Assembly: GCA_002287035.1 (NCBI GenBank)
Contig: NSKG01000001.1
Location: 558,001 to 622,000 of the forward strand
Source: Pseudomonas sp. WN033
Lineage (GTDB): Bacteria > Pseudomonadota > Gammaproteobacteria > Pseudomonadales > Pseudomonadaceae
Length of the DNA: 64,000 bases
Direction: 5' to 3'
The notes under the pieces were generated by a model. The model worked only from the letters and a program-made list of their open reading frames with translations, made no database searches and was not told the DNA's origin. Below, one piece after another: positions 1 to 64,000 of the stretch. Both the position numbers and the translations under genes were made by a program. Numbering within the stretch: position 1 is the first letter of the stretch; each line of letters opens with the position of its first letter.

Positions 1-2
1 GC

Positions 3-437
3 GCCCTGACCCAGCAGGAACTGGCCGGCTACAACACCTTCAAGGAAATCGGCTGCACCGCCTGTCACAATGGTCCGGGCCTGGGCGGCACCTCGTTCCA
101 GCGCATGGGGATCGTCCAGCCCTACATTACCGACAACCCTTCCGAGGGCCGGGTTGCGGTAACCGGCAACGATGCCGACCGCTTCTCGTTCAAGGTACCC
201 ACCCTGCGCAACGTCGAACTGACCTACCCCTACTTCCACGACGGTGCCTACTGGAAGCTGGAGGAAGCCGTTGACCTGATGGCCAAACTGCAACTCGGCC
301 GCGAACTGGCACTGGAAGACATCGACAACATGACCGCATTTCTCAAGACCCTGACCGGCGAGCAGCCCAGTTTCACCATGCCGCTGCTGCCCCCGTCAAA
401 CAACGACACCCCACAACCGGTGCCGTTCGAGAAATAA
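3..437 (+). CDS. di-haem cytochrome c peroxidase, C-terminal part (partial)
   Basis: This frame is open from the window edge and ends at the TAA at 435-437, so the start lies outside the window. The visible 144 residues carry a CTACH haem-binding motif near residue 20 and later the segment FHDGAYWKLEEAV. Both are typical of the second haem domain of the bacterial CcpA/MauG family. These periplasmic enzymes reduce hydrogen peroxide with electrons from small cytochromes c. I cannot tell a true peroxidase from a MauG-like relative because the N-terminal haem domain is missing. A long palindrome follows directly and may end the transcript. Confidence 0.8.
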   Translation, partial: ALTQQELAGYNTFKEIGCTACHNGPGLGGTSFQRMGIVQPYITDNPSEGRVAVTGNDADRFSFKVPTLRNVELTYPYFHDGAYWKLEEAVDLMAKLQLGRELALEDIDNMTAFLKTLTGEQPSFTMPLLPPSNNDTPQPVPFEK

Positions 438-442
438 CCCTC

Positions 443-506
443 TTCGCGCCCGCAGGGCGCTCCTACCCAAAGCACGCTACCGGTAGGAGCGCCCTGCGGG
501 CGCGAA
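443..506. repeat. REP-like perfect palindrome
   Basis: Two 25-base arms (443-467 and 482-506) are perfect reverse complements around a 14-base loop. The arms contain GTAGGAGCGCCCTGCGGG, the style of Pseudomonas REP elements. It lies between the convergent peroxidase and NIF3-like genes, so it could also terminate transcription both ways. Confidence 0.85.
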
Positions 507-508
507 CC

Positions 509-832
509 TTACGGCAACGCCTGCAGATCACTCAAGCGCCACACATCATAGGCCGGCTCTTCATAGGGATGCGCCTGCCTCAGCGCAGCCACCACTGCCC
601 TGATCAGCTCATCGGCGCAGACCAGCTCAACCCGCCACTCCTCGACCTGTTCGACCTCACCCTGGCGACCCAGAAACGGATTGCTGCCGGCCAGCGGCCG
701 GAACTGCCCCAACCCCCTGACCTGCCAGCAGCACTGATCGTAGTCACCGATACGTCCACCACCGGCAGCGAACACCGCCTGCTTGACCGCCTCCAGATGG
801 GAATCAGGTACATAGAAACAGAGTTTGAACAT
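509..832 (-). CDS. YqfO/NIF3-like small protein
   Basis: A 107-residue protein starting MFKLCFYVP. I chose the ATG at 832 because family members begin with this strand-forming segment; a longer frame upstream runs into the znuD terminator. The end, with AHPYEEPAYDVW, is typical of the short free-standing form of the domain inserted in YqfO/NIF3 proteins, a ferredoxin-like fold related to CutA and PII. Its biochemical role is not established. It lies downstream of znuD on the same strand, separated by a hairpin whose T-run sits just before this gene, so it may be read by read-through or from its own promoter. A full NIF3 protein is encoded at 28.2-29.0 kb. Confidence 0.65.
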   Translation of the reverse strand: MFKLCFYVPDSHLEAVKQAVFAAGGGRIGDYDQCCWQVRGLGQFRPLAGSNPFLGRQGEVEQVEEWRVELVCADELIRAVVAALRQAHPYEEPAYDVWRLSDLQALP

Positions 833-884
833 AAAAAAGGCTCCGGACCGCAAACTGGAATAACCAGTCTTGCAGCCCGGAGCC
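833..884 (-). terminator. terminator after znuD
   Basis: On the minus strand GGCTCCGG (877-884) pairs with CCGGAGCC (839-846) and is followed by a run of six T. The stem lies just after the znuD stop codon and just before the start of the next gene. Confidence 0.7.
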
Positions 885-909
885 TGGAGCACAACGTGAG
901 GTATGCGGT

Positions 910-3006
<2,097 letters not shown>

Positions 3007-3076
3007 CTACATGCTCCCCACATGTCATCCGGTTACTGACGGAACCTGGTGCATGGCACCGGGGCAGCATAGTAAT

Positions 3077-3091
3077 TGTTATAACGTAACA
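3077..3091 (-). promoter_or_regulatory. Zur box upstream of znuD
   Basis: The sequence TGTTATAACGTAACA is a near-palindrome matching the known Zur operator pattern of gammaproteobacteria (GTTATA-N-ATAAC type). It lies about 70 bases before the znuD start codon. Zinc-loaded Zur would repress from here. Confidence 0.7.
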
Positions 3092-3137
3092 AATAAACCC
3101 AAAAACACCTTTGCGGCTTAAAGAGAACAGCTAAAGC

Positions 3138-3917
3138 CTACAGCTCAGCAAACGACGGCAACGGCTCGGTAAAGATCGACAGCACCTGCATAAAGCTGGC
3201 CTCAGGGGCAGCATACAGCTCCAGCGGCTCGGTCGTGACCGGGTGACGAAACCGCATCCCGGTAGCAGCCAGCATCAGCCGACTGCCACCAAATCGCTCG
3301 GCAAAATAGTGATTGTGGCGGGTCCGGCCATAGTTGGTATCGCCGATGATCGGATGGCTGATGTGCTGCATGTGGCGGCGCAGTTGATGCTTGCGCCCAG
3401 TCTGCGGATAAAGCGCGACCAGACTGTAGCGGCTGGCCGGGTAGCGCTCGATCATCACCGGAATTTCAGTCGTTGCCAGGCGCCGGTAACGGGTAAAGGC
3501 TTCACGCAGTGGCTGCGGCTCATCCTTGCAGCGCCGGTCGGTGGCCTGTTCACGCAGCGGGTGATCGATCTCCCCCACCTCCGGTGCCCAGCCGCGCACC
3601 AGTGCCAGATAGGTCTTGCTCACCTCTCCGGCCATCAGCGCCTTGCCCAGGATGCTGGCGGTCTCTGGGTTGCGGGCAAAGACCAGCAGCCCCGAGGTTG
3701 GCCGATCCAGCCGATGTACCGGATAAACATGCTCGCCGCCATTCAAGGCCCGTGCATACTGCAACGCGAACTCGGTTTCATGGCGGTCGATAGGGCTGCG
3801 GTGCAGCAACAGGCCCGCCGGCTTATGCACTACCAGCAACCACTGATCGCGATAGATCTCGCGCAGGGGATTGGCTGCACAAACAATGCTGGCGGTATTG
3901 GAATCAGGCAGTGGCAC
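3138..3917 (-). CDS. truC: tRNA pseudouridine(65) synthase TruC
   Basis: A 259-residue RluA-family pseudouridine synthase. The catalytic motif VHRLDRPTSG with the active Asp lies near residue 70, and the protein has the ISHPIIGDTNYG segment of the family. TruC of E. coli modifies U65 of tRNA-Ile and tRNA-Asp and has the same length. I place the start at the GTG at 3917 because a GGAG ribosome site sits six bases before it and there is no ATG that keeps the family length; the frame is open further upstream but that part overlaps another likely gene. RluA relatives acting on rRNA are possible, but length and N-terminus favour TruC. Confidence 0.8.
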   Translation of the reverse strand: MPLPDSNTASIVCAANPLREIYRDQWLLVVHKPAGLLLHRSPIDRHETEFALQYARALNGGEHVYPVHRLDRPTSGLLVFARNPETASILGKALMAGEVSKTYLALVRGWAPEVGEIDHPLREQATDRRCKDEPQPLREAFTRYRRLATTEIPVMIERYPASRYSLVALYPQTGRKHQLRRHMQHISHPIIGDTNYGRTRHNHYFAERFGGSRLMLAATGMRFRHPVTTEPLELYAAPEASFMQVLSIFTEPLPSFAEL

Positions 3918-3958
3918 GACAACTCCAGGCAGTCTCGGCAGCAACAGCCGGCTGAATA

Positions 3959-4120
3959 TCAGAGGTCGGCCATGGTAGCAGATGAAGGCACAGGCACTGT
4001 GCGCAAAAAATCTTCCAGGGCGGCAGCAGCTTCGACCGGCGCCACCTGCAGCAGGCAATGCGGCGCCTGTATCCCAACCACCTGCAAGGCCGGCTGACAC
4101 GGCCCGGCGCAGGTCGTCAT
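3959..4120 (-). CDS. small protein, coupled to upstream gene
   Basis: A 53-codon frame begins MTTCAGPCQP and ends in ATMADL. Its ATG overlaps the TGA of the upstream gene (ATGA), the usual sign of translational coupling, and it fills the space before truC. It has three Cys near the N-terminus and no predicted membrane segment. I do not recognise a family. The overlap and spacing argue that it is real; its small size and lack of a known relative argue for caution. Confidence 0.45.
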   Translation of the reverse strand: MTTCAGPCQPALQVVGIQAPHCLLQVAPVEAAAALEDFLRTVPVPSSATMADL

Positions 4121-5094
4121 CAAGCCAGCTCCAAACGGCTGTCATGCACCCGGCACAAACCGTCATGCAGGCGGCGCACCTGCTCGGCCCGTGGCGTCAC
4201 CTGGCGGCTGCCCATTTCGGTGACGAAGCGACAGGCCGCATAGGCCAGTGCCTGGCGTTCATAAGTGGCCACCCAGGCACGGCGCGCGGCCAGGCGTTCA
4301 GGCTTAACCGGCCAACTGCCTGTGACCGTCATCCGCTCGACCCCGATACGCCACGGCTTGGGGCTGACGCGAGCGCGGAAACATTGCTGATTACGGCACA
4401 TCCGGGCATAAACCGGATCAGATCCCAACTCAGCCAGCAGCGCCTGTGCCTTGTCACTGGCAGGCGCATAAGTGGCATTCATCGCCAGTACCCGCAACCC
4501 CAGGGGTGTGCGGTAAATGCGCAGATTAAGCTCCGGATGCCGTTGTACCACCGCCGCAATTCGGGCCAACGCCAGCGCCTCCACCCCGCCCTGCAAACGG
4601 ACCCAGAGCGCCCGCAAGCGGCGTGCAACAAGCCCACCACCCAACAACGCCACGACAGTTCCCAACGCCAACAGCCAGCCCATTCCCGTGAGCATGGCCA
4701 GCAACAGCGACACCCCGAGTACAGCAGCAAACACCGTCAGACTCAGGCCTCGCCCAGGCCGCGAGTCGAAATCGACATCGGCAAACAGCACATCGGGAGT
4801 GTTCAGACACAGCGCCCCGTAACTGTTGCGCGAGATCACCACATCCCCGTGCTGCTCCACCACCTCCTCACGAATCGGCAGACCCTCGGCACCGTTATAG
4901 GCAATCTTGTGATCTACCCGGCGCACATCTCCTTCAGCCTGCAACGTACTCAGGGCCGCCTGAACCCGCTCCCGAGCATGCGCCTGCGCCGCCTGCTCAC
5001 TGACATCCGACCAGCCAAATCGCTTGAGCGTGAACGAACGCCCGGCGTGTCGTGTGCGCTGGGTTGCCTCGGACCAGTAACGGGGAACGATCAT
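4120..5094 (-). CDS. hypothetical inner-membrane protein
   Basis: A 324-residue protein with a soluble N-terminal part (1-115), two adjoining hydrophobic helices (about 117-155, containing LTVFAAVLGVSLLLAMLTG and LLALGTVVALLGGG) and a soluble C-terminal part of 165 residues. Pseudomonads carry similar proteins of unknown role. It runs into a 53-residue gene by a four-base overlap, and truC follows, so the three probably form one transcript. No catalytic motif is visible. Confidence 0.7.
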   Translation of the reverse strand: MIVPRYWSEATQRTRHAGRSFTLKRFGWSDVSEQAAQAHARERVQAALSTLQAEGDVRRVDHKIAYNGAEGLPIREEVVEQHGDVVISRNSYGALCLNTPDVLFADVDFDSRPGRGLSLTVFAAVLGVSLLLAMLTGMGWLLALGTVVALLGGGLVARRLRALWVRLQGGVEALALARIAAVVQRHPELNLRIYRTPLGLRVLAMNATYAPASDKAQALLAELGSDPVYARMCRNQQCFRARVSPKPWRIGVERMTVTGSWPVKPERLAARRAWVATYERQALAYAACRFVTEMGSRQVTPRAEQVRRLHDGLCRVHDSRLELA

Positions 5095-5117
5095 CTCAAC
5101 CTCTATTTGGCAACAGG

Positions 5118-5759
5118 CTAGTGAACCGGCCCGGCCGGGGTCCGCGCCGCACCCGCAGCCTTTTGCAGCGTCGCCTGCAATGGCACCTCATGCTCGACGA
5201 ACGTCAGATGAGCTCCCCAACCATCCAGACAGGTACGATAGACGCCCGGCTGGCAGTGCCGGGAAAAACGACGCTTCAATGCAAAAACCTGCTGCGGAGC
5301 GATCCCGGCTCGCTCGTAGGCACTGAAGTCGGTAGCGGAATCGCCATAGGCGTAACTCAAGGTCCAGCCAGCCTGTTGGTAACCCTGCAGGATTGCCGCC
5401 TTGAACCCGACCGGATCACGACGTTCGGCAGAGTTCTGCGCCACATGCACGGGCCCCGGCGCGAAACCATGTTTCTCCAGCCAAGCGGCCAGACCAGACT
5501 GAAACAGCGGAATACGGGTGCTCACATAGATCACCCGATAACCCCGCGCGGCATAGCCATTGACCACCTCGGCCGCCCCCGGTCTGGCCTCAAGCACAAA
5601 CAGATTGTGCGGCGTCAGCGTACCGTCGATATCGAACACCACCACCGCACTGTGCGGCAATGACGCCAGCTCAATTGGCGTTGGCGGCAGACTTGCGACG
5701 GCTGTAAGACTGGCAGTGGTCGCAGCAAACAGCAGCGCACAAGTGGATTTTTTCAACAT
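5118..5759 (-). CDS. secreted HAD-family phosphatase-like protein
   Basis: A 213-residue protein. MLKKSTCALLFAATTASLTAVA looks like a signal peptide, and the mature part opens with the HAD motif I, VVFDIDGTLTP, followed by motif II (VSTR) and the GDSATDFSAY motif IV. This pattern fits exported HAD hydrolases of the LNS2/acid phosphatase kind, acting on a phosphorylated substrate in the periplasm. The substrate is not known. I chose the ATG at 5759 over the GTG three codons earlier because it gives the cleaner signal peptide. Confidence 0.7.
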   Translation of the reverse strand: MLKKSTCALLFAATTASLTAVASLPPTPIELASLPHSAVVVFDIDGTLTPHNLFVLEARPGAAEVVNGYAARGYRVIYVSTRIPLFQSGLAAWLEKHGFAPGPVHVAQNSAERRDPVGFKAAILQGYQQAGWTLSYAYGDSATDFSAYERAGIAPQQVFALKRRFSRHCQPGVYRTCLDGWGAHLTFVEHEVPLQATLQKAAGAARTPAGPVH

Positions 5760-5828
5760 GATTGGCACTCTCGACTTCCCTGATCTCGTAACTTGATTCC
5801 CATGGGCATGCCCACAGGCCAGACCGGC

Positions 5829-6287
5829 TCAACACATCCGGTAGACCACCCGCAACGGGCAGCCCAGCAAGGCCTCCAACTGAGTCAGCAGTGCCGGCTC
5901 CAGCAAACCGCCAGGTGCCTGAGCGATCACGGCAAACCGGCTGAACGCCTGAGGCCAGGCATAGTCCAGCTCATTGACTGTCGCCACTGCGGCGCAGCAG
6001 GGCAAGGTCTGCGACGCCAGCGCAAAACCACCACTTTGCTCACAATAATCGGCATCCATCAGTGCATGCCAGGCGGCAACATCCAGCTCGGCGCCACAGT
6101 GCGGGCAACCAACACGCTCGAAATTCTCACCGCAATCGCGATAGACAACCTGCTCTGCCACCTCGCAGTCAATCTCGCCAACCTGCGGCCAAAGCTCACG
6201 CAACAACGCCACAACCGCCTGCTGCGCCGCCAAGCCGGGGATGAAATGCGCATCAACGGGTACTAGCTGTACGTAATGCTCAGACAT
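5829..6287 (-). CDS. hypothetical protein with Cys-rich metal site
   Basis: A 152-residue soluble protein starting MSEHYVQLVPVD. CPHC near residue 61 and a CC pair near residue 97 could hold a metal. No known family is recognised. It is preceded by its own short leader and separated from yiiX by about 40 bases. The function is unknown. Confidence 0.6.
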   Translation of the reverse strand: MSEHYVQLVPVDAHFIPGLAAQQAVVALLRELWPQVGEIDCEVAEQVVYRDCGENFERVGCPHCGAELDVAAWHALMDADYCEQSGGFALASQTLPCCAAVATVNELDYAWPQAFSRFAVIAQAPGGLLEPALLTQLEALLGCPLRVVYRMC

Positions 6288-6325
6288 GGCGACTTCTGTC
6301 ATGGAGAAGAAAGACGAGCCCAGCG

Positions 6326-6937
6326 CTACTCATTTGCATACACCGTCACAAGCAGACTGCTTTCAAACATGGCTGCGGGTGAAATAACCAACTCGCCGGC
6401 CGGAGGCTGGTCACTCCAGCGCTCACTGATCTTGACTTGCACAGCAGGGTGAGAGAGGTCGAACTCACTGATGGTTTGCAGTGCACCAACTTCAATATCA
6501 AGAGCTCGCTTGAAGATCTTCCACACAAGCTCAGAGCAATAAATACGCTCATCGGACCACTCGAAGTAGAGGTCATAGTGCTTACCGGCAAACTCCGCCC
6601 CCACCTCATGCATGCGCTCAAGCGCCTCGGGGGTGAGCAGGCGCTCGGCATCAACCAGACGCTTGGCCACAAACCGGCCACCCTCCCCCCGTTCAATCCA
6701 GACGTCCAGCGGTGTGAGTTTCACAGGTTCAACTGCCTCGTACACCACGGGTTTACCATCAAGGATGTAAACGATCCCCATGTGACTGTATGGCGACCTG
6801 GTCACCGCCTGAACCGCCAAGCTCTGCGCCGAGCGAGACGTATGGAAAATTACATCCCCATCACGGGGCTCATAGCCAGCCCAAGCCCCAAAAGAACTGA
6901 CGCAAACGACAACCGCCAGCAACACGCGAATAATCAT
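6326..6937 (-). CDS. YiiX-like permuted papain-fold amidase/peptidase
   Basis: A 203-residue protein with a signal peptide (MIIRVLLAVVVCVSSFGAWA). It has GDVIFHTSRSAQSLAVQAVTRSPYSHMGIV (His near residue 52) and later YCSELV, where the Cys is the likely nucleophile. This circularly permuted NlpC/P60 arrangement is that of the YiiX/YebB family, thought to cut amide bonds in peptidoglycan or lipid substrates. Its start overlaps the end of the upstream TPR gene by four bases, so the two are probably co-expressed. Confidence 0.75.
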   Translation of the reverse strand: MIIRVLLAVVVCVSSFGAWAGYEPRDGDVIFHTSRSAQSLAVQAVTRSPYSHMGIVYILDGKPVVYEAVEPVKLTPLDVWIERGEGGRFVAKRLVDAERLLTPEALERMHEVGAEFAGKHYDLYFEWSDERIYCSELVWKIFKRALDIEVGALQTISEFDLSHPAVQVKISERWSDQPPAGELVISPAAMFESSLLVTVYANE

Positions 6938-7692
6938 GCCCGCTCCTTAGCCTCGAAACCGGACAGCTCAGCCTTCGCTTTATTGATGTAATCCTTGTAC
7001 AGCTCATTGAAGTGCCTGCCAGACCTCTTCGACTTCTCAATGACCTCTGAGAACAAGGCCTTTGCTCTGGCGGTTTCACCCTGGCCTTTGAGAAACAGCG
7101 CAAAATGGAACATGGCCTGTGGCCCGGTGAAATAGGTATAAAGCGTCTCATACTCGTGCTGAGCAGCAGCCCTGTCACCCAGCCCTTCCAGCGCCCTGGC
7201 GTACAACAGGTGAGCATCTTGATTCTTGTAGTCAGGATTCTCCGCAATCAGCCGGTCCAGCGTTTGCCTGGTCGCCGCGAAATCATTCAATCCAAATTCC
7301 GCACTCGCCAAGCCAAACATCAAATCGGGATCGTTGGCATAAGGCCCTTTCAGACATTTCTGATATAAGCCCTTGGCCTCCTGGAACATATTCCGATGCA
7401 GGCACTGCCTGGCCAGCGCCATAGAGTTCTGCACGGTGTCAGCTGCGGAATAGTCACTAGCCGCCCGGTTGATATCTCTGTCTGGATTTATGATGTCCTG
7501 AACCTTTTTCGCCGCCTTTTTCCCAGTACGGCTATTTGAAGCCCCCGGAAGGACCTCAAGAATCAAATAAGCGATAGCCCCGGCCAGTGGCAGCATCACG
7601 ATTATCCATATCCATGTTGTATTGCGACCCGTTTTCACAACATGAATAACAAGCGCCACCTGCATCAGCACTGAGAGAATAAAAAAAGGCAT
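6934..7692 (-). CDS. membrane-anchored TPR protein
   Basis: A 252-residue protein. Two hydrophobic helices at residues 2-18 and 27-48 have the look of the PLDc_N/cardiolipin synthase N-terminal segment, and TPR-like helical repeats run from about residue 90 to 225. I chose the ATG at 7692 because GGGGAG lies four bases before it. The TPR part likely binds a partner protein at the inner membrane. The following yiiX-like gene overlaps by ATGA. Confidence 0.7.
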   Translation of the reverse strand: MPFFILSVLMQVALVIHVVKTGRNTTWIWIIVMLPLAGAIAYLILEVLPGASNSRTGKKAAKKVQDIINPDRDINRAASDYSAADTVQNSMALARQCLHRNMFQEAKGLYQKCLKGPYANDPDLMFGLASAEFGLNDFAATRQTLDRLIAENPDYKNQDAHLLYARALEGLGDRAAAQHEYETLYTYFTGPQAMFHFALFLKGQGETARAKALFSEVIEKSKRSGRHFNELYKDYINKAKAELSGFEAKERA

Positions 7693-7888
7693 TGAACTCC
7701 CCACCTCCGTGTGTCAAAAAAATACCCGCGAATCAGGCGGGCAGCATGCGGCCAGTCCGGCACCGCGGCACGATGCGCTGGAGATTACTAAATACCCCAA
7801 CCGCCCTCAACCCTGAGCGGCTCTGGCTTTGAGGCGGGTATTCACTTTAGCGGGGAGGTTCACGATCCGAGCTAAAGCCGTTGCCAGG

Positions 7889-8317
7889 CTAAAATTTACG
7901 AGCCTGGTAATAAATGCCCGCTCCACCTTCACAGTATTGCTTAAGGCTCAACAGAAAAATCGCCCAGTTATAATTACAGAACCGGTAAAACTCAGTGACT
8001 TCACGCCAGTCGGTATGCCTAAGAGTGACAGCGGTCTTGCCGCCCAGATCGTTCAGGTCGAAACTGACGTTAGTCCCAATCCACTCAGGGTCTGAATCGA
8101 CACAATGCCAGGTCATTCTGGTATCGGGAATCAGCTCAGTAATCCTCATCTTCGTCGGGCGCTCGTCGCCGAACCGGAACTCATTAACCGCATCAACTTC
8201 AGCAGAGAACTGTAAATCCTGGGTCCAGACCTCAGCCAACCCGCGCGCCGTCGTCAACGCTTGGTAAACGAGTGCTGGGGGAACATTCACGTACTGGACA
8301 TGCTCAATGTTTGCCAT
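7889..8317 (-). CDS. SRPBCC (AHSA1-like) ligand-binding protein
   Basis: A 142-residue protein beginning MANIEHVQYVNVPPALVYQALTTARGLAEVWTQ, which fits the START/AHSA1 helix-grip fold that binds small hydrophobic ligands or co-chaperones. GGAGTT precedes the start. It lies just beyond the last recognisable attC site of the integron and has no clear attC of its own downstream, so it may mark the chromosome side of the array or be a cassette whose attC has decayed. Confidence 0.7.
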   Translation of the reverse strand: MANIEHVQYVNVPPALVYQALTTARGLAEVWTQDLQFSAEVDAVNEFRFGDERPTKMRITELIPDTRMTWHCVDSDPEWIGTNVSFDLNDLGGKTAVTLRHTDWREVTEFYRFCNYNWAIFLLSLKQYCEGGAGIYYQARKF

Positions 8318-8373
8318 AAATTTAACTCCTTGTATGCGGCAGCCTGAATGACTATCACAATACCTATTGCGAT

Positions 8374-8447
8374 GTGTAACGCCTGGGCTCAGCCGCCGCT
8401 TTGAAGCGTCAGCGTAAAACCGGCCCAGTTGACCCTCTGGTTAAATG
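8374..8447 (-). other. attC site of the ABM cassette (last in array 1)
   Basis: It is bounded by GTGTAAC at 8374 and GGTTAAATG ending at 8447, with paired inner segments CTGGGC and GCCCAG. It overlaps the stop codon of the ABM gene and is the last attC I can recognise in this array. Confidence 0.7.
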
Positions 8448-8758
8448 CCATACTCACGCTCAACCTTGGCCACTCGAACCCGAAAACTTGAGTACCATTG
8501 CTGATAGCCAAGTCGCTGAGCCTCTCGATGCTCAGCATTCTTCTTCCAGTTAGTGATTGCCTCAAGGCTCGCCCAGTACGACACAGTAATACCCACGCCC
8601 TCTCTAGCAGACTCAATGCCCAGAAAACCTGGTTGCTCTGACGCCAACTCCACCATCCGTTCAGCCATTTCAGAGTACCCGTCATCACCCTCCGTACGCT
8701 GACTGCTGAAAATCACCGCAAAGTATGGAGGCTCAGGAGTTTTGGCGATCTCTGACAT
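8441..8758 (-). CDS. ABM-family (antibiotic biosynthesis monooxygenase-like) protein, cassette 13
   Basis: A 105-residue protein with the dimeric ferredoxin-like pattern of the ABM family: YFAVIFSSQR as first strand, GYSEMAERMVELASEQPGFLG, then YWASLEAITNWKKNAEH and a final strand FRVRVAKV. Members include heme-degrading enzymes and quinol monooxygenases; many have no known substrate. It forms a single-gene cassette with its attC directly behind the stop codon. Confidence 0.75.
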   Translation of the reverse strand: MSEIAKTPEPPYFAVIFSSQRTEGDDGYSEMAERMVELASEQPGFLGIESAREGVGITVSYWASLEAITNWKKNAEHREAQRLGYQQWYSSFRVRVAKVEREYGI

Positions 8759-8771
8759 AACTCCCTCTAGG

Positions 8772-8842
8772 TATTAACGCCGCGCACACCGGCGCGAACT
8801 TGCGAGCGTCCGGCAGCTGCGTAGTGCTGCGCCTGGTTATGT
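8772..8842 (-). other. attC site of the VOC cassette
   Basis: Boundaries are TATTAACGCC at 8772 and GGTTATG ending near 8841. An internal palindrome (CGCGCACACCGGCGCG region) separates the two halves. It lies between the VOC gene and the ABM gene. Confidence 0.8.
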
Positions 8843-9268
8843 GTTGATGCTGCCACCACCCTGGCTCGACAGATTGAGCTGCCAGGATACGCCATACCTA
8901 TCATTCAACCATCCAAATCTTTCGCTGAAACCGTAGTTATCCAAAGGCATTAGCTCTGAGCCACCTTCGGCGAGGGCCCGAAACGCCTTCTCTATTTCGC
9001 TCATAGATTCACACTCAACGTACAATGACATGGATGGTGTAAAGGCAAACTGGTGGTCAAGATGGCTGTCCAGCGCCATAAACTCGGTGCCATTTATCGT
9101 AAACCTAGCCATTTTGGTAGAACCTTCTGGCTCATGCTCGCCAGCTTCGTAGCGCTGAAGATCAATGATCTCTGAACCAGGGAACAGAGAGGTATAAAAC
9201 TTGATTGCCTCCTCGGCTTTTCCAGCCTGTTCCCCGACAAACATGAGCGAGGCCTTAATGGATTTCAT
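8837..9268 (-). CDS. PhnB-like VOC-family protein, cassette 12
   Basis: A 143-residue protein, MKSIKASLMFVGEQAGKAEE..., with the pattern of the 3-demethylubiquinone methyltransferase-like (PhnB) group of the vicinal oxygen chelate fold: IKFYTSLFPGSEI, MALD, and FGWLNDRYGVSWQLN at the end. I place the start at 9268 because GGAGGAGC lies before it; the longer frame enters the attC of the next cassette. The substrate is unknown. A second protein of the same family is encoded at 48.4-48.8 kb. Confidence 0.75.
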   Translation of the reverse strand: MKSIKASLMFVGEQAGKAEEAIKFYTSLFPGSEIIDLQRYEAGEHEPEGSTKMARFTINGTEFMALDSHLDHQFAFTPSMSLYVECESMSEIEKAFRALAEGGSELMPLDNYGFSERFGWLNDRYGVSWQLNLSSQGGGSINT

Positions 9269-9292
9269 CTGCTCCTCCGTTCTAGTTTGCAC

Positions 9293-9358
9293 ACATAACG
9301 TGGAAGTAACCGCCCTGCGCGGCTTTTCGCGCAGGTCCGGTTAACTTCTGGGTTATAC
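9293..9358 (-). other. attC site of the Shedu cassette
   Basis: Boundaries are CATAACG at 9293 and GGTTATACG near 9358. The inner arms GCGCGGC/GCCGCGC and CTGCGCG give a compact hairpin of 66 bases. Confidence 0.85.
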
Positions 9359-9359
9359 G

Positions 9360-10436
9360 TCATGCTCTCTGCAACCGCCTTAACCAAGTGTCCCAAGACT
9401 CAATCCTTATCGGCGGAGTAAACCTACCCTCGTAATCCTGTCGTTTCGCACTTTCTTCGAGATCGTTCTGTGTACGACCACCGATCACGACAGTTCTAAT
9501 ATTTATGTCCTTATCTGGATCAACATAAAGTTTGAAATAGGGGCCAAGCAACGCGTTATGAATCTTCTCGCCTTTCTCTGCACGAGCGCGAATTTGATGC
9601 GCTGCCTTTCGAAAGGAATCAAGGGAGCGATAGATAACGCCAAGGCGAGTGCGAATTTGGCCGGCTGCCTCAAGAACTTTGTGATTAAACTCCTTGTAGT
9701 GATTCGAGTTGATAAGATTGAACTCCGCCCCCTTCACCTCGATCAAGATAACATCCATCCTTGACCGGCCAGTAAATACGACAAAGTCAACTGATCCGTC
9801 AGCAACGGGGTATTCTGAGAAGCAAATGTACTCATCGTCCGGCTTCGCATAGGCTTCTCCAAAAACTGAGAGATCCGTTTTTAATAACCGCTGAATTTCT
9901 TGCTCTCCAGCGCCCGAATGAATCAATGTTTCAATGCTGCCTTTCGATATCATGCCCGCGTTAATTTCAAACTTACGGGCAATGACCTCATTGCTGTCTG
10001 TGAATCTTGAATCTACGAATGGATTTCTCTGAAATCTTAGGCTGTCCACCTGCTCTACTATTCTTCTGTTCAAGACACTTCTGTCATCCAGTTCAGTTGG
10101 ATCGCACCCCAACATTGCGAGCGCTTCATCGCGCGACAGATTCGACCAATCAGTTTTGGGATGCAGTGTGATCCTGTCGAAAGTGTCGGACAGCGGATTT
10201 TCGCGCTCGTAGTGTTCAATGAAGATCGCGGGCTCCAGAACAAGACCTTGGCGAAGAAGTGAATCTATGACTGTCTCAACAGCATTCGTCACTGACTGAC
10301 CGTCGTTTTTGTCACCAAGATCGGTTAGCAAGACCGTAGTGCCAGATTGGCCAAAAAATGACCGTACTCTGCACAATCCGCGACTGACGCGGTTTTTTCC
10401 ATCGTGAAAGCTATGGACTATATCGAGTATTTTCAT
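9360..10436 (-). CDS. Shedu-family (SduA-like) anti-phage nuclease, cassette 11
   Basis: A 358-residue protein. The C-terminal part has the DUF4263-like PD-(D/E)XK core of Shedu: VDFVVFTG (Asp217), a basic turn, then VILIEVKG (Glu233, Lys235) and a helix with Gln260. The N-terminal 180 residues are unassigned and probably sense or regulate, as in other SduA proteins. Known Shedu systems are one-gene phage-defence nucleases. I chose the ATG at 10436, which gives the start MKILDIVHSF; the longer frame enters the disrupted attC. Being a single gene, it fits a cassette well. The active-site assignment is by pattern only. Confidence 0.65.
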   Translation of the reverse strand: MKILDIVHSFHDGKNRVSRGLCRVRSFFGQSGTTVLLTDLGDKNDGQSVTNAVETVIDSLLRQGLVLEPAIFIEHYERENPLSDTFDRITLHPKTDWSNLSRDEALAMLGCDPTELDDRSVLNRRIVEQVDSLRFQRNPFVDSRFTDSNEVIARKFEINAGMISKGSIETLIHSGAGEQEIQRLLKTDLSVFGEAYAKPDDEYICFSEYPVADGSVDFVVFTGRSRMDVILIEVKGAEFNLINSNHYKEFNHKVLEAAGQIRTRLGVIYRSLDSFRKAAHQIRARAEKGEKIHNALLGPYFKLYVDPDKDINIRTVVIGGRTQNDLEESAKRQDYEGRFTPPIRIESWDTWLRRLQRA

Positions 10437-10763
10437 GACGTATAACGAGGCTGTAGAAAAACCCATTTCGGGCACATCCCCAGCCTTCAGCTGTTAATTT
10501 CAGGCCCGCTGATCGCCGGGCCAATTCTTGTTAATTACTGCGGCCACCTGGTCTTTCAGGTTAGGCCTGCGCTTACATGACCATAGATGGCCATTGCCGG
10601 GCTCCTTTCAGTCGCATTGTCCGTAATTCGCCAGTTTCTCTACATTGTGTACCAGGCAGTACAACTGTAAGCGCTCCATAAACCCCACCTGCAAACGCTG
10701 GGCCCGCGCCGGCTTGGAGCCGAAGCGCGGCGGAAAGCGGTCACCGTGCTGCCACTGGTTATA
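10437..10763 (-). other. attC site of the TPR cassette, split by an IS remnant
   Basis: The left core box (GTATAAC at 10440-10446) and the right part (10703-10763, ending in GGTTATA) belong to one attC of the GCGGCGGAAAG type. About 250 bases of insertion-sequence remnant lie between them, so the site can no longer fold as one hairpin. Confidence 0.65.
10447..10702 (-). mobile_element. IS1182-like insertion sequence remnant
   Basis: The segment starts with GAGGCTGTAGAAAAACC, which looks like a terminal inverted repeat. It contains the 3' end of a transposase gene on the minus strand, about 30 codons ending at 10608, with VGFMERLQLYCLVHNVEKL, a pattern found at the C-terminus of IS1182-type transposases. 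The other end and most of the transposase are gone. No ORF here should be read as an intact gene; the open frame reaching 10841 is a fusion of attC and IS sequence. Confidence 0.6.
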
Positions 10764-11358
10764 TCTTGTTTGCACGACAAGAGGAGGCATACTCCCTCCA
10801 CTCGCTAAGAATGCTACTGCGGGTATCGAAATCGTCCGCATGCTGTAATGCCCGAAATGTTTCTATGTACTTGTTTCGAACATTCGTGAAGAGCTCATCC
10901 TCGAACTGCCCTTTAAGCCATTCACGCTCCTGACTCGTTGGCTCTTCGAGAAGCGCTTCAATTTCCTCGATGTAGTCTGGCTGCGCCCAGTTAGATGAAT
11001 GCCACATGTCTTGCTTGGACAGTGGCCGCGAAAACAAATAGGGGAGCAGGTAAATATTGCTTAACATCGCATCCAACAGGTACCTCCGCGCTTTTCCCAG
11101 AGAACCCATGCGGTAGTACGCTAATGCAGCATATAGAAGAAACGCCGGCTCACCGACGTCATCCGCGAACTCCTGTTCAAACCATTCCAAAAATTTAGCT
11201 GCTTTTTCTGGAGCACCGCTAAGCACAAAGTAGACGCACACTCGGTAACGCTTCCCTGAGCCGTCCGAAATCGCGCCGAACTTCTCCTTTTCTTTGAAAA
11301 GCTCTCTCCGCGCCCGGTTAGCGCGGTCTCGATACTTTTTTTGTTCATAAGTTAGCAC
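10759..11358 (-). CDS. hypothetical TPR-like helical protein, cassette 10
   Basis: A 199-residue protein, probably starting at the GTG at 11358, which has GAGG seven bases upstream. The centre (about 55-110: AAKFLEWFEQEF, AFLLYAALAYYRMGSLGKARRYLLDAML) resembles a TPR hairpin. The N-terminus is strongly basic and helical. I recognise no named family. Its stop codon lies inside the right part of the split attC. Confidence 0.6.
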   Translation of the reverse strand: MLTYEQKKYRDRANRARRELFKEKEKFGAISDGSGKRYRVCVYFVLSGAPEKAAKFLEWFEQEFADDVGEPAFLLYAALAYYRMGSLGKARRYLLDAMLSNIYLLPYLFSRPLSKQDMWHSSNWAQPDYIEEIEALLEEPTSQEREWLKGQFEDELFTNVRNKYIETFRALQHADDFDTRSSILSEWREYASSCRANKI

Positions 11359-11375
11359 AGACCTACCTCAAGAAG

Positions 11376-11470
11376 TATAACGCCCGCCATAAACGGCCGA
11401 GTGAAACGAGGTCCGGCGACCGCGGGGAGTGGGGGGGAAGTCCAGAGCGAATTTAATGGCTTTGTTAGGA
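11376..11470 (-). other. attC site of the zinc-ribbon membrane cassette
   Basis: Boundaries are TATAACGCCC at 11376 and TTGTTAGG near 11469. The inner segment CGGCCGAGTGAAACGAGG is shared with the attC at 15680-15758, so the two belong to one subfamily. Confidence 0.8.
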
Positions 11471-11473
11471 CTT

Positions 11474-11842
11474 TTACTTGACAAAACCATCATAAATTAA
11501 CCAGATCAACAATATAGCCAATGCGCCAAATGCAAACCAGTACTTTTTAACAACGGCCCTTTCATTGACCGCAACCATGGGTAGGTATGCCAACTTTAAA
11601 TATGCCCCAAGCAGCATGAGAAAAGCAAAGACCACTAGTGGCAACCATGTTTTATTGATCAACGAAAAAACGCCGACGACTGGAAAAAGTAATGTGCCGA
11701 CCAAGCCTTCGACAGCATTTATACTAGCGGACATACGAGATGGCTTGCCACACGAAGAGCATATAGCCGGATATAGATCGCTAGCTTTGAACTTTTGCCA
11801 AGCGCTAATCGTTTTCTCTCCACAGTAAGGGCACTGATTCAT
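11474..11842 (-). CDS. zinc-ribbon membrane protein, cassette 9
   Basis: A 122-residue protein starting MNQCPYCGEKT. CPYC and CSSC about 28 residues apart form a likely zinc ribbon, followed by three hydrophobic helices. The ATG at 11842 starts just at the ribbon; the longer frame enters the neighbouring attC. No specific role is known for this kind of protein. Confidence 0.6.
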   Translation of the reverse strand: MNQCPYCGEKTISAWQKFKASDLYPAICSSCGKPSRMSASINAVEGLVGTLLFPVVGVFSLINKTWLPLVVFAFLMLLGAYLKLAYLPMVAVNERAVVKKYWFAFGALAILLIWLIYDGFVK

Positions 11843-11855
11843 GATATCCTTGAGT

Positions 11856-11927
11856 GCTAACGCCCGCATTTGCGGCTGGTTTGAAGCGCAGCGGAAAGCC
11901 AGTCCGACAACATGCGTTTGTTAGGAG
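11856..11927 (-). other. attC site of the 228-residue-protein cassette
   Basis: Boundaries are GCTAACGCCC at 11856 and TTGTTAGGAG near 11926. The inner pairing uses GCTGGTTTGAAGCGCAGCGGAAAGCCAG-type halves. Confidence 0.85.
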
Positions 11928-12607
11928 CCATTGGCCAGCTCATACCTAAATGCTGCATGAACACCATTAAAAAAATCACTCAAATAATCTAATGCTTCTT
12001 GGATTTTGCCTAAGGCATCGGCATCCATGTCATATGTTTCTATCAGTTCATCATTCTGATCAAGCATGAAGACTAATTTTCTAGGCTTTTCCTGATTATC
12101 AAAGGCACCTTCAAGTGTTGTCTTTTGAATCCGTGACTTTTTAACATCCTGATGAGCGCTGCCAGATTTCGGATACCTAAAGAAGGTGCTTTTAGGGTCA
12201 GTTCCACTGACCATGTCAATTTTGGATTTAATATCCGTGGGTATATCCCAACAAGTTGTTTCAGGAAGTGCTCCTTTGCAGTTTTCGTAAATCACCTCAA
12301 AGTAAGAATACAGATCAGATAAGTTGTGGGTATTGTCCATTGGTAGCCACTTATCACGGACTTTAATTGCTGGCTTCTCTAAGCTGAATCCATCACCGAA
12401 TTCAATGGAGTATCTCTTGTGCAGAATAAAAATCACTGACTTTAAAAACAACTCTATTGCATGTCGATGTAGATAACAAAGAGGAAGAACTCCATCCACG
12501 GATGCCCCATACTCCTTTAGTGTGTCAGCAGCATGTCTGAGATTACAGCCTGTAATACCAATTCCGCCGTCATAGTGAGTTGATGGTGGAGTAATTAAAT
12601 AGTTCAT
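11921..12607 (-). CDS. hypothetical protein with HEPN-like helix pair, cassette 8
   Basis: A 228-residue soluble protein. LCYLHRHAIELFLKSVIFILHK near residues 43-64 resembles the first helices of HEPN-like proteins, where a basic-His pair precedes a long helix, and DYLSDFF-type helices close the protein. I see no clear RxxxxH catalytic motif. No family is assigned. Confidence 0.55.
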   Translation of the reverse strand: MNYLITPPSTHYDGGIGITGCNLRHAADTLKEYGASVDGVLPLCYLHRHAIELFLKSVIFILHKRYSIEFGDGFSLEKPAIKVRDKWLPMDNTHNLSDLYSYFEVIYENCKGALPETTCWDIPTDIKSKIDMVSGTDPKSTFFRYPKSGSAHQDVKKSRIQKTTLEGAFDNQEKPRKLVFMLDQNDELIETYDMDADALGKIQEALDYLSDFFNGVHAAFRYELANGS

Positions 12608-12621
12608 TTAGAACGAGGGCT

Positions 12622-12698
12622 CCTAACGCCCGCCATCACCGGTGGCGAAACCGTAGCAGAGCGAAGGTTTTGGCATCCGGTGGATGGCTTGGTTATAA
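12622..12698 (-). other. attC site of the HEPN cassette
   Basis: Boundaries are CCTAACGCCC at 12622 and TTGGTTATA near 12698. The halves CATCACCGGTGG and CATCCGGTGGATG pair around a short centre. Confidence 0.85.
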
Positions 12699-13502
12699 GT
12701 CGCGTAAGCAGCTGGCACAGAGTTCCTCCAATACGAATAGATAAGGACGGACCTCCTCGTCAACTTTTGGATCGATAGGGGAATACCCAAAAGATTTCCC
12801 CAGCTTCAGATGTGCGCAGCGATGACGAATATCAACGATCTCATTCACGAAGCCTTCAAAATCGCCTTCCGGGGCTAACTTGTAAAAATTGCTTCGGAGC
12901 TTTTCTGACGCTTTGAACGCTGCTTTTAACGGTACCTTCTTAGCTCCTGAAAATAAGCTTTCAAGGATTCGAAAGAAGCCAAGGAACCTTTTTATTGGGC
13001 TTTTATCTTCGGCAGCATCATTGAATTGAGAAAGGAGCCGCATATCAACCGGCTTACCCAAGTTTTCTTGAAATTTGTCTGAGTCGAACGCTGGGGCTGG
13101 GACGACTTCTTGAAGGTTTAGCTGTACAGAGTAAAGCTCGTCGCCAAACTCTCGTTCTTCCTCTTCCGTTTCTGCAATACGTTTACAGGTTATCATTCCG
13201 TATTGGACAGTAAACCTGCCTGACTGAAAGGAAATCTGTTGCGCCATGTACTGGGCAACCCACAGGGCGATAGGCTTTGCTTCTTCCTGACCATAAGCAA
13301 GGGTGATGTACAAAGTCCCAACTTGTTCCACACCGGGAGGACAATTTTTCCCGCTTTCTGGTTCAATGCGTACCTCGAACTCAAGACAGTCTATTGGGCC
13401 GTTCCCAAAATCTACAGGATCGTTTGCCGAACCTTTGTACTTGTGCTTTTTTGAAAAGTGAAAGTCGATCGCTTCAAAGCGAAATTGCCACTCAGTTTTC
13501 AA
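12693..13502 (-). CDS. HEPN-domain protein (ApeA-like), cassette 7
   Basis: A 269-residue protein that appears to start at a TTG (13502) with GGGAG seven bases before it. The N-terminal 150 residues form a beta-rich unassigned region. The C-terminal part has KRFLGFFRILESLF (about 171-184) and then IVDIRHRCAHLK with the HEPN catalytic pattern Arg226-x4-His231. HEPN proteins with this motif are RNA-cutting toxins or phage-defence effectors; ApeA is one named example with a similar domain. The match is to the motif and helix pattern only. Confidence 0.6.
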   Translation of the reverse strand: MKTEWQFRFEAIDFHFSKKHKYKGSANDPVDFGNGPIDCLEFEVRIEPESGKNCPPGVEQVGTLYITLAYGQEEAKPIALWVAQYMAQQISFQSGRFTVQYGMITCKRIAETEEEEREFGDELYSVQLNLQEVVPAPAFDSDKFQENLGKPVDMRLLSQFNDAAEDKSPIKRFLGFFRILESLFSGAKKVPLKAAFKASEKLRSNFYKLAPEGDFEGFVNEIVDIRHRCAHLKLGKSFGYSPIDPKVDEEVRPYLFVLEELCASCLRDL

Positions 13503-13521
13503 ACGAAGACTCCCTGTGACT

Positions 13522-13579
13522 TATAACGTCTGCCATCAGCCGCGCGAGGTACGAGCGTCGGCTGCATGGCATGGTTATG
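13522..13579 (-). other. attC site of the wHTH membrane cassette
   Basis: Boundaries are TATAACGTC at 13522 and GGTTATGCC near 13580. It is short (58 bases) and its inner arms CAGCCG and CGGCTG pair well. Confidence 0.85.
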
Positions 13580-13580
13580 C

Positions 13581-14108
13581 CTAAAGCTCCGAGCTTGCTC
13601 GCACGAGTGACCAGCCCTTCGCGGACAAGCCATAAACGGTTCCATTTTTTCCCGACGCCTCGTTGGCCAACTCGTTGTCGACCAACCACTGCAACGAGCG
13701 TAACGCCGTTTGCCTGGAGACATTAGCGTCCTTTGCAACGCCGCTGGGATAGCGCCAAGCATAGTTTGAGTGGGCGAGCGCCTTAACAACGTTACGACCA
13801 GTGGTGTCGAGACCGTATGCCTCAACCTGAAGACCACCTAGGTGCCCTTCCTCCGCGTCCGGTGGCTCGGTTTCCTTGCCGGAAATCGTCTCCACGCGAT
13901 TAGACACCGCCGCTATTTGGGCTCGCAGCTTCGCAGCAACGCCCCCTGCAGAGAATGATTCGAACTTCTCAAGGTTGCTGAAGAATAGACCAAGAGAGCC
14001 TGCTGCTACAGCTACAGCCATCTCGGCAGGCCTTCCAATCAGACCAAAGAGCATCGCTCCCCCAAGAAGCACGCCGAGCGAAATCGTCTCAATAAGATCT
14101 TTATTCAT
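13581..14108 (-). CDS. two-helix membrane protein with winged helix, cassette 6
   Basis: A 175-residue protein. Residues 6-43 hold two hydrophobic helices (ISLGVLLGGAMLFGLIG and MAVAVAAGSLGLFFS), 45-95 is a polar linker, and 95-175 is a MarR/ArsR-style winged helix with VSRQTALRSLQWLVDNELA as recognition part. A membrane-tethered DNA-binding layout is unusual. It could be a membrane-bound regulator, or the winged helix could bind protein. No family is recognised. Confidence 0.6.
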   Translation of the reverse strand: MNKDLIETISLGVLLGGAMLFGLIGRPAEMAVAVAAGSLGLFFSNLEKFESFSAGGVAAKLRAQIAAVSNRVETISGKETEPPDAEEGHLGGLQVEAYGLDTTGRNVVKALAHSNYAWRYPSGVAKDANVSRQTALRSLQWLVDNELANEASGKNGTVYGLSAKGWSLVRASSEL

Positions 14109-14130
14109 ACCTTTACCGTCTTAGATCCGG

Positions 14131-14201
14131 CATAACGCCGCGCTCTGCGGAAAATTTGGAGCGCAGCGGAAAATTTGTCCGGCAGCAGCGCTTTGTTATG
14201 C
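14131..14201 (-). other. attC site of the PIN-like cassette
   Basis: Boundaries are CATAACGCCG at 14131 and TTGTTATGC near 14201. Inner segments with AAAATTTG occur twice, as in the attC at 16117-16188. Confidence 0.85.
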
Positions 14202-15221
14202 ATTACTTACCGTAATCAGTCTTACTTCTGTTTGCACTCCAAGGTACTCATACACTGCCCGTACCTTTCTTACAAAGTTTTCATCTCTCGATAATAATAA
14301 ATTACAGAATGAGGCCATTGATGCGTGACTATTATCACTCATAGCGGCAATAAATCGTCTTTCCTTATGTACTTTGGAGTCGGGGAAGTAGCCAAGAGTG
14401 TTAAGCATGTTATACATACCAGTTACCTTCTGGTGTAGATGGTAAGGTCTGTCAGGGTAGATAGGGTTTATGCGGATCTGGAAAAAGTCTTCTAAGCTGT
14501 TGATGTGATCGTTTTTTGGAAGCTTAACTTTAAAAACATCCCATATTTTTTCGATCACATTTGGTGGCTCTATATTATTTAATTCCTTTGGGCCTATACC
14601 CACTGACTCTCTGTAGGACTTTATTCCATTCCACTCCTTCGTATCAGGAATGTCTTTTGACATCGTATTTTCAAGCTCATGAAGCGTAGATTTATATTGC
14701 TCCATCATTAGTTCGGAATACTCTTTAATCTGCGCCCTCATTTCAACAGGAAGTTCATCAGCGTTTTCGAGCATACCGCCCATAAGCTGTGTAAAAGCAG
14801 CCAACTGTTCTTTATGAATATCAGAAATGCTATCACCCGATCTTCCGCCAGAGAACTTAAACAGCAACTGTTGCATTGAATTTTCAATGCTTCCATATTC
14901 ATTATCATTGCTACAGTGTTCTTCGAATGCTTCAAATACGTCCCTGCTAGTGATGGTCGCTTTGTCAGTTACAATGAAGCCAGGCTGCTCAACAACGATT
15001 TTTAAATGATATGAATCAAGGTTTTTCAGAACATTAAGAAAGTCGTTTTCATAGCCAGCAGATCGTCTTATCTCTTTGAGAGTTTCGTCAGAATAAACAA
15101 TCTGGAACTTGTCCATAAGCTCTCGTCCAAAACTACCCACGCTATTTTTAACGAAAAGATCGAGTATATTTTGATCTAAGTATAGTGTCGGCTTTCCTGA
15201 ATATTGCGGTGTAGAATCCAT
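14196..15221 (-). CDS. PIN-like nuclease-fold protein, cassette 5
   Basis: A 341-residue protein when started at the ATG at 15221. The longer frame reads back through the attC and is not credible. KPTLYLDQNILDLF near residue 16 matches the first acidic strand of PIN-like domains, and near the C-terminus MSDNSHA, LLLSRDENFV and VRAVYEYLG match the later acidic strands. The middle (about 100-250) is helical and unassigned. PIN domains cut RNA. Large PIN-like proteins of this kind are often found near defence genes. It is AT-rich compared with the core genome. Confidence 0.6.
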   Translation of the reverse strand: MDSTPQYSGKPTLYLDQNILDLFVKNSVGSFGRELMDKFQIVYSDETLKEIRRSAGYENDFLNVLKNLDSYHLKIVVEQPGFIVTDKATITSRDVFEAFEEHCSNDNEYGSIENSMQQLLFKFSGGRSGDSISDIHKEQLAAFTQLMGGMLENADELPVEMRAQIKEYSELMMEQYKSTLHELENTMSKDIPDTKEWNGIKSYRESVGIGPKELNNIEPPNVIEKIWDVFKVKLPKNDHINSLEDFFQIRINPIYPDRPYHLHQKVTGMYNMLNTLGYFPDSKVHKERRFIAAMSDNSHASMASFCNLLLSRDENFVRKVRAVYEYLGVQTEVRLITVSNA

Positions 15222-15235
15222 GCTCATCTCAGCTT

Positions 15236-15329
15236 GCATAACGCCCGGCTTTGGGGCGGACTTGGAGCCGCGAAGCGGCGGAAAGGCCGTCCCAGCCCCG
15301 AAGGGGCGACAACAGCCGTTTGTTATGTG
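15236..15329 (-). other. attC site of the 101-residue-protein cassette
   Basis: Boundaries are GCATAACGCCC at 15236 and TTGTTATGTG near 15329. It is about 90% identical by eye to the attC at 51195-51288 in the second array. Confidence 0.9.
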
Positions 15330-15628
15330 CCACACTGGATTGCGGTAGTAAGAACTACCCCAGCCAAGACACCTAGAAAGCCAACAACAACACTTACATA
15401 GGTTGCCCGACTTTGTATTTTAGCAACACGTATCTGAAGCATATGCTCGGCGACGATGCGACGCTCAGGGTTAGTCTGATGAACGCTCTCCTCATGAATA
15501 ACCTTAGCCAACTCCCAAGAGTCCATTCGACGAAGCTCTTTTTCTTCGTCAGTAATAAGAGCGAACCAATAGCTGTATTCGTCTCTAGCGAAGAGAGCTT
15601 TGATCCTGTCTGCCCAAGTGATACGCAT
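15323..15628 (-). CDS. small protein with C-terminal membrane helix, cassette 4
   Basis: A 101-residue protein starting MRITWADRIKALF. The first 75 residues are charged and helical, and a hydrophobic segment at about 76-96 (YVSVVVGFLGVLAGVVLTTA) would anchor it by its tail. No family is recognised. Its stop codon overlaps its attC. Confidence 0.55.
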   Translation of the reverse strand: MRITWADRIKALFARDEYSYWFALITDEEKELRRMDSWELAKVIHEESVHQTNPERRIVAEHMLQIRVAKIQSRATYVSVVVGFLGVLAGVVLTTAIQCGT

Positions 15629-15679
15629 CGTCTTGATACCCTCTTCGATTTACTGATTAATACGGCGCTTCACTACAGC

Positions 15680-15758
15680 ACATAACGACCGCAATAAGCG
15701 GCCGAGTGAAACGAGGTCCGGCGACCGCAGGGAGCGTACTTGATTGCTTGGTTATGTG
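15680..15758 (-). other. attC site of the 109-residue-protein cassette
   Basis: Boundaries are ACATAACGACC at 15680 and TGGTTATGTG near 15758. It shares the inner CGGCCGAGTGAAACGAGG segment with the site at 11376-11470. Confidence 0.85.
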
Positions 15759-15776
15759 TTTCTGGCACTGAGCAAG

Positions 15777-16106
15777 TTATAAGCATTGCGTTTTTAGCTC
15801 CTTAAACAACTCTTTCCCTTGCTCATTGAGCCTTTCGCCAGGTTGACCGCAAGACTGAATATAGGGCGAGTCCAAGTATGTAGCCTCAATTGCTCGCTGT
15901 CGGACAGCTTCTAACTTTGGGTCGGCTATTTCACATGCCTCAAAGTAGTCCCAACCTCTGTAATCAATGTCATCATTGATCCATGAGTCTAGGAGCGCTA
16001 CAACCTCTTCGGGCTCCCACTCAACCGGGCGCATATTCCACTTTCTGAAAGCGTAAAAAGCTATCAGAACAAGACCAACTATGGCTGACCAAAATAGTAC
16101 GCTCAT
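15777..16106 (-). CDS. small N-anchored hypothetical protein, cassette 3
   Basis: A 109-residue protein. MSVLFWSAIVGLVLIAFYAF is a membrane anchor, followed by a soluble part with WEPEEVVALLDSWINDDIDYRGWDYFEACEI, which recalls small immunity-like or DUF proteins but fits no family I can name. Confidence 0.55.
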   Translation of the reverse strand: MSVLFWSAIVGLVLIAFYAFRKWNMRPVEWEPEEVVALLDSWINDDIDYRGWDYFEACEIADPKLEAVRQRAIEATYLDSPYIQSCGQPGERLNEQGKELFKELKTQCL

Positions 16107-16116
16107 CTCAATTTAC

Positions 16117-16188
16117 ACATAACGCCTGCAGCACGGGAAAAATTGTAGCGCAGCGTAAATTTTGTCCCAGTGCCTGCGATTGTTAGCC
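16117..16188 (-). other. attC site of the 150-residue-protein cassette
   Basis: Boundaries are ACATAACGCCTG at 16117 and TTGTTAGCC near 16188. The inner AAAAATTG and TAAATTTTG segments are like those of the site at 14131-14201. Confidence 0.85.
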
Positions 16189-16217
16189 ACCAGCAGGTTT
16201 CACTCTTCTTTATATGG

Positions 16218-16670
16218 CTACTCGGACCTAAAAATGGTTGCTGCATTCTGCCTTGCAATTTCCTTTATCTCGTCAATATTTTGGGGAATTGCACGTTCAT
16301 TTCCCATGACATATTGGACAAACGAGAGCTCGCTAGAAGAGACTGAGCCTTGGGTTAAAGCCCAAACACCAGATTCAAATCTACAATACTCGTAGTATTC
16401 GGGTAGTGTCCGAATAGCACTTTTTGGGCGGTGCTGATTCAGCACATGAGAAGCATTCGCCTTGCAAGCCGATAAATAAATTTGAATTACATGGTCATGA
16501 ACTAATTCCTTCCGCAAGCTCACGAATCTGTCGTATTTTTCTGACTTTTCATGGTACCAATCGTATGTAAACCATAGGGCACCAAGCAGCACTACAGCTA
16601 GCGCTGTTTTCAGAGCACCTGCATTACCTACGGTTGCAATACATCTTTTGAGCAGCTGTTTGTTCGTCAC
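16218..16670 (-). CDS. membrane-anchored hypothetical protein, cassette 2
   Basis: I place the start at the GTG at 16670, which follows AAAGGAAAG, giving 150 residues; the frame is open up to 16733 but that part has no ribosome site. One membrane helix (about residues 18-36, LKTALAVVLLGALWFTYDW) is followed by a soluble domain with three Cys. No family is recognised. Confidence 0.5.
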   Translation of the reverse strand: MTNKQLLKRCIATVGNAGALKTALAVVLLGALWFTYDWYHEKSEKYDRFVSLRKELVHDHVIQIYLSACKANASHVLNQHRPKSAIRTLPEYYEYCRFESGVWALTQGSVSSSELSFVQYVMGNERAIPQNIDEIKEIARQNAATIFRSE

Positions 16671-16738
16671 GCACTTTCCTTTTATAGTTTTGATGAATCC
16701 GGCGCAATTCACTGGCCAGCAACCTAGACACATCAGAA

Positions 16739-16821
16739 GCTAACGCCGCCAACACGCGCAGCTTTGTAGTGGAGGCGAAGCCGCAACGGAAAAGCTGTCG
16801 CTGTGCTTGGCCTTGTTAGCC
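16739..16821 (-). other. attC site of the nuclease cassette (first attC of array 1)
   Basis: Boundaries are AGCTAACGCCG at 16739 and TTGTTAGCC near 16821. It is closely similar to the attC at 50232-50316 in the second array (shared ACACGCGC and GCGAAGCCGCAACG segments). Confidence 0.88.
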
Positions 16822-17676
16822 ATTTTTTGGCGAAATACTTTCAACAACTTCAACACCCAGCATGTTTCGCAGAGGAATAAGTGAATGAGGGAATTTTGAT
16901 TCTAAAACAAGTAAAGCCCGTGCGTTTTGTGGTCGTGACTCTGTAAGCAATACGGCTTCCATGACCGCTCTGTACTTAACGCATTGAAATAGCCCGCGGA
17001 CAATATCTCCCTCGGCAGATACAGAGGACTTGACCTCTGCGGCCACCCAAACCTTCTTGCCACTAAATGAAACATCTAGGCAATCTCCAGATGGCAACAA
17101 ATACTCGGTCGTGCCAAATGGGGTGTTCGCGCCTAGCCCGATGACTTTTGGATTTTGTGCAACATACTCTTTGAGAGCCTTATGCTCGTCGCTCTCGCCG
17201 CCCCCAAAGTCACCTGAGGCTTTATTTACGATCGGTGTGAAATCGGAGGTTGCTGGTTCAAGTTCAAGAGCCTGAAGGACTTCCTGCCATCGAGGGTAAG
17301 AGAACACATGTTGGAGTTCCGCTTCGACGATTGCTCTCTTCTGCCGAAGCGGAAGTGTTGCAAACTCTTCCTTTTTGACGAGAAACCAGCCGATACCCTC
17401 GCCAGGTAGCCCCGTGCTTTTGTTAACCACAAGGCATTGGATAGGCGGGACTTTAACTTTCCATACTTTTGAAAGTAGCTCTAAAGACTGCCCGATGCTC
17501 CCAAGGACGTAGTTGAGATTGCGCGGGTTCGGCATTCCCAACTCTTGAGCAAGGTCAGAATAAAAAACTGTGGCACCAGCCTCAGCTTGACGCACAAGCA
17601 ACGGTAATGCTGCACGAGCCCGTACTTGATATGCCTTGTTTCCCGAGATTGGTTCAGAAATTACTGCTGTGCTCAT
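16816..17676 (-). CDS. PD-(D/E)XK nuclease-like protein, cassette 1
   Basis: A 286-residue protein with GAGGAAATC before its ATG. The N-terminal part (about 35-120) has a helix-turn-helix-like segment, YSDLAQELGMPNPRNLNYVLGSIGQSL, suggesting DNA binding. The C-terminal part (about 158-286) has a PD-(D/E)XK pattern: Glu161 and His165, then CLDVSF (Asp201), VAAEVKSS (Glu214, Lys216) and Gln231 in the following helix. It is the cassette nearest attI, so it was probably the last one captured. It may be a restriction- or defence-type endonuclease; I know no named family. Confidence 0.6.
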   Translation of the reverse strand: MSTAVISEPISGNKAYQVRARAALPLLVRQAEAGATVFYSDLAQELGMPNPRNLNYVLGSIGQSLELLSKVWKVKVPPIQCLVVNKSTGLPGEGIGWFLVKKEEFATLPLRQKRAIVEAELQHVFSYPRWQEVLQALELEPATSDFTPIVNKASGDFGGGESDEHKALKEYVAQNPKVIGLGANTPFGTTEYLLPSGDCLDVSFSGKKVWVAAEVKSSVSAEGDIVRGLFQCVKYRAVMEAVLLTESRPQNARALLVLESKFPHSLIPLRNMLGVEVVESISPKNG

Positions 17677-17689
17677 GATTTCCTCGGAT

Positions 17690-17748
17690 GGCTAACAGTG
17701 AAGTGGATCGACAGCTTTATGACCACATATCGTTGGCTTCTCTATGAT
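17690..17748 (-). other. attI-like recombination site 1
   Basis: On the minus strand a GTTAGCC core (17690-17696) joins the first cassette directly. The sequence beyond it (17704-17748) recurs with one mismatch at 53270-53314, again just before a cassette array. Position between a divergent intI remnant and the first cassette is that of attI. Confidence 0.8.
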
Positions 17749-17865
17749 CACGCTTCTGCCAGTTTCCATCTTAAAATAATATCCAATAAAATCAGCTACC
17801 TGCATAACAGAGCACTGCTCCAGCATGTAATCGCTTGACTTCTCTAAAATGCGTCACCAATAATA

Positions 17866-17881
17866 CTGTATATACATACAG
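17866..17881. promoter_or_regulatory. LexA box of the integrase promoter
   Basis: CTGTATATACATACAG fits the SOS operator pattern CTG(T)-N8-(A)CAG. It lies one base before the ATG of the intI remnant, where LexA boxes are known to control integron integrase genes. Confidence 0.85.
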
Positions 17882-17882
17882 C

Positions 17883-18187
17883 ATGGACGCACTATGGATA
17901 CGTCACCACCCAAACCTTGACTCAGAGAACTGTTTCGCAACGTCATCCGGGTTAACCGTTACAGCATCAGGACGGAAAAAACCTATTGGTACTGGGTCCG
18001 CTTTTATCTTCACTATCGTAAGATGCGACACCCACTTGAAATGGGGCCTGCTGAAGTCAATAAATTTCTGACCTGGCTTACAGTCAAACGCAACGTTGCT
18101 GCGGCCACCCAAAATCAGGCGTTGAATGCGCTCGTATTTCTATATGCGAAGATGCTGGAACAACGATTGGCAAACCCACCGAGTTAA
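17883..18187 (+). pseudogene. intI: integron integrase intI, frameshifted and truncated
   Basis: From 17933 to the TAA at 18187 the frame encodes FRNVIRVNRYSIRTEKTYWYWVR and later RHPLEMGPAEVNKFLTWL and AAATQNQALNALVFLY. This is the N-terminal (SAM-like, core-binding) domain of IntI tyrosine recombinases. The upstream part from ATG 17883 (MDALWIRHHPNLD) is in another frame, so a frameshift lies near 17920-17932. The whole catalytic domain with its Arg-His-Arg-Tyr residues and the IntI-specific insert is absent: a stop follows after about 85 residues and unrelated sequence begins. The gene faces away from the cassettes, as intI does. It cannot make an active recombinase. Confidence 0.88.
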
Positions 18188-18445
18188 ACCTTCGACTTCA
18201 GACACGCTACCGCCCTACCCTTGCGTGGCGGGCATGGCCGGTGAGTTTTATGGGGAATGACGGCTGTCCGTGCCGGGAGGCGGGGTTGGCTGGCATTCCC
18301 TTGCTTTGATCAAGATAATGCAGGCCAGTGGCCAGAGCCAAGTGTTTTTTGTCAGGCCGCGTGGGGGCCCGGCTATGCCGGGCTGTGTTCGAGCAGGCGC
18401 TCGAACGTCCCAGGGGCGAGTACCTGACGGAGGCAGGGGGCGGGG
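18188..18445. other. intergenic junction between intI remnant and purL
   Basis: About 260 GC-rich bases hold no gene I can support. Short hairpins such as GCCCGGCTATGCCGGGC and CGAGCAGGCGCTCG could end the purL transcript. The change from AT-rich to GC-rich sequence marks the edge of the integron. Confidence 0.5.
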
Positions 18446-21400
18446 TTAGCCGACCCAGGCGCGGGCGTTGCGGAACATGCGCATCCAGCCGCCGTCTTCG
18501 TTCCAGTCGTCAGGACGCCAGGAGTTCTGGACGGCGCGGAAGACCCGCTCGGGGTGCGGCATCATGATGGTGACGCGGCCATCGCGAGTGGTCAGGCCGG
18601 TGATGCCGTGCGGTGAGCCGTTGGGGTTGGCGGGGTAGCGTTCGGTCATGCGGCCACGGTTGTCGATGTAGCGCAGGGCGACGCTGTTGCTGGCTTCGCA
18701 GGCGTCGACGGCGCTGCTGTCGGCAAACTCGGCGTGCCCTTCGCCGTGGGCGATGGCGATCGGCAGGCGCGAGCCGACCATGCCGCTGAGGAAGATCGAC
18801 GGTGAAGCCTGGACTTCGACCATGGCTACCCGGGCTTCGAACTGCTCGGAGCGGTTGCGCACGAAGTGCGGCCAGTGATCGCTACCAGGAATCAGTTCGC
18901 GCAGGTTGGAGAGCATCTGGCAACCGTTGCACACACCAAGGGCGAAGGTGTCCGGGCGCTGGAAGAAGGCGCTGAAGGCTTCGCGGGCCTGGGCGTTGAA
19001 CAGGATCGACTTGGCCCAGCCTTCGCCGGCGCCAAGTACGTCACCGTAGGAGAAGCCACCGCAGGCGACCAGCCCGCGGAATTCGGCCAGATCAACACGA
19101 CCGGCAAGAATATCGCTCATGTGTACGTCGATGGCGGTGAATCCGGCGCGGGTGAAGGCAGCCGCCATTTCCACCTGACCGTTGACGCCCTGCTCGCGCA
19201 AAATCGCTACCTGCGGGCGAATGCCGGTGTTGATGTAGGGCGCGGCGATATCCTCATTGACGTCAAAGCTGAGCAGCGTGCTCAGGCCCGGGTTGGCGTC
19301 GTCGGCCAGGGCTTCGAACTCCTGATCGGCGCACTCGGCGTTGTCGCGCAGGCGCTGGATCTGCCAGCTGGTTTCGCTCCAGGCCTGTTGCCAGGCGGCG
19401 CGGGTACTGCTGAGTACAGCGTCGCCGTTGAAGCTGAAGCTCAGGGCCTGCTCACTCTGTGGCTGGCCGATCACGGCGCTGCAGTCGCCCAGGCCGGCGG
19501 CGGACAGTTGCGCCAGCACCGCTTCGGTGTCGGCCTGACGTACCTGGATCACCGCGCCCAGCTCTTCGTTGAACAGTACGCCTGCCAGTTGGGCGGCGTT
19601 GTCGGCCAGCACGTCAAGGCTGATATCCAGGCCACAGCGGCCGGCAAAGGCCATTTCCGCCAGGGTGGCGAGCAGGCCGCCGTCGGAGCGGTCGTGGTAA
19701 GCCAGCAGCAGTTCGTCCTGATTCAGCCCTTGAATCACGGCGAAGAAGGCCTTGAGGTCTTCGGCGTCGTCCAGGTCCGGGCCGGTCTGGCCAATACGGT
19801 TGTAGACCTGGGCCAGCGCCGAGCCGCCAAGGCGGTTCTGGCCACGGCCAAGGTCGATCAGGATCAGGTCAGACTCGCCCTTGTCCAGCCGCAGTTGCGG
19901 GGTCAGAGTGGCGCGCACGTTCTGCACCGGGGCAAAGCCGGTGACGATCAGTGACATCGGCGAAGTGACGCTCTTGTCTTCGCCGGCATCGTTCCAGCGG
20001 GTCTTCATCGACATCGAGTCCTTGCCCACCGGGATGGTAATCCCCAGTTGCGGGCACAGCTCCATGCCCACAGCCTTGACCGTGTCGTACAGGCGGGCAT
20101 CTTCACCGGGGTGACCGGCAGCGGCCATCCAGTTGGCCGACAGCTTGATGTCAGACAGTTTTTCGATCCGCGCGGCCGCCAGGTTGGTCACGGTTTCAGC
20201 GACGGCCATGCGCCCGGAAGCCGGGGAATCGAGCAGGGCCAGCGGAGTGCGCTCGCCCATTGCCATGGCTTCACCGGTATTCACATCGAAGCTGGTGGCG
20301 GTCACGGCGCAGTCGGCGACCGGTACCTGCCAGGGACCAACCATCTGGTCGCGGGCCACCAGGCCGGTGATCGAGCGGTCGCCGATGGTGATCAGGAAGT
20401 TTTTGCTGGCCACGGCCGGCAGGCGCAGTACACGCAGGGCAGCTTCTTCCAGGTTCATGTCCGGCTGGAAGTCGTCGCTCGGCTCGGCCTCACGCTCAAC
20501 ACTGCGGTGCATGCGCGGCGGCTTGCCAAGCAAGACTGACAGCGGCATATCGACCGGCTGGTTGTCGAAATGCGTGTCATTGAGCAGCAGGTGACGCTCT
20601 TCGGTGGCCTCGCCAACCACTGCAAACGGGCAGCGCTCGCGCTCGCAGATGGCCTGGAAACGCTCGAAGTCGGCGGCGTCGACCGCCAGCACATAGCGCT
20701 CCTGGGATTCGTTCGACCAGATTTCCAGCGGGCTCATGCCCGGCTCGTCGTTGGGGATATTGCGCAGCTCGAAACGCCCGCCGCGCTCGCCATCGTTGAC
20801 CAGCTCCGGGAAGGCGTTAGACAGGCCGCCGGCACCTACGTCGTGGATAAACTTGATCGGGTTCTTTTCGCCCAGTTGCCAGCAGCGGTCAATCACTTCC
20901 TGGCAGCGGCGTTCCATTTCCGGGTTGTCGCGCTGCACTGAGGCAAAGTCGAGGTCTTCGGCACTGGCACCGGTGGCCATCGACGAGGCTGCGCCGCCGC
21001 CCAGGCCGATCAGCATGGCCGGGCCGCCGAGTACGATCAGCTTGGCCCCGACCGGGATCTCGTCCTTTTCCACATGATTGGCGCGGATGTTGCCCATGCC
21101 GCCGGCAATCATGATCGGCTTGTGGTAGCCACGTACTTCCGGGCCGCGCGGGGACTGCACGGTCTGCTCGAAGGTACGGAAGTAGCCAGTCAGGTTCGGC
21201 CGGCCGAATTCGTTGTTGAAGGCGGCGCCGCCGAGCGGGCCGTCGATCATGATCTGCAGCGGGGTGACGATACGCCCAGGCTTGCCGTTGTCTTCTTCCC
21301 AGGGCTGTTCAAAGCCGGGAATCCGCAGATTGGACACGGTAAAGCCGCTCAGACCAGCCTTGGGCTTACCGCCCCGGCCGGTTGCGCCTTCGTCACGGAT

Positions 21401-22339
21401 CTCGCCACCGGAGCCGGTGGAAGCGCCGGGGAACGGCGCAATAGCGGTTGGGTGGTTGTGGGTTTCCACCTTCATCAGAATGTGGACCGGCTCTTCAACC
21501 GCACGGTATTCACGGCTGTCGGGCTGCGGGAAGAAACGCCCGGCGACGAAGCCCTCGATCACCGCCGCGTTGTCCTTGTAGGCCGACAGCACGCCCTCGC
21601 GGTGCATCTCATGAGTGTTCTTGATCATGCCGAACAGGCTCTTGTCCTGGGCCTGACCGTCGATATCCCAACTGGCGTTGAAGATCTTGTGCCGGCAGTG
21701 CTCGGAGTTGGCCTGAGCGAACATCATCAGCTCAACATCGCTGGGGTTGCGCTTGAGTTCGGTGAAGCTCTGCACCAGATAGTCGATTTCATCCTCGGCC
21801 AGGGCCAGGCCCAGTTCGACGTTGGCCTGCTCCAGCGCAGCGCGACCACCGCCGAGAATATCGACCCGGTTGAACGGCTTGGGCTCGGTATGGGCGAACA
21901 GGCTGGCGGCGTCTTCGACCCGCTCCAGTACCAGCTCGGTCATGCGGTCGTGCAACAGCGCCTTGACCTGGGCCAGCTCTTCGCTGTTCAGCGCACCGCT
22001 GACGTAATAGGCAATACCGCGCTCCAGCCGCTTGATCACACCCAGGCCGCAGTTATGGGCAATATCGCTGGCCTTGCTCGACCACGGCGAAATGGTGCCA
22101 AAGCGCGGCACTACCAACAGCAAAGCACCATTGGGTTCTTCCACCGGCACCGACGGGCCATAGCTGAGCAGCCGCTCAAGGACAGCCTGCTGATCACTGT
22201 CGAGCTCAGCCGAAAGGTCGGCAAAGTGCATGAATTCGGCATACAGCCCGGTAACCCCTGGCACTTTGGCCTGCACACGGGCGAGCAGTTTATTGCGGCG
22301 GAAAACGGAAAGGGCTGGGGCTCCACGCAGGCTATGCAT
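18446..22339 (-). CDS. purL: phosphoribosylformylglycinamidine synthase (large type)
   Basis: A 1297-residue protein catalysing the fourth step of purine synthesis: FGAR plus glutamine and ATP give FGAM. It has the linker and two AIR-synthase-like domains ([28 protein letters not shown] near residue 295) and a C-terminal glutaminase domain ([25 protein letters not shown] with the Cys nucleophile, and a late GxxHPERVFR). I chose the start [13 protein letters not shown] at 22339, which fits the family; the frame continues upstream without support. It is a single gene, divergent from mltF. Confidence 0.95.
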
Positions 22340-22512
22340 GTCGGTAACGGCCTCGGTTCGGAATGGGGGGATGCAGAGAATCGAGTTCACGCATCCTTGG
22401 AAAAATGGAAGGCGCATAGGATACCCCAAGCGCCAGGGGGAAGCCATCAGCCGCATTATTTGCCCACATTCAAACGCTATTGCCGGTCGGCGCTTTTGCC
22501 TATACTGGCGCC

Positions 22513-23952
22513 ATGCATCGACGTACATTCCGCTCCTCTCTGCTGCTGGCCCTGATTCTGGGGCTGGGAAGCACCCTGCTCAGTGGCTGTGATAAACCAG
22601 ACCGCTTGGAGCAGATCCGTTCCGAAGGCACCTTGAAGGTGCTGACCCGCAATACGCCTACCACCTTCTATCAGGATCGCCATGGCGATACCGGGCTGGA
22701 ATACGAGCTGAGCAGGCGCTTTGCCGAGAGCCTGGGGGTGAAGCTGGAAATGACCGCCATCGGCACCCTTGATGAGATCTACCAGCAGCTTGACGGCAAG
22801 AACGCTCACCTGGCCGCCGCCGGGCTGGCGATCAACCCCGAACGGCTCGACCAGGTCCGCTATTCGAGCACCTACCTTGAGTCCACGCCGCAGGTGGTCT
22901 ACCGCCGTGGCAATCGCCAGCCCCGGGGGCTGGATGATCTGTATGGCAAGCGGATCATGGTGCTCAAGGGCAGCAGCCTGGCCGACCAGCTCCGCAACCT
23001 GCAACTGGACCATCCGGAGCTGGTGTTCGAGGAGTCCGACTCGGTTGAAGTAGTTGATCTGCTGCGTCTGGTCAATGACGACGAGATCGATTACGCGGTG
23101 CTCTATTCCAACGAACTGGTGGTAAACCAGGCCTTCTACCCGGCGGTGCGGGTCGGCTTTGACCTGAGCGAGCCCCGAGGCCTGGCCTGGGCGCTGCCGC
23201 GTGAAAATGACGATAGCCTGCTCAAGGCGGTTGAACGGTTTTTTACCAACATTCGCGATGACGGCACACTGGATCAGTTGATCGAGCGCTTCTACGGCCA
23301 TGCCGACGTACTCGACTACGTTGGCGCCCGGGCCTTCGCCCGACACATGCTGCAGCGCCTGCCCCGCTACGAGACCTGGTTCCGTCAGGCCGGCGATCAG
23401 TACAGCCTGGACTGGCGCCTGCTGGCAGCCATGGGTTATCAGGAATCACTGTGGGACCCGGAGGCGCGCTCGCCGACCGGTGTACGCGGGCTGATGATGC
23501 TGACGTTGCCGACTGCCAAGTTCGTTGGGGTAACCAACCGGGTCGACCCCAAGCAGAGTATCTTTGGCGGCGCCCGCTATCTGGTCTGGGTGCGTGATCA
23601 ATTGTCGACCGACATACCCGAACCGGATCGCACCTGGTTTGCCCTGGCCGCCTACAACGTTGGCCTGGGCCACCTGGACGACGCCCGGATTCTGACCCGC
23701 AACAATGGCCGCGACCCTAATCGCTGGGTTGACGTGAAAGAGCACCTGCCGCTGCTGTCGAAAAAACAGTGGTACAGCCAGACTCGCTACGGTTATGCGC
23801 GCGGCAACGAGCCGGTACATTACGTGCAGAACATCCGCCGTTACCACGAGATTCTGCAGTGGGTGACTCAACCGCTGTCGGAAAGTGCTCAGGTGCCGGA
23901 GGGGCAGTATCACACCCCGGGGATTCTGGAACAGTTGCCGCAGGGGATCTGA
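22513..23952 (+). CDS. mltF: membrane-bound lytic murein transglycosylase F
   Basis: A 479-residue lipoprotein. The signal peptide ends in a lipobox, LLSGC (Cys26). A solute-binding-type domain (SBP_bac_3; about 35-265) is followed by a lysozyme-like SLT domain (about 290-450) with the catalytic Glu in [10 protein letters not shown] and the [14 protein letters not shown] segment. MltF cuts the glycan chain of peptidoglycan, leaving anhydromuramic ends, at the outer membrane. purL and mltF are neighbours in other pseudomonads too. Confidence 0.92.
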
Positions 23953-24232
23953 GTTCAGCTCGGCGCCCCTCCCCAGCTCCCTCGATCTCATCACGCCACT
24001 CAATGTCATCACGAGGCGCGCAGCGCCGTGGTGATCCATAGGCTGCCTGGATGGCCGCGACGCTTTGCGCCTCGCCATGACGGGATGGGCGGGATCTGAG
24101 TTCAGCTCGGCACCCCCTCCCCGACTCGCTCGATGTCATCACGCCACTCAATGTCATCACGAGGCGCGTAGCGCCGTGGTGATCCATAGGCCGCCTGGAT
24201 GGCCGCGGCGCTGCGCGCCTCGCCATGACGCG
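23945..24232. repeat. tandem repeat of about 147 bases, two copies
   Basis: Copy one (23945-24091) and copy two (24092-24232) agree at most positions. Each holds two facing palindromic elements of the GTCATCACGAGG / GGTGATCCA type. The first copy overlaps the mltF stop codon. No gene is supported between mltF and tadA. Confidence 0.85.
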
Positions 24233-24272
24233 AGTAGAGCGGGACAGTCTGGAGGATACGTCTGGACGGCCG

Positions 24273-24740
24273 TTAGCCTTGGGCGGGCTGGCGTTTGAGT
24301 TTGAAGAACTCAGTCAGAATGGCGCCGCACTCCTCGGCCAGTACCCCACCTTCGACTTCAACCCGATGGTTCATCCAGGGCTGGGCCAGAACCTGGCTGC
24401 GGCTGACCACTGCGCCCGAGCGTGGCTCGCTGGCACCGTAAACCAGCCGTTTGATGCGGCTGTGAATCAGCAACCCGGCGCACATGGTGCAGGGTTCGAG
24501 AGTAACGTAGAGGGTGGTATCGGGCAGGCGGTAGTTGCCGTCGGCCGCCGCTGCGGCACGCAGGGCGACCATTTCGGCATGGGCACTGGGGTCATGGCTG
24601 CTGATCGGCTGATTGAAGCCACGGGCGATCACCCGACCGTCGCGCACCAGCACGGCGCCGACCGGCACTTCACCAAGGTCAGCCCCCTTGCGCGCTTCGG
24701 CAATGGCCTCACGCATGAAGTCGATATCAGCCGGTTTCAT
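24273..24740 (-). CDS. tadA: tRNA-specific adenosine deaminase
   Basis: A 155-residue cytidine-deaminase-fold enzyme with the zinc and catalytic motifs HAEMVAL (His, Glu) and PCTMCAG (two Cys). TadA changes adenosine 34 of tRNA-Arg(ACG) to inosine, which is needed to read CGN codons. Length and motifs agree with the family. Confidence 0.93.
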   Translation of the reverse strand: MKPADIDFMREAIAEARKGADLGEVPVGAVLVRDGRVIARGFNQPISSHDPSAHAEMVALRAAAAADGNYRLPDTTLYVTLEPCTMCAGLLIHSRIKRLVYGASEPRSGAVVSRSQVLAQPWMNHRVEVEGGVLAEECGAILTEFFKLKRQPAQG

Positions 24741-24798
24741 GACATTCCCCAGGAGCGGTCATCCCACAGCCACCAAAGGCCATGGGATGAGTCCAGAC

Positions 24799-26706
24799 TC
24801 AGATCAGTGCCCGCTCACGCAGCAGCGCAATCACCCGGTTGACGCAGGTTTCGAGATCCAGCTCGGCGGTGTTCAGCACCAGATCGGCGTCGGTCGGCGC
24901 CTCATAGGGGTAGGACACACCGGGAATGGTACCTTCGAGATTGGCAGCATACAGGCCCGAGGGGTCACGCTCCTGGCACACCGCCAGCGGCGCATCCAGA
25001 TGCACCATCAGGCAGCGATTACCAAGGATATGCCGTGCCACGGCGCGGCTTTCCTCAGTCGGCGCGACGAAGGCGCCCAGGGCGATCAGACCGGCTTCGT
25101 TCATCTGCCGGGCAATCCGCGCGCCCTTGTGCAGGTTCTCGGCGCGACCGGCGGCGTCCTGGTTCAGGCCCTTGGACAGATCCTGACGCAGTACCTTGCC
25201 ATCCAGTACGTAGCAAGCGCGACCGCTGTCGAACAGCTTGCGTTCAACGGCGTAGGCAATAGTGCTCTTGCCACTGCCAGACAGCCCGGTGAACAGCAGG
25301 GTTACCGGCTGCTGACCAAAGCGTTCGGCGCGCTCATCGGCGGTCACGTGAGCCAGACGGCCGTGCTTGCTGCCACTGGTGTTCTGGCCATCCAGGCCCT
25401 TGGCGACGATCATGCCGGCGCCGACGGTACCGTTGGTCATGCGGTCGATGACGATAAAGGCACCGGTCGTGCGGTTGCTCAGGTAATCGTCAAAGGCAAT
25501 CGGCCGCTCCAGCGACAGCTCGACCCGGGCAATCTCGTTCAGCGCCAGCGCGCCGGCCGACTGCTGCTCCAGGGTATTCACATCGATCCGGTGCAGGATG
25601 CGGGTGAATGAACCCGGGCTGTAGCTGGTGGCTCGCTTGATGTCGTACTTGCGCCCAGGCTGCATCGGCTGCTCGGCCATCCACACCAGGGTGGCCTCAA
25701 ACTGATCACCGATCAGCGCACGGTTGTCGACGTGGGTCAGCAGGTCGCCACGGGAAATGTCGATTTCATCTTCCAGGGTCAGGGTCACTGCCTGGCCGGG
25801 GCCGGCGCTTTCCAGTTCGCCGTCGAAGGTAACGATCGACTTGACCCGGCTGCTCTTGCCCGAGGGCAGTGCTACCAGCTCATCGCCCTTGTGCACGATG
25901 CCCGAGGCGATGGTGCCGGCAAAGCCACGGAAGTTCAGGTTCGGCCGGCTGACCAGCTGCACCGGGAAGCGCAGGTCGGTCATGTTGCGGTCGGCGGCGA
26001 CTTCGACGCTTTCGAGAATCTCCATCAGCGTCTGCCCGGTGTACCACGGGCTGCGCTCGCTGCGGTTGACCACGTTGTCACCCTTGAGCGCCGACATCGG
26101 CACGAACTGCACGCTGTTGCCGTCGAGCAGTTCCAGACCCTTGGCGAACTCCAGATAATCAGCGCGGATCTGCTCGAACACGCCCTGATCGAAGTCCTTG
26201 AGGTCCATCTTGTTGACGGCCACGACGATGTGCTTGATGCCCAGCAGCGAGGCAATGAAGCTGTGACGCTTGGTCTGGGTCTGCACGCCATAACGAGCGT
26301 CGATCAGGATGATCGCCAGGTCGCAGGTCGAGGCGCCGGTGGCCATGTTACGGGTGTACTGCTCATGACCGGGGGTGTCGGCGATGATGAACTTGCGCTT
26401 GGCGGTAGAGAAATAGCGGTAGGCAACATCGATGGTGATGCCCTGCTCGCGCTCGGCCTGGAGGCCGTCGACCAGCAATGCCAGATCCACTTCTTCGCCG
26501 GTGGTACCGGACTTTTTCGAATCCTTGGTGATCGCTTCCAGATGATCCTCATAGATCATCTTGGAGTCATGCAGCAGACGCCCGATCAGCGTGCTCTTGC
26601 CGTCATCGACGTTACCGCAGGTAAGAAAGCGCAGCAGCTCCTTGCGTTCGTGCTGAGCGAGGTAGGCCAGAATGTCCTGGCCGATCAAATCGGATTGGTG
26701 ACTCAT
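24799..26706 (-). CDS. cysNC: sulfate adenylyltransferase large subunit / APS kinase fusion
   Basis: A 635-residue fusion. Residues 25-240 form an EF-Tu-like GTPase ([30 protein letters not shown]), followed by beta-barrel domains. Residues about 455-635 are adenylylsulfate kinase ([11 protein letters not shown] and the [11 protein letters not shown] segment). With CysD it makes APS from sulfate and ATP, driven by GTP, and then phosphorylates APS to PAPS. The CysN-CysC fusion is usual in pseudomonads. It follows cysD by 26 bases. Confidence 0.95.
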
Positions 26707-26732
26707 GTAATTCTCCGGACAGCGTGCCGCGC

Positions 26733-27650
26733 TTAGAAGTAGCCTTGACGTTTCTTTTCTTCCATCGACCCGGCTGAATCGTGGTCGATGACGCGCCCCT
26801 GGCGCTCGGAGGTCTTGGCCAGCAGCATTTCCTGGATGATCTCCGGCAGAGTGTCGGCGCTCGACTCAACCGCACCGGTCAGCGGGTAGCAGCCCAGGGT
26901 GCGGAAACGCACCATCTTTTTCTGGATGCCGGCTTTCTGCTCGGGGCTCAGGTGCTGCAGGATGCGCTCATCATCGATCATCACCAGCGCACCGTTGAGT
27001 TCGACCACTTCACGCTCGGCGGCGTAGTACAGCGGCACGATCGGGATGCTTTCCAGATAGATGTATTGCCAGATGTCCAGCTCGGTCCAGTTCGACAGCG
27101 GGAACACACGGATACTCTCACCCTTGTGCACCTTGCCGTTGTAGATGTTCCACAGCTCGGGACGCTGGTTCTTCGGGTCCCAGCGGTGGTGTTTGTCACG
27201 GAACGAGTAGACCCGCTCCTTGGCCCGGGACTTTTCCTCGTCGCGGCGTGCACCACCGAAGGCGGCATCGAAGCCGTACTTATCCAGCGCCTGCTTCAGG
27301 CCCTGGGTCTTCATCACGTCGGTGTGCACCGCGCTGCCGTGGGTGAAGGGGTTGATACCCTGCGCCACGCCTTCGGGGTTCTGGTGCACCAGTAGGTCGA
27401 GGTCCATTTCCTTGACCATCTTCTCGCGGAATTCGTACATGGCCTGGAATTTCCAGCCAGTATCGACGTGCAGTACCGGGAACGGCAGGCGGCCCGGGTA
27501 GAAGGCCTTGCGCGCCAAATGCAGCATTACGGCGGAGTCCTTGCCGATCGAATAAAGCATGACCGGGTTCTGGAATTCGGCCGCCACTTCACGAATGATG
27601 TGGATGCTTTCGGCTTCCAATTGCTTGAGATGGGTCAGTTTTTCCAGCAT
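26733..27650 (-). CDS. cysD: sulfate adenylyltransferase small subunit
   Basis: A 305-residue PP-loop-type enzyme: [20 protein letters not shown] holds the SGKDS-like loop, and the protein has the [14 protein letters not shown] segment typical of CysD/PAPS-reductase relatives. It works with CysNC in assimilatory sulfate activation. The minus-strand sequence upstream contains a TACAAT box near 27710 that may be the -10 element; I see no certain CysB site. Confidence 0.95.
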
Positions 27651-28243
27651 GGCGTACTCACGGACAAAAAGGGGACGCCGGGCATCCCGGGAAATTATTG
27701 AGGCATTGTAACAAAGCGGATTGCTTATAATAAGGAGTCGCGCAAGAACCTTGGGCTATAAGCATATATGCGAAAATACACAGCCCGCTCTAACCTTCTG
27801 CCCCAAACCTGGATTGCCACGGGCCTGCGGCCCTCGCAATGACGAGGTAAGGCTCACCTCCCCAGCACCCCGCTGCGCGCACCTCACCACCGCAACCCAC
27901 ACCCTCAAACCACACCGCCCCTCCGTCATTGCGAGCCGCACCCTACTCTGCCCACCCCTCCGTCATTGCGAGTCGCACAGCGGCGAAGCAATCCAGCCAC
28001 ACCCCCGATTCAGCACTTACCACAACACGACAAAGCAACCCACACCCTCACACCGCCCACACCTCACCGTCATTGCGAGTCGCGCAGCGGCGAAGCAATC
28101 CAGCCCCCCGCCTCAGCACTTACCACAACACGACCACGACAAAGCAACCCACACCCTACTCTGCCCCCCTCCTCCGTCATTGCGAGTCGCGCAGCGGCGA
28201 AGCAATCCAGGCGTATTCCCCCAGCATGCGGAATTGAAGGGAA
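27651..28243. repeat. intergenic region with TCATTGCGAG palindromic elements
   Basis: No gene is supported in these 590 bases. At least three direct copies of a CGTCATTGCGAGTCGC...GCGAAGCAATCCAG element (near 27961, 28069 and 28177), a shortened copy near 27926 and an inverted copy (27811-27844) are present. The spacers are rich in CACACCC-type sequence. Copies of the same family occur near 61.6 and 62.7-63.0 kb. Confidence 0.8.
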
Positions 28244-29002
28244 TTAGACCGGGTTGTCTATATCGATAAACCGGTGTTCGATACCAAAATGCTGCGCCAG
28301 ATGCTCACCCAGCGCCTTGACCCCGTAGCGTTCGGTGGCGTGGTGGCCGGCGGCGAAGAAGTGGATAGCGTTTTCACGGGCGGCGTGAACGGTCGGTTCG
28401 GAGACTTCACCTGTGACGAAGGCATCCACACCCAGGGCGATGGCTTTGTCGATGTAGCTTTGGGCTGCACCGGTGCACCAGGCAATGCGCTTGATCGGGC
28501 GGTCATTGCCGGCGACATGCAGCGGTTCGCGGCCCAGCTGTTCATGCAGCCGAGCGGCCAGTTGTGCGCCGCTCAGCGGCTCCGGCAACTCGCCTTCCAG
28601 CCCGACCGAGCGCGGATTACCCGGCTCCAGCCCGCCAGTGATACTCCAGCCCATCAGCCTGGCCAACTGCACGTTGTTACCCAGCTCGGCGTGCACATCC
28701 AGCGGCAGGTGGTAGGCCATCAGGTTCAGGTCATGACTGAGCAGAGCCTTGAGCCGACGCTGCTTGATGCCGGTCACCGGGCTGGCTTCACCCTTCCAGA
28801 AGTAGCCATGATGCACCAGCAGCAGGTCTGCACCGGCAGCAATCGCGGCATCCACCAGGGCCTGACTGGCCGTGACCCCGGTAACAATACGCTGGATCTG
28901 CTCATGCCCTTCGACCTGCAAACCGTTTGGGCAATAATCTTGAAACAAACCACTGTCCAACAGGCTATTGCAGTAGTTCACCAGAGTGTTACGGTCAACC
29001 AT
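28244..29002 (-). CDS. NIF3-family (YbgI-like) metal-binding protein
   Basis: A 252-residue protein starting MVDRNTLVNYCN. LLLVHHGYFWK near residue 65 carries the metal-binding His pair, and GHHATERYGVKALGEHL near the end supplies the rest of the di-metal site. NIF3/GTP-cyclohydrolase-I-type-2 proteins form toroid hexamers; their reaction is still unclear. The start at 29002 agrees with the family; the frame is open a little upstream. It is divergent from algW, as in other Pseudomonas genomes. Confidence 0.88.
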   Translation of the reverse strand: MVDRNTLVNYCNSLLDSGLFQDYCPNGLQVEGHEQIQRIVTGVTASQALVDAAIAAGADLLLVHHGYFWKGEASPVTGIKQRRLKALLSHDLNLMAYHLPLDVHAELGNNVQLARLMGWSITGGLEPGNPRSVGLEGELPEPLSGAQLAARLHEQLGREPLHVAGNDRPIKRIAWCTGAAQSYIDKAIALGVDAFVTGEVSEPTVHAARENAIHFFAAGHHATERYGVKALGEHLAQHFGIEHRFIDIDNPV

Positions 29003-29143
29003 CACGCCTCTCCGCGGATAAAAGTTCATTGTCCCGGCAGAATGTCACGGATTCAACCGTCAGCGCCTGCAGAATGGCGTCATAATCCTTATAATGACAG
29101 GCACTAGCCGTACACGTCGGCCATGACCATCGGGACCGGATCG

Positions 29144-30283
29144 ATGAAAGATCTTTTGCGTACACTGGGCTGGCCCGCACTCTGCGGCCTGCTCCTGGCC
29201 TTGCTGATCATCCAACAGTATCCGCAATGGATTGGCCTGTCTGGCCGCGACAGCGTCCCGCAACTGACCTATGAGGCCCGCAACAACAGCAATGGCCCGG
29301 CCTCTTACAGCAGTGCCGTCCAACGCGCTGCGCCGGCCGTGGCCAATATCTACACCAGCAAGCAGGTCAACCAGAGCAGCAACAGCCAGGCCTTCATCAA
29401 CCCGACCCTGCGCGACTATTCCGAAAGTATGCCGGCGCCCTCACGGCGCCAGTCGAGCCTGGGGTCGGCGGTAATTCTCAGCCGCGACGGCTATCTGCTG
29501 ACCAACAACCATGTAATCGCTGGTGCCGACGAAATTCTGGTCGCCCTGCAGGATGGCCGCGAGGCCCTGGCCACCCTGATCGGCACCGACCCGGAGACTG
29601 ACCTGGCGGTACTCAAGATCGATCTGCCCAACCTGCCAACCGTGACCATCAGCCCCAATGAACAGCAACATATCGGCGATGTGGTCATGGCTATCGGCAA
29701 CCCGTTCGGCCTGGGCCAGACGGTAACCATGGGCATTATCAGTGCCACCGGGCGTAATCAGCTTGGCCTCAATACCTACGAAGACTTCATCCAGACCGAC
29801 GCAGCGATCAATCAGGGCAATTCCGGTGGCGCGCTGGTCGATGCCAATGGCCACCTGATCGGCATCAATACCGCGATTTTCTCCCAGTCCGGCGGCTCGC
29901 AGGGTATCGGTTTTGCGATTCCGGCCAAGCTGGCGGTCGAGGTCATGCAGGCCATCATCGGCCAGGGCCGGGTGGTACGTGGCTGGCTGGGGGTCGAGGT
30001 ACAGCCGCTGACCAGCGAGCTGGCCGAGTCGTTCGGGCTGGATATCAGTGAAGGGATCGTGGTTTCTGGGCTGTATCGCAACGGCCCGGCCTGGCAGTCG
30101 GGACTGCAGCCGGGCGATGTGATTCTGAAGATCGACGGCAAGCCGGCCAGCAGCGGCCGTCAGGCCATGAACCAGGTCGCCCGGGCGCGTCCCGGCGACA
30201 AGGTCGCGCTGGATGTACTACGTAACGGCGAGCCGATGCACTTTGAGGCCGAGGTAGGCATGCGCCCGAGCTTCCGTAGCTAG
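29144..30283 (+). CDS. algW: periplasmic serine protease AlgW (DegS-like)
   Basis: A 379-residue protein with one N-terminal membrane anchor (LGWPALCGLLLALLIIQ), a trypsin-like protease domain with NNHVIAG (His), ETDLAVLKID (Asp) and GNSGGAL (Ser), and one PDZ domain (about 285-375). AlgW senses misfolded outer-membrane proteins through its PDZ domain and cuts the anti-sigma factor MucA. I chose the ATG at 29144 because it gives the family start (MKDLLRTLGWP). A TATAAT hexamer at 29090-29095 is a possible -10 box. Confidence 0.9.
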   Translation: MKDLLRTLGWPALCGLLLALLIIQQYPQWIGLSGRDSVPQLTYEARNNSNGPASYSSAVQRAAPAVANIYTSKQVNQSSNSQAFINPTLRDYSESMPAPSRRQSSLGSAVILSRDGYLLTNNHVIAGADEILVALQDGREALATLIGTDPETDLAVLKIDLPNLPTVTISPNEQQHIGDVVMAIGNPFGLGQTVTMGIISATGRNQLGLNTYEDFIQTDAAINQGNSGGALVDANGHLIGINTAIFSQSGGSQGIGFAIPAKLAVEVMQAIIGQGRVVRGWLGVEVQPLTSELAESFGLDISEGIVVSGLYRNGPAWQSGLQPGDVILKIDGKPASSGRQAMNQVARARPGDKVALDVLRNGEPMHFEAEVGMRPSFRS

Positions 30284-30297
30284 GCGAAACCTGAGCC

Positions 30298-30655
30298 CCG
30301 GAGTCGCTGGACAGCCTTGTGTCGCGCAGGCGCGCGACACTCCCAGGTGGTTGCACGAAGAGTGGGGCTGGCCTGGGGAGCGTTGCGCGCCTGCGCAATG
30401 CTGAAACGGCCTGATACTCCGGAGTCGCTGGACAGCCTTGTGTCGCGCAGGCGCGCGACACTCCCAGGTGGTTGCACGACGAATGGGGCTGGCCTGGGGA
30501 GCGTTGCGCGCCTGCGCAATGCTGAAACGGCCTGATACTCCGGAGTCGCTGGTCAGCTCTGTGCCGCGCAAGCGCGCGACACTCCCAGGTGGTTGCACGA
30601 AGATTGGGGGCTGGCCTGGGGAGCGCGGGAGCGCGACAACTCCAGGGCGGGCTTC
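30298..30655. repeat. 121-base tandem repeat, two full copies plus a diverged third
   Basis: Units begin with CCGGAGTCGCTGG at 30298, 30419 and 30540. Each unit has two strong hairpins (TGTCGCGCAGGCGCGCGACA and GCGTTGCGCGCCTGCGCAATGC type). The third copy decays after about 90 bases. They fill the space between the convergent algW and hisC. The open frames here are produced by the repeat and are not genes. Confidence 0.9.
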
Positions 30656-30661
30656 AGGCCA

Positions 30662-31717
30662 TCAGAGCAACAGCTTGAGTGCGGCTACCAGTGCCTTGTT
30701 TTGCGCTTCGTTGCCGATGGTGATGCGCAGGAACTGTTCGATCCGCGGCAGCTTGAAGTGCCGCACGATCACCCGATGCTCACGCAGACCATGAGCCAGC
30801 AGCGCTGCATCATGTTGCGGGTGGCGGGTAAAGACGAAGTTGGCCGCCGACGGCAGCACCTCAAATCCCATGCCCTGCAATTCGGCCGTGAGCTTGTCAC
30901 GACTGGCGATCACCGCCTTGCGGGTATGGTCGAACCAGTCATGATCCTCGAACGCGGCGACCGCGCCGACAATCGCCAGACGATCCAGCGGGTAGGAGTT
31001 GAAGCTGTTCTTGATCCGCTCCAGCGCCTCGATCAGGTCCGGATGACCAACCGCCAGCCCAACCCGCAACCCAGCCAGTGAGCGCGACTTGGACAGGGTC
31101 TGGGTTACCAGCAGGTTGTCATAGCGCTCGACCAGGCTGATTGCCGTTTCACCACCGAAATCGACATAGGCCTCATCAACCACCACCACCGAATCCGGAT
31201 TGGCCTGAACGATCTGCTCGATCTGCTCCAGCCCCAGCAACACCCCGGTGGGCGCGTTGGGGTTGGGGAAGATGATCCCGCCATTGGGCTGACGGTAATC
31301 CTCGACCCGCAGGCTGAAGTCCTCGGCCAGCGCCAGCGGCTTGGGCTCGATGCCGTACAAACCGCAATAGACCGGGTAGAAGCTGTAGGTAATATCCGGG
31401 AACAGCAGTGGCCGGCCATGCTGGAACAGCCCGTGAAAAATATGCGCCAGCACTTCGTCGGAGCCGTTGCCGACAAACACCTGGGCACTGTCGACACCAT
31501 AGTAATCAGCAATGGTCGCCTTCAAGGCATCGGCATTCGGTGCCGGATACAGCCGCAGGCTGTCATTAAGTTCGGCCCGGATCGCCTCGATCACCTTGGG
31601 CGAAGGCCCGTAGGGGTTCTCATTGGTATTGAGCTTGACCAGGTTCTCGACCTTGGGCTGCTCACCCGGCACATAGGGCACCAGATCCTTGACGAAAGGA
31701 CTCCAGAAACGACTCAT
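30662..31717 (-). CDS. hisC: histidinol-phosphate aminotransferase
   Basis: A 351-residue fold-type I PLP enzyme. NENPYGPSP, then [19 protein letters not shown], and [14 protein letters not shown] with the PLP-binding Lys are all visible. It turns imidazole-acetol phosphate and glutamate into histidinol phosphate. It follows hisD with only six bases between. Confidence 0.95.
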
Positions 31718-31723
31718 GCGCTG

Positions 31724-33037
31724 TTACCCCTTGATCCGATATTCGGCGCTGCGTGCGTGCGCGGTCAGGCTTTCGCCACGGGCCAGTACCGAGGCAGTCT
31801 TGCCCAGTACCGAGGCGCCATCAGGCGAGCAGAAGATGATCGACGAACGCTTCTGGAAGTCGTAAACCCCCAGCGGCGAGGAAAACCGCGCCGTGCCGGA
31901 AGTCGGCAGGACATGGTTGGGGCCGGCACAGTAGTCGCCCAGCGCTTCCGGGGTGTGGCGGCCCATGAAAATGGCGCCGGCATGGCGAATTTTCGGCAGC
32001 AGCGCTTCGGGATCGGCAACCGACAATTCCAGGTGCTCAGCGGCAATACGGTTGGCAATGTCGCAGGCCTGATCCAGGCTCTCGACCTTGATCAGGGCAC
32101 CACGGGTTTCCAGGGAAATGCGCACCATGTCGGCCCGTTCCAGACTGCCGAGCAGTTTGTTCAGGCTGGCTTCCACCGCATCAAGGAAGGCGGCGTCCGG
32201 TGACAGCAGGATCGACTGGGCGTCCTCGTCGTGTTCGGCCTGGGAGAACAGATCCATGGCGATCCAGTCCGGGTCGGTCTGGCCATCGCAGACCACCAGG
32301 ATTTCCGAGGGCCCGGCAATCATGTCGATACCGACCTGGCCGAACACCGCACGCTTGGCGGTAGCCACGTAGATATTGCCGGGGCCGACGATCTTGTCCA
32401 CCTGCGGCACGCTCTCGGTGCCGTAGGCCAGTGCCGCCACGGCCTGGGCGCCACCGATGCTGAATACCCGGTCAACCCCGGCCAGACAGGCGGCAGCCAG
32501 TACCAGTTCATTGATCTCGCCACGCGGGGTCGGGACCACCATGACCACTTCCGGCACCCCGGCAACCTTGGCCGGAATAGCGTTCATCAGTACCGAGGAC
32601 GGATACGAGGCCTTGCCACCCGGCACATACAGACCAACCCGGTCCAGCGGGGTGATTTTCTGGCCCAGTACGGTGCCATCGGCTTCAGTGTAGCGCCAGG
32701 AGTCCTGACGCTGGTGTTCGTGGTACAGGCGCACCCGCTCAGCGGCCACTTCCAGGGCCTGACGCTGTTCGGGGGAAATGCGCTCCAGCGCCAGTTCCAG
32801 CCGGGCCCGGTCCAGGGTCAGATCGGCCATGCTGCTTGCGTCCAAAGCATCGAAACGGGCGGTATATTCAACCACCGCAGCATCACCGCGCTGACGCACT
32901 GCGGCGATGATTTCTTCGACCCGCTCGTTAACCGCCTTGTCCGATACCCCTTCCCAGGCCAGCAGCGCATCCAGATGATGGTTGAAATCGGCCTGATTGG
33001 CGTTCAGACGGGCGATTTTCAACGGTGCGCTGCTCAT
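31724..33037 (-). CDS. hisD: histidinol dehydrogenase
   Basis: A 437-residue enzyme with [35 protein letters not shown] and the zinc-site segment AGPSEI...HDEDAQSIL. It performs the last two oxidations to histidine with NAD. It sits between hisG and hisC in one transcript. Confidence 0.95.
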
Positions 33038-33077
33038 GGGTGATTACCTTTGCGTTGGGAATAATTCGGGTGACCGG

Positions 33078-33719
33078 TCAGCCGGCACGCTGTTCGACAG
33101 CCTGCCCCAGTTGCTCAATCAGAGCGGTGATCCGGGCATGCTTCATCTTCATCGAAGCCTTGTTGACGATCAAGCGCGAACTGATGGTGGCGATCAGTTC
33201 CTGCGGCTCCAGGCCGTTGGCCTTGAGCGTGTTGCCGGTGTCGACTACGTCAATAATCTTGTCAGCCAGGCCAACCAGCGGTGCCAGCTCCATCGAACCG
33301 TACAGTTTGATCACTTCAACCTGACGGCCCTGCTCGGCGTAATAGCGCTTGGCGACATTGACGAACTTGGTCGCCACCCGCAGCCGGCCCTTGGGCTCTG
33401 GCGTATTGACCGGCCCTGCGGTCATCAGCTTGCAGTTGGCGATTCTCAGATCCAGCGGCTCGTACAGGCCCTGGCTGCCGTACTCCAGCAGCACGTCCTT
33501 GCCGGCCACACCCAGATCGGCGGCGCCGTGCTCGACATAGGTCGGCACGTCGGTGGCGCGCACGATCAGCAGGCGCACGTTCGGGTCGCTGGTGGTGAAG
33601 ATCAGCTTGCGGCTTTTCTCCAGGTCCTCGACCGGCTCGATCCCGGCCTGCTTGAGCAGTGGCAGGGTGTCGTCGAGGATGCGCCCCTTGGACAGGGCGA
33701 TGGTCAGTGTCTGGCTCAT
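33078..33719 (-). CDS. hisG: ATP phosphoribosyltransferase, short form
   Basis: A 213-residue protein starting [22 protein letters not shown]. It has the [10 protein letters not shown] and [19 protein letters not shown] segments. This short HisG lacks the regulatory domain and needs HisZ, which is not in this window. It catalyses the first step of histidine synthesis. Confidence 0.95.
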
Positions 33720-33740
33720 GCGGGCTCTCTCAGAACAGTC

Positions 33741-35271
<1,531 letters not shown>

Positions 35272-35327
35272 TTACATCTCTCCCACTGCGGCATAACCGC
35301 AAAACTTCGATTGTCGACTGGTGCGCC

Positions 35328-35630
35328 TCAGGCGTCCAGCCATTCATCCAACCCATAGACCTCAGCCATGCTGCGCAGACCAGCGGGCATACCTTCAACC
35401 TTGAGTTCGACTGAGCGCTCTTTCAGAGCCCGCGCCGCTACCAGCAGCAGTGACAGGCCAACGCTATTGGCCCGCTCGACCTGGGACAGATCCAGCACCA
35501 CGCTCTGCTGGACATGGCGCATAGCGGCAATGATTTGCTCACGCAGGTCCTTGGCGCTGTCGAAGTCAAGATTGCCTTCGACCACCCAGCGACCGGGCTG
35601 GGCGCGGCTCTCAATCAGCTTGGCTTTCAC
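35328..35630 (-). CDS. mlaB: STAS-domain lipid-transport protein MlaB
   Basis: A 100-residue STAS protein with the segment VVLDLSQVERANSVGLSLLLVAARAL. I place the start at the GTG at 35630, whose bases overlap the mlaC stop codon (GTGA). MlaB binds MlaF in the cytoplasm and stabilises the MlaFEDB ABC complex that moves phospholipids between the membranes. Confidence 0.9.
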   Translation of the reverse strand: MKAKLIESRAQPGRWVVEGNLDFDSAKDLREQIIAAMRHVQQSVVLDLSQVERANSVGLSLLLVAARALKERSVELKVEGMPAGLRSMAEVYGLDEWLDA

Positions 35631-36265
35631 TCGGCAGCCCCATTGTTTCCAAGGGTTTCGGCGATCACGCCACCCCAACCGTCGATCACTGCGTCGAGAT
35701 TGTTGCGGTTGGCCTGCATGGCCTGGGCGAACTGGTCACGGAACAGCAGGCCAATGTTGATGCCTTCAACGATCACATTGCGCATCATCCACTTGTCGCC
35801 AACCAGGGCCATGGTGTAGTTGACCTGATAGACGTTGCCGTTGGCAGTGTGGATTTCCATGGTCACGTTGGTCCGGTCAGGACGCTGCTGATCACGCGCG
35901 GTCGGCGGCAACACCTTGATTTCGCCACTGTTGAACTCCAGCAGAGCGTTGCCATAGAACTGCACCAGGCTGCGCTTGAAGGTGTCAACGAAGCGCTCGA
36001 TCTGCTCGTCGGTCGCGTTGCGGCTGAAACGCACGGTCATCACGCTGCGGGCAATGCCCCGGTAATCGATGACCGGCTCAAGAATTTCGTTCAGGCCGTT
36101 CAAAAAGGCCTCGGAATCCTGCTTGTACAGCTCACGATTGGCATCCAGCACCTCCAGCACCCGCGTGGAGGAATCCTCGACGATCTGATGCGGCGTGGCA
36201 TTGGCCTGAGCCAGCACCGGCAGGCTGCACAGCAGAGCAAAGAAAGTGGTGAGTAGGGCTCGCAT
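35627..36265 (-). CDS. mlaC: periplasmic phospholipid-binding protein MlaC
   Basis: A 212-residue protein with a signal peptide (MRALLTTFFALLCSLPVLAQA) and a Tol/MlaC-type domain: YRGIARSVM, ERFVDTFKRSLVQFYGNALLEF and GDKWMMRNVIVEGINIGLLFRDQFAQ. It shuttles phospholipid across the periplasm between MlaA and MlaFEDB. Confidence 0.92.
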   Translation of the reverse strand: MRALLTTFFALLCSLPVLAQANATPHQIVEDSSTRVLEVLDANRELYKQDSEAFLNGLNEILEPVIDYRGIARSVMTVRFSRNATDEQIERFVDTFKRSLVQFYGNALLEFNSGEIKVLPPTARDQQRPDRTNVTMEIHTANGNVYQVNYTMALVGDKWMMRNVIVEGINIGLLFRDQFAQAMQANRNNLDAVIDGWGGVIAETLGNNGAAE

Positions 36266-36280
36266 CGGTTACTCCAGTTT

Positions 36281-36745
36281 TTAGTCGTCGTTACTGACCG
36301 TATTGAACAGGAAACGGCCAATCAGTTCCTCCAGCACCATGGCGGACTGGGTGTCGTAGATCTCGCTGCCGTCGACCAGGAAGTCGTCTTCGCCACCTAC
36401 GCTGATGCCAATATATTTCTCGCCCAGCAGCCCAGCGGTAAGGATTGAGGCGGAGCTGTCGGCCGGCAGGGTGTCGATATCACCACGAATAGCCATCTCC
36501 ACCCGGCCGGTGTAGCGGTCTTTGTCGAACTCGATGGCGGTAACCTGACCGATGGTAACCCCGGCCATGGTGACTCGGGCCCGAGTGGTCAGGCCGGAGA
36601 TGTTGTCGAAGTGGGCATGCACCTTGTAGGTGTCCCCGGTGGCGTTCACGGTCAGACCACTGACACGCAGGGCCAGCACCAGCAAGGCCAATACGCCGAT
36701 CAGGATGAACAGGCCAACGGTCAATTCCAGAGTACGGGTACGCAT
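36281..36745 (-). CDS. mlaD: MCE-domain protein MlaD
   Basis: A 154-residue protein with one N-terminal membrane helix (VGLFILIGVLALLVLALRV) and one MCE domain (about 38-118, with ISGLTTRARVTMAGVTIGQV). It forms a hexameric ring on MlaE that holds phospholipid. Confidence 0.93.
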   Translation of the reverse strand: MRTRTLELTVGLFILIGVLALLVLALRVSGLTVNATGDTYKVHAHFDNISGLTTRARVTMAGVTIGQVTAIEFDKDRYTGRVEMAIRGDIDTLPADSSASILTAGLLGEKYIGISVGGEDDFLVDGSEIYDTQSAMVLEELIGRFLFNTVSNDD

Positions 36746-36764
36746 GATCGGTTTCCTTGGCTGA

Positions 36765-37547
36765 TCAGAACATCAAAGCTGTAAGAATGAAATCAAGGCC
36801 GAGTACGGCCAACGAGGCATAAACTACGGTACGGGTGGTCGCCCGGCTGATGCCTTCAGAGGTCGGCTCGCAGTCGTAACCCTGGAATACTGCAATCCAG
36901 GTCACTACAAAGGCGAACACCACGGCCTTGGTCAGGCCGTTAAGCACATCATGAGTAAACTGCACCGAGTTCTGCATGTTTGCCCAGTAGGAGCCGGAAT
37001 AGACTCCGAGCCAGTCCACGGCGACCATGGCGCCACCCCAGATGCCGACGACGCAGAAAATCAGCGCCAGCAATGGCATGGAAATGAAACCGGCCCACAG
37101 ACGCGGCGCAATCACGTATTTGAGCGGGTCAACGCCGATCATTTCCATGCTCGACAACTGCTCGGTAGCCTTCATCAGGCCGATCTCAGCGGTCAGCGCA
37201 GAACCGGCACGACCGGCGAACAGCAAGGCGGTCACTACCGGCCCCAGCTCACGCAGCAGCGTCAGTGCAACCATCTGCCCGACAGCCTGCTCGGAACCGT
37301 AGTCCTTAAGGATGTTGTAGCCCTGCAGCGCCAGCACCATACCGATGAACAGGCCAGACACCACGATAATCGCCAGCGACAGCACACCCACGGCATAAAG
37401 CTGCTTGACCAGCAACTGGAAGCCGTTGCCAAAACGCGAGCGACCAGCCAGCGCGTTGAACAGAAACACCCCGGAACGGCCCGTCGCAGCCAGTACATCC
37501 AGACCTGAACGGCCGATCAGGGCCACCCGATCGATCATAGTCTTCAC
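36765..37547 (-). CDS. mlaE: ABC transporter permease MlaE
   Basis: A 260-residue membrane protein. The start is probably the GTG at 37547, overlapping the mlaF stop codon; an ATG follows three codons later. The family segment LREL...[31 protein letters not shown] is present, along with five or six hydrophobic helices. MlaE is the membrane channel of the Mla exporter or importer. Confidence 0.93.
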
Positions 37548-38362
37548 GCCTTGCGATCTCCTTTGAGCAGGTCATCCATATAACGGCTCGCCGGGAAATG
37601 GAACGGCACCGGACCATCCGGCTCACCCTTCATGAACTGGCGAATGCGTGGATTGTCCGAATTCATCAGTTCGTCCGGGCGCCCGTGACCCAGCACCTGG
37701 GTATCGCCAACCACATAGATGTAGTCAGCGATGCTGGCGGTTTCGGTCAGGTCGTGGGAAACCACAATGCTGGTCAGTCCCAGCGCGTCGTTGAGCAACC
37801 GGATCAAACGCACCAGCACGCCCATGGAGATCGGGTCCTGGCCGACGAATGGCTCGTCGTACATCATCAACTGCGGGTCCAGGGCAATCGCCCGGGCCAG
37901 TGCCACCCGCCGCTTCATGCCCCCAGACAGCTCATCGGGCATCAGGCCAATGGCACCGCGCAGCCCCACCGCCTGCAACTTCAGCAGCACGATGTCACGG
38001 ATCATGTCTTCAGGCAGATCGGTATGTACCCGCAACGGGAAGGCGACGTTCTCGAACACCGACAGATCAGTGAACAGCGCGCCACTCTGAAACAGCATGC
38101 CCATGTGCTCACGGGCCCGGAACAGGGCATCGCGCCCCAACTCGGGAATATTCTGACCATTGACCAGGATTTTGCCGCCATCCGGGCGTAACTGCGCGCC
38201 GATCAAACGTAAAAAAGTGGTCTTGCCGCAACCGGACGGGCCCATGATGGCCGTTACCTTGCCACGCGGGATACGGATATTGACCCGATCGAAGATGACC
38301 CGGTCGCCGCGCCTGAACGTGACGTCTTGCAGCTCGACGATGTAATCCGAAAACTCGGTCAT
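37544..38362 (-). CDS. mlaF: ABC transporter ATPase MlaF
   Basis: A 272-residue ATPase: Walker [10 protein letters not shown], signature [14 protein letters not shown], Walker [13 protein letters not shown] and the H-loop VVSHDL. I chose the ATG at 38362 ([14 protein letters not shown]), since the frame upstream enters the shared promoter region. First gene of the mla operon, divergent from kdsD. Confidence 0.93.
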
Positions 38363-38567
38363 AGAGGGACTCAGCCTTAAGTCTGGACGGATGTCGGCTA
38401 AAATGAACGCGGTAATATACCAGCTCCCCCCGCCCGGCCCAAGCCGCGCAACATCCACTTACCGATTATGCCCGCCGTGGCGGGCAGGGTCATAGCGCCA
38501 GAGCTGGTGAGTTGTCGCTCACAAACCGCTATACTGGCGCGCTAACCTGAATACCGATGGCGAGTTC

Positions 38568-39539
38568 ATGTCCGATTTTGATTACATTGCCTCCGCCCGG
38601 CGCACCATCAGCCTCGAACGCGATGCGGTCGACAGCCTGCTGGCGCGCCTGGACGACACCTTTATTCGTGCCTGCGAGACCCTTCTGGCCTGTACCGGCC
38701 GGATCGTGGTAACCGGCATGGGCAAATCCGGTCATATCGGCCGCAAACTCGCCGCCACCCTGGCCAGCACCGGATCGCCGGCATTTTTCGTCCACCCCGG
38801 CGAAGCCAGCCATGGCGACATGGGCATGATCACCAGCGAAGATGTGGTGATCGCTCTGTCCAACTCCGGCAATACCGCCGAGGTCGTCACCCTGCTGCCC
38901 TTGATCAAGCGCCTGGGCGCACCGCTGATCAGCCTGACCGGCAACCCCGAGTCAACCCTGGCCGAAGCCGCCGTAGCCAACCTCAACACCGGTGTCGAAC
39001 AGGAAGCCTGCCCGCTGAACCTGGCCCCGACCTCCAGCACCACTACTGCGCTGGTCATGGGCGACGCCCTGGCCATCGCCCTGCTTGAAGCGCGCGGCTT
39101 CAGCGCCGAAGACTTCGCCTTCTCGCATCCGGGCGGCAGCCTGGGCCGGCGCCTGCTGCTGCTGGTTGACGACATCATGCATGCCGGCGAGCGCATGCCG
39201 CTGGTCAGCCCCGACACACCGCTACGCGATGCCCTGCTGGAAATGACCCGCAAAGGCCTGGGCCTGACCGGGATTGTCGACGACGCAGGCAAACTGGCCG
39301 GGATCTTTACTGACGGCGACCTGCGCCGCACCCTGGACCACGATGTCGACCTGCGCAGCGCCAGCATTGCCCAGGTCATGACCCCACGCAGCAAGACCGT
39401 GCGCAAGGGCATTCTCGCTGCCGAAGCTCTGAAAGTAATGGAAGACGCCAAGATCAGCGGGCTGTTCGTGGTCGATACCGAAGGCCGCCCGGTTGGCGCG
39501 CTGAACATGCATGATCTGCTACGCGCGGGGGTGGTATGA
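38568..39539 (+). CDS. kdsD: arabinose-5-phosphate isomerase
   Basis: A 323-residue protein with a SIS domain (about 35-170; VVTGMGKSGHIGRKLAATLASTGSPAFFVHPGEASHGDMGM) and two CBS domains (about 210-320). It turns ribulose 5-phosphate into arabinose 5-phosphate for Kdo synthesis. It overlaps kdsC by four bases and begins the kdsD-kdsC-lptC-lptA-lptB-rpoN series. Confidence 0.95.
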   Translation: MSDFDYIASARRTISLERDAVDSLLARLDDTFIRACETLLACTGRIVVTGMGKSGHIGRKLAATLASTGSPAFFVHPGEASHGDMGMITSEDVVIALSNSGNTAEVVTLLPLIKRLGAPLISLTGNPESTLAEAAVANLNTGVEQEACPLNLAPTSSTTTALVMGDALAIALLEARGFSAEDFAFSHPGGSLGRRLLLLVDDIMHAGERMPLVSPDTPLRDALLEMTRKGLGLTGIVDDAGKLAGIFTDGDLRRTLDHDVDLRSASIAQVMTPRSKTVRKGILAAEALKVMEDAKISGLFVVDTEGRPVGALNMHDLLRAGVV

Positions 39540-40069
39540 ACCTGAGTCACTCACAACTGCTTGAACGGGCCCAGCAGATCCGCCTGGCGATTTTCGATGT
39601 CGATGGCGTCCTGACCGATGGCCGGCTGTTCTTCATGCCCGATGGCACCGAGTTCAAGTCGTTCAACACCCTCGACGGCCACGGTATCAAGATGCTGATC
39701 GCCTCCGGCGTCGAGGTCGCCATCATCAGCGGCCGCCAGTCGCCACTGGTTGAGCGACGCGCCGCCAACCTTGGCATTCGCCACCTGATTCAAGGCCGCG
39801 AAGACAAGCTCAACGCACTGGCGGAACTGCGCCAGCAGGTGCCGGTCGAACTGTCTCAGATAGCCTTTCTCGGCGATGACCTGCCAGACTTGCCGGTGAT
39901 CCGCCGGGTCGGCCTGGGCATGGCGGTAGCCACTGCCGACAGCTTCGTTCGCGAGCAGGCCCACGGCATCACCCAAGCCTCTGGTGGCGCTGGCGCCGCC
40001 CGGGAATTCTGTGAACTGATCATGCACGCCCAGGGCACCCTGGACAGTGCAAGGGCCGCCTACCTGTGA
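39536..40069 (+). CDS. kdsC: Kdo-8-phosphate phosphatase
   Basis: A 177-residue C0-type HAD phosphatase: IFDVDGVLTDG is motif I, ISGR motif II and FLGDDLPDLPV motif IV. It removes phosphate from Kdo-8-phosphate in LPS synthesis. It overlaps kdsD and lptC. Confidence 0.95.
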   Translation: MNLSHSQLLERAQQIRLAIFDVDGVLTDGRLFFMPDGTEFKSFNTLDGHGIKMLIASGVEVAIISGRQSPLVERRAANLGIRHLIQGREDKLNALAELRQQVPVELSQIAFLGDDLPDLPVIRRVGLGMAVATADSFVREQAHGITQASGGAGAAREFCELIMHAQGTLDSARAAYL

Positions 40070-40647
40070 AATTGCAACTGCCCCGCTACCTGCTAACCGG
40101 CGCACTGGCCATCCTGGCCACCGTGGTGGCATTGGCTGTGGGCTATTGGAACATCGGCCTGTCGCGTTACACTCCGGCACCGCTGGTCACTGACCCGGCC
40201 CAGCCGGACTTCTTCATGGAAAATCCGCGCATTCTGCAGCGCAATGAAGAAGGCCGGCCACGCTACCGCCTGGAAAGCGAACAGGCCCGCCACCTGGCCA
40301 GCAACGACAGTACTGAACTGAGCGCCCCGCGCCTGCTGTTCTATCGTGAAGGCGAGGCGCAACCGTGGGAAACCATTTCCCGCAAGGCCTATACCTACGA
40401 TAACGCCGACCGGGTCGAACTGGTCGGCGATGTGCAGATCGAGCAGCGCCTGCCCGGCCAGCCGCAGCGCAAGCTGAGCACAGAAGCATTGACCGTGTTT
40501 CCGCCCCGTGATTACGCGGAAACCGACCAGGACGTTAAAATCGAGGCTGCCCGCGGCGTCACTACCGCCACCGGCATGCAGCTATACTTCAATGACGGCC
40601 GCGTAACGCTGCTGTCCAATGTACGAGGCCAACATGAGGTGCGCTAA
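40066..40647 (+). CDS. lptC: LPS export protein LptC
   Basis: A 193-residue protein that starts with GTG overlapping the kdsC stop codon. One N-terminal membrane helix (LLTGALAILATVVALAVGY) is followed by a periplasmic beta-jellyroll with PDFFMENPRI. LptC passes LPS from LptBFG to LptA. Confidence 0.9.
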   Translation: MKLQLPRYLLTGALAILATVVALAVGYWNIGLSRYTPAPLVTDPAQPDFFMENPRILQRNEEGRPRYRLESEQARHLASNDSTELSAPRLLFYREGEAQPWETISRKAYTYDNADRVELVGDVQIEQRLPGQPQRKLSTEALTVFPPRDYAETDQDVKIEAARGVTTATGMQLYFNDGRVTLLSNVRGQHEVR

Positions 40648-41161
40648 CCCTCTGCTGCTCACTGCACTACTGCTTACCCCTTCGCTGCCAGCGCTGGCAC
40701 TGCCGAGCGACAGCGAGCAACCGATTCGCATCCAGGCCAACAGCGCCACCCTGGATGATCGCAACAACACTGCGGTCTACACCGGCAACGTGATCGTCAC
40801 CCAAGGCACCATGCGCCTGACCGGCAACCGGGTAACCCTCAATACCGATGCCAACGGCGAGGTCAGCAAAATCGTCTCGGTCGGCAGCCCGGCCACTTAC
40901 CGGCAGACCCCCCGCGAAGGCCAGACGCCGATCAACGCCCGCGGCCTGACCATCGAATATCACGCCGATGTCGAACGCATCATCCTGATCGAGCAGGCCT
41001 TCCTCGAACAGGACAGCAACACCTTCCGCGGCGAATACGTCACTTACGACATTCAGCGCCAGGTCGTCGATGCCGGCCGGGCACCGGGTGCCAGCGGCCC
41101 CAGCGCCAGTGGCGACGAACGCATCGAAATCATCATTCAGCCGCGCAGACGCAGCGAGTAA
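40634..41161 (+). CDS. lptA: periplasmic LPS-bridge protein LptA
   Basis: A 175-residue protein with a signal peptide ([24 protein letters not shown]) and an OstA-type domain: [24 protein letters not shown] and [10 protein letters not shown]-like strands. It polymerises into the bridge that carries LPS to the outer membrane. The start overlaps the lptC end by 14 bases. Confidence 0.92.
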
Positions 41162-41168
41162 GCCAGCC

Positions 41169-41894
41169 ATGACAACCCTAGAGGCGCGCCACCTGGCCAA
41201 GGCCTACAAGGCCCGCAAGGTGGTCCGGGATATCTCGGTCACCATCAACAGCGGCGAGATCGTCGGCCTGCTGGGCCCCAATGGCGCCGGCAAGACCACC
41301 AGCTTCTACATGATCGTCGGACTGGTAAAGGCCGACGAAGGGCATATCCTGATCGACGGCAAGGACATCACCGCCCTGCCAATGCACGGTCGCGCCCGCC
41401 AGGGGATCGGCTATCTGCCCCAGGAAGCCTCGATCTTCCGCAAGCTGTCGGTAGCCGACAACATCATGGCGATTCTGGAAACCCGCAAAGACCTGAACCG
41501 CAAGGGCCGGCTGGGCAAACTCGACGCCCTGCTGCGCGAGTTCCACATTCACCACCTGGCTGACACCAAGGGCATGAGCCTGTCTGGCGGCGAGCGCCGC
41601 CGCGCCGAAATCGCCCGGGCCCTGGCCAGCGAACCCAAGTTCGTCCTGCTCGACGAGCCCTTCGCCGGGGTCGATCCGATTTCGGTCAACGACATCAAAC
41701 AGATCATCCAGCACTTGCGCGACAAGGGGATCGGCGTGCTGATCACCGACCACAATGTGCGCGAAACTCTCGACATCTGCGACAAGGCCTATATTGTCAA
41801 TGACGGCCATATCATCGCCGAAGGTGACGCTGAAGCTGTGCTGTCCAACCAGTTGGTCAAGGATGTCTATCTTGGGCACACCTTCCGCCTGTAA
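41169..41894 (+). CDS. lptB: LPS export ATPase LptB
   Basis: A 241-residue ABC ATPase: [23 protein letters not shown], signature [15 protein letters not shown], and [12 protein letters not shown] followed by [10 protein letters not shown]. It powers LPS extraction through LptF and LptG. The rpoN gene follows, as in most gammaproteobacteria. Confidence 0.95.
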
Positions 41895-42025
41895 AAGCGC
41901 ACGCATTTCAGGCATGCTAGAGGCCTGTACGGTTTATTGGTTAACACCCGCCGCACAGGCCAACAGGGAGGGTGGGCCTGGCCTCGGAATGGTTAGACTC
42001 AGCGCATAAGGTATTTCGCCAAACA

Positions 42026-43522
42026 ATGAAACCCACGCTCGTCCTCAAGATGGGGCAGCAGCTGACCATGACCCCTCAGCTGCAGCAGGCCATTCGACTA
42101 CTCCAGCTATCCAGCCTCGACCTTCAGCAAGAGGTTCAAGAGGCCATGGAGGCCAATCCGCTGCTGGAAATGGCCGACGACGGCGATGACGATTACCCCA
42201 GCACCAGCCAGGAAAACGGCCACGACAGCGACGACGCACCGGCAGTCACTCTGCCCGAGCCGGTCGAGCTTGACTCCATCAGCCCGCACAGCGACGACGA
42301 AGGCAACTGGAACGAACAGATCCCCAACGAGCTGCCGGTCGATACCCAATGGGAAGATGTCTATCAGACGTCGGCCAGCTCACTGCCCAGCAACGATGAC
42401 GAAGACTGGGACTACACCTCGCGCACCGGCACCGGCGAAACCCTGCAGAGTCATCTGGAATGGCAGCTCAACCTGCTGCCGATGTCCGATACCGACCGCA
42501 TGATCGCCACCGCCCTGATCGATGCGATCAACGCCGACGGCTATCTTGAAGAAACCCTTGAAGAGATTCTGGCCTCCTTCGATCCGGAACTGGAGATCGA
42601 ACTGGACGAGGTCGAAATGGTCCTGCACCGCATTCAGCAGTTCGAACCGGTCGGCATTGCCGCCCGCGACCTGAGCGAATGCCTGCTGCTGCAACTGCGG
42701 CAGTTGCCAGGCGACACCCCACTGCTCGAACAGGCGATGAAGGTGGTCAAGGATCACCTGGAACTGCTCGGCAACCGCGACTTTGCCCAATTGATGCGCC
42801 GTACCCGGCTCAAGGAAGACCAGTTGCGGGTGGTCATCGCCCTGATCCAGACCCTGAACCCGCGCCCAGGCGCGGAAATCGCCTCTGGCGAGCCGGAATA
42901 CGTGATCCCCGACGTGATCGTGCGGCGCGACAACCAGCGCTGGATCGTCGAACTGAATCAGGATGCAGTGCCCAAGGTCCGGGTCAACGGCCACTACGCC
43001 TCGATGGTACGCCGGGCCGACAGCAGCGAAGACAACACCTACCTGCGCAACCATCTGCAGGAAGCCCGCTGGTTCATCAAGAGCCTGCAGAGCCGCAACG
43101 AAACCCTGATGAAGGTTGCCAGCCAGATCGTCGAGCATCAGCGCGGGTTCCTCGAGCACGGTGAAGAAGCCATGAAGCCTCTGGTCCTGCACGACATCGC
43201 CGAAGCGGTAGGCATGCATGAATCGACCATCTCGCGGGTCACCACCCAGAAATACATGCATACCCCGCGCGGAATCTTCGAGCTCAAGTACTTTTTCTCC
43301 AGCCACGTCAGTACCAGCGAGGGCGGCGAGTTCTCTTCCACCGCCATCCGGGCACTGATCAAAAAGCTGGTTGCAGCGGAAAACCCGAAGAAACCATTGA
43401 GCGACAGCAAGATCGCTGGTTTACTTGAAGAACAGGGGATCCACGTAGCCCGACGGACCATCGCAAAGTATCGCGAGTCATTGAACATCGCCCCGTCGAG
43501 CGAACGAAAGCGTTTGGTTTAA
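42026..43522 (+). CDS. rpoN: RNA polymerase sigma-54 factor
   Basis: A 498-residue sigma-54. The N-terminal activator region ([27 protein letters not shown]), an acidic region II (about 55-130), the core-binding domain and the HTH ([28 protein letters not shown]) are all present. The RpoN box [14 protein letters not shown] is near the end. It directs nitrogen, motility and other enhancer-dependent promoters. The last two bases of the stop codon are the first bases of a MITE. Confidence 0.96.
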
Positions 43523-43665
43523 GGAGCCTCTGAAAAACGTAGGCGAGGCAGGCAAGACAAGGCAAAAACAGCCGAAAAAGCGCAGTTTACGCGGTGTAAA
43601 TGAGCATTTTGAGGCTGTTTTTAACGCAGCATTGCCAACGCAGGTAGTTTTTCAGAGGCTCCTTA
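43520..43665. mobile_element. MITE with 19-base perfect terminal inverted repeats
   Basis: The arms 43520-43538 and 43647-43665 (TAAGGAGCCTCTGAAAAAC and its complement) are perfect. A second, inner pair (AAAAACAGCC and GGCTGTTTTT) makes a nested hairpin. The element is 146 bases, has no coding capacity and begins within the rpoN stop codon. As RNA it could fold into one long stem and affect read-through to hpf. Confidence 0.85.
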
Positions 43666-43757
43666 CCCCATACAGATCAATGAATTCGGTAGTAACAAGT
43701 GGCAACATGGGTACCAACACCGGTACCCGGTAACAACAGCCAACCAGGAGAAGCCGT

Positions 43758-44066
43758 ATGCAACTAAACATTAGCGGTCATCAACTCGACGTCACCGAAT
43801 CCCTGCGCGACTACATCAACGAAAAAATGGCCCGCCTTGAGCGGCACTTCGACAGGATCACCAATGTTCAGGTGACCCTGGAAGTCGAGAAGCTGCGCCA
43901 GAAGGTCGAAGCCACCCTGCACATCGCCGGGGGCGAAGTGGTCGCCAACGCCGAGCACACGGATATGTATGCAGCGATTGATTTGCTTACCGACAAGCTC
44001 GACCGGCAGCTGATCAAGCACAAGGAAAAACACCTGGATCGCCAACAAGGCGCCAACGACCGTTAA
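43758..44066 (+). CDS. hpf: ribosome hibernation-promoting factor (short)
   Basis: A 102-residue protein, MQLNISGHQLDVTESLRDYINEKMARLERHF, with the basic tail HKEKHLDRQQG. Short HPF binds the 30S subunit and promotes 100S dimers in stationary phase with RMF. It has its own leader after the MITE. Confidence 0.95.
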   Translation: MQLNISGHQLDVTESLRDYINEKMARLERHFDRITNVQVTLEVEKLRQKVEATLHIAGGEVVANAEHTDMYAAIDLLTDKLDRQLIKHKEKHLDRQQGANDR

Positions 44067-44084
44067 TCCCGGCCCAACAGAGAC

Positions 44085-44540
44085 ATGCAAATAACCCACA
44101 TACTGACCCCCGAGCGCACCTTCTCCGGTGTGCAAGGGGGCTCGAAGAAACGTGTGCTGGAGCTGATCGGCAAGCTGATTGCCCAGCACACCGACCTCGA
44201 CGCCGACACTATCTACGAAAACCTGATTGCCCGGGAAAAGCTGGGTTCGACCGGCTTCGGCCACGGCATCGCCATTCCCCACTGTCGGCTCACCGGCTGC
44301 GAACAGGCCGTTGGCGCCTTGCTGCAACTGGAAAGCAAGATCGATTACGATGCTCTGGACGGCGAACCGGTAGACCTGATTTTCGTGTTGCTGGTCCCCC
44401 AGGAAGCCACCGAGCAACACCTGCAGATTCTCAAGATGCTGGCCGAAAAGCTTGACCAGGCCGAGCTGCGCGAAGCACTGCGCAAGGCTCCGGACGCCAG
44501 CAGCCTGTACCAGACAATGGTCGGCAGCGACGGGAGCTAA
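44085..44540 (+). CDS. ptsN: nitrogen PTS EIIA protein
   Basis: A 151-residue PTS EIIA type-2 domain. [16 protein letters not shown] carries the phosphorylated His. It receives phosphate from Npr and regulates potassium and nitrogen or carbon-related functions. It lies 18 bases after hpf and two bases before rapZ. Confidence 0.95.
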
Positions 44541-44542
44541 AC

Positions 44543-45400
44543 ATGCGTCTGGTTGTGGTCAGTGGCCGTTCCGGCTCAGGCAAGAGTACCGCCCTACACC
44601 TGCTGGAAGACAACGGCTACTACTGCATCGACAACTTGCCAGCCGGCCTGCTGCCAGAGCTGGCCAAGGAAGCCAACAACACCGAGCTGAACCTGCCCAA
44701 GGTGGCAATCAGCATCGATGCGCGCAACCTGCCCAGCGACCTGCGGCGCTTCCCTGAGCTGCTCAAGCAGGTCCGTGACGCCGGCATTCGCTGCGATATT
44801 CTGTTTCTTGCCGCTACCGACGACGTGCTGATCAAGCGTTTCTCCGAGACCCGGCGCAAACACCCTCTGACCGACAGCAGCCACTCGCTGGCCGAGGCCA
44901 TCGCCGAAGAACTGCGCCTGCTTGAGCCGATCATCGATCTGGCCGATCTCAAGATCGACACCAGCCACCTGACCCTCTATCAGCTGCGCGAACAGCTCAA
45001 GCAGCGGCTGCTCGGCAGCGATGCCAAGCAGCCCTCAATTCTGATTCAGTCATTTGGTTTCAAACGCGGCGTGCCGGTCGATGCCGACCTGGTTTTTGAC
45101 GTGCGCTGCCTGCCCAACCCGTACTGGAATCCTGACCTGCGGCCCTACTCGGGCAAGGACCAGCCGGTCTGCGAGTTCCTTGAGGCCCAACCGGATGTTC
45201 AGGAAATGTACCAGGACATCTTCCAGTTCCTGCAGAAATGGCTGCCGCGCTATGCCGCCGGCGAGCGCAGCTACATGACCATCGCCATCGGCTGCACTGG
45301 CGGCCACCACCGCTCGGTCTACCTGGCCGAACGTCTGGCCCGGGAACTGGGCGACACCAGCACCAACAACCTGATCCTCCGTCATCGCGACCTGCCCTGA
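44543..45400 (+). CDS. rapZ: RNase adapter protein RapZ
   Basis: A 285-residue P-loop protein: GRSGSGKST at the N-terminus, and a C-terminal RNA-binding domain with [25 protein letters not shown] and [18 protein letters not shown]. RapZ in E. coli guides sRNA decay for glucosamine-6-phosphate synthesis. The cluster with ptsN and npr is conserved. Confidence 0.95.
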
Positions 45401-45402
45401 CC

Positions 45403-45675
45403 ATGCCGACTACCCGCGTTCAAATCATCAACAAACTCGGCCTGCACGCCCGCGCAGCCGCCAAATTCGTCGGCGTCGCCAGCCGCTACGGCTGCCAGGT
45501 AAAAATCGGTCAGAATGAACAAAGCCAGGTCGATGGCAAAAGCATCATGCAAGTGATGATGCTCGCCGCCAGCAAAGGCAGCGAAGTCAGCATCACCTGT
45601 GAAGGAGAACAGGCCGAGCAGGCTATGGAAGAACTGCTGGCCCTGATCAATGATTATTTTGGCGAGGGTGAATAG
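45403..45675 (+). CDS. npr: phosphocarrier protein NPr
   Basis: A 90-residue HPr-like protein. NKLGLHARAAAKFVGVA holds the phosphorylated His, and KSIMQVMMLAASKGSEV fits the family. It passes phosphate from PtsP to PtsN. Last gene of the rpoN cluster; it faces pmbA. Confidence 0.95.
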   Translation: MPTTRVQIINKLGLHARAAAKFVGVASRYGCQVKIGQNEQSQVDGKSIMQVMMLAASKGSEVSITCEGEQAEQAMEELLALINDYFGEGE

Positions 45676-45714
45676 GTTCAGGCACCATATCGAGCCCGAA
45701 GCCGAATCTGGGGC

Positions 45715-47070
45715 CTACGCGCCGCCCACCGTCATCCCATCCACCAACCAGCTCCCGGTCAGATAGTTGCCGCGCCGCTCCACATCGCTGCCAACACAGC
45801 GCAACTGACGGAACATATCGCGCAGATTACCAGCAATGGTGACCTCCTTGACCGGGTGCACAATCTGGCCATTTTCGACCCAGAACCCACCAGCACCCCG
45901 TGAGTAGTCACCGGTCACCCCGTTGACACCCTGCCCCATCAATTCCGTCACCAGCAGCCCCGTGCCCATTTCCGCCAGCAGCGCATTCAGATCACCGGCA
46001 TTGCTGGTAATGTGCAGATTGTGAACCCCGCCGGCATTGGCCGTACTGGGCAGACCGAGCTTGCGTCCGGAATAGCTGCTGAGCATCCAGCTCTTGAGCA
46101 CACCGTCTTCGACAAAGGCCTGCTCCCGGGTAGCCAGCCCCTCGCCATCGAAAGCTGCACTACCCAATGCGCGCAGCAGATGCGGGCGCTCATCGACCGT
46201 CACCCAGGCGGGGAACAGCGGCTTGCCGAGGGCATCAAGCAGAAAGGTCGACTGGCGATACACCGCACCACCGGCAATCGCCCCCATCAGGCTGCCCAGC
46301 AGACCGGCGGCCTGATCGGCCACAAACAGCACCGGCACCTTGGCAGTCTTGATTGAGCGCGCGCCGATCCGCGCCAGCGCCCGCTCAGCCGCCTTGCGCC
46401 CCAGCGCATCAGCCGCCGGCAACAGCTCGGCCTGGCGATCAACGCCATACCAGTAGTCGCGCTGCATGCCTTCGTCGCTATTGCTGATCATTACCGCCGA
46501 AACACTGTGGCGGGTACCAAGCGAACTGCCAATAAAGCCATGGCTATTGCCATACACCCGGCAACCCTGCTGACTGCTGACGTGAGCCCCGTCGCTCACC
46601 AGCCGGGTATCCAGCGCCAGCCCGGCAGCCTCGCAAGCCAGCGCCCGCTCGATAGCCTGTTCAGCACTCAGTTGCCAGGGGTGGTAAAGGTCCAGATCCG
46701 GCAGATCCCTGGCCATCAGCTCTGGGTCACCAAGTCCGGCATAGGGGTCTTCTGAAGCATGCCGGGCAATCGCCAGCGCCGCCTCCACTGCCGAGCGAAT
46801 CGCCTCATCGGAGGTATCCGACGTGCTGGCCGAACCCTTGCGCTGACCCGCATAAAGGGTGATGCCAAAGCCCTGATCACGGTTGAACTCGACCGTTTCC
46901 ACCTCGCCCTGACGCACGCCAACCGACAGCCCGGTGTTCTGGCTGACCGCCACCTCGCAGGCCGATGCACCCTGGCGGCGGGCCTCGTCGAGAATAAAGG
47001 CCACGCGCTGCTCCAGATGCAGGCGCAAGCCTTGGGGATCGTCGTGTTGTACGGCGGGATTGGCAGTCAT
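45715..47070 (-). CDS. pmbA: TldE/PmbA-type metalloprotease subunit
   Basis: A 451-residue protein with SVGVRQGEVETVEFNRDQGFGITLYAGQRKGSAS near the N-terminus and GVNGVTGDYSRGAGGFWVENGQIVHPVKEVTIAGNL at the C-terminus, typical of TldE/PmbA. With TldD it forms a peptidase involved in microcin B17 maturation and CcdA decay; TldE itself lacks the HExxxH site. It is divergent from yjgA. Confidence 0.95.
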   Translation of the reverse strand: MTANPAVQHDDPQGLRLHLEQRVAFILDEARRQGASACEVAVSQNTGLSVGVRQGEVETVEFNRDQGFGITLYAGQRKGSASTSDTSDEAIRSAVEAALAIARHASEDPYAGLGDPELMARDLPDLDLYHPWQLSAEQAIERALACEAAGLALDTRLVSDGAHVSSQQGCRVYGNSHGFIGSSLGTRHSVSAVMISNSDEGMQRDYWYGVDRQAELLPAADALGRKAAERALARIGARSIKTAKVPVLFVADQAAGLLGSLMGAIAGGAVYRQSTFLLDALGKPLFPAWVTVDERPHLLRALGSAAFDGEGLATREQAFVEDGVLKSWMLSSYSGRKLGLPSTANAGGVHNLHITSNAGDLNALLAEMGTGLLVTELMGQGVNGVTGDYSRGAGGFWVENGQIVHPVKEVTIAGNLRDMFRQLRCVGSDVERRGNYLTGSWLVDGMTVGGA

Positions 47071-47173
47071 GTCACCTCCTGATAATCAGGCCCCTAGTCT
47101 ACCCCATCCAGAGCCGGACAGCCGTTCCGCAACCGGGTATCATATTGGCTGATTCAATTCCAACGGTATCACC

Positions 47174-47695
47174 ATGACCGAGTTTCACGATGAACAGCAG
47201 TTTGATGAGGACGAAGGCGTCAGCAAGAGCCAGGTCAAGCGCGAACTGCAAGCCCTGCGCGACCTGGGCCAACGCCTGCTCGAGCTCAAGCCGGAACAGC
47301 TGGCCAAGCTCGAACTGACCGACAAACTGCGCCTGGCGCTGGCTGAAGCCCACAAGCACACCGCCCGTGGCGCGCTCAAGCGCCACATGAGCTTTGTCGG
47401 CAAGCTGATGCGTGACCAGGATATCGAGGCGATCCAGGCCTTTGTCGACCGTCTGGACAGCAGCAGCCAAGCCCACGCCCAGCACTTCCACCAGCTCGAA
47501 CGCTGGCGCGACCGCATCCTCAGCGGCAACCCGGACGAACTGGAAGCCTTCATCAGCAGCTACCCCCAGGCCGCCAGCGAGCGCCAGACCCTACGCCAAC
47601 TGACCCGTCAGGCGGCCAAGGAAGCCAAGGAAAACAAACCACCAGCCGCCGCCCGCAAGGTCTTCAAACTGATCAGAACGCTGGTTGAAGAGTAA
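47174..47695 (+). CDS. yjgA: ribosome-associated protein YjgA/DarP
   Basis: A 173-residue highly charged helical protein, with SKSQVKRELQALRDLGQRLLEL and the YPQAASERQTLRQLTRQAAKE segment. DarP/YjgA binds late pre-50S particles and helps assembly. Gene order pmbA/yjgA divergent is conserved in pseudomonads. Confidence 0.92.
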   Translation: MTEFHDEQQFDEDEGVSKSQVKRELQALRDLGQRLLELKPEQLAKLELTDKLRLALAEAHKHTARGALKRHMSFVGKLMRDQDIEAIQAFVDRLDSSSQAHAQHFHQLERWRDRILSGNPDELEAFISSYPQAASERQTLRQLTRQAAKEAKENKPPAAARKVFKLIRTLVEE

Positions 47696-47772
47696 GCACA
47701 ACCGTCCCGAATCAGGCTGCCATTCCCCTCCTGCTACGAAAATTGCATTGTGATGCCACCTATACCAAAATA

Positions 47773-47787
47773 TACCAATTATTGGTA
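47773..47787 (+). promoter_or_regulatory. putative ParD operator palindrome
   Basis: TACCAATTATTGGTA has perfect 7-base arms and lies 15 bases before the parD start, with two near-copies of TATACCAA just upstream. ParD proteins repress their own operon from such sites. Confidence 0.65.
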
Positions 47788-47802
47788 TTCGGAGGTGGCG
47801 TC

Positions 47803-48042
47803 ATGCAAAAGAACACCAGCATTACCCTAGGCAAGCATTTTGATGCACTTATCGCAGAACTGCTCAAAAATGGCCGCTACAGTTCAACCAGCGAAGTCGT
47901 TCGAGCAGGGTTGCGTCTGCTTGAAGAGTCCGAAACCCGCCTGAATACGCTCCGCAAGCAACTCAAGGAAGGCGAAGATAGTGGTTTCGAAGACTACTCC
48001 TATGACTCGTTTATTAATGAACTGGACAACGAAGAGCACTGA
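47803..48042 (+). CDS. parD: ParD-family antitoxin
   Basis: A 79-residue protein: MQKNTSITLGKHFDALIAELLKNGRYSSTSEVVRAGLRLLEE is a ribbon-helix-helix domain, and the acidic tail would wrap the toxin. GGAGGT lies six bases before the ATG at 47803; the longer frame upstream crosses the operator and is not credible. It overlaps the toxin gene by one base. Confidence 0.88.
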   Translation: MQKNTSITLGKHFDALIAELLKNGRYSSTSEVVRAGLRLLEESETRLNTLRKQLKEGEDSGFEDYSYDSFINELDNEEH

Positions 48043-48338
48043 TGCCGATTTTCAAGCTTTCCAGGAAGGCCAAAGCAGACCTCAAGTCGATTGCGATCTA
48101 CACGGAACGTAAATGGGGCCGGAATCAACGAAACCACTACATTCTTCAGTTCGATCAGTGCTTCCACCTCTTGACCGAGAATCCGAGCCTGGGGCAAAGC
48201 TGCGATGAGATAAGCCCTGGCTACCGGCTTTACCCACAAGGAAGCCATATCATTTTTTACCGGCTCACCCAGGAAAATGCTGTAGAAATTATCCGTATCC
48301 TGCATAAGCGTATGCTGCCAGAGGGGCAGCTTCTATAG
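48042..48338 (+). CDS. parE: ParE-family toxin
   Basis: A 98-residue RelE/ParE-fold protein: FKLSRKAKADLKSIAIYTERKWG, GYRLYPQGSHIIFYR and IIRILHKRM. ParE toxins poison DNA gyrase. The module is on the plus strand, opposite to the array genes that follow, and has no attC, so it may be an independent insertion between yjgA and the second array. Confidence 0.88.
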   Translation: MPIFKLSRKAKADLKSIAIYTERKWGRNQRNHYILQFDQCFHLLTENPSLGQSCDEISPGYRLYPQGSHIIFYRLTQENAVEIIRILHKRMLPEGQLL

Positions 48339-48362
48339 AGCGAGATAGCCCGCTACCGGCAC

Positions 48363-48848
48363 TCATCCACGCAGCGCCGCCTCGATCGCAGCAATGTCGA
48401 TCTTGCGCATTTGCATCATCGCCTCGAAAACACGCTTGGCCGTAGCAGGATCGGAGTGCATGAGCGCCTGGGTCAGGACAACCGGGGTTATCTGCCAAGA
48501 CAACCCCCACTTGTCCTTACACCAACCACATTCGCTTTCCTGGCCACCGTTTCCAACAATCGCATTCCAATAACGGTCCGTCTCCTCCTGGTCCGTGGTT
48601 GCAACCTGAAACGAGAACGCCTCACTGTGCGTGAACTCAGGTCCGCCATTAAGTCCCAGACACGGGATACCCATCACAGTGAAATCAACAGTCAGCGCAT
48701 CCCCCTTCTTACCCGCCGGGTAATCTCCCGGCGCGTAGAGGACTGCGCCAACGGATGAGTCAGGGAAGGTATCTGCGTAGAAGCGCGCGGCCTCTTCGGC
48801 ATCGCCGTCGTACCAAAGGCAGATGGTGGTCTTGGCTGGTGTTTTCAT
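48363..48848 (-). CDS. PhnB-like VOC-family protein
   Basis: A 161-residue protein: ICLWYDGDAEEAARFYADTFPDSSV, CLGLNGGPEFTHSEAFSFQV and CGWCKDKWGLSWQITP match the 3-demethylubiquinone methyltransferase-like VOC group. AGGAGC precedes the ATG. No substrate is known. It is a more typical member than the cassette protein at 8.8 kb. I see no attC beside it. Confidence 0.8.
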   Translation of the reverse strand: MKTPAKTTICLWYDGDAEEAARFYADTFPDSSVGAVLYAPGDYPAGKKGDALTVDFTVMGIPCLGLNGGPEFTHSEAFSFQVATTDQEETDRYWNAIVGNGGQESECGWCKDKWGLSWQITPVVLTQALMHSDPATAKRVFEAMMQMRKIDIAAIEAALRG

Positions 48849-48933
48849 GTCTTTGCTCCTGTTCGGCTCTGGGTATCACACCTGGTAGTCGCACGAAGAA
48901 AGAGCAAATCGACATGCCCCGCCGAGAAATGAG

Positions 48934-49353
48934 CTACAACAACGCCTTGAGAGCTTCCAAACTATCGGGCCCAGCCGCCAGCCGCACGCAACCCTTTGCC
49001 TCCTGCTCCCATGAAGCAGCAGAAGACAGATGCAGGTGAACAGCAACCCGTGATGCAATCTCTCCGCTTAGCAGACCGGCAGGCACCCAGATCCAGCCTG
49101 TATCGCGCACCACGTTGGGCACCGGGCTGCCACAAACCGAACAAAAATCACTGCGGTAGCCGGTTGGTTTTTGAAATGAACTGATCCTGGATTCGCCGGC
49201 AACCCAACGGAAGCACTCTTGCCGCACAAACGTAGCGGCATTGGCTGTCGACCCAGTGGCCTGACGACACAGAGAACAATGACATTGATAGAGATTCGGC
49301 AGATCCCCTTCAATCTCAAACACCACCTCACCGCAGAGGCACACGCCCTTCAT
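48934..49353 (-). CDS. GFA (Mss4-like) zinc-binding protein
   Basis: A 139-residue protein of the glutathione-dependent formaldehyde-activating family: GVCLCGEVVFEI, YQCHCSLCRQATGS and FCSVCGSPV supply Cys pairs for zinc. Members are loosely linked to thiol or formaldehyde chemistry; the real substrate is rarely known. AAAGGAATG precedes the start. Confidence 0.82.
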   Translation of the reverse strand: MKGVCLCGEVVFEIEGDLPNLYQCHCSLCRQATGSTANAATFVRQECFRWVAGESRISSFQKPTGYRSDFCSVCGSPVPNVVRDTGWIWVPAGLLSGEIASRVAVHLHLSSAASWEQEAKGCVRLAAGPDSLEALKALL

Positions 49354-49388
49354 GGATCATTCCTTTGAGAATTAACACCAAGCACAAA

Positions 49389-49826
49389 CTAGCCGACACC
49401 AAGACTGCCAAGCACTGCCGATACAAGAATGACCAGCACAAGCACCCCCAGAGCCAATGCCGCAAACTGAAATGCTATTGCCCCAACACCTAAGGCCGCT
49501 GCGCCACCCGCCACACGAAGCGGTTCCTTTAATGCAATGCCCACAATCGCCAAGATCACAGCGAGCCCACCCAGGATCGTAGTGGCTAGACTCGCAATCC
49601 AGTCCAGATCGCGGTTTACCGAAGACTGAACCGGAGCAGGCCTGACCTCCCCCTTCAACGCTGCAACCGTCGCGTCGCGCACTGCAACAGCCTTCTCTGC
49701 AACCACTTGCTCTAGCGATGGCTTTGGTGAGAACGGACCAGCCCAAAAATGAACCAGCGCGAGCATCAAGGCAACAGCCCCGACACCTATGCCAAGAAAG
49801 CTCAATGTGGATTTTCTATCGTCCAT
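49389..49826 (-). CDS. hypothetical membrane protein
   Basis: A 145-residue protein with an N-terminal membrane helix (LGIGVGAVALMLALVHFWAG), a periplasmic- or cytoplasmic-side helix with EQVVAEKAVAVRDATVAALKGE, and two or three further hydrophobic segments. No family is recognised. It lies just outside the last attC-like site of the second array. Confidence 0.6.
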   Translation of the reverse strand: MDDRKSTLSFLGIGVGAVALMLALVHFWAGPFSPKPSLEQVVAEKAVAVRDATVAALKGEVRPAPVQSSVNRDLDWIASLATTILGGLAVILAIVGIALKEPLRVAGGAAALGVGAIAFQFAALALGVLVLVILVSAVLGSLGVG

Positions 49827-49845
49827 GGTCGATCTCTCTAGAAAA

Positions 49846-49932
49846 TGTAACGCAAAGCTAAGCGGTCGCCCGTAAGGGGCGTCCGGTGGAGGCCCGTAGG
49901 GCCGGTGTCAGGTGAATACTTGATCTGTACAC
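49846..49932 (-). other. attC-like site of the 93-residue-protein cassette
   Basis: It runs from TGTAACGC at 49846 to TGTACACATG near 49935, with inner GGCCCGTAGGGCC and CGCCCGTAAGGGGCG hairpins. The distal box is poorer than in the other sites, so it may be decayed. Confidence 0.5.
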
Positions 49933-49936
49933 ATGC

Positions 49937-50218
49937 CTATTCTTTCGCCAATACGACAAATGCAATGCCTACGATCAGTAGCGCTGAAGGAACGATTGCA
50001 TAAGCGACAAAACCAGACCAAGAGTTCGCTTTAAAAGCCTTAACACCATCAGAAATCAACACTGCGACCAAAAGCAAACTGACTATGCCAATTAGCAAGT
50101 GGCTCCGATAGCCCGGTTCAAGCCCAATGCTAAGAAACAAGGGACCAATAACCGCACCTATCCATGCGAAGGCGACACCTTTTGCACCGATAAATGTCTG
50201 GTACGCATCTTTGCTCAT
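49937..50218 (-). CDS. small three-helix membrane protein, array-2 cassette 4
   Basis: A 93-residue protein starting MSKDAYQTFIGAKG at 50218. Three hydrophobic helices (about 12-30, 39-57 and 70-90) fill most of it. No family is recognised. Confidence 0.55.
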   Translation of the reverse strand: MSKDAYQTFIGAKGVAFAWIGAVIGPLFLSIGLEPGYRSHLLIGIVSLLLVAVLISDGVKAFKANSWSGFVAYAIVPSALLIVGIAFVVLAKE

Positions 50219-50231
50219 ATGCACTTAATAC

Positions 50232-50316
50232 TCATAACGCCGCCAACACGCGCGGCTTTGTAGTGAAAGCGAAGCCGCAACGAAGAAGCCGTCGCCGTGC
50301 TTGGCTTGGTTATGCC
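50232..50316 (-). other. attC site of the DUF2971-like cassette
   Basis: Boundaries are TCATAACGCCG at 50232 and TGGTTATGCC near 50316. It is closely similar to the attC at 16739-16821. Confidence 0.88.
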
Positions 50317-51179
50317 TGCCGCTTTGAAAATATATATGCACTGGGCATTTCCGGTTGTTCCACGGAATGCACTTCAGTTATTTCTAGCTTGTACCCACAC
50401 TCACTCATTTCATTTAGTGGGAGTTCAATATAGCTGAGTTCCCCCGAATTTTTAGGTTGCGGACCAAAGCCTTCCCACACCCGATACAAAGCTCTATATT
50501 CATTCTCAATGCCATAGTCCTTACCGCAAAGATAGAACGAGCAAAGTCTCGATATTCCCTTTAGAATAAATTCGCGACCATATTTCTCCCGGATACAGCC
50601 GCTTAACTCATATAGCAATGGAATTGGAGTCCCTTCCGATTGCTCGTAGCGAAGCTTCCTGAAATTCGGGTTCGAAGCCGTTATATTGAATTTTAGTCTC
50701 ACACCGTCACAAGCAGCAAAATTTCCCCAAAACCATTCTTCTTGATCTTTCGTAAGCGACACGCCAGTGAACGATGCGTAGAATGTATTTGGCATTATCA
50801 AGTGCTTGTATTTCGGGTCTCCATTTTCATCTTCCTTGAGATACCCATTCAGATTATGCGTTTTACAGAACGTTTCGATCTCACCTTCGCTGAAGCGCTT
50901 AGCGATATTGGTGAGCCGAAAAGTTCCTGAATTCATAATGCTTTCAGCGGCATCTCTAGAGGTAAAATGATAGACACTAGCGATTTCAATGCTTGGCCAC
51001 AAATGATTCGTGATCGCGTCCGATAGTTCTGCCTCTGGTTTTACAAAATCAGAAACTGTCTTTTCTGTAATTGTGACATCCGAAAGGCAGATTTCTTTTT
51101 CAATACCATGCTTAGCAAGGACAGCATTAATATCCGCAATCATCGAATTCATCATTTCAATTCTCTGCAATGGTGTCAC
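50310..51179 (-). CDS. DUF2971-like protein, array-2 cassette 3
   Basis: A 289-residue protein starting at the GTG at 51179 after GGGAGG. SVYHFTSRDAAESIMNSGTFRLTNIAKRFSEGEIE near residues 68-102 and EEWFWGNFAACDGVRLKFNI near 152 resemble DUF2971 proteins, where 'stay in this window' motifs F.S....N and W..Y....GV.L.F occur. Members are often found in defence regions; the activity is unknown. The match is loose. Confidence 0.5.
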   Translation of the reverse strand: MTPLQRIEMMNSMIADINAVLAKHGIEKEICLSDVTITEKTVSDFVKPEAELSDAITNHLWPSIEIASVYHFTSRDAAESIMNSGTFRLTNIAKRFSEGEIETFCKTHNLNGYLKEDENGDPKYKHLIMPNTFYASFTGVSLTKDQEEWFWGNFAACDGVRLKFNITASNPNFRKLRYEQSEGTPIPLLYELSGCIREKYGREFILKGISRLCSFYLCGKDYGIENEYRALYRVWEGFGPQPKNSGELSYIELPLNEMSECGYKLEITEVHSVEQPEMPSAYIFSKRQA

Positions 51180-51194
51180 TACACCTCCCGTAGG

Positions 51195-51288
51195 ACATAA
51201 CGCCCGGCTTGGGGGCGGACTTGTAGCCGCGAAGCGGCGGAGAGGCCGCCCCAGCCCTGCAGGGGCGACAACAGCCGTTGGTTATGTT
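51195..51288 (-). other. attC site of the coiled-coil cassette
   Basis: Boundaries are ACATAACGCCC at 51195 and TGGTTATGTT near 51288. It differs from the attC at 15236-15329 at only about ten positions by eye. Confidence 0.9.
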
Positions 51289-51758
51289 TTTTCCCGGGCA
51301 CCGGTCTTCAAGTCCTTTCGGGCAATTTCAACAAGGTCTTCAAGACAACTATTAGCCGCATCCCAGTCAAGTTCTAAATACTCATACCATGAATCCGCCC
51401 TACTAGCTTCATTGGTGTCTTGACGATATTTTCGCAGTCTGTCTCTGGCCTCAGTTCCTAAGAGAAAACCGCCCATGTCGGTCGCCCGATTAATTTCTCG
51501 GTGTGCTTCAGCAGACTTTGCTCTAAGTTCTTTATCGCGTTCTTCAGGGACTTCACGCCCCTCTGTTTCTGCATCCATATGAACGTCAGTGAAAGCTTTT
51601 GAGTGATGCAGGGCTTCTATTACCTTTTCATACGCTGCCACCCTACGTTCCCACCATCGTTCCTCACGGAAACGCCTAACAGATAACTGCACAGTAATAA
51701 AAGCAGTTACACCGGCAATAATAATTCCGGCTATTATGCTTGTAATAAATTCAATCAT
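51282..51758 (-). CDS. membrane-anchored coiled-coil protein, array-2 cassette 2
   Basis: A 158-residue protein starting MIEFITSIIAGIIIAGVTAFITVQL. One membrane helix is followed by a long charged helical part rich in Arg and Glu (about 30-150). It recalls phage-defence or signalling accessory proteins of unknown role. No family is recognised. I chose the ATG at 51758 so that the membrane helix opens the protein. Confidence 0.55.
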   Translation of the reverse strand: MIEFITSIIAGIIIAGVTAFITVQLSVRRFREERWWERRVAAYEKVIEALHHSKAFTDVHMDAETEGREVPEERDKELRAKSAEAHREINRATDMGGFLLGTEARDRLRKYRQDTNEASRADSWYEYLELDWDAANSCLEDLVEIARKDLKTGAREKT

Positions 51759-51773
51759 TGCGCTTACCCAAGA

Positions 51774-51830
51774 ACATAACGCTCGCCTCAAGTGCGCGCT
51801 TGCGCGTCACTTTGAAGGCGCTTGTTAGCA
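51774..51830 (-). other. attC site of the AlbA_2 cassette
   Basis: Boundaries are ACATAACGCTCG at 51774 and TTGTTAGC near 51829. The inner arms AAGTGCGCGC and GCGCGTCACTT pair strongly in a compact site. Confidence 0.88.
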
Positions 51831-51837
51831 TTGAGAT

Positions 51838-53232
51838 TCAGGATCGAACCAAACGATATCGAAATTTAAACGGCGATGCACTTGGATCTACTGGCTCAAT
51901 CACTCCATCTTGCCGCAATTTTTGGAGTGCTTTCTTAACCTTGTTTATGTCATCTTCGCCGCTAAGCTCACGCACCATGCGGTTGGTGATTTCATCGGCA
52001 GAGTTGGCATTGAGATGCCTGACGATAACGTCTTCTATTGAGGCCAACTCCTGATGCCGAATGGTGACCAAAAAGGCGTTTTCCATCTCTTTGAATTCGG
52101 GCGGCACTAGGCCAGCTTTTTTCAGTTCGTTTCGCGCAGTATCCAATCCTTCTCCGATATCGTGATTTAGCGGATCTGGCAAGTTGTGAATCATGCGATT
52201 AATATTGGGGTTTCTCGAAAATCTATCGCTATATAAGTTTTCGACTGTCATGAACCCAGGCAACTTTCCAGGACTAGAGACTTCGATACGATTGTCGTAA
52301 ATTTTGATATGAATATCATCGTTTAAGCTGTAATCTCGATGAAGAGCAGCATTAACCAAAATTTCCTTAATAGCCTCGACCGGGTATTTCAACTTTACAA
52401 GCTTCTGGCCATCCTTAAAGGTAGCCCCTTCTAACAGTGCCTCTACCTTTTCCAAAGACTTACGTACCGCGACCTCAAGTGGGCCAGATATAGTAGTGGG
52501 CATCTCAGCGAGCTGCTCACGTTTATATTCTGAACTCGTTGTGAGTAGTCGGTATACTTTGAAGGAGCAACGGGTCGGAAGTGATGATGAAGGGGCATCG
52601 TCGAAAAGCAGAACCGCCCCAACATTCGGAACTCGCTCCCCGTTAGTTTTGGTCAGTAGTTTTTGTTTTCGCAAAAAATCTTCGGGTGTCTGTTTGCTGC
52701 CTATGCGACTTATGTATTCACTCAGATACTCGCTTTCTACCAAGTCATCCAATTCCATTCCATCCACAGCTAAACGCTCGTAAACCAACGCGCCTTTACT
52801 GTACGAGAGCTGAGTAATTCTTTCTCCCTTAATCTTTCTTTTTTCGGCGCCGATTCTTATGTAGCAGTCACCACTTGAGGTGTAGTGAACTTTTGGGCTC
52901 TTGGGAATCAAAAGACGCATGACAAGCCCCCTAGAACCAAAGTCAATCAGTTCGACATCGACGTTCTCAACTGATGGCTCTGTTTCTTCAAGCAGCGTTG
53001 GCAAAATACCGTTACATTCTTCCTGATTAAAAAAGCCGACGATTCGCTCTCCAGGCTCAGACTGATCTTCAATGCCAACAAACAGCTCGCCGCCATCGGC
53101 GTTCGCAAATGCTACGAAGCTCTGTTGTAGCTTTGCCGGATTGATGCGCTTGCTCTTCAGATCGACGAAGTGACCTTCGCCTAATGAAAGCAGCCGAGCT
53201 TCCTCGTTGTCTTCTGGTTTTCGGATTTCCAT
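51838..53232 (-). CDS. AlbA_2 / HATPase_c_4 protein, array-2 cassette 1
   Basis: A 464-residue protein after AAGGAGAATTA. An AlbA_2 (Schlafen-like) domain (about 12-135, with FVDLKSKRINPAKLQQSFVAFANADGGELFVGIED and GDCYIRIGAEKRK) is followed by an ATPase-like domain of the HATPase_c_4 kind (about 280-390: EAIKEILVNAALHRDYS, DNRIEVSSPGKLPG) and a C-terminal winged helix. Proteins of this layout are annotated as ATP-dependent DNA helicase-like regulators and often occur in defence islands. It is the first cassette after attI-like site 2. Confidence 0.75.
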   Translation of the reverse strand: MEIRKPEDNEEARLLSLGEGHFVDLKSKRINPAKLQQSFVAFANADGGELFVGIEDQSEPGERIVGFFNQEECNGILPTLLEETEPSVENVDVELIDFGSRGLVMRLLIPKSPKVHYTSSGDCYIRIGAEKRKIKGERITQLSYSKGALVYERLAVDGMELDDLVESEYLSEYISRIGSKQTPEDFLRKQKLLTKTNGERVPNVGAVLLFDDAPSSSLPTRCSFKVYRLLTTSSEYKREQLAEMPTTISGPLEVAVRKSLEKVEALLEGATFKDGQKLVKLKYPVEAIKEILVNAALHRDYSLNDDIHIKIYDNRIEVSSPGKLPGFMTVENLYSDRFSRNPNINRMIHNLPDPLNHDIGEGLDTARNELKKAGLVPPEFKEMENAFLVTIRHQELASIEDVIVRHLNANSADEITNRMVRELSGEDDINKVKKALQKLRQDGVIEPVDPSASPFKFRYRLVRS

Positions 53233-53255
53233 TAATTCTCCTTATTACTTTTGAC

Positions 53256-53314
53256 TGCTAACATTGGGATGGATCGACAGCTTTATGACCACATATCATT
53301 GGCTTCTCTATGAT
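53256..53314 (-). other. attI-like recombination site 2
   Basis: On the minus strand a GTTAGCA core (53256-53262) precedes the first cassette. The sequence from 53270 to 53314 matches 17704-17748 at 44 of 45 positions. No integrase sequence lies beyond it. Confidence 0.75.
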
Positions 53315-53349
53315 TGCGGTCCTTACCAACACAGACGAGTGAAAAAATC

Positions 53350-53529
53350 TCATGCATTCAATCCCTTAGCCAACTCCCCAAACACTACAGCGTAATCGCT
53401 TGGCTTCTCTGTTTCATGCGCGCAATCATGCCCTGGCGCACACTGGGCGCAGGGTTTTGCATGTGATTCAAGGGTGCATGGCTGGGCGAGGGCTGTTCTG
53501 CTGCGGCTTGCGTGTCCTTGCTGGGTCAT
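53350..53529 (-). CDS. small cysteine-containing protein
   Basis: A 59-residue protein, MTQQGHASRSRTALAQPCTLESHAKPCAQCAPGHDCAHETE..., with AAGGAGGTCAGC before its ATG at 53529. Four Cys and three His in the centre could bind a metal. The frame extends upstream without support. I recognise no family; the ribosome site is the best evidence that it is real. Confidence 0.55.
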   Translation of the reverse strand: MTQQGHASRSRTALAQPCTLESHAKPCAQCAPGHDCAHETEKPSDYAVVFGELAKGLNA

Positions 53530-53632
53530 GCTGACCTCCTTGTCGATAATGGTTTGAAGATAAACCGTTATCGCGTGAAGGCCAAGGGCCATTTTTTGCG
53601 GCTGAGCGCCAAAACCTGGGCAGCAGAAAAGC

Positions 53633-53666
53633 AAAACCCCGGCCAGGTAGCCCGGCCGGGGTTTTG
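53633..53666. terminator. bidirectional terminator after the acyl-CoA dehydrogenase gene
   Basis: AAAACCCCGGCC pairs with GGCCGGGGTTTT around an eight-base loop, with A- and T-runs at its ends. It lies about 20 bases after the dehydrogenase stop codon. Confidence 0.85.
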
Positions 53667-53685
53667 TTGAGGCGCTGCGCGGGGC

Positions 53686-55491
53686 TTAGTAGCCCAGAGC
53701 GAAGTCGTCCTCGGCCATGTCCATCAGGTTGTCAGCACCGGACAGGATGGCTTCAACATGCGCGCGGGTACGCGGCAGGATGCGCTGGTAGTAGAAGCGC
53801 GCAGTCTGCAGCTTGGCCTTGTAGAAGGCCGCGTCGTCAGTACCGGCAGCCAGCTTCTCAGCGGCCACGCGGGCCATGTCAGCCCAGAAGTAGGCCAGGC
53901 AGACATAACCGGAGTACATCAGGTAGTCAACCGAGGCGGCACCGACCATCTCGCGGTCTTTCATGGCGGCCATGCCGATCTTCATGGTCAGGTCTGCCCA
54001 TTCCTTGTTCAACTGAGCCAGCGGCGCAACGAACTCTTTGACCGAGTCGTTGGCTTCCTGAGCCTGGCAGAACTTGTGGACGATCTTGGTGAAGCCCTTG
54101 AGTGCTTCGCCCTGGGTCATCAGTACCTTGCGGCCGAGCAGGTCGAGAGCCTGGATGCCGGTGGTGCCTTCATACAGCATGGAGATACGGGCATCACGCA
54201 CGTTCTGTTCCATGCCCCACTCGGCGATGAAACCGTGACCGCCGTAGATCTGCACGCCGTGGTTGGCGGCTTCGAAGCCGACTTCGGTCATGAACGCCTT
54301 GGCGATCGGGGTGAGGAAGGCCAGCAACGCATCAGCGGCTTTCTTCTGCTCAGCATCCTGGCTGTTCTTGACGATATCCACCTGCTTGGCGGTGAAGTAG
54401 ACCATTGCCCGGTTGCCTTCGGCAAAGGCTTTCATGGTCAGCAGCATGCGGCGTACATCGGGGTGAACGATGATCGGGTCAGCGGCTTTCTCAGGCGCCT
54501 TGGCACCGGTCAGAGCGCGCATTTGCAGACGCTCGCGGGCATACTTGATGCCGCCCTGGAAGCCGATTTCGGCATGGGCCAGACCCTGCAGGGCGGTACC
54601 CAGACGGGCGGTGTTCATGAAGGTGAACATGGCGTTCAGGCCCTTGTTCGGCTCGCCGATCAGGAAGCCGGTGGCGCCGTCGAAGTTCATGACGCAAGTG
54701 GCGTTGCCATGGATACCCATTTTGTGTTCCAGCGAGCCGCAGGATACGCCATTGCGCTCGCCCTTCTCGCCATTGGCGTCGGGCAGGAACTTGGGAACGA
54801 TGAACAGGGAGATACCCTTGGTGCCGGCCGGTGCGTCGGGCAGGCGGGCCAGAACGATATGGACGATGTTCTCGGCCATGTCGTGCTCACCGGAAGAAAT
54901 AAAGATCTTGGTGCCGGAAACCTTGTAGCTGCCATCGGCCTGCGGCTCAGCCTTGGTGCGCAGCATGCCCAGGTCGGTACCGCAATGCGGCTCGGTCAGA
55001 CACATGGTGCCGGTCCACTGACCGGAAACCAGTTTGGTCAGGTAGACGTGCTTCTGCTCGTCGCTGCCGTGGGTGTCGATGGTGTTCATGGCGCCGTGCG
55101 ACAGGCCCGGGTACATACCCCAGGACCAGTTGGCCTGGCCAACCATTTCGCTGATCGCCAGACCCAGCGACTCGGGCAGGCCCTGACCACCGTGCTCAAC
55201 GTCATGCGCCAGGCTCGGCCAGCCGCCTTCAACGAACTGCTGATAGGCTTCCTTGAAGCCAGTCGGGGTCTTGACGCCTTCCGGACTCCAGGTGCAACCC
55301 TCGGTGTCGCCAACGCGGTTCAACGGAGCAATCACCTGCTCACAGAACTTGGCGCCCTCTTCCAGAATCGCATTGACCATATCCGGAGTGGCGTCTTCGC
55401 AACCCGGCAGACTCTGATAATGTTCTTCGTAACCCAGAAGTTCATCACGCACGAAACGGATGTCACGCAGGGGAGCCTTGTAATCTGGCAT
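53686..55491 (-). CDS. acyl-CoA dehydrogenase (large, FadE/DmdC type)
   Basis: A 601-residue FAD enzyme. [22 protein letters not shown] is the flavin-binding segment; [37 protein letters not shown] holds the C-terminal active region, followed by an extra C-terminal domain typical of large dehydrogenases including DmdC-like 3-methylmercaptopropionyl-CoA dehydrogenases. It oxidises acyl-CoA to enoyl-CoA in the cytoplasm. A PsrA-type site upstream suggests control by long-chain acyl-CoA and a role in fatty acid breakdown. Confidence 0.88.
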
Positions 55492-55584
55492 GGCACTTGA
55501 CCTCGACGGTTGTTACGGGATGCGACAGCCTGTGGCTGCAATTATGTTACGGGGCCTTTGAAAGCCATCTGCACAGGCAGCTTT

Positions 55585-55598
55585 CAAACGCGTGTTTG
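55585..55598 (-). promoter_or_regulatory. PsrA-type operator before the acyl-CoA dehydrogenase
   Basis: CAAAC-GCGT-GTTTG fits the known PsrA site pattern (G/C)AAAC-N2-4-GTTT(G/C), and its arms extend two more bases each way. It lies about 95 bases before the start codon. The rest of the 300-base leader holds no gene I can support. Confidence 0.7.
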
Positions 55599-55797
55599 AA
55601 ACATACGTTTACGCCAGCACACTGTCAACCCCTCGTGAATGTCCGACCATAAATAATTTGTAAATGGTGCGCGCCTGTCCCAGGACTCAGCGCCCAGCGT
55701 CAGGCCAGTGGAGCAGATCAGAGAAAAGCAGAAGGAAAACGAGAACTGCTGCGCGGAGGTATCAGCGCAGCAGCTGGGAACTCAGAAGGGTAAAAAA

Positions 55798-56106
55798 TCA
55801 GGCGGTGACATCCAGCAAGGTGCCCAGCACCTCATCGGCGGTATCGATCACCGAGGCGCCAGCTTCCACTTCACGCTGAGCCAGTTGCAGCTCAACCATA
55901 CTGTCGACCAGATTGACCGGTCGGCTGGTTTCCACTGCAGTGGTGGCCACAGGTTGAGGGTTGGCCGGCTGGGCCGGTACCGCCTGGGCTGCGGCCGGAT
56001 CGTCAGGCAGGGTCAGGCGGGCGATATCGTTCGCTGCTCCGGTCATCCGTTGCTGGCCCTGACGCACACTGTTCAGGCCAGAGGACATCACATCAAGCAT
56101 GGCCAT
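55798..56106 (-). CDS. small FlgC-like or pseudopilin-like hypothetical protein
   Basis: A 102-residue protein: MAMLDVMSSGLNSVRQGQQRM, a Pro/Ala-rich centre, and VDSMVELQLAQREVEAGASVIDTADEVLGTLLDVTA. The two end helices recall the terminal segments of flagellar rod/hook proteins (Flg_bb_rod and Flg_bbr_C), which assemble as coiled coils. Pseudomonads have such short stand-alone proteins with no fixed role. No neighbouring flagellar gene is seen. Confidence 0.55.
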   Translation of the reverse strand: MAMLDVMSSGLNSVRQGQQRMTGAANDIARLTLPDDPAAAQAVPAQPANPQPVATTAVETSRPVNLVDSMVELQLAQREVEAGASVIDTADEVLGTLLDVTA

Positions 56107-56172
56107 GGCTGGTCCTCAGGTAAATTCATGTAACCATTCAAGCACAATCGGCCAGCCATGGGTAGTTTTGCC

Positions 56173-56853
56173 TCACAGCAACGGGGTCAGATCCAGACAT
56201 TCGGCGACCCAGCGGCTATCAACCTGTTCCAGCCAGGGCACCTCGCCCAGGCACGGCGCCGGCAGCAGCTTGCGCAGGGTTTCCAGGTTTTCCTGCGGGC
56301 GGCTCATGTTCGGGTCAACCTGATTGGCCACCCAGCCAACCAGTCGCAACCCGCTGGCGGCGATTGATTCAGCGGTCAGCAGGGCGTGGTTGATACAACC
56401 CAGACGCAGCCCCACCACCATGATCACCGGCAGTTTCAGATCAACGGCCAGTTCGGCCAGAGTCTGTTCCTCATTGAGCGGCACCTTCCAGCCGCCGGCG
56501 CCTTCAACCAGGGTCAGATCGGCATTGCGGTCGAATACCTGCAAACAGGCGCCAGCCAGCAGCTCGACGCTGAGCCCGACATTTTCCTCACGGGCGGCGA
56601 TATGCGGGGCAATGGCCGACTCCAGGGTAATCGGGTTGATCAGCTCATAGGCCAGCGGCGGATAACACTCAGCCTGCAGCGTCAGCGCATCATCATTGCG
56701 CAGGCCTTCGGCGGTGCGTTCACAGCCAGCCGCGACCGGCTTGACCGCTGCGGTGGTCAGTCCTGCCTGACGGGCAGCATGCAGCAGGCCGGCGGCGATG
56801 GTAGTTTTGCCGATCTCGGTATCGGTTCCGGTTACGAAATAGCGCTTGGACAT
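56173..56853 (-). CDS. bioD: dethiobiotin synthetase
   Basis: A 226-residue P-loop enzyme: VTGTDTEIGKTTIAAGLL, KPVAAG, VEGAGGWKVPL. It closes the ureido ring of biotin from diaminopelargonate. It is the last gene of the bioF-bioH-bioC-bioD series, following bioC by one base, with AAGGAGGG before its start. Confidence 0.94.
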   Translation of the reverse strand: MSKRYFVTGTDTEIGKTTIAAGLLHAARQAGLTTAAVKPVAAGCERTAEGLRNDDALTLQAECYPPLAYELINPITLESAIAPHIAAREENVGLSVELLAGACLQVFDRNADLTLVEGAGGWKVPLNEEQTLAELAVDLKLPVIMVVGLRLGCINHALLTAESIAASGLRLVGWVANQVDPNMSRPQENLETLRKLLPAPCLGEVPWLEQVDSRWVAECLDLTPLL

Positions 56854-56854
56854 T

Positions 56855-57643
56855 TCAACCCTCCTTATACAGCTGAACCTGGGCGACGTGGTAAGTAGCG
56901 GGCAGGCCTTGAGGCTGGCGATAGCTTTCGTAAGCCTCGGTCAGGGCCCGCAAGCGCGCCCTGCCAGTCAGGCCACCGGGCCGCCCGGGGTTGATGTTGT
57001 GGGCACCCAACGCCTTGAGTTCATGGGTCAGGCCACTGAGTTGGGGGTAATGCAGCACATGGGTTTCGATGTCGCAGCTCAGGCCGGCAAAACCGGCACT
57101 GGCCAGGCAATCCCGCAGATGGGCTTCAGGCATGAAGCGATTAACGTGCACGAAGCCATCCACTGCCTGCCAGGCGGCGCGCAATTCACTCAGTGATCCT
57201 TCTACCAGTGTAGTCAACGCCAGCCGCCCACCCGGCCGCAGGGCCCGGCGTGCCTCGGCCAGGGCCTTGCCCAGATCCGGGCACCACTGCAGCGCCAGGC
57301 TGGAAAAGATCAGATCTTGGGATTCATCCCGCAGCGGCAGCGCCTCGGCATCGGCGGCGATCCAGCCATGTCCGGTCTCGCCCTGCTCGCGGGCAAAGCG
57401 CAACATGCCTTCGGCCAGATCAAGCCCGGCCACCGGCACTGAATAACGCTGGGCCAGCGCCCGGGTGAAGTAGCCGGTGCCACAACCCAGGTCGACGACG
57501 TGCTCTGGCTGCCAGGCCGCTGGCAGGCGTTCAAGCAGGTTGTGCCCGACCTGACGCTGAAAGGCCGCTGCCTGATCATAGGTGGCAGCCGCCCGCCCGA
57601 ACGAACTGGCAACCTGTTGCTTATCAATCACGGCCTCAGGCAT
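56855..57643 (-). CDS. bioC: malonyl-ACP O-methyltransferase
   Basis: A 262-residue SAM enzyme: VVDLGCGTGYFTRALA is the SAM motif, and SLALQWCPDLGKALAEARRALRPGGRLALTTL fits BioC. I chose the ATG at 57643, eight bases inside the bioH end. It masks malonyl-ACP for pimelate chain building. Confidence 0.92.
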   Translation of the reverse strand: MPEAVIDKQQVASSFGRAAATYDQAAAFQRQVGHNLLERLPAAWQPEHVVDLGCGTGYFTRALAQRYSVPVAGLDLAEGMLRFAREQGETGHGWIAADAEALPLRDESQDLIFSSLALQWCPDLGKALAEARRALRPGGRLALTTLVEGSLSELRAAWQAVDGFVHVNRFMPEAHLRDCLASAGFAGLSCDIETHVLHYPQLSGLTHELKALGAHNINPGRPGGLTGRARLRALTEAYESYRQPQGLPATYHVAQVQLYKEG

Positions 57644-58352
57644 CGCGGGCCTCGAGAAACTCGCCGATCCGGGCCGCCAGCCAGGCCGGCTGTTCCAGTG
57701 GCAGGGCATGACTGGCCTGACCATGCACAACCAGCCGCACACCCGGCGCCAGGGTCCGCAGATGATCAGCCAGAGCCCCCGGCACCAGGGCATCACGCGC
57801 AGCCAGGCAATGCAGGCTGGCTGCCGGGTTGTTTTTCAGGGCATTGCGGTGGTCAAGCACACCAAGCAGAGCCAGGGCATGCAGACGCTGCTCTTCGTCG
57901 GCCTGATCCCAGCTCAGCATGCGACTCAGGCTACGGGCCTGATCACTGCCCTGGGTCACCAGCAAGGCAAAGCGCTTGAGGGTTTTGTCCGGCTGTTGAC
58001 GAAAATCATTGAGAAAGGCCTTGAAGGTCGCGGCGGCCATGGCCTCGGGCCAGTCTTCGCGGGCAACGAAGCAGGCATTGCTGGCAATGGTCACCACCTG
58101 CGGAAAACGCTCAGGGAATCGCCGCTGCAACTGCATTGCCAGCATCCCGCCCAGCGACCAGCCAACCAGCACACCGGGTGGCAGGCGCTCGGCCAGTTCA
58201 CTCAGGTCGGTCTCCAGGCTGGACATCTGCACAGCCGGCAACTCATGCGTAGCGACCTGCCAGCCCGGCAGTTCTTCGCTCAGCGCTGCCGCCAGCGGTT
58301 GCATGCTGGCAGCGGCCTGGGCCCAGCCCGGTAACAGACTGAGATTGTTCAT
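57636..58352 (-). CDS. bioH: pimeloyl-ACP methyl ester esterase
   Basis: A 238-residue alpha/beta hydrolase: [14 protein letters not shown] has the nucleophile Ser82, VPGALADHL marks the Asp region and [12 protein letters not shown] the His. It frees pimeloyl-ACP from its methyl ester. It overlaps bioF by four bases. Confidence 0.92.
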
Positions 58353-59518
58353 TCGGCCTCCGGCAGTTCACGTAATGCCTGTTGCAGTGCTTCAAGCAAT
58401 TGGTTGACATCATCTTCGCTGTGCAGCGCCGACAGAGTTACCCGCAGCCGGGCGGTGCCGCGCGGTACGGTGGGCGGACGAATCGCGGTAACCAGAATGC
58501 CGCGCCGCCGCAGGGCCGCCGACAGTCCCAGCGCGCGTTCGCTACTGCCAACCAGAATCGGCTGGATCGGGGTCGGGCTATCCATCAGATTAAGCCCCAG
58601 TGCGCTGACGCCCAGGCGGAACTGGGCGATCAACTGGGCCAGGCGCTCGCGCCGCCAGTGTTCGCCCTGCAGCAACTGCAGGCTGCGCAACGTGGCGCAG
58701 GCCACTGCCGGCGGCTGGCTGGTGGTATAGATGTACGGGCGGGCAAACTGGATCAGGCTTTCGATCAGTTCCTCACTGCCGGCAACAAAGGCACCGGCGG
58801 TGCCGAACGCCTTGCCCAGGGTGCCGATCAGCACCGGCACCTGATCAACGCTCAGGCCAAAATGCTCGACGATCCCACCACCATTGCGGCCCAGGCAGCC
58901 AAAGCCGTGGGCATCGTCAACCATCACCCAGGCGCCGTGCTCGCGGGCCTTGGCGCACAGCGCCGGCAGCTCGGCCAGGTCACCGTCCATGCTGAACACG
59001 CCGTCGGTTACCACCAGCGTGTTGCCTTCGGCCTTGGCCAGACGGCTGCCGAGGCTTTCGATATCGTTGTGCAGATAGCGCGAGAAGCGCGCGCCGCTGA
59101 GCAGCCCGGCATCCAGCAACGAGGCATGATTGAGGCGGTCTTCCAGCACTGTATCGCCCTGGCCAACCAGCGCCGTGACCGTGCCCAGATTGGCCATGTA
59201 GCCGCTGGACAGCAGCAGCGCCCGTGGGCGCCCGGTGAATTCGGCCAAGGCCTCTTCCAGGGCATGATGCGGGCTGCTGTGGCCTACCACCAGATGCGAT
59301 GCACCGCCACCGACACCCCACTGCCGGGCACCTTCGGCGAAGGCTTCGATCACCGCCGGATGATTGGCCAGGCCCAGGTAGTCGTTGTTGCAGAACGCCA
59401 GCAGCGGCTGGCCGTCAACCACTACACGCACCCCCTGCGGTGATTCCAGCAACGGGCGCTGACGGTAGAGGTGGGCGGCGTGGCGTTCTGCCAGGCGCGA
59501 AGACAGATCAAAGGGCAT
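58349..59518 (-). CDS. bioF: 8-amino-7-oxononanoate synthase
   Basis: A 389-residue PLP enzyme: [23 protein letters not shown], and [12 protein letters not shown] with the PLP Lys. It joins pimeloyl-ACP and alanine in biotin synthesis. Confidence 0.95.
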
Positions 59519-59599
59519 AGTGGCTCTTCAGAAAGTGCAGGCCGTTTCAGCAGCCGTGCAAGGAAAACACTGATCAAGTTGGACCTTGCGCTTGTCGCA

Positions 59600-59696
59600 T
59601 TGTCCTACCCCTGGGCCAGGCACGCTGTGAACCCATCCCTGGGCGCTCGACGATGCCCGTCCAGGGCATCGACGGCCTGTCCCAGGGGTAGGACAA
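59600..59696. repeat. palindromic element between bioB and bioF
   Basis: Outer arms TTGTCCTACCCCTGGG (59600-59615) and its exact complement (59681-59696) enclose an inner hairpin CGATGCCC/GGGCATCG at 59651-59670. It could be a MITE or an attenuator-like structure in the bio leader. Confidence 0.75.
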
Positions 59697-59764
59697 CACG
59701 ACACTGGATGCATTGCAGTTGATCAGCGTTTCCCAACCTGATCAGTGGCCGAGGCTAAACAGCC

Positions 59765-60811
59765 TCACACCGCCGCATTGACGAACAGCGCACTGTCACG
59801 CTGCTCCACCAGAGCCTGCTCGATGGCGGCCTGATGGACTTCATCGTCATGCTCTTCGCGCTCTTCCGGCTTGATGCCCAGGCGCTCGAACAGACGCATG
59901 TCCTTCTCGGCCTGCGGGTTGGAGGTGGTCAGCAGACGATCGCCGTAGAAGATCGAGTTGGCACCGGCGAAGAACGCCAGCGATTGGGTCTGCTCGTTCA
60001 TCTGCTCGCGCCCGGCAGACAGCCGCACGTGCGATTTCGGCATCAGAATCCGGGCCACGGCCAGGGTGCGAATGAAGTCGAACGGGTCGACATCTTCCTC
60101 GTTCTCCAGCGGAGTGCCCTTGACCTTGACCAGCATGTTGATCGGCACGCTTTCCGGGTGCTCCGGCAGGTTGGCCAGTTGGGTCAGCAGGCCAGCGCGG
60201 TCTTCCAGGCTTTCACCCATGCCGAGAATACCGCCGGAGCAGATTTTCATGCCGGCATCGCGGACGTACGACAGGGTTTGCAAACGCTCACTGAAAGTCC
60301 GGGTGGTAATGATGTTGCCGTAGAACTCCGGCGAGGTATCCAGGTTGTGGTTGTAATAGTCCAGCCCTGCCTCGGCCAGAGCCGCGGTCTGCTCCTTGGT
60401 CAGCTTGCCCAGGGTCATGCAGGTTTCCAGCCCCAGCGCACGCACGCCACGGACCATCTGCAGAACGTAGGGCATGTCCTTGTCGGACGGATGTTTCCAG
60501 GCCGCGCCCATGCAGAACCGGGTGGCGCCAATGGCCTTGGCCTTGGCGGCCTCGTCCAGCACCTTCTGCACTTCCATCAGCTTTTCCTTGTCCAGGCCGG
60601 TGTTGTAGTGGCCGGATTGCGGACAATACTTGCAGTCTTCCGGGCAGGCGCCGGTCTTGATCGACAGCAACGTGGACACCTGAACCCGGTTGGCATCGAA
60701 ATGCTGGCGGTGCACAGTCTGCGCCTGGAACAGCAGGTCATTGAAAGGCTGACGGAACAGCGCGAGAACCTCGGCCTGGGTCCAGTCGTGACGAAGTGCG
60801 GATTGGGTCAT
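59765..60811 (-). CDS. bioB: biotin synthase
   Basis: A 348-residue radical SAM enzyme: [18 protein letters not shown] carries the CxxxCxxC cluster Cys, and later AGREQM and [16 protein letters not shown]. It puts sulfur into dethiobiotin. I chose the ATG at 60811 after AAGGA; two further ATGs lie just upstream. About 250 bases and a palindrome separate it from bioF. Confidence 0.95.
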
Positions 60812-60899
60812 GGAATACATCCTTGGCGATTGCACGGTGCCCCCGAAGGGGTAACTCTTATGACTCGCATCATAGCGACGGCAAGGAGGCTGTCAACCC

Positions 60900-61613
60900 A
60901 TGATCAAGCACAAGGTTTACCAGTGGTTATTATTTAATCAATCGCATTGCCTGTTATGCCTGGGCAGCCAACCCAATGCTGCCGGGCTATGCGAGAGCTG
61001 TCTGGCTGAGCTGCCCTGGCAAGGCCCACAGTGCCGTCAATGTGCTCTGCCGCTGAACAGCGCCGAGCAGTTGTGCGGCAAATGCCAGCAGTCACCCCCG
61101 GCCTTTGCTCAGGTCGTTGCGCCGCTGCTTTATCAGTTCCCGCTCGACAGCCTGATCCCGGCGTTCAAGCACCACGGCCAGCTGGCATACGGTCGTTTGC
61201 TGGCCCGACTGTTGAGTGACGCTGTTCAGCATCATTATCAGGAACGGCAACTGGCCTGGCCGGATCTGCTGCTACCCATGCCCCTGCACCCCAAGCGTCA
61301 GGCCAGGCGAGGCTTCAATCAGGCCTTCGAGCTGGCCAGGCCAATAGCCCGCAGCCTGGCGCTGAAGCTCGACAGCAATAATCTGATCCGCCAGCGACCA
61401 ACACCGGCCCAGCAAGGGCTGAATGCCGCTGAGCGCCGCCGCAATCTGGCCGGGGCCTTTCACTGCCGACACCCCAAACGGCTGGCGGGCCTGCATCTGG
61501 CGCTGATCGATGATGTGCTGACTACCGGCAGCAGCGCCCAGGAAGCCAGCCGCACCTTGCTGGCCGCCGGAGCGGCCAGTGTCAGTGTCTGGTGTGTGGC
61601 GCGCACGCCTTAG
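60900..61613 (+). CDS. ComF-family phosphoribosyltransferase-like protein
   Basis: A 237-residue protein with an N-terminal zinc finger (CLLCLG...CESC, CRQC...CGKC) and a PRTase domain: LPMPLHPKRQARRGFNQA and LIDDVLTTGSSAQEASRTL. ComF is needed for DNA uptake in competent bacteria; in pseudomonads its role is less clear. Divergent from bioB as in other members of the family. Confidence 0.88.
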   Translation: MIKHKVYQWLLFNQSHCLLCLGSQPNAAGLCESCLAELPWQGPQCRQCALPLNSAEQLCGKCQQSPPAFAQVVAPLLYQFPLDSLIPAFKHHGQLAYGRLLARLLSDAVQHHYQERQLAWPDLLLPMPLHPKRQARRGFNQAFELARPIARSLALKLDSNNLIRQRPTPAQQGLNAAERRRNLAGAFHCRHPKRLAGLHLALIDDVLTTGSSAQEASRTLLAAGAASVSVWCVARTP

Positions 61614-61728
61614 CCAGCCCGACATGGATTGCCACAGGTCTGACGGCCTTCGCAATGACGGTTAGACTTGACCTTGTCTGCGGCAACCATCAGCCTTCAC
61701 CCCTGCCCCTCAGATACGGAGCTTTCCG
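61614..61728. other. short intergenic region with one TCATTGCGAG-type element
   Basis: It holds one inverted copy (61624-61661) of the palindromic family described at 27.7-28.2 kb and the srkA leader. No gene is supported. Confidence 0.6.
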
Positions 61729-62706
61729 ATGTCCTCCCACCCGTTCGCCACCCTCACCCCGGATACCGTGCTCGATGCGGTGGAAAGCCTGGGGCTGGTC
61801 AGTGACGCCCGTATTCTGACGTTGAACAGTTACGAAAACCGGGTATTTCAGGTTGGCATTGAGGGTCAGCAGCCATTGATCGCCAAGTTCTACCGCCCGG
61901 ACCGCTGGTCCGACGAGGCCATCCTTGAAGAACACGCCTTCTCCCAGGAACTGGCCGAACGCGATATTCCGGTGATTGCGCCCAACGCCTACGCTGGCCG
62001 CACGCTGTTCGAGCATGCGGGCTTTCGTTTTACTCTGTTCCGCCGCTTCGGTGGCCGGGCACCGGAGTTCGATGACCCTGACCAGCTATTGATGCTGGGG
62101 CGCCTGCTCGGACGCTTGCATGCGGTTGGCGCGATGCGCCCGTTCGAGCACCGGCCGGCGCTGACCGTCGACAACTTCGGGCATGAGAGCCTGAGCTTTC
62201 TGCGCGAACACGACTGTGTACCAGACAGCCTGCGCCCGGCCTATTTTTCGGTGGCCGACGACCTGCTAAAGCGGATTGAGGCGCAGATGGCCGAGCATCC
62301 GTACCAGTCGATCCGCCTGCATGGCGATCTGCACGTTGGCAATCTGCTGTGGCGCGATGACCTGCTGTATATGGTTGATATGGATGATTGCCGCATGGGT
62401 CCGGCGGTTCAGGATCTGTGGATGATGCTCTCGGGCGAACGTGACCAGCGCCAGGCGCAACTGGCCGAGCTGGTCGATGGCTACAATGAATTCCACGACT
62501 TCGACCCGCGCCAGCTCAACCTGATCGAGTCGCTGCGCAGCCTGCGGCTGATTCACTACAGCGCCTGGCTGGCCCGGCGCTGGGATGACCCGGCATTTCC
62601 GAAACACTTTCCCTGGTTCGCCAGTGAGCGCTACTGGGCCGAACAGGTTTTGACCCTGCGCGAGCAACGCGCGGCACTGGATGAACTGCCGCTGCGGCTG
62701 TTCTGA
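61729..62706 (+). CDS. srkA: stress response kinase A (YihE-like)
   Basis: A 325-residue aminoglycoside-phosphotransferase-fold Ser/Thr kinase: SYENRVFQVGIE, the active loop RLHGDLHVGNLLW and DMDDCRMGPAVQDLWMML. SrkA in E. coli guards against stress-induced death with an unclear target. Confidence 0.9.
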   Translation: MSSHPFATLTPDTVLDAVESLGLVSDARILTLNSYENRVFQVGIEGQQPLIAKFYRPDRWSDEAILEEHAFSQELAERDIPVIAPNAYAGRTLFEHAGFRFTLFRRFGGRAPEFDDPDQLLMLGRLLGRLHAVGAMRPFEHRPALTVDNFGHESLSFLREHDCVPDSLRPAYFSVADDLLKRIEAQMAEHPYQSIRLHGDLHVGNLLWRDDLLYMVDMDDCRMGPAVQDLWMMLSGERDQRQAQLAELVDGYNEFHDFDPRQLNLIESLRSLRLIHYSAWLARRWDDPAFPKHFPWFASERYWAEQVLTLREQRAALDELPLRLF

Positions 62707-63097
62707 CTGGATTGCCACGCCGCTATGCGGCTCGCAATGACGGGGTAGTACACAACCCTCGCTCCCCACGGCACACTCTCCGTCATCGCGAGGGCCGAAG
62801 GCCCGTGGCGATCCAGTGCGCGCCCCGTGATAGCGGCAGATCGGCGCGCTGGCGCAAGGTCTTTGGTGGATTGCCACGCCGCTGCGCGGCTCGCAATGAC
62901 GGGGTAATACACACCCCTCGCCCCCATACGGCACACTCTCCGTCATCGCGAGGGCCGAAGGCCCGTGGCGATCCAGGGTTTGGTAGTCTGGCAGAGCCAG
63001 CCCGGTCTGATTCGCGGGCATCACAGTTATCAATGAAAGTTTTCAGTCATATGTCGAGCACCTACACTCGCCAGCGTTCTCAACAGAGGTTACTGTC
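62707..63097. repeat. paired palindromic elements, two tandem copies
   Basis: An inverted and a direct copy of the TCATTGCGAG family (62707-62744 and 62780-62816) are repeated 160 bases later (62867-62902 and 62940-62976). The inner bases vary (GCCGCTATGCGGC, GGGCCGAAGGCCC). After them lies only the leader of the next gene. Confidence 0.85.
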
Positions 63098-64000
63098 ATG
63101 ACCGATATCCTGCCCGATGCCCGCAACCTGGCCTTTGAGCTCTACGAAGTGCTGGATGCCGAGGCTCTGACCCAGCGCGAGCGTTTCGCCGAGCACAACC
63201 GCGAGACCTTCGACGCCTCGATCAACACCGCCCGCGCCATCGCCGAGAAATATTTCCTGCCGCACAATCGCAAAAGCGATGAAAACGAGCCGCAGTATGT
63301 CGATGGCGCCGCCGAACTGATTCCCGAGGTCAAGCCAGCAGTCGACGCGTTCCTCGAAGCCGGTTTCCTGAATGCCACCCGCAGCTTTGAGCAGGGCGGC
63401 ATGCAACTGCCTACGCTGTTGTCCCAGGCCTGTTTTACCCAGTTCCAGGCTGCCAACATCGCCACCTCGTCCTACGCCATGCTGACTATGGGCGCAGCCA
63501 ACCTGATCGAGACCTTCGGTAATGAGGAGCAGAAACAGCGCTTCCTGCAACCGATGATCGAGGGCCGGTTCTTCGGCACCATGGCCCTGACCGAGCCGCA
63601 TGCCGGTTCCTCACTGTCGGACATTCGCACCAAGGCCGAACCGGCCGCCGATGGCAGCTATCGACTCAAGGGCAACAAGATTTTCATTTCCGCCGGCGAT
63701 CACCCGCTGTCGGACAACATCGTGCACATGGTTCTGGCCAAGCTGCCCGACGCCCCGCCCGGGGTCAAAGGTATCAGCCTGTTCATCGTGCCCAAGTTCC
63801 TGGTCAACGATGACGGCAGCCTGGGCCAGCGCAACGACGTGACCCTGGCCGGCCTGTTCCACAAGATGGGCTGGCGCGGCACTACTTCCACCGCGCTGAA
63901 CTTCGGCGACAACGGTGAGTGCGTCGGCTATCTGGTGGGCAAACCGCATCACGGCCTGAACTACATGTTCCAGATGATGAACGAGGCCCGCATTGGCGTT
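63098..64000 (+). CDS. acyl-CoA dehydrogenase, N-terminal part (partial)
   Basis: The frame starts at ATG 63098 and runs out of the window, giving 301 residues. FFGTMALTEPHAGSSLSDIRTKAEP and KISFAG-like FISAGDH segments with [26 protein letters not shown] match the large dehydrogenase at 53.7-55.5 kb in layout. It belongs to the same family; the substrate cannot be told. Confidence 0.85.
   Translation, partial: MTDILPDARNLAFELYEVLDAEALTQRERFAEHNRETFDASINTARAIAEKYFLPHNRKSDENEPQYVDGAAELIPEVKPAVDAFLEAGFLNATRSFEQGGMQLPTLLSQACFTQFQAANIATSSYAMLTMGAANLIETFGNEEQKQRFLQPMIEGRFFGTMALTEPHAGSSLSDIRTKAEPAADGSYRLKGNKIFISAGDHPLSDNIVHMVLAKLPDAPPGVKGISLFIVPKFLVNDDGSLGQRNDVTLAGLFHKMGWRGTTSTALNFGDNGECVGYLVGKPHHGLNYMFQMMNEARIGV

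Follow-up and report, generated by a model that had tools for sequence, protein, structure and literature searches.

Integrase-less attI sites head cassette arrays at shared chromosomal loci in Pseudomonas and are probably served in trans

The usual picture of an integron has one integrase and one insertion point. We studied a 64,000 bp stretch of the genome of Pseudomonas sp. WN033 (hereafter the window; 58% GC, from a genome of 4.16 Mb in 23 contigs, G000) in which two attI-like sites, A and B, each stand at the head of a cassette array, and the second has no integrase gene beside it. What kind of element is an attI with cassettes and no integrase, and does it still take part in the exchange of cassettes? 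The positions of the features discussed are given in Table 1.

Alignment of the two sites confirmed the 45-base repeat pointed out in the initial annotation: 44 of 45 bases agree between positions 53270-53314 and 17704-17748, with a single G/A difference, and both copies end in a GTTAGC core, each at the head of a leftward cassette array whose junction falls between G and TTAGC. A second, distal attI box lies at equal spacing in both sites beyond the 45 bases, so that the entire attI of about 155 bp is duplicated. A (17693-17842) and B (53259-53407) are thus one attI in identical orientation, with the GTT core adjoining the first cassette in each.

Table 1 Features of sites A and B in the window and of further sites in the same genome
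Feature	Position	Strand	Basis and remarks
Cassette array A, at least 8.9 kb	8755-17692	-	attC matches
Site A proximal attI	17693-17748	-	Core GTTA 17693-17696; alignment to B and model R1 match
Site A distal attI box, GAAGTCAAGCGATTACA	17826-17842	-	Alignment of 29 attI regions
Palindrome that we take to be LexA-box-like, intI promoter of site A	17866-17881		Sequence
intI remnant of site A, ~94 N-terminal codons	17894-18175	+	tblastn, 61% to intact IntI; TIGR02249, E 1.5e-22
ops element GGCGGTAGCGTG in leader A	18203-18214	-	Identical to ops12 of PMC5995543
Leader A, between purL and intI	18203-18341	-	Promoter-like TTGGCT 18336-18341 and TATCTT 18312-18317, then ops; promoter read by eye
Conserved distal flank of array B	48363-49361	-	96% to G016
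Decayed attC, array B	near 49847	-	Read by eye
Cassette array B	49847-53258	-	Genes 51838-53232, 51282-51791, 50310-51179, 49937-50224
attC of array B	51774-51830, 51195-51287, 50232-50315	-	Own detector
Site B proximal attI	53259-53314	-	Core GTTA 53259-53262; 44/45 to A; model R1, E 1.3e-13
Site B distal attI box, GAAGCCAAGCGATTACG	53391-53407	-	Spacing as in intI-linked attI; alignment of 29 attI regions
59-codon open frame in leader	53350-53529	-	In B and C of this genome and G016
Leader B	53510-53598	-	TTGGCC 53580-53585, 17 bp, TATCTT 53557-53562; Shine-Dalgarno-like stretch; promoter read by eye
Site C	C12:354573-354746		91% to B over 174 of 175 bp (query, 175 bp of B)
Site D, degenerate	C19:99051-99186		Model R1 search

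Site A adjoins purL (NCBIfam). A working integrase had been implied here, wrongly: the gene next to attI is just the remnant of ~94 codons, and no match in the genome passed the cut-off of the integron-integrase family (TIGR02249), the best one being this same fragment. Near site B neither an integrase gene nor any trace of intI was found, i.e., neither site has the intact intI beside attI of a complete integron. Nine attC candidates scoring above 7.5 in our own detector lie left of A; the attC at 8755-8842 came from a first, strict scan, which found few sites and was replaced by this detector. The cassette at 9360-10475 encodes a Shedu-type SduA of an anti-phage defence family (PADLOC SduA, E 4e-160), and the first cassette gene of the array (16816-17676) has relatives 83-88% identical in records of a Rhodoferax, of a betaproteobacterium and of a Halomonas; judged from these relatives, it appears to be a widely travelling cassette.

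Three attC candidates, scoring 8.5, 9.5 and 14.5, lie left of B and bound a cassette array; two of them are at or above the threshold of 9.5, and the background of the detector was two matches, both of 9.0, on both strands of 27.5 kb at threshold 9. The one scoring 8.5 is a candidate by its context, that background having been taken at threshold 9 and not at 7.5. With attC from our own detector, site B fits the definition of a CALIN (at least two attC and no integrase nearby). The first cassette of array B (51838-53232) encodes an AlbA_2/Schlafen-like protein with a partial-model PADLOC match to pAgo (E 7e-18). Site B is flanked by yjgA and by a gene resembling acyl-CoA dehydrogenase (53686-55491), whose matches stay below the family cut-offs. 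In 5 of the 28 other relatives examined at this place the dehydrogenase gene (fadE) and yjgA are adjacent, with 63-120 bp between them, and therefore B probably came to the fadE-yjgA junction as a unit; the remaining 23 showed no yjgA within the stretch examined.

Promoter-like boxes, read by eye, may mark a cassette promoter (Pc) in leaders A and B. The open frame of 59 codons in leader B was rejected as a protein: substitutions fell mostly at codon position 2 in five of six comparisons (the sixth gave 5/5/5), so that the codon-position counts show no sign of selection at the protein level.

The attI loci of this genome number four (A, B, C and D, the last one degenerate). The earlier proposal of one integron lineage with two insertion points, the second lacking integrase, was thus right in kind and understated in number. 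A longer query revealed that the leader of B, present also in G016, is common to sites C and D of this genome. G016 is a sister genome in a single contig, in which A, B and C each have a counterpart and which also contains a leader of the D type and a fifth site, E. Downstream of B and of C the two genomes carry unrelated cassettes. At B, the flanks (47000-47712 and 48363-49361) are 96-98% identical and nothing matches from 49361 to attI; the identity of the distal flank, 96%, indicates that it does not consist of exchanged cassettes. A parDE toxin-antitoxin pair (47743-48338) lies beside yjgA in a gap of this otherwise conserved flank. Behind the site A attI of G016 stands an element that brings a recombinase-like gene of its own (L020, around 15773-16720; 32% to IntI), and attI in G019 (L112, L120) show this junction too.

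We then surveyed 37 genomes of the genus with a model, R1, trained solely on 18 intI-linked attI in order to avoid circularity. Matches were obtained in 34 genomes (99 at E<=0.01), of which 94 at E<=3.8e-5 were kept and five weaker ones dropped. Upstream of 26 of these 94 attI there was an intI, whole or as a remnant; the other 68, distributed in 29 genomes and hereafter called satellites, had none in the up to 1.6 kb of upstream sequence searched (at least 500 bp could be examined for 65 of them). Twenty satellites lie in single-contig genomes, and G018 alone has five together with one site bearing intI. TIGR02249 was above cut-off in 24 of the 37 genomes, and an IntI reading frame without stops coexists with satellites in at least eight (G005, G007, G015, G019, G023, G025, G026 and G033). 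The end of the R1 match did not fall exactly on GTT in 9 of the 68 satellites, in a few merely by a one-base shift. No match to leader or attI was found on plasmids. A further intI, preceded by sequence that is presumably class 1 attI1-like, is present in genomes G035, G029 and G022 (L030, L031, L032).

The 63 satellites with at least 700 bp upstream formed 30 locus clusters by flank similarity and single linkage, a procedure that may merge or split loci; the largest clusters are common to 9, 7 and 6 species, and intI is absent at all 9, 7 and 6 copies. One two-member cluster (cluster 7) showed no leader homology. At least one attC was detected downstream of 39 of the 56 satellites with at least 3 kb of downstream sequence (strict detector) and none in the other 17. 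The attC density was 65 in 235 kb downstream of satellites versus 5 in 78.8 kb of upstream flank, a control that is not clean. The sites found in related genomes thus mostly head cassettes and are not an unrelated repeat lying free of them as the initial annotation had allowed for.

Sites of this kind are not confined to the genus. Among 248 genomes of the family, R1 matched in 59, belonging to 6 of 19 genera; 25 of these genomes, in five genera, are from outside this genus. Integrase-less attI likewise occur in two other genera, where 18 of 20 fetched sites (four genomes) had no intI within 1.6 kb, as searched with six intI references of this genus; intI was above cut-off in 8 of 11 R1-positive genomes of other genera. 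G174, a genome of another genus, has three integrase-less attI within 10 kb (L253, L254, L255).

Do the cassettes behind these sites change while the sites stay? We compared 84 of the 91 possible orthologous pairs (in the other seven the downstream sequence was too short, and pairs from one cluster depend on each other). Leader and attI were homologous in 83 of them, with at least 85% identity over at least 395 bp in 23. No pair had a first cassette in common, i.e., within 1.5 kb downstream no homologous DNA started 80 bp or less from the core, so the turnover after the core was complete. A fixed leader-attI with differing downstream DNA is the mark that cassette exchange leaves at a constant site, and it argues that orphan attI loci keep exchanging cassettes, as the sequences suggest most simply through IntI acting in trans. 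Cassette swaps may also have come about by homologous recombination between strains.

Satellites also tend to resemble the intI-linked attI of their own genome. For 44 satellites, those whose genome has such an attI, mean identity of the 44-bp attI core to the intI-linked attI of the same genome was 0.78 versus 0.64 when permuted (0 of 2000 permutations), in a test that ignores species relatedness. The own intI-linked attI ranked first for 18 of the 44 and was closer than the average of the others for 35. In cluster 0, G017 and G029 bear the variant of their own intI-linked attI, and G003, G005, G007, G022 and G025 bear the other. The nine satellites no closer to their own intI-linked attI are in G000 (site D), G002, G018, G019, G023 and G029; the integrases of these genomes may have been replaced.

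As to the origin of satellites, a half LexA box plus a sequence like the -10 of intI was observed beside attI in 21 of the 68 (10 clusters, 16 genomes) and in 15 of 1390 control windows; this pattern was defined after inspecting satellite leaders and matches just 13 of the 26 intI-linked sites. It is absent from B, C and D. The satellites bearing it look like integrons minus intI, and these remains of the intI promoter argue that at least those satellites descend from complete integrons.

Taken together, we hold with good confidence that B is an integrase-less "satellite" platform derived from an integron, one of several attI stations served in trans by one chromosomal integrase. It would consist of a leader that carries a cassette promoter, a complete attI of two parts and a cassette array, left from an integron whose intI was not kept. 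The one chromosomal integrase would act in trans on every attI in the cell and insert cassettes at each core, between G and TT, so that a single enzyme would serve several docking and expression sites. Site B itself would have received its cassettes from an integrase that has since decayed in this strain, and, since no integrase of the genome is above cut-off, it may now be inert.

This same decay, together with the promoter remains, would fit a different account, in which satellites are dead integrons that captured their cassettes before losing their own intI and in which nothing has moved since. We consider it unlikely: at the three largest loci no copy has intI, yet every compared pair differs right after the core; the full attI has been retained, distal box included; and stop-free IntI frames coexist with satellites in the eight or more genomes listed above.

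Other accounts fared far worse. The cassettes might have landed at secondary sites (attG), an array having grown there with an incidental likeness to attI. Such sites, in work by Loot from 2024, are said to carry cassette arrays without intI, as here, but reportedly are not attI-like. Insertion at attG by integrases is cited in PMC12444791 and PMC12901181, as far as the relevant passages of these papers go; nevertheless about 155 bp at the present sites, distal box included, match intI-linked attI, and the sites occupy identical loci across species, which contradicts insertion at attI-unlike sites and makes this account very improbable. We likewise give hardly any credit to, and rejected, the idea that the 45-base segment belongs to an unrelated dispersed repeat: one leader does recur at three places in this genome (B, C and D), but 26 of the 94 matches sit at intI, attC are enriched downstream of satellites, and all 84 pairs differ in what follows the core. 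An assembly artefact or misjoined contigs, conceivable for a genome in 23 contigs, is next to impossible given the same layout in single-contig G016 and the 20 satellites of single-contig genomes.

A motif search on the leaders of 30 locus representatives gave GGCGGTAGCGTG, the ops12 sequence as printed in PMC5995543. Allowing at most one mismatch, we found ops in 43 of 92 array heads and in none of 247 control windows; the opposite strand of the heads had no copy. The 43 comprise 26 of 66 satellites, searched over 450 bp, and 17 of 26 intI-linked sites, searched over 1600 bp. In complete copies of the latter, the ops-bearing leader lies just past the 3' end of intI and points to the array; in satellites such a leader runs directly into attI. 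Leader A has ops, and leaders B, C and D lack it.

This 12-base element recruits RfaH, and its presence in 43 of the heads suggests antitermination, which would plausibly act from leader A. RfaH (TIGR01955) was above cut-off in 29 of 37 genomes, this one included. Where the genome has RfaH, 39 of 66 heads had ops, versus 4 of 26 where it has none (Fisher P 1.6e-4, kinship ignored); counted per genome, ops heads occurred in 21 of 26 with RfaH versus 3 of 8 without (P 0.03, kinship ignored). The three exceptions, G004, G010 and G026, include two highly fragmented genomes. Twenty ops copies away from R1 sites were fetched and six of their downstream genes typed: two glmS, one wzc-like polysaccharide kinase, two weak Wzz-like chain-length genes and one unmatched, which from their sequences are plausible RfaH targets. 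Several further such copies sit inside unrelated sequence. In G006 and G014 (L189, L191, L192, L196, L198) ops leaders are followed by a different attI-like sequence, recognized by eye and unreported by R1; these loci are perhaps satellites of another integrase type.

Rfam gave no match at gathering threshold in the window and none at E<=1 in leader A; at seven other loci it gave matches only below gathering, JUMPstart in the L103 leader (22.9 bits, E 0.92) and a snoRNA in L104 (28.8 bits, E 0.029), the last taken as chance. RNAalifold on MAFFT alignments (38 of 58 rows kept in one) gave nothing useful, and we therefore claim no conserved leader structure. Overall, we regard as rather likely a distributed integron, in which one integrase would feed several attI stations at common loci, each behind a promoter leader of its own; in much of the genus, RfaH recruited by ops in these leaders would carry transcription through long arrays.

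How does this compare with known systems? Against the premise that clusters without integrase normally lack attI stands at least one published case, an integrase-less CALIN with its own 28-bp attI in a Shewanella prophage (PMC9892861, in the part relevant here). There, too, two attI of the same type share one replicon and one lacks integrase; unlike that single case, the present sites are chromosomal and make up about 30 locus clusters. Xanthomonas CALINs, as described in the pertinent text of PMC12444791, occupy seven loci at relatively conserved positions and can be mobilised in trans, and so share with our sites the distance of arrays from intI, the relatively conserved positions and the possible mobilisation in trans; unlike the Pseudomonas arrays, each headed by a complete attI behind a leader, they are presented in that text with no mention of attI or leader. 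Mobilisation of CALINs by a resident integrase, and cassette position, are also treated in the corresponding part of PMC12690207. For Pseudomonas stutzeri Q, PMC8876359 reports from Coleman and Holmes 2005 a Pc 25 bp downstream of the intI coding gene, and elsewhere places it "within its integrase gene"; the promoter-like boxes of leader A similarly lie beyond intI, and integrase-less attI and ops distinguish the present system from that account as excerpted. The Delta-attI-type gene cassettes of mobile integrons (PMC12901181, same limitation to the matching passages) also have attI pieces away from intI, mostly a short piece at a cassette end; here a full attI with distal box and leader stands at the array head. 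Among the literature matches listed on several or orphan attI and on ops or RfaH in integrons, with subscription literature mostly outside their scope, there was no report of such a system, of its scale, its conserved loci or its ops leader, the prophage case being the one printed precedent found.

The integron platform appears to be split in these bacteria: loci without integrase are kept from species to species, their cargo turns over, and the satellites therefore look like standing parts of the system. If the link with ops and RfaH is true, it would be a layer of integron control with no report among the matches listed, and it would bear on how distal cassettes get transcribed. The reading of CALINs would change, since some of them may be live stations overlooked when attI is left unscored, and several first-position expression slots per cell would follow.
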